IMG/VR virus record: IMGVR_UViG_3300008221_000024
Coordinates: 1 to 27,379 of that record
DNA length: 27,379 bases
Strand: one strand, 5' to 3'
Source: a virus
Shown here: piece by piece, positions 1 to 27,379 of the stretch
Numbering within the stretch: the stretch's first letter is position 1
Layout: every line of letters begins with the position of its first letter
Translations under genes and position numbers: made by a program
Notes under the pieces: generated by a model
The model's input: only the letters and a program-made list of their open reading frames with translations
Database searches by the model: none
Told to the model about the DNA's origin: nothing

Positions 1-570
1 AAATGTTTCAAAATTATTTAGTATCTGTTGTTGATTGATATTGTTATTTATTTGATTCCCGTTTGTTGTGAATTCTAAACTAAATGGGTTAGATAATAAA
101 TTAACATTAGTTTTAAATGTGGTTTCTTTTGTAGCTGAATTATATAATATATCATAAGCTGTTGTATTACCAGAAACGTAATTAGTGTCTACCCCATCAA
201 CAAATAAAGCTCCTGGAAAAAAATTAACTATGGTTTGTACCGCAACCGCTAATCTTTTTTTCAATGACCCATACAAAACAAAACTAGAAATATCACTTAT
301 ATTGTTATTAACAAAAACGTCTAGGTTGTTACTAGATAATTGTTGTGCTGCACTTAAATTTTCAATATTTAATGATTGTAGTGTAATTGGTGTCGAGAAT
401 GTACCTAGATTATATTCTGGTGAGTTTGGTTTCTCATATGGTGGCATAGTATAAAAATTACCCAATGTCATCTGTTGGCTCCCCATAAACTGGTTACCCA
501 CAAGATAATCACTAAAAGTATCCCCTCCGTTATTAGGGGCCGGTGGATATCTAAATCTATTACTAGCCAT
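1..570 (-). CDS. Partial structural-region protein of unknown function (runs off left edge)
   Basis: An open frame begins with ATG at 570 and continues without a stop for 190 codons to base 1, so the C-terminus lies outside the window. The product starts MASNRFRYPPAPNNGG and is rich in Asn, Gln, Ser and Thr. It has no signal peptide or membrane segment that I can see, and no motif I recognise. A short hydrophobic stretch (VAVQTIVNFFPGALFVDG) lies near residues 117-134. The stop of the preceding 307-residue gene is only 5 bases upstream of the ATG, so the two are very probably co-transcribed and co-translated. Its place at the end of the tail gene block suggests a virion component, but this rests on context alone. 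The opposite-strand frame at 185-454 is a shadow. Existence of the gene is well supported; function is unknown. Confidence 0.8.
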   Translation of the reverse strand, partial: MASNRFRYPPAPNNGGDTFSDYLVGNQFMGSQQMTLGNFYTMPPYEKPNSPEYNLGTFSTPITLQSLNIENLSAAQQLSSNNLDVFVNNNISDISSFVLYGSLKKRLAVAVQTIVNFFPGALFVDGVDTNYVSGNTTAYDILYNSATKETTFKTNVNLLSNPFSLEFTTNGNQINNNINQQQILNNFETF

Positions 571-575
571 AATCT

Positions 576-1499
576 TTAAAAGTTAGTTATTGTGCCAAAC
601 ATTTGACTAAAGTCAATATTGTTTCCTCTATTTTGTTTAATTTCAAATAATTGTCCGTTGAATTGGTCTCTGACCTCATACAAATCATACTGCATGTATA
701 TATTATTTGCCCCGGTTAAATCATAAAGTGTGTAAATTCCACTGTCGACAGATTTTGCTTGATTACCGTAAAGTGCTATGGCAAGAGTCTCGAAATCATG
801 GTCCACCATTTCTATATCAAGTACTATAGGGTTAAAGTAAGTGTTAGTAATTATAACTGATTGTCCTGGTTGCCCTATGAATGGAATCGCATTAGGGTTA
901 TTAGATGGTGCACTAGTAGGAGTTAGTGTACAATATATTAAATTAGTCCTTGCGTTTGTATAAACGTACCTAGGTGATGTTTGGGTTGGGTTTGTATTAT
1001 TTTGTGCCACTGTCTCACAATAGAAGTTTGATGTGACTATCCTGAAGAAGTTATTTATTTTTGCCCCACTGTCTGAATCTAAATATTCTATCCTATACCC
1101 CACTAAGTCCATAGGGGAAAACCTATTTCTATATTGGGTTGGTATTGTATTTAGGTCAAATACGAGACCTTTTACATTCGGTAGTGATGATAGTATACCA
1201 CAATCTAATATTGTAGTTCTAATCTCTACGGGTCTAATATATACCGTATAGATACCTTTATTAGCAAATACTGCTGATGGGAGTTGTAGGTCATAAAGAC
1301 CACCTAAAATTTCACCAGCAGGACCTCCGGTTCCGGTAGGTCCGGTATGAAGTATTGGGGTTAATACTGTCGTTGCCGCTATTTCATACACTGTTGGTAT
1401 TGACGAAGAGTCTCTATCCCTTTGTTCGTGTACAATTATTTGTACGTCTTCGACCTTTACATCTGCCGGTCTTTTAATCCCATATGCTCCTAATGCCAT
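576..1499 (-). CDS. Hypothetical tail/virion structural protein (307 aa)
   Basis: A 307-residue protein starting MALGAYGIKRPADVKVEDVQ. It looks soluble and beta-rich, with alternating short hydrophobic strands and turns, no signal peptide and no membrane helix. A Gly/Pro/Thr stretch near residues 52-63 (HTGPTGTGGPAG) resembles collagen-like or low-complexity linkers that are common in phage tail proteins. The C-terminal third (residues about 235-307) is rich in Tyr, Asn and Gln, and there are few cysteines. The start is ATG at 1499, 3 bases after the stop of the 73-residue gene, and the next gene follows after 5 bases, so it belongs to the structural operon. I do not recognise the family; a structural role is inferred from context and composition. 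Confidence 0.8.
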   Translation of the reverse strand: MALGAYGIKRPADVKVEDVQIIVHEQRDRDSSSIPTVYEIAATTVLTPILHTGPTGTGGPAGEILGGLYDLQLPSAVFANKGIYTVYIRPVEIRTTILDCGILSSLPNVKGLVFDLNTIPTQYRNRFSPMDLVGYRIEYLDSDSGAKINNFFRIVTSNFYCETVAQNNTNPTQTSPRYVYTNARTNLIYCTLTPTSAPSNNPNAIPFIGQPGQSVIITNTYFNPIVLDIEMVDHDFETLAIALYGNQAKSVDSGIYTLYDLTGANNIYMQYDLYEVRDQFNGQLFEIKQNRGNNIDFSQMFGTITNF

Positions 1500-1502
1500 A
1501 AT

Positions 1503-1724
1503 TTATGGTTGTTTTTCTACTTTATAATAACCATACCCGTGTAACTCTAATTCACCGATACTGTTTATTTGCCCTAACCTTTGTGCTTTCTCAAAAACGG
1601 TTACCTTACCCCTTTCAATAAATATATTTGACCTGGTTTCTGGTCTTTGTACCATACCCATTAAAACCTCTAGTTTTGTTAGAGGTAATATGCATCCCGT
1701 TACTTTTACTTCACTCAGTCCCAT
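1503..1724 (-). CDS. Small hypothetical protein (73 aa)
   Basis: A short 73-residue frame, MGLSEVKVTGCILPLTKLEV..., lies tightly between the nucleotidyltransferase-like gene and the 307-residue gene, 3 bases from the latter. It has one cysteine, a mixed alpha/beta look, and no membrane segment or recognisable motif. I accept it as real because it fills the only gap in an otherwise continuous co-directional block. Its ATG is also preceded by an AT-rich element (1734-1745) that recurs at the same distance from the gp25-like gene start. Function is unknown; a small tail or chaperone-type protein would fit the position, but nothing in the sequence proves it. Confidence 0.7.
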   Translation of the reverse strand: MGLSEVKVTGCILPLTKLEVLMGMVQRPETRSNIFIERGKVTVFEKAQRLGQINSIGELELHGYGYYKVEKQP

Positions 1725-1733
1725 TAGTTATTT

Positions 1734-1745
1734 TATAATAAATAT
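1734..1745 (-). promoter_or_regulatory. AT-rich upstream element ATATTTATTATA before the 73-aa gene
   Basis: Read on the minus strand this is ATATTTATTATA, 9 bases before the ATG at 1724. The same 11-base core occurs 8 bases before the gp25-like gene start (19899-19910), and a looser relative (GTACTTATTATT) occurs upstream of the helicase gene. It could be a promoter element giving a nearly leaderless transcript, or an A/T-rich translation initiation region. Assignment is tentative. Confidence 0.3.
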
Positions 1746-1753
1746 CATAACAC

Positions 1754-2392
1754 TTATTTATCTGTGACATTAATAGGTGTAAAATGTTTTTTATAGTCTT
1801 TTAAATAAATTTCGTCGTCATACTTAAATCCTTTACTGATTCTCTGAATTTGTTTTCTAGATGGGAATTTCAATTTAGTCACCCAAAGACCACTCATAAC
1901 TTCTTCTTCTATATTCCAATTAGAAACTATTATATCGTCTCGTTTTACGTGGGGTGCGTAACATAAACCTTTTTTTTCAAAACTATAAGCCTTACAATTT
2001 TCTACACCTCCTCTATAACAAACTTTGTTTAATTCCACATCTTTTTTATTCTGGTAATAAACGTCTATATAAAAATCACATTGTTCTAATGCTATTCTAG
2101 ATAAATCTACTAGTGTATCTCTAATTAACTCTAAACTATTATTTCCATTATCAATTAAAATAATATCTACATCCCAAGTTCTCCAATTTGTTGTTTTATT
2201 TATGTGGTTAGGGAAAGAACCACTAATTAAAAACTCAAACTTATTAAAATATTCTTTTTTTTCCACCACACTTAACCACTTCTCAAATCTTTTAATGGTA
2301 GGCATATAGATTTTTTTAGTAACGTTAATTGGTCCGACTTCAAATTTAAAAACCTTACCAATTTCTTCTTCTAGATATTTAGATATTTCCAT
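1754..2392 (-). CDS. Nucleotidyltransferase-fold protein (212 aa)
   Basis: A 212-residue protein whose centre fits the polymerase-beta-like nucleotidyltransferase signature. A small-residue turn GS (G58, S59) follows a hydrophobic strand (FEFLI). About 15 residues later comes DVDIILI (D74, D76), a candidate metal-binding pair, and a third acidic residue D110 sits in the strand FYIDVYY. The N-terminal 45 residues look helical, and the C-terminal third is basic and may be substrate-binding. Such enzymes transfer a nucleoside monophosphate to RNA, protein or small molecules; the substrate cannot be read here. It begins at ATG 2392, 8 bases after the stop of the giant Cys-rich gene, and is followed by the 73-residue gene. 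An enzyme of this fold inside a tail gene block is unexpected. Fold assignment is moderate; function is unknown. Confidence 0.7.
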   Translation of the reverse strand: MEISKYLEEEIGKVFKFEVGPINVTKKIYMPTIKRFEKWLSVVEKKEYFNKFEFLISGSFPNHINKTTNWRTWDVDIILIDNGNNSLELIRDTLVDLSRIALEQCDFYIDVYYQNKKDVELNKVCYRGGVENCKAYSFEKKGLCYAPHVKRDDIIVSNWNIEEEVMSGLWVTKLKFPSRKQIQRISKGFKYDDEIYLKDYKKHFTPINVTDK

Positions 2393-2400
2393 TATTATAT

Positions 2401-5400
2401 CTATGTTATTGTTAATTTATCTACGACACAACCACACACACCCCAATCCCAAATATGGTTTATACCACAATTTTCTGTTTGTACACACGAATTTTCATCT
2501 TGTGGACCTGGTGTAGCAATATTAGGCATTGTCTTACACTCACAGTCAATTTGACTCCAGTACATTCCAGGTGGGCATGGTGTTTGTACACAACAATCAG
2601 CATATGTTGTTGGTATCCAGGTTACCCCCATCCAATATTGGCAATCACACGGGTCAGTGGGGAATCCGGGAATAATTTGGGGTTGTAGGTACTGGTAATT
2701 CCAACCACCACCTTTTTTAGCTTGTTTACAACATTGTTCACAAGGTGGGACAGGTGGAGGACATGGTGAATTTGTACAACTTACTAAATCCAGGAAAGAA
2801 CCCTGTGGGTCTGGTAGACAAACTAAATTATTTGGGTTACCCCAAGTCGGTTGTAGTGTACATTCGTAATTCATATTTGAGAGTCCAGGACATGGCACAC
2901 CTACACTAGATGAACAAGCAACCCAACCATGATATGATGGGTAAGAAGGTGCTCCACTACCAAAATATTCCAAAATTCCATCACCATTCATATCGTAAAC
3001 AGAACAAGGGGCTGTTTGATTGATTTCTACTTGCCAACCTTCACCAAAGATTGTGGGCTCACCTGTTGGTGACGTAACACAACAATAACAACATCCCGCG
3101 TTTGGGTCGTCTATGCATTGCCCAGGACCAAAGTGTTGTATCCACAATGGGTTGGCGTACCATGTTAATGGTAGTGGTACACCCCATTGTACATTCATGT
3201 AGGTATCACAATCATTACAACTTGGTTCAAATGAACCACCAGGTCCTTTACAGATACCACCATCAACATCCACATTACAATCCATCCACATTACTGGGTA
3301 GGCAGTAGTACCTATATTTACACCAACATTTTGGGATGGTTGGTGTATGGACTTACATCCCCCAACACCAGAACCACCAGGGCCATCTTCAACACAGTCA
3401 CAAACAGGCATACCTACCCACGTATACCCAACCATACAAGATTGAGGTAGACATGGTTGGTCATACCTTGCTAGACTTTCTTTTATGCTATTGGATGTCA
3501 TATTTGGTAGTTGACACCCACATACAGGAAATGGTATCCATGTTTGTCCCTGTGGACACATTCCTGGGGGTGTAGACGGTGTACACAGCGATACTGCTGT
3601 ATCTTCGACACAACAATAACAACACTTATCCACTGGGTCTACCACACAGTCATTAACATTATACGTACCAAAAGTAGCACTCCATACCCCTTCAAAGTCA
3701 ATAGGTCCTGTTAGATATGAACCTAAATTAAACACACAATCATCACAACCCGCAACACAAACTGCTTGACAAGCTGCCAACGCTCCCGGTCCTTGGTACT
3801 GGGCTGTTATAGTATTATTGGGTACACACACACAAGTCCCTGGACAATTGTCACAATCGAACCCAACAATTGGTACTGTCACACAATCTGACTTACAAGG
3901 CCACCATAGACCGTAGAGTTGTTGTACAAGCCCTACCGTACTAACGTTAGAATTTTGTGTACCGTCAGCAAAAAAGCCATTAATATGATTATTATACACA
4001 ATACTTGGTGAGTAGATTAAAAGTGGACTTCCCGCTGCTAGCATATTAGACCCACTATGATTCGTAGTTTGGAGAAGTACGTAGCAACAACCATCAAATG
4101 GGTCTTCTACCACATCTAAGTAGACGTATGTTGCGGTTCCTGAAACCCATAAACCCCTATCCACAACTGCTGGTAGTGTTATTGTAGTAGTATTTGATAC
4201 GCCCAAACCGCCATTAGTACCGTAATGTTTACCCTGTGTATATGTTACAACTTGGTTTTCACAACTTAAACAAGTGCCAACTGCCTTATCACAACAATTT
4301 ATTGGTCCAGGTATACTATTTTCACAATCGTATAGGTTGGGATAAAACCCAAATTGGTTTTGTGTACACTTACACAAATTATTAGTACCAGTTACACAGT
4401 CATATCTAGTAACACCTGTATAACAACAATCATTTACTTGAGCCTCACAAATTGCTTTAGTCATATGTGGACCAGTTGCTGTTAATACACAATTACAATC
4501 CTTATTACATTCCCATCCAGTAGTAACACCAGTATAACAACAATTACTATTTATAGCGGTATGACAATCGTGTAATGTTGTATATTGACCGTATGGGTCA
4601 ATTATACAATTACAATCCTTATTACACTCCCACCTATCTGGTAAAGTGGTAGCTGAACAACATGTAGTAGGGTCAGTTAGACAATCATTCAGTGCGTTTA
4701 TTCCGGTATAAAAACCACCAACTGTTTGGGTGCAGTTACATAGGTCTGGTATTCCCGCCATTGGAGACGGAACAGTTATTTCACAATCATACTCCGGCAA
4801 TTGTACTTCACAACAATTTTTTGCGGTGTAACAATCCAATTCTGAAGCGAATCCGGTTAGTAGGTTTGGTACAAAAGTACAATCACAAGAAGTTGGTCCA
4901 GAACACAACCAAGTACCACAACAAGGTACATTAGTTAATAATGCTAGACAATCAGCTTCAATACTAAAGGCTCCTGTTGGTCCGGTGATTTGTTGACAAA
5001 CACAAAGACTTTGGGTACATAGACACGCGTCTACCGTTGTACTAACACATTTACCTAGTGACCCAGGAATTGAACCGATGGACATCCATATTGCTTCACA
5101 TATTTCTGAATGAGTATTCCCTAAACTTACAACCGACCCACTAGAATCTACCACACTTACACTCTGTAGAGACGCAATCATACTAGACCATGAATAATAA
5201 GGGCCAGAACTGATACCATAAACAGTAAACATATCACTATCTATATAAATCCCTGTAATAACACCTAACGGATATCCATTATGTAAACAAGGTGTTGCTG
5301 GGGACCCTACTGGCCACCCACCGTAGGGCCATTTAATTGTTCTGACATCTATTGTTTGTAGATATGGTGAACCCATTGGGTCTGATATAAAATCTAATAC

Positions 5401-8400
5401 GTCCGTAGTGTTTAATAAGACGGTCCCTGGTGACACTATATTATATAAGTTACTAAATATGTCATACTCACATGTGTTGGTTATTATTCCTGGTATGCAG
5501 TCCCAGGTTACGACTGAGACACTTGGACATCCCGCGTCACACGGTACCCAAACTAAACTTCCAGAACCACCACCTGGCCAAACTGGTGTAAGCAAACTTA
5601 CGTCATTCATGTACGCTGTATAATAAAAATAAGGTGGTACAGACCAGTCACTCGCTATCCCACCAGTTTCATTAAACCCCCAAACACAAACATAACAGCA
5701 CTCAGAACCATCCCAATTTGCTGTAACTATATCACCGGTATTGTATTGTGTTAGACTTACCCAAGCTGCAGCGTTGGTTGGAGTTATAGGGTTTACTGGT
5801 GTGGTGAGTGTTACCCACGAACCCGAGTCATAAGCTGTATAAACTATAGGGCTATTTAAGAAACAATCATAACACCTACAACAAGAACCACCATCATCTA
5901 ACATGGTTATAGTATTAACATAAGTTTGGCAATCTGCCATATTATTAAATGGGTATGGAGAACAATTAGTTGTTAGTATACCATTATAAAACACACACTC
6001 ACACGCATTTACACAATCACCACATAAAAAATTACATTCTGATGCACATGCCGCAGCATTTGTACCATACATAGTAGTACATGGGTTTCCATCACTACCA
6101 TTAGGTGCTGCACCAATAAAAGATATGCACCCATCTATTGCGTGACAGCAATATTCAGTTTGTGGTGCTTGACAAGGGTATGGATTTGTATTTTGTTGAC
6201 ATAGATAGGGTGATAGTTCACTAGGGCCAAAACTACATACGGTACTTGCACTACAGTATTGGTCACCCCAATTACATATTGCCACACTTGGGTCTCCACA
6301 TAAATCACAGATACCTGAACCTGGAGGTGCACAATCACAACAGAATCTACACATTTGTTGACATGAAGCTAAATTTGGAAACCCTTGTCCTGTTGGGTTA
6401 TTTCCTAACACTACAGCGTCATGATAGTTGTTTGTTGGGTCCGCTGGTCCAGTCATACCTTGACCTATCGCCATGATTTGATATGGTGCTCCTTGGCCGA
6501 CAAAAAATGAACTTGGTTGACATGGTTGTGCACCTATTGAATTGTATGCACCAGCGTCAGCACCTGCCCAATCACACCACCATTCCTCCACAACACCACC
6601 ACATTCACAATTAACGTTGGAGGCGTTACAGTCTCCCGCTGATGAATATGTTGTAGCTGCTTGAGACAGTGGTATAAATTGACATACTTGAGCACCATTA
6701 CTATTACACTCCCATGTGCACCATTCTTGGCAGTCAATTAAAGTGGTAAATGGTCCTGGAGGACCAGTCATTACTGGGAAACAACCTGTACCACCAATAC
6801 AAGGATTTCCATTTACAACAGGACAATTACAGGAAAAGTCACAATCGTATGTCATTTGTTGTGTATCACAACAATCCACTCCCGACGCTATGACAGTTAG
6901 ACAAGTAGCTAGTGAATCAAAAGGCCAGGTAGGAAAATTCATTCCTGGTGATACTGGTGGATAAGTTGTGGGGTAGAGAATATAATTCCCATTGTATATA
7001 CCGTTATTACCTGTACCTGGTGAATATATATCATTTAAATAATCTTGCATAACGGTACAGTCTGAAATTTCATTTGCTGGGTCTGGGTCTGCACAATAAC
7101 AATCCGCTCTACACTGGTTATAACCAGGAAATGCTGTTGTATCACAAATAGATGATGTGTAACAATTATGTTGTGTTTGCCATTCGGACGGGTTAAAACC
7201 TCCTGGGCTGTAAATACAGGTAGATAACGAACATCCTTCTGTACTACAGGAATATGTCAATACAGGTCCACCAGGACTACAAGGACCACACGGGTCACCT
7301 ATTGTGTTTGATGGTGGTGCAGCGAATGTAGCTGGTAGCCTTTCACAACTAACCCAACAATTTGGTATGCCGGGTACATAGTCACCATCATCTGGTGGCC
7401 CACTATTACAATCGTACACCCCACTACCCAATACTAACCCTAATGGGTCGAATGGGCAAGTACATATCCAACAACACTCTGGTGTGTTACCATCACCGTA
7501 ACTCACAGTATCCCATTCATCATATTGTTCAAAATTACTATATGCTCCTGAATTATCTAATGTCCCTGACCATCCCTGTGAAATTAAAAAGGCCTCACAT
7601 GCACACTCACACGATTCAACTGGGACTTCACAACAAGTCATTTCAAGAGAAGGTGCTGGTGCTGGACATAACGAATTTACACAATCTACCATATCACAAT
7701 AAGGGTGACCTGGGTTGTCATCGAAACATCCCGCCAATCCTGTGTTGGCACCGTTAGTATCTATGAACGCAGGGCTACAACAATTAGAAGGTTGCCCCCC
7801 ACCGAAATCACTAGTATCATCTGGTACTCCTTGACCATACCACCAACATGGGTAGTTACCACCACCACCACCTTGTAACGCTGGGGACCACGATGGGTTT
7901 TGGCCCAAATACCCAGGGTCGTACACAGCTGGGTCTTGTTCGCAAACAGCCCAGCAACACTCTGTCGCCAAACAACATTCTTCTACTGTGGTATACCCTG
8001 TAGGTGTACCATCTGCATCAACTGGTGCCCCTGGACTCCACGTTGCATTATCCATCATCATAAAATATAAATCAGGGTATGATTTACAACCTCCAAGTTG
8101 TGCCCCTGTGGTTAAATCCACAAAACAATCAATCCCCCCTTCACACCCACACAAATCCATACAATCAGTTTGTTGTAAAAATGTTAATGGGTCACCTGGG
8201 TTTAATGGGAAACCTTCGTTTGGTGGCCAGTGGGGACAACCAGGTTGACCTGTTGAAGGGTCAATATATAAGTCACATGTTTGGTTTGTGTTTGACGCTG
8301 TTGTAGCGGTACAATCACATATGTAACACGCGGTAACACAAGAACAATTCATTTCACACTGAAGTTGCATATTAATCGGATAACCCATATTGGCAAGTGT

Positions 8401-11109
8401 GTATGTTGGGACACACCCCTCACATACCACAGGACAGTCCCAACCACATTGTGTAACTCCAACACCCATCCATTGTGGGTTAGCCGCCCAACAATCACCC
8501 TGTGTTGGATAGTCACCAATAAAAGCTTCTATACAACCCTCTTCACAATTATAAACCCATGATGTGTAGTCACAACACGCACTAGCGATACCTGAAACAC
8601 CATTATTACAATCAGTAATATTGTAGTTTGGACCAAACCATAACTCGTAAGTCGCAGCTATGTAATCGACCATTGTTGGGAACGGTGATGGGTTCGTACC
8701 AGCTGCGGCAATAACTGGTTGTATAACACTACTATAATATCCTGGGTTTGATGTTAGTAAATCTTGAGCACATGAAAGTGCGATACAACAATTGTTGGAG
8801 GCTCCTATCTGAGTTGTACATGAAAAAGCGTCTGGGTTACACCACCCATTACAATCTATCTCGGAATCAAAAACTGGTCCTTGTAATGGATTCAAAGCAC
8901 TTGGGTCGTTGTAATCTGGGTGAGCTGAACTTATAGGTTGGCATGGTGTGCACGAATATGGGTCCGCACATATAAATCTATCTTCACAGCAGTCACCAGC
9001 TAAAAAATCGTTAGTACAACCTTCATAGGTTGTATACCCTATTGACGTACACGGACCAGTACTTGTGGAACCAGTACCAGCAACTAACTGACATGACACA
9101 CTTGAAGCTGTTAAAGCTGACACTGGGGGACATATCCAACTAGAGCACCCTATATAATCCCAATCTGAGCTATTAGTTAACCCTGTTGGTGGTGGTAGTG
9201 TTCCTGTTGTTAATGCTCTATAACAATTACCGTATTGACCTAACGTAAACTGTCCTGCAGTATACCCCGAACCATTAACATACACACCAGCTGGGCCCAC
9301 AGTTGCCCCTTGAGGTGTCGGGTACGCATTCCAACTATTTGTTGGGTCGTAACATGGTATTGACGTATAGTCCGGACAACTTTCACATATTGGTGAACAG
9401 GCTTCCCAGATATGTTCGGCCGGTTGTCCGTTAAACCACCACACACCTTGGAATGTATCCGTAGGTTTTATACCAGCCCATGGTGAGGTGGTGGTAGCAC
9501 TTTGTGTTATATCTTTCACTGCCATATAACAACAACATTCACCCCAGGTACTATCAAAAACAATATCACCAACCACATAATTATCACTAGGTGACCATTC
9601 ACCCATTTGGTTGTTAAACGTTATAGATTCTGCTAATAACGAAATTCTATCAATGTACTCATCTTTTGTTTCACAATAGGTACAATCACCTATCTCACAT
9701 TTTACACAATCAAACGCACCAAATGCAAAAGCGTCTAACCCACAACTTACAGCTTCATATAACGTAACACCATTACTAAAATCGTATAGTGTTATTGGTG
9801 TGTTAGTCCCAACACTAATTGTATACGATGTATATTGTGCGTTTACTGCTATTATTTCACCCATAACACCTTGTACTGTTGTGTTGGTTACTGGATTTAA
9901 AACATCACCCATAAGAGGCACAGTTATACCCATTTGATATCCTGGTGGTAAACCTGCGGTACTACTGTTAGTGTAACTTTGGAAGGCTCCTAATAAACTC
10001 TCTGTGTTTCCTGTCACATCAAAACAATTACTATTATTCCCACCACCGAATATAGGTGACATTCCACTATATTGTAATATGTTAGTTCCACCATCTAGTG
10101 GTGAAAATGGGTAAGCTCCAAAATAAGAATTGTTACCGGTAGGACCACTAGGTCCAATAATCGGTGCCACACTTGTTGGGATACCTCCAGTGGCCATTAA
10201 ATTATTGTGTGACATAAATGGTACTGTGATTGCTTGGGACGTTGACGTTGGTCCCCACGGACTTTCATGTGTTATTGTAATTCTTCTCGTACCAACACCA
10301 GCATAAGTGTGGTCTGAAGGGTTTGTTAAGTTAGGAAATTGTAAGGTTTCGCAGCATGGTTGGCCGGCTGAGTTTAGACATGGTGTAATTGGACAATTAC
10401 AGTCACAATCACCCCAATCTATTGTATACGGGGAGTCTTGGTATGATTTGTAATAACCAAAATCTGTAGAATTCCATATTTTTATATTATACCCAGAACT
10501 TGTAGTTGATGAGACAACAAAATTAGAAAAAATATCTTTTTGTCCTATGTTCCCATCCCAAATATCATAATGACCAATATCGTTAAAATCTTGGTCCAGT
10601 AGAAGTGGGAGTTGGTTTAGGTTTGTTCCTAGAGGGTTTTCACAAAAACAAGATACCGAATTAGGAATTAGGTTGGCTGATGTTTGGTTTTTTAGTGGTT
10701 GTGATAAAGTAGAATTTGTTAAACTAAAAATACTTATCATATCATTATAACTTTCCCCAGTAAATGTTTGTACACCTAACTGAATTAGGTTTAAACCAGC
10801 AAATAAGATATATGGGTGAGCTGCTGAATCTAAACAGTAAGGTGCCGGAGATGGAAACATTGGCATTGTTACTGTATCGTTTAAAATAACACATGGGTTA
10901 CTTATGGAACACCCAGTTAATTCTTGTGGGAAATTATTCATATCACCATTTAACGCTCCCCTAACTTGACTAAAGGTGGAGTTATACATCGTCAACCCAG
11001 AACAGTTAGTACTTAGGTTTATAGGCCAAAAATCAGTACCCCCAGTACAGGGTACCGTCCAATATATACTTGGATTGGTTCTTTTTATTCTGTATTTGTA
11101 GACTTCCAT
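2401..11109 (-). CDS. Giant cysteine-rich modular protein, probable tail fibre/adhesin (2902 aa)
   Basis: One uninterrupted 2902-residue frame from ATG 11109 to TAG 2401, with about 250 cysteines by hand count (roughly 8.6%), many as CC pairs or C-x-C. There is no signal peptide or membrane helix. Residues about 228-298 resemble a PKD domain: IDWGD, then HTY, then G-x-RRITIT, with a Cys-rich insert. From about residue 450 onward the chain is built of short modules with the pattern C-x(3-12)-C-x-C ... DC ... CC. The clearest run is at residues about 2025-2280, including two neighbours sharing CNKDCNC at 39-residue spacing. At least six W...Y...D-x-V...CCY...W-x-C modules are interspersed and recall CBM5/12-type carbohydrate-binding modules. 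Gly/Pro/Thr linkers such as GPSGPTG occur. The start follows 3 bases after the stop of the 312-residue gene. A disulfide-stabilised, surface-exposed fibre or receptor-binding role is inferred; no known homologue is recognised. Confidence 0.85.
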   Translation of the reverse strand: MEVYKYRIKRTNPSIYWTVPCTGGTDFWPINLSTNCSGLTMYNSTFSQVRGALNGDMNNFPQELTGCSISNPCVILNDTVTMPMFPSPAPYCLDSAAHPYILFAGLNLIQLGVQTFTGESYNDMISIFSLTNSTLSQPLKNQTSANLIPNSVSCFCENPLGTNLNQLPLLLDQDFNDIGHYDIWDGNIGQKDIFSNFVVSSTTSSGYNIKIWNSTDFGYYKSYQDSPYTIDWGDCDCNCPITPCLNSAGQPCCETLQFPNLTNPSDHTYAGVGTRRITITHESPWGPTSTSQAITVPFMSHNNLMATGGIPTSVAPIIGPSGPTGNNSYFGAYPFSPLDGGTNILQYSGMSPIFGGGNNSNCFDVTGNTESLLGAFQSYTNSSTAGLPPGYQMGITVPLMGDVLNPVTNTTVQGVMGEIIAVNAQYTSYTISVGTNTPITLYDFSNGVTLYEAVSCGLDAFAFGAFDCVKCEIGDCTYCETKDEYIDRISLLAESITFNNQMGEWSPSDNYVVGDIVFDSTWGECCCYMAVKDITQSATTTSPWAGIKPTDTFQGVWWFNGQPAEHIWEACSPICESCPDYTSIPCYDPTNSWNAYPTPQGATVGPAGVYVNGSGYTAGQFTLGQYGNCYRALTTGTLPPPTGLTNSSDWDYIGCSSWICPPVSALTASSVSCQLVAGTGSTSTGPCTSIGYTTYEGCTNDFLAGDCCEDRFICADPYSCTPCQPISSAHPDYNDPSALNPLQGPVFDSEIDCNGWCNPDAFSCTTQIGASNNCCIALSCAQDLLTSNPGYYSSVIQPVIAAAGTNPSPFPTMVDYIAATYELWFGPNYNITDCNNGVSGIASACCDYTSWVYNCEEGCIEAFIGDYPTQGDCWAANPQWMGVGVTQCGWDCPVVCEGCVPTYTLANMGYPINMQLQCEMNCSCVTACYICDCTATTASNTNQTCDLYIDPSTGQPGCPHWPPNEGFPLNPGDPLTFLQQTDCMDLCGCEGGIDCFVDLTTGAQLGGCKSYPDLYFMMMDNATWSPGAPVDADGTPTGYTTVEECCLATECCWAVCEQDPAVYDPGYLGQNPSWSPALQGGGGGNYPCWWYGQGVPDDTSDFGGGQPSNCCSPAFIDTNGANTGLAGCFDDNPGHPYCDMVDCVNSLCPAPAPSLEMTCCEVPVESCECACEAFLISQGWSGTLDNSGAYSNFEQYDEWDTVSYGDGNTPECCWICTCPFDPLGLVLGSGVYDCNSGPPDDGDYVPGIPNCWVSCERLPATFAAPPSNTIGDPCGPCSPGGPVLTYSCSTEGCSLSTCIYSPGGFNPSEWQTQHNCYTSSICDTTAFPGYNQCRADCYCADPDPANEISDCTVMQDYLNDIYSPGTGNNGIYNGNYILYPTTYPPVSPGMNFPTWPFDSLATCLTVIASGVDCCDTQQMTYDCDFSCNCPVVNGNPCIGGTGCFPVMTGPPGPFTTLIDCQEWCTWECNSNGAQVCQFIPLSQAATTYSSAGDCNASNVNCECGGVVEEWWCDWAGADAGAYNSIGAQPCQPSSFFVGQGAPYQIMAIGQGMTGPADPTNNYHDAVVLGNNPTGQGFPNLASCQQMCRFCCDCAPPGSGICDLCGDPSVAICNWGDQYCSASTVCSFGPSELSPYLCQQNTNPYPCQAPQTEYCCHAIDGCISFIGAAPNGSDGNPCTTMYGTNAAACASECNFLCGDCVNACECVFYNGILTTNCSPYPFNNMADCQTYVNTITMLDDGGSCCRCYDCFLNSPIVYTAYDSGSWVTLTTPVNPITPTNAAAWVSLTQYNTGDIVTANWDGSECCYVCVWGFNETGGIASDWSVPPYFYYTAYMNDVSLLTPVWPGGGSGSLVWVPCDAGCPSVSVVTWDCIPGIITNTCEYDIFSNLYNIVSPGTVLLNTTDVLDFISDPMGSPYLQTIDVRTIKWPYGGWPVGSPATPCLHNGYPLGVITGIYIDSDMFTVYGISSGPYYSWSSMIASLQSVSVVDSSGSVVSLGNTHSEICEAIWMSIGSIPGSLGKCVSTTVDACLCTQSLCVCQQITGPTGAFSIEADCLALLTNVPCCGTWLCSGPTSCDCTFVPNLLTGFASELDCYTAKNCCEVQLPEYDCEITVPSPMAGIPDLCNCTQTVGGFYTGINALNDCLTDPTTCCSATTLPDRWECNKDCNCIIDPYGQYTTLHDCHTAINSNCCYTGVTTGWECNKDCNCVLTATGPHMTKAICEAQVNDCCYTGVTRYDCVTGTNNLCKCTQNQFGFYPNLYDCENSIPGPINCCDKAVGTCLSCENQVVTYTQGKHYGTNGGLGVSNTTTITLPAVVDRGLWVSGTATYVYLDVVEDPFDGCCYVLLQTTNHSGSNMLAAGSPLLIYSPSIVYNNHINGFFADGTQNSNVSTVGLVQQLYGLWWPCKSDCVTVPIVGFDCDNCPGTCVCVPNNTITAQYQGPGALAACQAVCVAGCDDCVFNLGSYLTGPIDFEGVWSATFGTYNVNDCVVDPVDKCCYCCVEDTAVSLCTPSTPPGMCPQGQTWIPFPVCGCQLPNMTSNSIKESLARYDQPCLPQSCMVGYTWVGMPVCDCVEDGPGGSGVGGCKSIHQPSQNVGVNIGTTAYPVMWMDCNVDVDGGICKGPGGSFEPSCNDCDTYMNVQWGVPLPLTWYANPLWIQHFGPGQCIDDPNAGCCYCCVTSPTGEPTIFGEGWQVEINQTAPCSVYDMNGDGILEYFGSGAPSYPSYHGWVACSSSVGVPCPGLSNMNYECTLQPTWGNPNNLVCLPDPQGSFLDLVSCTNSPCPPPVPPCEQCCKQAKKGGGWNYQYLQPQIIPGFPTDPCDCQYWMGVTWIPTTYADCCVQTPCPPGMYWSQIDCECKTMPNIATPGPQDENSCVQTENCGINHIWDWGVCGCVVDKLTIT
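4268..5040 (-). repeat. Tandem run of about six Cys-rich protein modules (~39-50 aa each)
   Basis: Within the giant gene six consecutive modules share a register: an aromatic-x-C, then C-x-C, then Gly and an aromatic residue, then DC or a lone C, then CC. The clearest adjacent pair begins at the CNKDCNC motifs encoded near 4620 and 4503, exactly 117 bases (39 residues) apart. At DNA level the pair is near-identical over about 20 bases (starting at 4489 and 4606) and then diverges. The repeat therefore arose by duplication but is old or under diversifying drift. Confidence 0.75.
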
Positions 11110-11112
11110 ATA

Positions 11113-12051
11113 TTAAGGATTTACGTATTCATAAAATTTTATTGGTACCCCGTTTGGTACTTGTGGTGTGTTTTCTACTGCGTCTGGTGGTGTACCACCT
11201 GGGATTCCTGTGCCAGCAGCGGTAACACTACCCAGAGTCATAATAGCCTCATCAAATTTAGTTACCACATACCTATATTTTGGTATTGTAGTTGAAACAT
11301 TAGATGGTCCAACGAAAAGTTTTACTTTATAATAAAACCAATTTAAATTATTAAGGACCAGACCATTAGCAATCTGGTTTGGGGTTGGTTCTTCATTTAA
11401 CATATTGGTGACTTTCCCCGTTTTTGCGTTAAAAAATTTACAAGACATATAAAAAGTATCTATAGGTGTTAATTCTCTATCTTTTAACCATTGCATGTAG
11501 TAATTCTCATTTTTACCCTTTAAAGGACTTAGTATTGCTGTGGGTACATAAACCCCGTATACTATTTGGGATGTTGGTATGTTATTTGCTAGTTGTGAAT
11601 AATACTCTATTGGGTCTTCTAATGGTAGTACTGCCTTTTTAATCTTTACACAATTATTTAATGGCATTATGTTGGTGAACATTATTTTTTGGTTTTCGTT
11701 TTGCGGGGAATCATAGAAATCAAATTTAAAAAAGCTTTTAATAAATGCCTTCTTAGGTTTTGCCAAGTCTTTGTTTAGGTATCCGACAACATTAAAATTA
11801 CTCACATAAGTAGAAGTGGTGGATTCCCAAAACTTAAATTCGTAGGATACTGTATTTCCCCCCAATATATTTTTATACCCATATCTTGTAGTTTCATAAT
11901 CTTGTATAACATTTATATTATCTTGTAGTTCTACCTCTTCCCAAGTTTTAATTAATTCTTCTTGCCCAACTTCTTCAAAAGTTTGACCTATAGGTACGGT
12001 GACAGATTTATCACCTACGGAAGCTTTTATTTGTATTCTATTGACAGCCAT
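11113..12051 (-). CDS. Hypothetical baseplate/tail structural protein (312 aa)
   Basis: A 312-residue soluble protein starting MAVNRIQIKASVGDKSVTVP, with mixed strands, no membrane segment and two cysteines. The last 40 residues are a Gly/Pro-rich tail ending KFYEYVNP. Its ATG at 12051 overlaps the last 14 bases of the 602-residue gene, so translation is probably coupled. An exact TATAAATA, the T4 late promoter core, lies 18 bases upstream (12070-12077). In T4 the genes after 25, 6 and 7 encode further wedge proteins; gp8 has a similar length (334 residues), so a gp8-like role is possible by position, but I see no sequence motif that proves it. Confidence 0.8.
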   Translation of the reverse strand: MAVNRIQIKASVGDKSVTVPIGQTFEEVGQEELIKTWEEVELQDNINVIQDYETTRYGYKNILGGNTVSYEFKFWESTTSTYVSNFNVVGYLNKDLAKPKKAFIKSFFKFDFYDSPQNENQKIMFTNIMPLNNCVKIKKAVLPLEDPIEYYSQLANNIPTSQIVYGVYVPTAILSPLKGKNENYYMQWLKDRELTPIDTFYMSCKFFNAKTGKVTNMLNEEPTPNQIANGLVLNNLNWFYYKVKLFVGPSNVSTTIPKYRYVVTKFDEAIMTLGSVTAAGTGIPGGTPPDAVENTPQVPNGVPIKFYEYVNP

Positions 12052-13846
12052 CGGTATACTCAGATAATATATTTATATCCCCATTGATAAGTGGGATTAA
12101 TGCTGGACCTACAGCTTCTATTGTGAATTTTATGTTTTGGAAAGGGTAGTGGGCATCATTTAGATACGGATAACTAACCCCATTTATATCATCTTCGTAA
12201 AATTCAACCGGTAAAATTTCTCTCCACCTAAATGTTTCCTCTGATAAAGAATAAACAGCATACTGTGGTGATGTAAACAAACTATCGTTATAACTTATGT
12301 AATTTGATAGTTTTTTTAAAGGTATTTTGTGGTGTGGTTGGTATTTGTAGATTGTATCTACGAAGTCGTTTGTTGTACCACCAACCTTATACATGGTATC
12401 TCTATTAAACTTTAAGGAGTGACCAATATTAGATATTACCCTTTCTTTTAATTCAAATGGGTTGTATTCTGCAAATGCCCCTCTAAAGGTACTACCACTA
12501 ACTGGTAATGGTTTAACACCTAAAGACCCATTTTGTGTTAAATTTACTGGATGTATTGTGTTATCAACAAATGGGTCTACCAAACCATTTTTCTGAAAAT
12601 TCCAACCCCAACCAAAACCAGCTGGACTCGAAACACCACTTGGGTCCCAGTCCCAAATTAAATTTCTATTCGTAGTTAAAATAGTTAAATACAAATCAGT
12701 TACGGGACGGTTGAAGTTATCATAGTAGTTATCGGTATTTATGTCTTGGTTTGAGTTCCATAAGTAGGATTCGTATAGATGGGTTTTTACTGTTTTTTCT
12801 ATATAGTCTGGCGTTCTTTTTGGTGTATACACCCTACCTTTAACATCATATGTTCCAAGTTCAAACCCAGTTCTATCAAAAGTATAGTCGTTGGGGTTGG
12901 TTATCAATTTATGTTTCTGTGTGTAGTATTCCGACCTTGTCTCAATAGGGTTATCTATATTTATTATTCTTTTTAATGTGCCTACTGGGTTATTAAGTGG
13001 TATAGAGGCAACATCTAACCCATTGGTTTCTATATTAATTATGTATTGGTCGGAGTTCACTAAACCATTACCTAGAAAATCTACTTTAAATGTGTTTTGT
13101 GGTGGTGCTGGTATACTTGTACCCATTATAACTGGGTTAAGAACAGAAATTATAGGCACGTCAATCATTAGGGTAGCAACACCCAATACCGAAGCTGTTG
13201 ATTGTAGTTCCACATATTCCCCAGGTTGTATACCGTGTGGCACTGGTGTGATTAATTGTAAAACTTGTTTTCCGTCTATCGTTGAACTGACTGGTGTAAA
13301 TGGGATACCGTCTCCAGAGGTAAATCTCACTCCGGATAGTGTATTGTAGTCTGTATAATATTCCATTATTTGTCCCGAGTCTGATTCGTGAATATAAGAA
13401 ATGTACTGTGCCCAATTATCTTGATACGCCAATAATGGTTCCCATCCGGATAAACTAGCATTAATCCCAAATCTTTTTTCTGGAATAAATAAAAATGTTT
13501 CAGCTGGGGGTAACCCGACACAACTTCCTGGTGGGGACCCACCAACTTGTGGGCAACCTAAGTAGTCTGGTAAAAAATACATAGATTTATAAAAATCTTG
13601 TTCGTTTGTTTGTCCGGTAACAATGTTATTGAACAGTACGTCTATTTTACCGTATACTCTGTAGTTGGCACTATATTCCCTCTCAAAATCAAACTGGTCT
13701 CTTAGGTTTAACACTAGATTTCTATCTCCCTGTGTTAGTTCTTTCTTAGTAGAGACCAATAAAGGGTGGACCACCATTTCACTATTAGATGAACCAGCAA
13801 ATCTAGCGTCACCTCTTACTATTCTTGTATTTTTTTCATTACTCAT
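12038..13846 (-). CDS. Hypothetical baseplate/tail structural protein (602 aa)
   Basis: A 602-residue protein starting MSNEKNTRIVRGDARFAGSS. Composition is typical of virion proteins: many Asn, Tyr, Pro and Gly, three cysteines and no signal or membrane segment. Residues about 185-300 look like a beta-rich domain (VPHGIQPGEYVELQS...), followed by a Tyr/Asn/Asp-rich region. The start is ATG at 13846, overlapping by one base the stop of the 1206-residue gene (TAATG). The end overlaps the next gene by 14 bases. Such couplings suggest products made in fixed ratio and assembled together, consistent with baseplate wedges or connectors. It is not recognised as a known family. Confidence 0.8.
   Translation of the reverse strand: MSNEKNTRIVRGDARFAGSSNSEMVVHPLLVSTKKELTQGDRNLVLNLRDQFDFEREYSANYRVYGKIDVLFNNIVTGQTNEQDFYKSMYFLPDYLGCPQVGGSPPGSCVGLPPAETFLFIPEKRFGINASLSGWEPLLAYQDNWAQYISYIHESDSGQIMEYYTDYNTLSGVRFTSGDGIPFTPVSSTIDGKQVLQLITPVPHGIQPGEYVELQSTASVLGVATLMIDVPIISVLNPVIMGTSIPAPPQNTFKVDFLGNGLVNSDQYIINIETNGLDVASIPLNNPVGTLKRIINIDNPIETRSEYYTQKHKLITNPNDYTFDRTGFELGTYDVKGRVYTPKRTPDYIEKTVKTHLYESYLWNSNQDINTDNYYDNFNRPVTDLYLTILTTNRNLIWDWDPSGVSSPAGFGWGWNFQKNGLVDPFVDNTIHPVNLTQNGSLGVKPLPVSGSTFRGAFAEYNPFELKERVISNIGHSLKFNRDTMYKVGGTTNDFVDTIYKYQPHHKIPLKKLSNYISYNDSLFTSPQYAVYSLSEETFRWREILPVEFYEDDINGVSYPYLNDAHYPFQNIKFTIEAVGPALIPLINGDINILSEYTDGCQ
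12070..12077 (-). promoter_or_regulatory. Exact T4-type late promoter core TATAAATA
   Basis: The minus strand reads TATAAATA 18 bases before the ATG of the 312-residue gene, inside the end of the 602-residue gene. In T4 this octamer alone marks late promoters, recognised by gp55 with gp45 and gp33. The spacing would allow a short leader. A few chance hits are expected in DNA this AT-rich, and no other structural gene here has the exact octamer close upstream, so confidence is low. Confidence 0.25.
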
Positions 13847-16800
13847 TATATCACAGTATCTGCTAATTCTTCATCAATATATTTTCTAACAAACGTATTA
13901 AATGATGTAGCTCCTGGTCTTAGACCAAAATAATAAAATAACGGTTGTGAAAAAACAATTTCTTTAGAACTACCTGGCCTTAATAGTGGGTAGTTGTCAT
14001 TTGCGATTGAGAATGGTGGGTTACCCATATTGTTTTGGAAATTCCCATCATACACTAGTGGTATCGCACTAGCAGGTACATGTACGTCCCACGCGGAAAC
14101 AGCATCAATTGCTGGTAAAATAGACATAGCTGGACCCGGGACACCGAAAGCATACCTATACTTTCCTTTTGTACCAAGCCAGTCATTCCATGTATCCCCA
14201 AAACCAAAATTAGGTGCGGCTGGTCTCATACGCCAAGGATAGTACGGTACGTGTTGACTTGAGTTATTTAATTCCTCAGTCACACAATCTATCAAATTTT
14301 GTCCGTCCATAATAGTTTGTGTTTGTCCAGTGAAAAGTATAGGCTCCCATAGGATTGTATGGTTAAATGTATTATCACCACCTAATTGATTTACGTTAAC
14401 TGCATTGTCTACATAGGTTCCCGCTGTAAAGTTAGGTGATGGGTATGCTAGACCCCCACCGTCTTGTGGTGGGTTACCCATAATAGATTGTTTGGTAACG
14501 TAGTCACACTCACAAGCTGTATTTCCTAGATTAGTTTCGTACCCATAAACACCTAACATACAATTCTGCATTAATGCTTGAGCCATATCACCACCTATTT
14601 CATATTCCGGTCTAGGGAAAAATGTAGACATAGAAGCTAAAGGGTACGCCATTTTAATGTTACACATATCTGAAACTAGTTGTGTAATATCCTGGAATGT
14701 TGTACTACCTATCTGGTCTGTAATTGAGCACTCCTCACTAAATTTAGGGTCTAGACAGATTTGTTGCATACATTGATTTCTAGAACCCATATCTACAATT
14801 GTTGTTGGGAATAGGATGTGTCTGTCCATGTCCCCTCTTGCGTGTTCATCACTAGAACCATTACCATTAAATGCCCACCAAGGAGAATAAACACCATCAG
14901 TATCACCTATAAAATCACCATCAACTAGGTTAATCCCACTAACCTGAAATGGTGTTGACCTATAATAGAAGGTATGTTCTGTTGGGTGTAGGTATGTTAA
15001 TTTTTTACACCATTGTGAATTTGTTGCGTAAGACTCAGTAGTGTTGTTATATTCTAATTTTGCTTTAAATTGGAATTGGTATAGGAACCCACTTACCCAA
15101 TTGTTTTCCCAAAAATAGTTCATAATACCATTACATAAAGCAACGGCAATTTTTTCTCTTCTTGTCCATTGCCTCAATACTGTCATATCTAGGTTTTCGT
15201 CTATACATCCACTAGCAAAACATATTATTTTAACATAACACCCACCACCAGCTATACCATCTAGAACATTTGTTGATTGTGCATTCATTGAACCATCTGA
15301 ATTGAATCCATAGTTATCATCACAACAAACCCTAACCTCATCTGTCTCCTCACAACAATCATGATTGAACGACCCACCGAAATCATCACCAGTTCCACTG
15401 TTACCTGGTGGACATTGTGGTACACATGATGAACTAGTACTACCTCCGGGAGGGTTTGATGGGTCACCTGGTGGGTCACCTGGACATGGCCATCTGTGGA
15501 CGGGGTTTGATGTTAGGAAGTGCATACTATCTTCAATATTAATATTACCAACGTTTGTCCTACACATACATTTTTCACATTCTGGGTATTTGGTTTGTCT
15601 TAATTTAAATAAAACCATACCCATCCTTAAACCAAAAAATTCACACTTAGCATTACAACCAAAACCATTTAAGTTTACTGAACCGCACATTGCTGGCGGT
15701 GCCGCACTAGGGGGTAATATCCATGTCATACGAAATATGACTGTACCCCACACACTAATAGTCATACAATATATGAAACACCAGAAAACACACAAAATAT
15801 AGATTATAACCAATACTACAGCTAATATAATACTTAAGAATGCAGCTAGTATAGTAACCATGTACGCTATTAGTTGGTAAAACATACCAAGAAAATCTAT
15901 TAAAAACATCCATAAGAAAACCATAAGGTTTGGACTTCTAACGGCACTGTTAATTGGGAAGAACATTGCTGTTGTGGAACATTGTTGGTCCATTTCTGGT
16001 AATATCTCTTTTATACCCACAAATTGTCTCCTACCACTGTGTTTTACGTGGTCATGGAATTGTGAATAAGTATAAACCCTATTAAAAGTCATATCATAAA
16101 ACACATCTTCCGCTGCTGGTATAAGATTTCTCTGTGCCCAAGGATGGTAGTCACTATACTTTGTAGAAAACGTATAAGAACTAGCTTCAATGCCAGGCCA
16201 ATCACCATTATTATCTCCTGACCAATGTTCATAAAACTCTCTAATGTTAGGTACTAGGTGAGAACCTATTCTTCTTTGTCTAGCTCCACCTGTTGCTTGT
16301 TCTGGCCTTACCCTAAATCTAACTCTTGTTCTTGTAGCTACCCCGAGTGTTGGGTCGTCGGATAATACCATATCCCCAAACTCGTCGGTCACCATATAGT
16401 CTAGGTTCATTGGTAAGTGGACAAGGAAAGAACCGGAGTCGTCAATTACCCTACCCCCATCTTCAAGATAGTATCTTTCTAGGATAGGAACTTCCCCACC
16501 TAGTGGTGCTCCCCACCCACCAGGAGTATATTCTGGATAAGCAAGAGGGTCGTTTTCAAAAAATGGGGTATACCTTACACAGTCTATAATCCCTGGTTTT
16601 GATATTAGACTACATAACCCACCCATATTAGCTTTTGGTCTACAGTTATTATTTACAGAATCTTTATCAGTGTCTGAAGCTGTACTACCCATAAACACAG
16701 CTCTAGGTTCCAGTTTAAACCCAGTTTGTGATAAATCAAAATCAACCCTTGTAATGGCAGCTCTACAAAATTCTTCATCACCCCAAAAAGGTCTAACATC

Positions 16801-17466
16801 TATAGATTTTTGTAAATTTAATACTTGTGGGAGAGAATCTATCGCTCTATCATCTCTAAATCTAGGACCATCAAAATCGGAATCTGGGAATCCTTTTATT
16901 TTAAAATCTTCTGGTAAAAGTGAAAAACAACCAATATCACTAACATCCACATCCATAATAATAGTTTGGTCACCTACAGGCACCCCATATATCATAAAAT
17001 CACCAGACTCATTTGTTTTTACAGTATACCTATAATATTTCTCATATACGTATTTAACTTCTTGTTTGTTTAATACGTTATTTAGTGTTGGGAATGTTCC
17101 TACGTTTACGTGACAGTCAAATGTTTTTTCACTACTTAGTAAATTATACCTTTTACCATCCTCATCATTATCAAAAGGTTGTTTAAATGGGTATAAAAAT
17201 TTTATTACCTCATTTTCCTCATCTTTATCGTCTAGTGGTATGAATATTGAGACTTTCGCGTTTGGGATACCGAAACCACCATTCGCAACTACTCTCCCAA
17301 CAACAACACCAAAATCCGCACACATACGTGTATACACATCTTGTTGCGTTAATGAAAGACTAAGAATTTCTAACAAATCAAAGTCCTGATTTAATTTAAA
17401 TGTTACATTTTTATCTTTTGCCCCATTTGTGTTGATGTCCGTCCTTACCCTGAATGATTGACCCAT
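13846..17466 (-). CDS. Large putative baseplate protein with carboxypeptidase-regulatory-like domain and a hydrophobic core (1206 aa)
   Basis: A 1206-residue protein. Residues about 52-175 resemble a carboxypeptidase regulatory-like (beta-sandwich) domain: GRVVANGGFGIPNAKVSIFIP-like start, then YTVKTNESGDFMIYGVPVGD. Residues about 513-573 are almost wholly hydrophobic, with LSIILAVVLVIIYILCV at the centre, long enough for two to three membrane helices. They are followed by Cys-rich segments, including CNAKC, CEKCMC, CC-x-ET and VCCDD, and by a Pro/Gly/Ser linker near residues 650-690. Total cysteines are about 45. The gene stands directly after the gp25-like and gp6-like genes, where T4 has gene 7 (wedge protein, 1032 residues), so a wedge role is plausible by position. 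T4 gp7 is not known to have membrane segments, which makes this protein unusual. The start ATG 17466 follows a 116-base gap with hairpins. Confidence 0.85.
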   Translation of the reverse strand: MGQSFRVRTDINTNGAKDKNVTFKLNQDFDLLEILSLSLTQQDVYTRMCADFGVVVGRVVANGGFGIPNAKVSIFIPLDDKDEENEVIKFLYPFKQPFDNDEDGKRYNLLSSEKTFDCHVNVGTFPTLNNVLNKQEVKYVYEKYYRYTVKTNESGDFMIYGVPVGDQTIIMDVDVSDIGCFSLLPEDFKIKGFPDSDFDGPRFRDDRAIDSLPQVLNLQKSIDVRPFWGDEEFCRAAITRVDFDLSQTGFKLEPRAVFMGSTASDTDKDSVNNNCRPKANMGGLCSLISKPGIIDCVRYTPFFENDPLAYPEYTPGGWGAPLGGEVPILERYYLEDGGRVIDDSGSFLVHLPMNLDYMVTDEFGDMVLSDDPTLGVATRTRVRFRVRPEQATGGARQRRIGSHLVPNIREFYEHWSGDNNGDWPGIEASSYTFSTKYSDYHPWAQRNLIPAAEDVFYDMTFNRVYTYSQFHDHVKHSGRRQFVGIKEILPEMDQQCSTTAMFFPINSAVRSPNLMVFLWMFLIDFLGMFYQLIAYMVTILAAFLSIILAVVLVIIYILCVFWCFIYCMTISVWGTVIFRMTWILPPSAAPPAMCGSVNLNGFGCNAKCEFFGLRMGMVLFKLRQTKYPECEKCMCRTNVGNINIEDSMHFLTSNPVHRWPCPGDPPGDPSNPPGGSTSSSCVPQCPPGNSGTGDDFGGSFNHDCCEETDEVRVCCDDNYGFNSDGSMNAQSTNVLDGIAGGGCYVKIICFASGCIDENLDMTVLRQWTRREKIAVALCNGIMNYFWENNWVSGFLYQFQFKAKLEYNNTTESYATNSQWCKKLTYLHPTEHTFYYRSTPFQVSGINLVDGDFIGDTDGVYSPWWAFNGNGSSDEHARGDMDRHILFPTTIVDMGSRNQCMQQICLDPKFSEECSITDQIGSTTFQDITQLVSDMCNIKMAYPLASMSTFFPRPEYEIGGDMAQALMQNCMLGVYGYETNLGNTACECDYVTKQSIMGNPPQDGGGLAYPSPNFTAGTYVDNAVNVNQLGGDNTFNHTILWEPILFTGQTQTIMDGQNLIDCVTEELNNSSQHVPYYPWRMRPAAPNFGFGDTWNDWLGTKGKYRYAFGVPGPAMSILPAIDAVSAWDVHVPASAIPLVYDGNFQNNMGNPPFSIANDNYPLLRPGSSKEIVFSQPLFYYFGLRPGATSFNTFVRKYIDEELADTVI

Positions 17467-17487
17467 ATTTAATATTATTAATTACCC

Positions 17488-17541
17488 CATAAAATAATTT
17501 TATTATTTTTATGGTGGCTATAAAATAAATAGTTCCACCAT
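17488..17541. other. Two overlapping hairpins in the largest intergenic gap
   Basis: The gap 17467-17582 contains an inverted repeat ATGGTGG / CCACCAT (17511-17517 and 17535-17541) with an inner CTAT / ATAG stem, a 7-base loop and a 2-base bulge. A second, A/T-only hairpin (CATAAAATAA with TTATTTTTATG, 17488-17513) overlaps its edge by three bases, so both could not form fully at once. No clean U-tract follows the GC-containing stem on the transcribed strand, so it is not a classical terminator. It may act as an attenuator, an RNA processing site or a protection hairpin between the wedge genes. Confidence 0.4.
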
Positions 17542-17582
17542 TAAAACTAAAAGTACTTAATAATGGAATATAGTAAAGATTA

Positions 17583-19421
17583 TTAAAATACTGGTTTACT
17601 TGGTTTTTTGAATCTTACTGATATGTCTTTTTCTGGGAAACGGATTTGTAGTATCTCGTTAGGTTGAGCGTATATAGTGTCTTCTATTAGACCTATTTGT
17701 TTAGTTGTTGCGTTTATATATGGTTGGGTACTTATCGATTGGGAGTATTCTCCACCCACCTTATTAAACACGTATAGTCCTGTTATATTTAGTACCCCTG
17801 GTTGTCCCATTATAAAACCCCTTAATGTACCTAAAGTTAGGTCTTCACCTAATTCCATTTTATCCACAGAAAAATATTCACTAATTTTTGTTATTACATT
17901 TGTGACGATACTACCTTCATTCGCGGATTTTTCTAAAATTAAATCGACGCTTAATGATAAGTCTATAACTCTTGCAGCTCCCACCAATATGTAGTCATTT
18001 AACATCCTGTAGTTGGATAGGTAGTTGGATATGTTATTTTTAAGTGTTTCACTGACTAGGGATGTTAGTTTACCGTCTGGTGTGTAAGATAAAACGTTTA
18101 AGTTTACCTTATTTTCTATTTCAGTAACACCAACTTTAGCTGGTGCACCAAATGTAGCTGGCATTGTCCTTAATTTAGAAACATAATCGTTAATGGTTAC
18201 TCCTCTATTTTGTGCTGTAAAATTAAAAGCTATATAATTTCTTATCTCATCTGGTGACATCTGATTTGCCCCACCTATAGATGGTGTAGTATTCGTAATT
18301 GATAAACTATTTTTTACTGTTTGGTTTATTTGTTGGCTTGGTCCAGCTACAACAAAATCCACACTACCTACCGTATTTATAGCCCCAGCCCCTATGTTGG
18401 ATGATTTACCACCGCCAATCCTATATTGTATAAATAAAGTGGTATTCCCTTTAACAGAGTTACCTAAAGATATGTTATTTAAAAACTGTGACATATCTAA
18501 TTTAACACCTTTTGATGCGAATCCGTCTAATAAATCTTGTGAAGTTTGGTTACCACTACCAAAAGTTAAATGGAAAAATCCTTCAGGTGTAAACTCAGTA
18601 ATAAATCTTTGTGGTACTGTGATATACTTACCAACTTTTATCCCTGGAGTATCTGGTGGCATAGAAGGGTCTATAACAAAAACTTCATTTTGTGCTAAAG
18701 CTTCCACTTCACTCCATTTATTCACGGTTGGTGATAAGAATTCTGTGGTACTAGGTATTGTTTGATACCCAAGGCCGTCTTTTTGTATTACACTAGTTAC
18801 ACCTATAACATTTTTTTCTGGTAAAAAAAGTTTAAAGAATGGTTTGCTATCAGCATTATTAATTTCTTTTTTAAATACTTTAGTTATTCCATTCACCAAC
18901 ACTTCTTTTTTAATAATTGTATAATTTTGTATAATACCATTAGAATTATAGTTTGGTATTTTTGTCTGGTTTGGTATTCCTTCTGCACTATACTGGGATG
19001 AAAAGTCACAATCTTCTATTAACTCAAATACCTGACCAGCCCCCCTAAATTGTCCTCCGGCTCTTATCTTACCCAAATATTTAAAATCTTCTTTGTCACC
19101 TAGGACTGGTACTATGATTGATAAGTCACATACAGTAACAGAAGGCCTGTTACCTGGAATTTTTAACCCGTAAGTTTTAGCTATATTATATAAAGAACTT
19201 CTTTCTTGAGCGTACTGTAGGACTGTCTCTTGGAAGGTTCTATCTATTTGGAAATTAAGATTGTCTGCAACTGCCGCGTTTAGGTCTAAAAATACCGAAT
19301 ATATTGATGCGTCATTAGCATTTTTAATTAAATCTGGATAATAGGTATTTGTTAACCTTAGAAGTTCATTTCTAACTCCTAAAAAATCTCTTTCGGTATA
19401 TGATATTTTTTTCTCTGCCAT
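17583..19421 (-). CDS. 6: Baseplate wedge protein, gp6 / baseplate-J-like (612 aa)
   Basis: A 612-residue protein with the two ends expected of T4 gp6-like wedge proteins. The N-terminal part (residues about 5-85) has SYTERDFLGVRNELLRLT, then DNLNFQIDRTFQETVLQYAQERSS and NIAKTYGLKIPGNRPS-type sequence. The C-terminal half (about 390-600) matches baseplate_J order: SPDEIRNYIAFNFTAQNRGVT, then VSKLRTMPATFGAPAKVGVTE, then LNDYILVGAARVIDLSLSVDL and GEDLTLGTLRGFIMGQPGV. gp6 dimers form the ring of the baseplate wedge that drives sheath contraction. T4 gp6 has 660 residues, so the length fits. Its ATG at 19421 is one base past the gp25-like stop, matching the conserved 25-6 gene order. Confidence 0.92.
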   Translation of the reverse strand: MAEKKISYTERDFLGVRNELLRLTNTYYPDLIKNANDASIYSVFLDLNAAVADNLNFQIDRTFQETVLQYAQERSSLYNIAKTYGLKIPGNRPSVTVCDLSIIVPVLGDKEDFKYLGKIRAGGQFRGAGQVFELIEDCDFSSQYSAEGIPNQTKIPNYNSNGIIQNYTIIKKEVLVNGITKVFKKEINNADSKPFFKLFLPEKNVIGVTSVIQKDGLGYQTIPSTTEFLSPTVNKWSEVEALAQNEVFVIDPSMPPDTPGIKVGKYITVPQRFITEFTPEGFFHLTFGSGNQTSQDLLDGFASKGVKLDMSQFLNNISLGNSVKGNTTLFIQYRIGGGKSSNIGAGAINTVGSVDFVVAGPSQQINQTVKNSLSITNTTPSIGGANQMSPDEIRNYIAFNFTAQNRGVTINDYVSKLRTMPATFGAPAKVGVTEIENKVNLNVLSYTPDGKLTSLVSETLKNNISNYLSNYRMLNDYILVGAARVIDLSLSVDLILEKSANEGSIVTNVITKISEYFSVDKMELGEDLTLGTLRGFIMGQPGVLNITGLYVFNKVGGEYSQSISTQPYINATTKQIGLIEDTIYAQPNEILQIRFPEKDISVRFKKPSKPVF

Positions 19422-19422
19422 A

Positions 19423-19890
19423 TTATAAGTCTATTATAACAAAATCTTTACTCTCCAACACACCATCACCAGCGGTATAGTCAATTCTTACTCTCATAGA
19501 GTAGTTTCTTTGGGACTCCCCAATAAAACTCATATTACCATCATCCATAGTTAAATCAATTTCTTGTTCATTATTTTTTTCCTCAGCTTTTAATTCTTCT
19601 ACTGTTTTTACGTCAACACTATTTATTACTAAACTAGGTAGGTATTTACTTACCGCTTCACGTATTTCTCGTTCAATAGATATCTTAGTAGTCGTATCCA
19701 TCTGTTCGAATATATAACCAGCCAAATTCGTACCAAAATCAGGTAAAAAGTATCTAGTACCCTTACGTGTAAGAATTAAATGAACAAGGTTAGACCTTAT
19801 CTCACTATCAGTATCAGTATTTAGTCCTAGAAAAAAACCTTCGGAACTATCTACAAATGGGAATGTTATACCGTATCTTTGGGTTGGCAT
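19423..19890 (-). CDS. 25: Baseplate wedge protein, gp25-like (155 aa)
   Basis: A 155-residue protein of the GPW/gp25 family. After an N-terminal segment come a helix IRSNLVHLILTRKGT and the hallmark RYFLPDFGTNLAGYIFEQ (residues 46-63), equivalent to the conserved R-x-x-P-x-F-G motif. A long helix TKISIEREIREAVSKYLPS then leads into a strand region. A short acidic insert (residues about 98-125, KAEEKNNEQEIDLTMDDGN) is not typical of T4 gp25 (132 residues) and accounts for the greater length. In contractile tails gp25 links wedge to sheath and helps start sheath polymerisation. The start ATG 19890 is preceded by the AT-rich element at 19899-19910. This is the first structural gene after the replication block, so a late promoter is expected near here. 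Confidence 0.92.
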   Translation of the reverse strand: MPTQRYGITFPFVDSSEGFFLGLNTDTDSEIRSNLVHLILTRKGTRYFLPDFGTNLAGYIFEQMDTTTKISIEREIREAVSKYLPSLVINSVDVKTVEELKAEEKNNEQEIDLTMDDGNMSFIGESQRNYSMRVRIDYTAGDGVLESKDFVIIDL

Positions 19891-19898
19891 TTCTTTTT

Positions 19899-19910
19899 TA
19901 TAATAAATAC
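19899..19910 (-). promoter_or_regulatory. AT-rich upstream element GTATTTATTATA before the gp25-like gene
   Basis: On the minus strand GTATTTATTATA lies 8 bases before the ATG of the gp25-like gene, in the 62-base gap that separates the replication block from the structural block. The core is identical to the element before the 73-residue gene. It is a candidate late promoter or initiation signal; no transcription evidence is available. Confidence 0.35.
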
Positions 19911-19952
19911 TTCATATATTACTTTATGGTTTGTTTTGATTTTGAAATTATA

Positions 19953-20159
19953 TTATCTTAGTTGTTGGTTCCTTTTTATATGTTTGGGTTGGTATGGGCA
20001 GTGCCTACATTTATTCCCACAACACCAACCTCTTTTTTTGTGATAGTCCTCTGTCATCACCACACCACCATTTTCCAAATAAAAATCTTCTGGTGGTAGT
20101 TTGGGTTTAACAATTTCTTTATAATGTAATTTGCTAATCCAATCATCTTCTCTTTTCAT
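19953..20159 (-). CDS. DUF5522-like small Cys-rich protein
   Basis: A small protein whose C-terminal half, YLENGGVVMTEDYHKKRG followed by WCCGNKCRHCP, fits my recollection of the DUF5522 family: a T-x-x-Y-H-x-x-R-G stretch, then CC-x3-C-x-H-C-P, probably metal-binding. These proteins are common in Bacteroidetes and have no established function. The start is uncertain. The frame can begin at GTG 20186 (77 residues), but I prefer ATG 20159 (68 residues, MKREDDWISKL) because AAGG and an A-rich run precede it. It lies between the ribonucleotide reductase and the gp25-like gene. A cellular origin by capture from the host is likely. Family identity is moderately sure; role is unknown. Confidence 0.75.
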   Translation of the reverse strand: MKREDDWISKLHYKEIVKPKLPPEDFYLENGGVVMTEDYHKKRGWCCGNKCRHCPYQPKHIKRNQQLR

Positions 20160-20218
20160 TTTTAGATACCTTATTACCGTTACCACAATTAGGGTGGTAT
20201 AATATTTATTTACTAGAT

Positions 20219-22129
20219 TTATGCGTCATCTAACTCGTTTATTTTTTTTTCCTCAATACTTTTTAAATCAACATCAATCTCACACACACCACCTGCACAT
20301 GCTAGTTCCCCTGAAAGGTTGGTGTTATCGTCTAATTCCACAACTTTAGATAGATTAACCTCAGATAACGAACCCATCATTTCGTTATATTTTTCTTCGG
20401 TAATATCTTCAAACGGGGCTTGGATATAAGTCCCACCATTGTAAGGTAATACTGATAATCCGTTATAATGTTTTCTGTTTTCCCACATCCATTCACCAGC
20501 TGCATCCCATTCGTGGTCTCTTAAAGAAATTGTTGCTGATACATTATGTGAGTTTGAGCCCTTTCTATGTCCGGATTTAACCCATTCCATAGCTACCTTC
20601 TTTACTCGTTCTAGTAGTTGGAATGGTGATTCAGTTCTCATTATGGAACCTTCTGGAGCTTTTTGTGGTATACTAATTACTGCTGTATCATGAGGTCTAA
20701 AGTACTCATCTTCTACTAGTTCAGGGTGGTTGTCTGCTAAATATTGGTATATTGATTCATTCTTACCAACTCGAATTCTTCTGATGTAATAATCGTTATG
20801 CCATGCATGAATTCCTGATGAAGTACCTAATGTCAATGATGTAGTACCTGCTGGTTTAACTGTCGTACATCTTGCTGATTGATTTATTCCGACTAACTTA
20901 GATACTCTTGTATTTTCTCTCTTAACTAGACTTGCTGACTTTGACATATCATAATCCAATACTTTACCAGAACCTATCCCAGTCATTGAGACCCCTATAA
21001 GGGCATCTTTTTCTGTAGTTTCTTGCCAAATTTCTCTAAGGTAGTGGAAGTTTGTGTATCCTGCTTGTAGTGTTCCAATAAATGCTGCAGCTTTAACTCT
21101 TTCGTTTAAGTCGTCTTGTGATTCTATGTTCGAGACATTTACTTCACATAGATTACAAAACTGATTGGGTCTTAGTGCGATTTCACAACACGGGTTAGTC
21201 CCCCAATCTTTATCGTTATTAAGGTAAATTCCAGGTTCACCAGCTCCAGATAATTCAACACGTTTCCATAAGCCCATAAAGAAATCTTTTGTAATTTTAT
21301 GTCTCATTAAACACGCTGAATTGTTAGCTCTACCTCTTTGTGGATTTAATTCCCACCAATTACCAGATTTACAACCAATCATTTGTTCGTCATCTGCAGA
21401 AAATAAACTAATAAGTGCCGCCCTACGAATACCACCAGCCAGTACAGCGTCTGCTATATAACATATAATATCATGTACTTCAAGTGTGGTTAATTGTTCA
21501 CCATTTTCTTTTTGCTCTAATATACCGTAAATTTTAACTAGGCATTCTTTCAACGGTTGTGGCCCTGGAGCTTTTCCTCCTGAAGTTACTAACCTAGCTC
21601 CTTTTGCTCTAATGTCCGAAAAATCAAACTCAACACTTGAACCACCTCCGTTCATATACGATTTCATAAGAACTTTGATAGCGTCTGCCCAACCTTCGAT
21701 TGAGTCACCAATTAAAAACCTTTTTTTCCTTTTTTGGTATGGTTTTTGGATTACTGGTAATTTTTCTACATGGTGTTTTTGAACTGAGTATCCAACTCCT
21801 GTCCCACCCAATAGTAAAAACATGGTTTCACTAAAAGAATCTACAGAATCTATAGGTAGGTACGCACAGTTGTAAATTCTATTTGGTGATATCTCAATTG
21901 GTTTTCCCCCGAACTGCATTGACCTCATAGATGGTAAAATCTTTTTATCGTAGACAAATTCATATTTTTCATTTATTTCATCCTTTAATTGTGGATATTT
22001 TTTAATGTGCATATTTTTGTTACGTGTGACCAATTCTCCCCATGTTTCTCTTCTGTTTAGTTCTGGTACGTATTTTGCGTATTTCATATACACAGTAATA
22101 TCCGAAAGGATTCTGTTTGATACTTCCAT
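20219..22129 (-). CDS. nrdJ: Adenosylcobalamin-dependent (class II) ribonucleotide reductase (636 aa)
   Basis: It reduces ribonucleotides to deoxyribonucleotides for phage DNA synthesis, generating the thiyl radical with vitamin B12. The sequence resembles the monomeric Lactobacillus-type enzyme. Cys88 (in RIYNCAYLP) and Cys325 (in NQFCNL) form the expected redox pair. N312, C314 and E316 in TNPCCEIAL are the catalytic residues, with the same 11-residue spacing between C314 and C325. Near the C-terminus CAGGVC provides the C-x4-C pair that is re-reduced by thioredoxin. KPAGTTSLTLGTSSG is the conserved phosphate-binding loop. At 636 residues it is about 100 shorter than the Lactobacillus enzyme (739), as is common in phages. 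No separate activator or small subunit is needed and none is present. It starts 13 bases after the helicase stop. Activity would depend on cobalamin from the host. Confidence 0.93.
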   Translation of the reverse strand: MEVSNRILSDITVYMKYAKYVPELNRRETWGELVTRNKNMHIKKYPQLKDEINEKYEFVYDKKILPSMRSMQFGGKPIEISPNRIYNCAYLPIDSVDSFSETMFLLLGGTGVGYSVQKHHVEKLPVIQKPYQKRKKRFLIGDSIEGWADAIKVLMKSYMNGGGSSVEFDFSDIRAKGARLVTSGGKAPGPQPLKECLVKIYGILEQKENGEQLTTLEVHDIICYIADAVLAGGIRRAALISLFSADDEQMIGCKSGNWWELNPQRGRANNSACLMRHKITKDFFMGLWKRVELSGAGEPGIYLNNDKDWGTNPCCEIALRPNQFCNLCEVNVSNIESQDDLNERVKAAAFIGTLQAGYTNFHYLREIWQETTEKDALIGVSMTGIGSGKVLDYDMSKSASLVKRENTRVSKLVGINQSARCTTVKPAGTTSLTLGTSSGIHAWHNDYYIRRIRVGKNESIYQYLADNHPELVEDEYFRPHDTAVISIPQKAPEGSIMRTESPFQLLERVKKVAMEWVKSGHRKGSNSHNVSATISLRDHEWDAAGEWMWENRKHYNGLSVLPYNGGTYIQAPFEDITEEKYNEMMGSLSEVNLSKVVELDDNTNLSGELACAGGVCEIDVDLKSIEEKKINELDDA

Positions 22130-22142
22130 ATTTTAATTTTTA

Positions 22143-23522
22143 TTAATTACTTTTATTTATTACTTGTTGTCTTCTCTCTAGTGCTTGAGTGACTCTTTGT
22201 CTATTTCTTTGTGTTTTGTCTTCCTCGAAACCTAGGAATGTAGATGTGGTATCTGTATTAATTTCTAAAGTACCGTTATCAAATTTACAATTTTCAAATA
22301 TAATACCATCCCTACCTAGCCTAGATTTTACAACAGCTATGGTAGCTAGACCCAATTCTTTTTGTTGTAAAGTTTTAGCTACAGATATTATAACGTGTCC
22401 AACTTGGGCTTTTTTAATTGACCCACCCATCATGTCAGTGGTTACAACTTCAGAACTGATAGACGTTCTATTTCCTTGTGTAGCTGTCCACCCAACTATA
22501 TCTAATTCGTGACACATACCTTCAAATTTTCTCATTACAGAACCTTCACCCTTCCATTCATCGTTAAAAGACCTATCTGGTATTATACAATCTATATAAT
22601 CTATTAAAACCATATCAATTTTTACACCTTCTGAAATAATTTTTCTTACTTGGTTCTTAATCTGTAACATACTCATTTCGTCAGATGGTAATTTTTTTAG
22701 TATTAGTCTACCTCCAGATTTTTTCATTTCATCAGCTTTTTCTAAAACTGTTTCTTTGTGGTTACTTAGTTCATCATTAACTATCCCGGTCCAACATGTA
22801 AAATGTTTTCTCTGTATAATTTTGGGATTGTCTTCAAAGAATATCTGAAGTACGTTATATCCCATATTAAAAGCTGTATTAGCGAATCTTGTTAACATAG
22901 TTGTTTTACCAACCCCTGTTGGAGCTAGTATAACACCAATCTCTCCTTTTGCTAATCCACCATTTAGAATATTATCCAGACCGTCAATTCCTGTTGGTAC
23001 TGGGTGTCTGTAGTCTTCTTCTAGTAGTTTTTCTAATTCAGTAAATATTTCAAAACTACCCATGTCCCCATCACCAATTTTAATTGCGTCTCTAATATAT
23101 TCCTCACATTTATCATAATTCTCAAAATCACCTTTTTCCATTATACTTTCGACTTTACGTATAGCTTTCTTCAATTCCATTTGTTTACAGAATTTAATTG
23201 ATTTTTCCTTAATGAATAGATGGTCCTCAAAAGAAGCTTCTTTAACATCTTTCAATACATCAAATATGTTTTTTCTAGCCATTTCAGAACTAATTTCAAT
23301 CCTGGTTAGTTGGTCTAGAGCATCTAATGATGGTGACGTTTGATATTTCTCATAATATTCTTTGATTAACTGCATGATTAATTTAAAGTATTGATTATCG
23401 AAATACTTTGGTAATATAGCATCAATTATCGATTGGAAGAAGGTACGGTCTGTGACTAATAAATTAATTAGTTTTAGTTGGAACGAGTGACCTAGGTACC
23501 CGAAATTTTTATTTTCGCTCAT
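22143..23522 (-). CDS. 41: Replicative DNA helicase, DnaB/gp41-like (459 aa)
   Basis: A 459-residue helicase of the DnaB/T4 gp41 family that unwinds DNA ahead of the fork on the lagging strand. An N-terminal helical domain (residues about 1-150) precedes a RecA-like core. The core has PTGIDGLDNILNGGLAKGE, the Walker A loop APTGVGKTT (K206), a catalytic glutamate E230 (QIFFED), Walker B IDMVLIDYID (D308), and the sensor-like TQGNR at 348-352. A C-terminal Arg/Gln-rich tail of about 25 residues ends the protein. The start is ATG 23522, with the sequence GTACTTATTATT upstream. The neighbours are an unknown 147-residue gene before it and the reductase after it. No primase or helicase loader is recognised in the window; they may lie elsewhere. 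Confidence 0.93.
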   Translation of the reverse strand: MSENKNFGYLGHSFQLKLINLLVTDRTFFQSIIDAILPKYFDNQYFKLIMQLIKEYYEKYQTSPSLDALDQLTRIEISSEMARKNIFDVLKDVKEASFEDHLFIKEKSIKFCKQMELKKAIRKVESIMEKGDFENYDKCEEYIRDAIKIGDGDMGSFEIFTELEKLLEEDYRHPVPTGIDGLDNILNGGLAKGEIGVILAPTGVGKTTMLTRFANTAFNMGYNVLQIFFEDNPKIIQRKHFTCWTGIVNDELSNHKETVLEKADEMKKSGGRLILKKLPSDEMSMLQIKNQVRKIISEGVKIDMVLIDYIDCIIPDRSFNDEWKGEGSVMRKFEGMCHELDIVGWTATQGNRTSISSEVVTTDMMGGSIKKAQVGHVIISVAKTLQQKELGLATIAVVKSRLGRDGIIFENCKFDNGTLEINTDTTSTFLGFEEDKTQRNRQRVTQALERRQQVINKSN

Positions 23523-23549
23523 ATATGAATTTGTTTAATAATAAGTACC

Positions 23550-23993
23550 TTAGTAATTGGTGATTAGATTATAATCTTGGTAGTGGGTCACAACTTTTTT
23601 ATCTGATAACGTTTTTGTTAATTCACGTATAATAGAAGATATTTGTGGTCTTATGTCTACAGTGAACCTAACTTTTGGTGGGTATACGTGGGCTGGTGTC
23701 ATTGTATCGTAAATTACCTTATTCCCTTTTTTAATTGTTAATGTAAAATACACCTCACCTTCAGCCTCCTCCACGCTAGTAGCTATATGGTTTGGTTCCA
23801 ATAAAAATAAAGTTTTACGTTTTAACCCATTTACTATCCCATCTAAAATTTCACTGACTGTCCAGTGTAAATCTAAAGAGTTACACGCTCTATTATTAAA
23901 ATTCCTAACCGAAAAGAATCTTTGACATACTATATTATCACCTAATTTTAATACTACTTCACACTTTTGTTGGTTCTCCATTTTTTGTTTCAT
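23550..23993 (-). CDS. Hypothetical protein between nuclease and helicase genes (147 aa)
   Basis: A 147-residue protein starting MKQKMENQQKCEVVLKLGDN. It looks like a compact alpha/beta domain: a strand pair CEVVLKLGDNIVCQRFFSVR, a helix TVSEILDGIVNGLKRK, strands EGEVYFTLTIKKGNKVIYD and VRFTVDI, then a helix SSIIRELTKTLSDKK. I do not recognise the family. The start is ATG 23993, one base after the nuclease stop; Met5 is an alternative start. Its place among replication genes suggests a replication or recombination accessory factor. T4 carries small accessory genes (59, 33, dsbA) near its rnh and 32 genes, but there is no evident sequence link to any of them. Confidence 0.78.
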   Translation of the reverse strand: MKQKMENQQKCEVVLKLGDNIVCQRFFSVRNFNNRACNSLDLHWTVSEILDGIVNGLKRKTLFLLEPNHIATSVEEAEGEVYFTLTIKKGNKVIYDTMTPAHVYPPKVRFTVDIRPQISSIIRELTKTLSDKKVVTHYQDYNLITNY

Positions 23994-23994
23994 T

Positions 23995-25002
23995 TTAGTT
24001 ATTTTTTTTATTTTTGTAAAAATCTTTTTCTATTCTTGTTAGCCTTAAAAATGGCCTTATGAAGTCCACCCAAGAATCATCTTTCTTAGGTAAAATATTA
24101 AGAATTCCATCTGACATCATCAAGCCCAAAGCATTCTTCCAATGCCTACCTTCCGGGTCTATCGTATCTTTTGATAGTTCTTCTATTCCATTTATCGCTT
24201 CTTGGGTTAGAAATTGGTCACCCACACCTATAATATTATAGTTAATGTCTAATATATTAGGTTTTTGTTCTTTATTTTGTGTTACACCTTCTATTATGTT
24301 TTTTTCTTTCTGAGTAAGTTTGTCTTTTTTGTTAATTGTATCTATAACCTCTTTTAGTGTAACTTTTTCTTCTGTTATGTTTGGTTTTATTTTTATTAGT
24401 GATTTTAACCCCACCATTTTTATGCCGTATATATTATCAGAAGAGTCACCACAAATAGTTTTAATCAACCTTACATTACTATGTGGGACATTAACACCGT
24501 TTAATGGTACCTTATCCCCCGTTTTAAACAACTTATTTAAGGATAATATATGTAATGATACTTTAGGGGATATTAACTGTAATAGGTCTCTATCTGAAGT
24601 AAGGATGGTAATATCCTCATCTTTAGATTTTTCACAATAATAACCTATACAGTCGTCAGCTTCACATTTATTAAATGTAGCGTGTCTAACGTAAAGTTCT
24701 TCTAGATATTCTTGTGTCCGTAATTTTTGTTTATCGTAGGATTGTAGGTCATCTTTAGATTTCTTTTTCAATCGTCTACTCAACTTATAATCTGGGTATA
24801 ACTTAAGTCGTGGATACGTATTTTCTTTACCGTCCCAAAACACAACAACCTTTGTTATTAGGTATATATCTATATGTTTTCTAAGTGTATTTAAAAAATG
24901 GTACAGACCACCTATATGGTCTGTACCATTATACATATTTTTTATACCGTGAAAACCAGTACTTAATAAAGAATTTCCGTCAACTAATAATGTTCTTATC
25001 AA
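23995..25002 (-). CDS. rnh: 5'-3' exonuclease of the FEN / T4 RNase H family (335 aa)
   Basis: It removes RNA primers and 5' flaps during lagging-strand synthesis. Acidic metal-binding residues of the family are present in order: D8 in LLVDGNS, D57 in VFWDG, E114/D116/D117 in EADDC, D137 and D139 in TSDRD, and GDSSDN (186-190) leading to the helix-hairpin region IKMVGLKSLIKI. Length (335) is close to T4 RNase H (305). The start codon is TTG at 25002. An in-frame TAA stop lies four codons upstream, and the first internal ATG (Met23) would delete D8, so TTG is required. The FKBP gene ends 30 bases upstream and the 147-residue gene begins one base after the stop. A perfect 13-bp inverted repeat lies in codons 25-36. 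Confidence 0.9.
   Translation of the reverse strand: MIRTLLVDGNSLLSTGFHGIKNMYNGTDHIGGLYHFLNTLRKHIDIYLITKVVVFWDGKENTYPRLKLYPDYKLSRRLKKKSKDDLQSYDKQKLRTQEYLEELYVRHATFNKCEADDCIGYYCEKSKDEDITILTSDRDLLQLISPKVSLHILSLNKLFKTGDKVPLNGVNVPHSNVRLIKTICGDSSDNIYGIKMVGLKSLIKIKPNITEEKVTLKEVIDTINKKDKLTQKEKNIIEGVTQNKEQKPNILDINYNIIGVGDQFLTQEAINGIEELSKDTIDPEGRHWKNALGLMMSDGILNILPKKDDSWVDFIRPFLRLTRIEKDFYKNKKNN
24897..24930. repeat. Perfect 13-bp inverted repeat inside the nuclease gene
   Basis: AATGGTACAGACC (24897-24909) and GGTCTGTACCATT (24918-24930) are exact reverse complements with an 8-base loop. They lie about 75 bases into the nuclease coding region. In RNA this gives a stable hairpin shortly after the TTG start. 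No T-run follows on the transcribed strand, so it is not a typical terminator. Confidence 0.85.
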
Positions 25003-25032
25003 AACACTCTTTTAAAAGGTTAAACAATTTTT

Positions 25033-25467
25033 TTAATTTACAACTTCTAACAATTCTATCTCAAAATTTAAATCTTCACCAGCTAAAGGGTGGTTCATAT
25101 CTAAATTTACACTATCCTCGTCTATTTTAACTACTTGACCTTGTACTGGTCTCCCTTGGTCATCTTGTCCTTGGATAAATCCGTCCATCTCATATTTCAT
25201 CTCTGGTGGAAATTCGGTTTTTTTAACTGTTATTACAGCTTCTGCGATATATTCTCCGTAAGCTTCTACAGATTTTAATTCCACACTACTTTTTTCACCA
25301 ACATTTAAGTTTTTTACAACGTCATTGAATCCTTTAAGTAGGTTACCGTCATCTATAGTAAATTCTAATCCTTCACCCCTATCTCTAGAGCTATCAAATG
25401 TAGTACCATCTTTTAAAGTACCTACATAGTGTACTTTTACTTTATCTCCTGTTTTTAATTTATCCAT
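25033..25467 (-). CDS. FKBP-type peptidyl-prolyl isomerase, SlyD-like (144 aa)
   Basis: A 144-residue FKBP-domain protein that speeds prolyl isomerisation and can act as a folding chaperone. It has the family start GDKVKVHYVGTLKDGTTFDSS, then GEGLEFTIDDGNLLKGF, VGEKSSVELKSVEAYGE, and the SlyD-type ending NLDMNHPLAGEDLNFEIELL (121-140). Residues about 72-120 replace the usual flap with the insert (IF) domain seen in SlyD and FKBP-type chaperones. The His/Cys-rich metal-binding tail of E. coli SlyD is missing. The ATG at 25467 lies inside the last codons of uvsX (8-base overlap), so translation is probably coupled. Phage-encoded FKBPs are uncommon. It may assist folding of phage proteins, for example the Cys/Pro-rich tail proteins, but no client is shown. 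Confidence 0.92.
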   Translation of the reverse strand: MDKLKTGDKVKVHYVGTLKDGTTFDSSRDRGEGLEFTIDDGNLLKGFNDVVKNLNVGEKSSVELKSVEAYGEYIAEAVITVKKTEFPPEMKYEMDGFIQGQDDQGRPVQGQVVKIDEDSVNLDMNHPLAGEDLNFEIELLEVVN

Positions 25468-26464
25468 TTTCTTTTTCTATTTTTAAGTCGAACTCACCAC
25501 CAGTCCCCAATTGGTCGGACCAAAATGTAGCGTATTCTTGTTTATATTTTTCAATTGATTTTTTTTCTTCTACCGGTTCTCTACCTGAAACAAATCCATG
25601 TGGTGTTATTAAAATTTTACCATCCTCATAACCTAAACCATTTACGTGATTTTTCATAATAGTTATTTTTGTCCTGGTAGCAAATTTAACCTTTCTTTTA
25701 TCTTTAACAGCAGAAATGTTTGTTGTTCCAGCATTTTTTTGGTTACCGAACCTAAAAACTAAAGTAGAGTTTAACCATAAAGACTCACCTCCTTTTGCCT
25801 TAATCTTTGGTTGCCCAAATGGGTTATCCGGTAATTCTACCCATGGTTGGTTTACGACTACTAGTGTGTTTGTATATTTTGAATCTTGCCTTCTTGATTT
25901 ACCTATCCTTTGGTTTAGTCCCATACCGATTTTATCAGCTAAAGTTGCTGCGTTGTGCATTTTACCACCTTTCCCTTCAAAAGTCATTTTACAAGGTACA
26001 GAACCAACCGAATCCCACAAAAACAATAAATCATACTCTAACTCCCCTTTATCTTGAGCGTCTAGTAACTCATTGACGTAATCCGTAATTTGTTCTATAT
26101 ACTGAAAGTCATTATTAAATAGGAAGAATCCGTCCCAATCTATTTCCCCTGTAGTCGAGTCAACAATTTGTTCACACTCAAAACCCAATAGTTTGGCATG
26201 CTCGAACCCCCACTTTTGTTCTGTAATAATTAAAACTGGTAGTATACCCTTTTTCTGAGCGTCAACCGCAGCTTTTACTAAAGCTGTGGTTTTTCCGGTA
26301 TCAGAATGACCTAAAAACATTTGTAAATGACCCATCGCTGGACCTGGTAACCCAGTAGCGTCAAGGAAAGATTTACCCAAGTCAAAAAACCTTTCTGGTT
26401 TAAAGTTAGCTTTCTTTGAGAATTTGCTTTTTAGTTCCGCGAATGTTCTTTTTTTCAATGCCAT
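25460..26464 (-). CDS. uvsX: UvsX/RecA-like recombinase (334 aa)
   Basis: An ATP-dependent strand-exchange protein for recombination-driven replication and repair. Residues 52-59 (GHSDTGKT) are the Walker A loop, preceded by GLPGPAMGHLQMF. Walker B is YDLLFLWDSVG (144-154), and VVNQPW (203-208) followed by KAKGGESLWLNSTLVFRFG corresponds to the L2-flanking region of UvsX. Length (334) is close to T4 UvsX (391), somewhat shorter at the C-terminus. The start ATG at 26464 follows the SSB stop by 7 bases, with AGGAT directly before it. The last 8 bases overlap the FKBP gene. No UvsY-like mediator is recognised nearby. Pairing with the gp32-like protein immediately upstream fits the T4 recombination system. 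Confidence 0.93.
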   Translation of the reverse strand: MALKKRTFAELKSKFSKKANFKPERFFDLGKSFLDATGLPGPAMGHLQMFLGHSDTGKTTALVKAAVDAQKKGILPVLIITEQKWGFEHAKLLGFECEQIVDSTTGEIDWDGFFLFNNDFQYIEQITDYVNELLDAQDKGELEYDLLFLWDSVGSVPCKMTFEGKGGKMHNAATLADKIGMGLNQRIGKSRRQDSKYTNTLVVVNQPWVELPDNPFGQPKIKAKGGESLWLNSTLVFRFGNQKNAGTTNISAVKDKRKVKFATRTKITIMKNHVNGLGYEDGKILITPHGFVSGREPVEEKKSIEKYKQEYATFWSDQLGTGGEFDLKIEKENG

Positions 26465-26471
26465 ATCCTAA

Positions 26472-27338
26472 TTAAAATGGTAGGTCTTTGTCCTGTGGGT
26501 CGTTTGCTTGGGGGTCGTTAGAACCTATAATTGATGTACTTGTTGCGTTCCTAACACTATTAGGGTCGTCATAAACATATTTTTTAAGTTCTGAATCCCA
26601 TACTGGGTCCAACCCTTTAGAGATAGCTTCTAAGTATTCTACTGGTTTTTGGGAGTACACATCTTTCCAAGTTCTTTCATCTCCAGACCACTCTGTCGCT
26701 AATGTTGTATCTTCTGATAATTTTCCTGGGTCTTCATACATAACTGAAGATACTGTAGTATATTCACCCCTACCTCCTGGTAAAGGGACTGCTTGTAAGA
26801 TTAAAATCAAATCTCTACCTTCATTAATGTCGGTAACATCACCTTTATTTCTCCAAATAGGGATAATCTTATCTATCGGTCCGTCACCTTTCCAGTTGTG
26901 TTTAAATCTCCAAAATTTTACACCGTCTTCTTCATTATCTCTATCAACAACTTTAACAATATAAAATTTTTGTGAACGATAAGAACGTGCTAACTCTTTT
27001 GATTGTGCATCACCAGCTAACCTCAACGCTTCTTCAACTTCGTTTAATGGACTTCTTTCACCAGATGGTTTTCCAGCTTCGTCTTTTCCTGGGTCATAAA
27101 GTTTAGTCCACCTACCTTGTACCTGTATATTATGAAAAAATACTTCTTTAAATGGTGATGTGCCGTCTGATGTTGGTACTATTCTAATTCTTTTTTCTCC
27201 TTGTTTTGTTCCTTTTGGTAACATGATGGAAAGGTATTGTTTCATCCTTTCTTCTGATGTCATTTGTGGTTTTGTGGAACTACCACTAACTTTGTTCTTT
27301 TCGTATTGTGCCAATACCGCGTCTAAACTATTACTCAT
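26472..27338 (-). CDS. 32: Single-stranded DNA-binding protein, gp32-like (288 aa)
   Basis: A 288-residue protein of the T4 gp32 type that coats single-stranded DNA in replication and recombination. The N-terminus (MSNSLDAVLAQYEKNK) looks like the helical cooperative-binding segment. The core has LPKGTKQGEKRIRIVPT, FKEVFFHNIQ, then SQKFYIVKVVDRDNEEDGVKFWRFKH and GRDLILILQAVP strands of an OB fold. No cysteine occurs in the whole protein. The zinc-binding cysteines of T4 gp32 are therefore absent, and the equivalent loop (80-97) reads YDPGKDEAGKPSGERSPL. The C-terminus is acidic and ends DKDLPF, like the tip of bacterial SSB. The start is ATG 27338 behind an A-rich run; no clear Shine-Dalgarno is seen. 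Confidence 0.9.
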   Translation of the reverse strand: MSNSLDAVLAQYEKNKVSGSSTKPQMTSEERMKQYLSIMLPKGTKQGEKRIRIVPTSDGTSPFKEVFFHNIQVQGRWTKLYDPGKDEAGKPSGERSPLNEVEEALRLAGDAQSKELARSYRSQKFYIVKVVDRDNEEDGVKFWRFKHNWKGDGPIDKIIPIWRNKGDVTDINEGRDLILILQAVPLPGGRGEYTTVSSVMYEDPGKLSEDTTLATEWSGDERTWKDVYSQKPVEYLEAISKGLDPVWDSELKKYVYDDPNSVRNATSTSIIGSNDPQANDPQDKDLPF

Positions 27339-27379
27339 AAATTTTTTTTTTAAATATTATTAATTAATAAACATATAAC
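27339..27379. other. AT-only leader at the right edge, upstream of the SSB gene
   Basis: These 41 bases are almost entirely A and T and include a run of ten T on the plus strand (A on the transcribed strand) and TTAATTAA. They are non-coding as far as seen and probably form the leader and part of a promoter for the gp32-like gene. The window ends before a fuller promoter can be judged. Confidence 0.4.

Follow-up and report, generated by a model that had tools for sequence, protein, structure and literature searches.

The gene at positions 2401-11109 of the DNA analysed here (27,379 nucleotides; hereafter, the window) encodes a cysteine-rich giant protein, which is considered, with a probability of roughly 60%, to be an enlarged baseplate-associated tail-tip protein that would serve as a disulfide-stapled, protease-resistant, glycan-gripping arm. 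Judging from the comparisons described below, a small tail-tip protein is enlarged about eightfold in a group of uncultured aquatic phages. Almost all Cys residues of the enlarged protein are conserved, and disulfide bonds between them are probable.

The gene and its product

The sequence-only reading had claimed a 2902-residue open reading frame at 2401-11109 with about 250 cysteines. This was exact; the frame lies on the minus strand, which had not been named, and Cys accounts for 8.65% of the residues. The gene and its parts are as follows.

2401..11109, minus strand: gene for the Cys-rich giant protein (ATG start at 11109; 2,902 aa; 251 Cys)
10618..11109, minus strand: N-terminal region, aa 1-164, common to long-form relatives
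9718..10617, minus strand: conserved core, aa about 165-464, common to the 316-390-aa Cys-poor relatives (alignments), with a PKD domain match by Foldseek
2404..9717, minus strand: Cys-rich extension, aa about 465-2902 (about 2,437 aa containing 236 Cys), which the Cys-poor relatives lack

The protein is acidic (pI about 4.05) and has a mass of ~310 kDa. Lys and Arg together account for only 47 of the 2,902 residues (30 and 17, respectively), and runs free of both reach 297 aa. A hydropathy scan revealed no hydrophobic, membrane or signal-like segment. The other proteins of the window contain 0-5.2% Cys, the next-highest large one being a 1,206-aa neighbour with 3.1%. A 312-aa gene precedes the start of the giant gene by 3 bases, within a run of genes on the same strand. 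Between close relatives, its dN/dS was 0.22-0.31, and conserved Cys codons showed synonymous TGT/TGC changes. Therefore, it may be concluded that the gene encodes a real protein under selection.

Position among baseplate genes

The gene had been placed among baseplate genes from the sequence alone, and comparison with PHROGs confirmed this setting, since gp25-like and gp6-like genes were found in the window. The neighbouring features are listed below.

19423..19890, minus strand: gp25-like baseplate wedge protein (PHROG_261, E 1.3e-17)
17583..19421, minus strand: gp6-like baseplate wedge protein (PHROG_219, E 5.8e-17)
13846..17466, minus strand: 1,206-aa neighbour with 37 Cys and a hydrophobic segment, used as a marker for synteny and the tree
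11113..12051, minus strand: 312-aa protein, conserved neighbour flanking the slot on the left (profile matches in Cys-rich and Cys-poor relatives)
1503..1724, minus strand: 73-aa ORF corresponding to the C-terminal tail of the ancestral protein, here detached (..TKxE..RPETRSNIFIERGK..FEKAQRLGQI..IGELELHGYGYYK); in L104, L058, L061, L080 and L071, the fused proteins of 253-390 aa end in this sequence
576..1499, minus strand: 307-aa 'MALGAYGIKRPADV' protein, conserved neighbour flanking the slot on the right

The giant gene thus occupies a slot after gp25/gp6, between the ~300-aa gene and the 'MALGxYGIKRPADV' gene. In related phages, the slot downstream of gp25/gp6 was found to be filled by a Cys-poor protein of 316-390 aa.

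This conservation bears on the idea that the product is a non-virion protein, displayed on the infected cell or set free from it (altering the cell surface, for example), and that its proximity to baseplate genes is due to chance. Such a role would fit the huge size of the protein, which is unlike known baseplate parts. However, a signal-like or membrane segment is lacking, the slot has been kept throughout the lineage, and in its small form the slot protein, with core and tail, lies between tail genes. A non-virion role is consequently regarded as improbable.

Several other genes of the region may be mentioned. The 1,206-aa protein after gp6 is strongly hydrophobic at about aa 514-578 (Kyte-Doolittle up to 3.3); this stretch is kept in distant relatives and is unusual for a baseplate protein. 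A 212-aa ORF (1754-2392, minus strand) lies between the giant gene and the detached 73-aa tail ORF. It contains a GSF..DVDI stretch and looks nucleotidyltransferase-like by eye, with no match in Pfam; it also occurs in L002, L003 and L006, the closest relatives of the window, and is absent from L135. At 25033-25467 (minus strand), a gene resembling those for FKBP-type peptidyl-prolyl isomerases was identified by eye, with a UvsX-like gene on one side and an exonuclease-like gene on the other.

Core and tail on either side of the extension

In the relatives L058, L061, L080 and L071, the slot is occupied by a single protein of 316-390 aa, in which a PKD-type core is directly followed by a tail of the form 'TKxE...PE..TDVFVERGK..FE..QRLGE..NIGDL..YGYGFFK'. 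The same core (QDxNDIGxY..QKDxFSNF..) with a PKD domain was found in the giant protein. The C-terminal FIERGK..GELxxHGYGYY tail is also present in the window, but as the separate 73-aa ORF. The core of the giant protein ends near aa 464, and ~2,440 Cys-rich residues separate it from the tail. Of the N-terminal region, the opening MExxKYRI is shared more widely than the rest of aa 1-164. In mid-size relatives, it is a second Cys-rich gene that ends with the tail. This second gene (L007:12635-15826, L034:12011-15241, L028:15191-18385; 1,006-1,076 aa, 62-78 Cys) carries repeats of the GCxDPxAxNYxPxA type, to which the conserved tail is joined.

The PKD domain lies at about aa 225-300, and one of its loops holds a Cys-bearing insertion. 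The structural model of aa 1-620 was of moderate quality (pLDDT 61.6, pTM 0.31). Its PKD segment matched PKD structures in Foldseek with a probability of 1.00 and a TM-score of 0.64-0.67 on the target, with no E-value below 0.001. The best viral structural match of the core (BFVD) was A0A6J5L9U6 (E 4e-13, 25% identity), a 'PKD domain-containing protein' of an uncultured Caudovirales phage. It has the same core, but its length of 364 aa leaves no room for the ~2,400-aa Cys-rich extension. On these alignments and structural matches, the giant protein apparently arose by enlargement of a small, conserved tail-tip protein and not as a stand-alone new gene.

Size series and phylogeny

The core was found at 65 loci in a scan of viral contigs, and at least 578 relatives of the 1,206-aa neighbour were found. 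Complete long forms numbered 26 including the window (25 further loci), with 2,440-2,991 aa and 181-255 Cys; Cys content across this long conserved family was 7.4-8.6%. Mid-size forms had 777-1,253 aa and 28-66 Cys, and short forms had 355-390 aa and 0-7 Cys. The slot protein of L104, a contig in the Prochlorococcus single-cell genome AG-409-L21, is minimal (253 aa, 0 Cys).

In the tree of the 1,206-aa marker, all Cys-rich forms fell into one clade (support 0.995), within which the longest forms made up one clade (support 1.0). The simplest reading is that Cys-rich modules accreted at a single site of the ancestral tail-tip protein, in a single clade, the direction of the size change being set by rooting on L104, which could be argued otherwise.

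Conservation and paired change of cysteines

Ordered C-x-C, DC and CC spacings had been claimed for the giant protein. CC and CxC were indeed above chance (29 observed vs 21.7 expected and 30 vs 20.0, respectively; for Cx3C, 25 vs 16.4), but the raw departure was only moderate, and it was conservation of the cysteines that went far beyond chance. Relative to the window protein, 98-100% of Cys were kept at 54-62% identity of the non-Cys residues. At 29-35% non-Cys identity, 83-91% were kept among the 20 non-redundant long members (the 26 long proteins contain near-duplicates); the latter are upper values because the preference of MAFFT for aligning Cys with Cys raises apparent conservation when identity is low. 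In the 20 sequences, 126 of 361 Cys columns were invariant, compared with 8 of 190 for Trp and 20 of 835 for Gly. Thus, the cysteines are nearly invariant in a diverging background.

Where Cys columns did vary, they changed mostly in pairs with a spacing of 5-33 residues (for example, aa 902/908, 687/708, 896/924 and 1218/1251). A partner with the same pattern of presence and absence within 60 columns was found for 49 of 105 variable Cys columns, compared with 19.2 after shuffling (200 shuffles, maximum 32; z 7.0). The same test on Trp, Gly, Pro, Tyr and Asp gave z values from -0.7 to 2.5. When 13 sequences were used, z was 6 for Cys, and seven other residues gave values from -1.6 to 1.3. Type-C motifs (see below) were gained or lost between relatives as whole 4-Cys units.

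The alternative of a metal-binding (zinc or Fe-S) role for the cysteines, which had also been raised from the sequence alone, has a precedent in the four-Cys Fe-S cluster known in the tail hub protein of the marine roseophage R4C (PMC10276861). As the main role of the cysteines, it was not supported: CxxC occurred at chance level (18 vs 18.2 expected), only 24 His residues are present in the 2,902 aa, and variable Cys columns change in pairs. Metal binding is therefore very improbable. Paired gain and loss, together with the lack of a CxxC excess, fits disulfides better than zinc or Fe-S sites, although the total of 251 Cys is odd, which counts against this reading. The AlphaFold model of the Cys-rich aa 2015-2300 was too poor (pLDDT 50) to lend structural support to cysteine pairing.

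Modules of the extension

Profiles built in this analysis gave ten modules of type A, six of type B and four of type C, as follows.

9397..9603, minus strand: first type-B (CBM5/12-like) module, aa 503-571 (profile)
aa 1188-1222, 1782-1857, 2319-2405, 2474-2522 and 2658-2732, minus strand: further type-B modules (profile)
4291..4911, minus strand: five type-A 6-Cys modules in tandem, aa 2067-2273 ([WY]xC..CxC..GxY..L.DC....CC)
aa 853, 1466, 1571 (weak), 2417 and 2748, minus strand: other type-A modules (profile)
2425..3558, minus strand: four type-C motifs CxxGxxWxxxxCxC, aa 2518, 2558, 2845 and 2881 (profile)

The chain of small disulfide-type modules that had been suggested is supported by these repeats and by the paired gain and loss of Cys. 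Much of aa 570-2000 is Cys-rich and fits none of the three types.

Type B shares the pattern W-x5-Y-x2-GD-x-V-x(n)-Y with CBM family 5/12 (PF02839) and differs from it in having an additional CC dipeptide and a C-terminal part of greater length. In the PDB, the best match of its profile was 3wx7 (E 5e-4); the top seven matches were deacetylases (E 5e-4 to 4e-3), aligned, where the alignment was shown, in their CBM-like C-terminal parts, and the profile thus matched chitin deacetylase as well as the chitinase A1 domain (E 0.085). Weak matches to Pfam CBM_5_12 were obtained for 7 of 14 type-B members (best single module, E 8e-4), and the whole giant protein scored 14.2 bits, below the cut-off of 26.2. 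In the cases shown, type-B matches were below the Pfam cut-off; the additional CC could have altered the function.

Type A, with mostly 32-45 aa and 4-6 Cys, is apparently an undescribed Cys module: it had no match in the PDB and only one stray match in Pfam. It recalls the C-terminal half of Kunitz/BPTI domains, which we take as a lead only. The likeness consists of C-x(n)-C-x(~12)-C-x3-C and a beta-beta-alpha pattern in a low-confidence model; however, the N-terminal Kunitz cysteines are absent from type A, and no Kunitz match was found in Pfam or the PDB. Borrowing of type A from Bacteroidota-type hosts was not supported, since no such module was found in 296 genomes of the phylum Bacteroidota, while the same query matched the phage record G003. 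A type-A module also occurs near the end of a neighbour protein of 1,258-1,388 aa in relatives (L002:23983-27759, L135:12580-16746), where it follows an acidic low-complexity linker.

The extension might instead be protective armour, in which case a sleeve hardened by disulfides would guard the tail tip against proteases and shear without having a specific ligand. The extreme scarcity of Lys and Arg, the acidic pI and the conservation of Cys while other residues drift (at the dN/dS given above) are consistent with this, as is the lack of a recognisable binding module in most of the extension outside types A-C. Nevertheless, CBM5/12-like modules occur throughout the Cys-rich family, and a shield would not need them. 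Armour alone is thus unlikely, though it is the strongest competitor of the glycan-gripping arm.

Searches for relatives, phage group and host

The earlier statement that no phage fibre of this kind has been described stood, as no relative was found in phage records, PHROGs or the PDB. The giant protein itself matched nothing in PHROGs and the PDB, and its only match in Pfam was the sub-threshold one to CBM_5_12; no known phage tail fibre or tail spike family was matched in these three resources. In tblastn searches of 50,697 phage records, no match was obtained with the giant protein, the 1,206-aa neighbour or three proteins of relatives. To our knowledge, no phage fibre of this kind has been described.

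Because the window is without a capsid gene, the contig of a relative (L110) was used for capsid comparison. Its major capsid protein (gp23) was 34-43% identical to those of Far-T4 phages over the aligned parts, being closest to Microcystis phage Mel-JY01 and Flavobacterium phage immuto and more distant from Rhodothermus phage RM378. The RNR of the window was 66% identical to that of Mel-JY01. The phage group looks Far-T4-like, but none of its slot genes was found in the examined parts of the RM378, immuto and Mel-JY01 genomes.

Marine Far-T4 members have been linked in silico to Bacteroidetes (PMC7198788; PMC4360716). Contigs with relatives of the 1,206-aa protein were labelled Bacteroidota or Cytophagales (3), Prochlorococcus, Mycoplasmatota and Wolfebacteria, and the host of the phage group is uncertain. 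Prochlorococcus AG-409-L21 may be the host of the L104 phage, or the phage may have been an attached particle.

A link to cysteine supply was not supported: no PAPS reductase was found in 12 related records and no tRNA genes in 14 loci scanned. Glutaredoxin genes are present in related phages, but they say nothing specific because the Cys-poor L058 also has them.

Proposed mechanism and comparison with known systems

In the proposed tail-tip arm, the N-terminal PKD-containing core would anchor the giant protein in the particle, a task that the Cys-poor small form would perform in relatives, and the 73-aa tail piece would supply the remainder of the old docking protein. The ~2,400-residue extension would consist of a series of small, individually disulfide-stapled modules and would act as an acidic, protease-resistant arm whose six CBM5/12-like units may grip polysaccharide on the host or on particles; a role in adsorption is thus envisaged. 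The bonds are predicted to form after lysis, on exposure to oxygenated water, because the protein has no membrane or signal-like hydrophobic segment.

Of the new surface-adhesion fibre that had been suggested, the adhesive part fits the CBM5/12-like modules and the PKD domain, but the gene is better described as an expanded small tail-tip protein than as a new one. It is put forward tentatively that the protein represents a new class of adhesin, in which an about eightfold-grown tail-tip protein with undescribed 4-6-Cys modules and cystine-modified CBM5/12 units would acquire >100 disulfides per chain after lysis and become a protease-proof glycan-binding arm.

The Cys-poor, 28-66-Cys intermediate and long forms in the same slot provide a natural series on the rise of a disulfide-stapled arm. 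With this series, it can be asked how and why a tail protein becomes stapled, when the bonds form and what is bound. Since Lys and Arg are few, tryptic proteomics of virions would largely miss the giant protein; in practice, this may be why it has escaped notice.

The cytoplasm in which phage proteins are synthesised is reducing, and their Cys content is usually about 1% (0.9% in T4, 0.7% in A511; PMC10811340). In Agrobacterium phage Milano, the baseplate and tail proteins are disulfide-linked, and these bonds need to be reduced for contraction (PMC10811340); heavy cross-linking at a contractile baseplate therefore has a cost. Stabilisation of the tail and baseplate by disulfides in Milano is a parallel to what is proposed for the giant protein, with no sequence relation known between the two. 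However, Milano has 2.1% Cys in its structural proteins and an inter-subunit network of bonds, whereas here 8.65% Cys is concentrated in one modular protein, and the Cys content of its family is about four times that of Milano.
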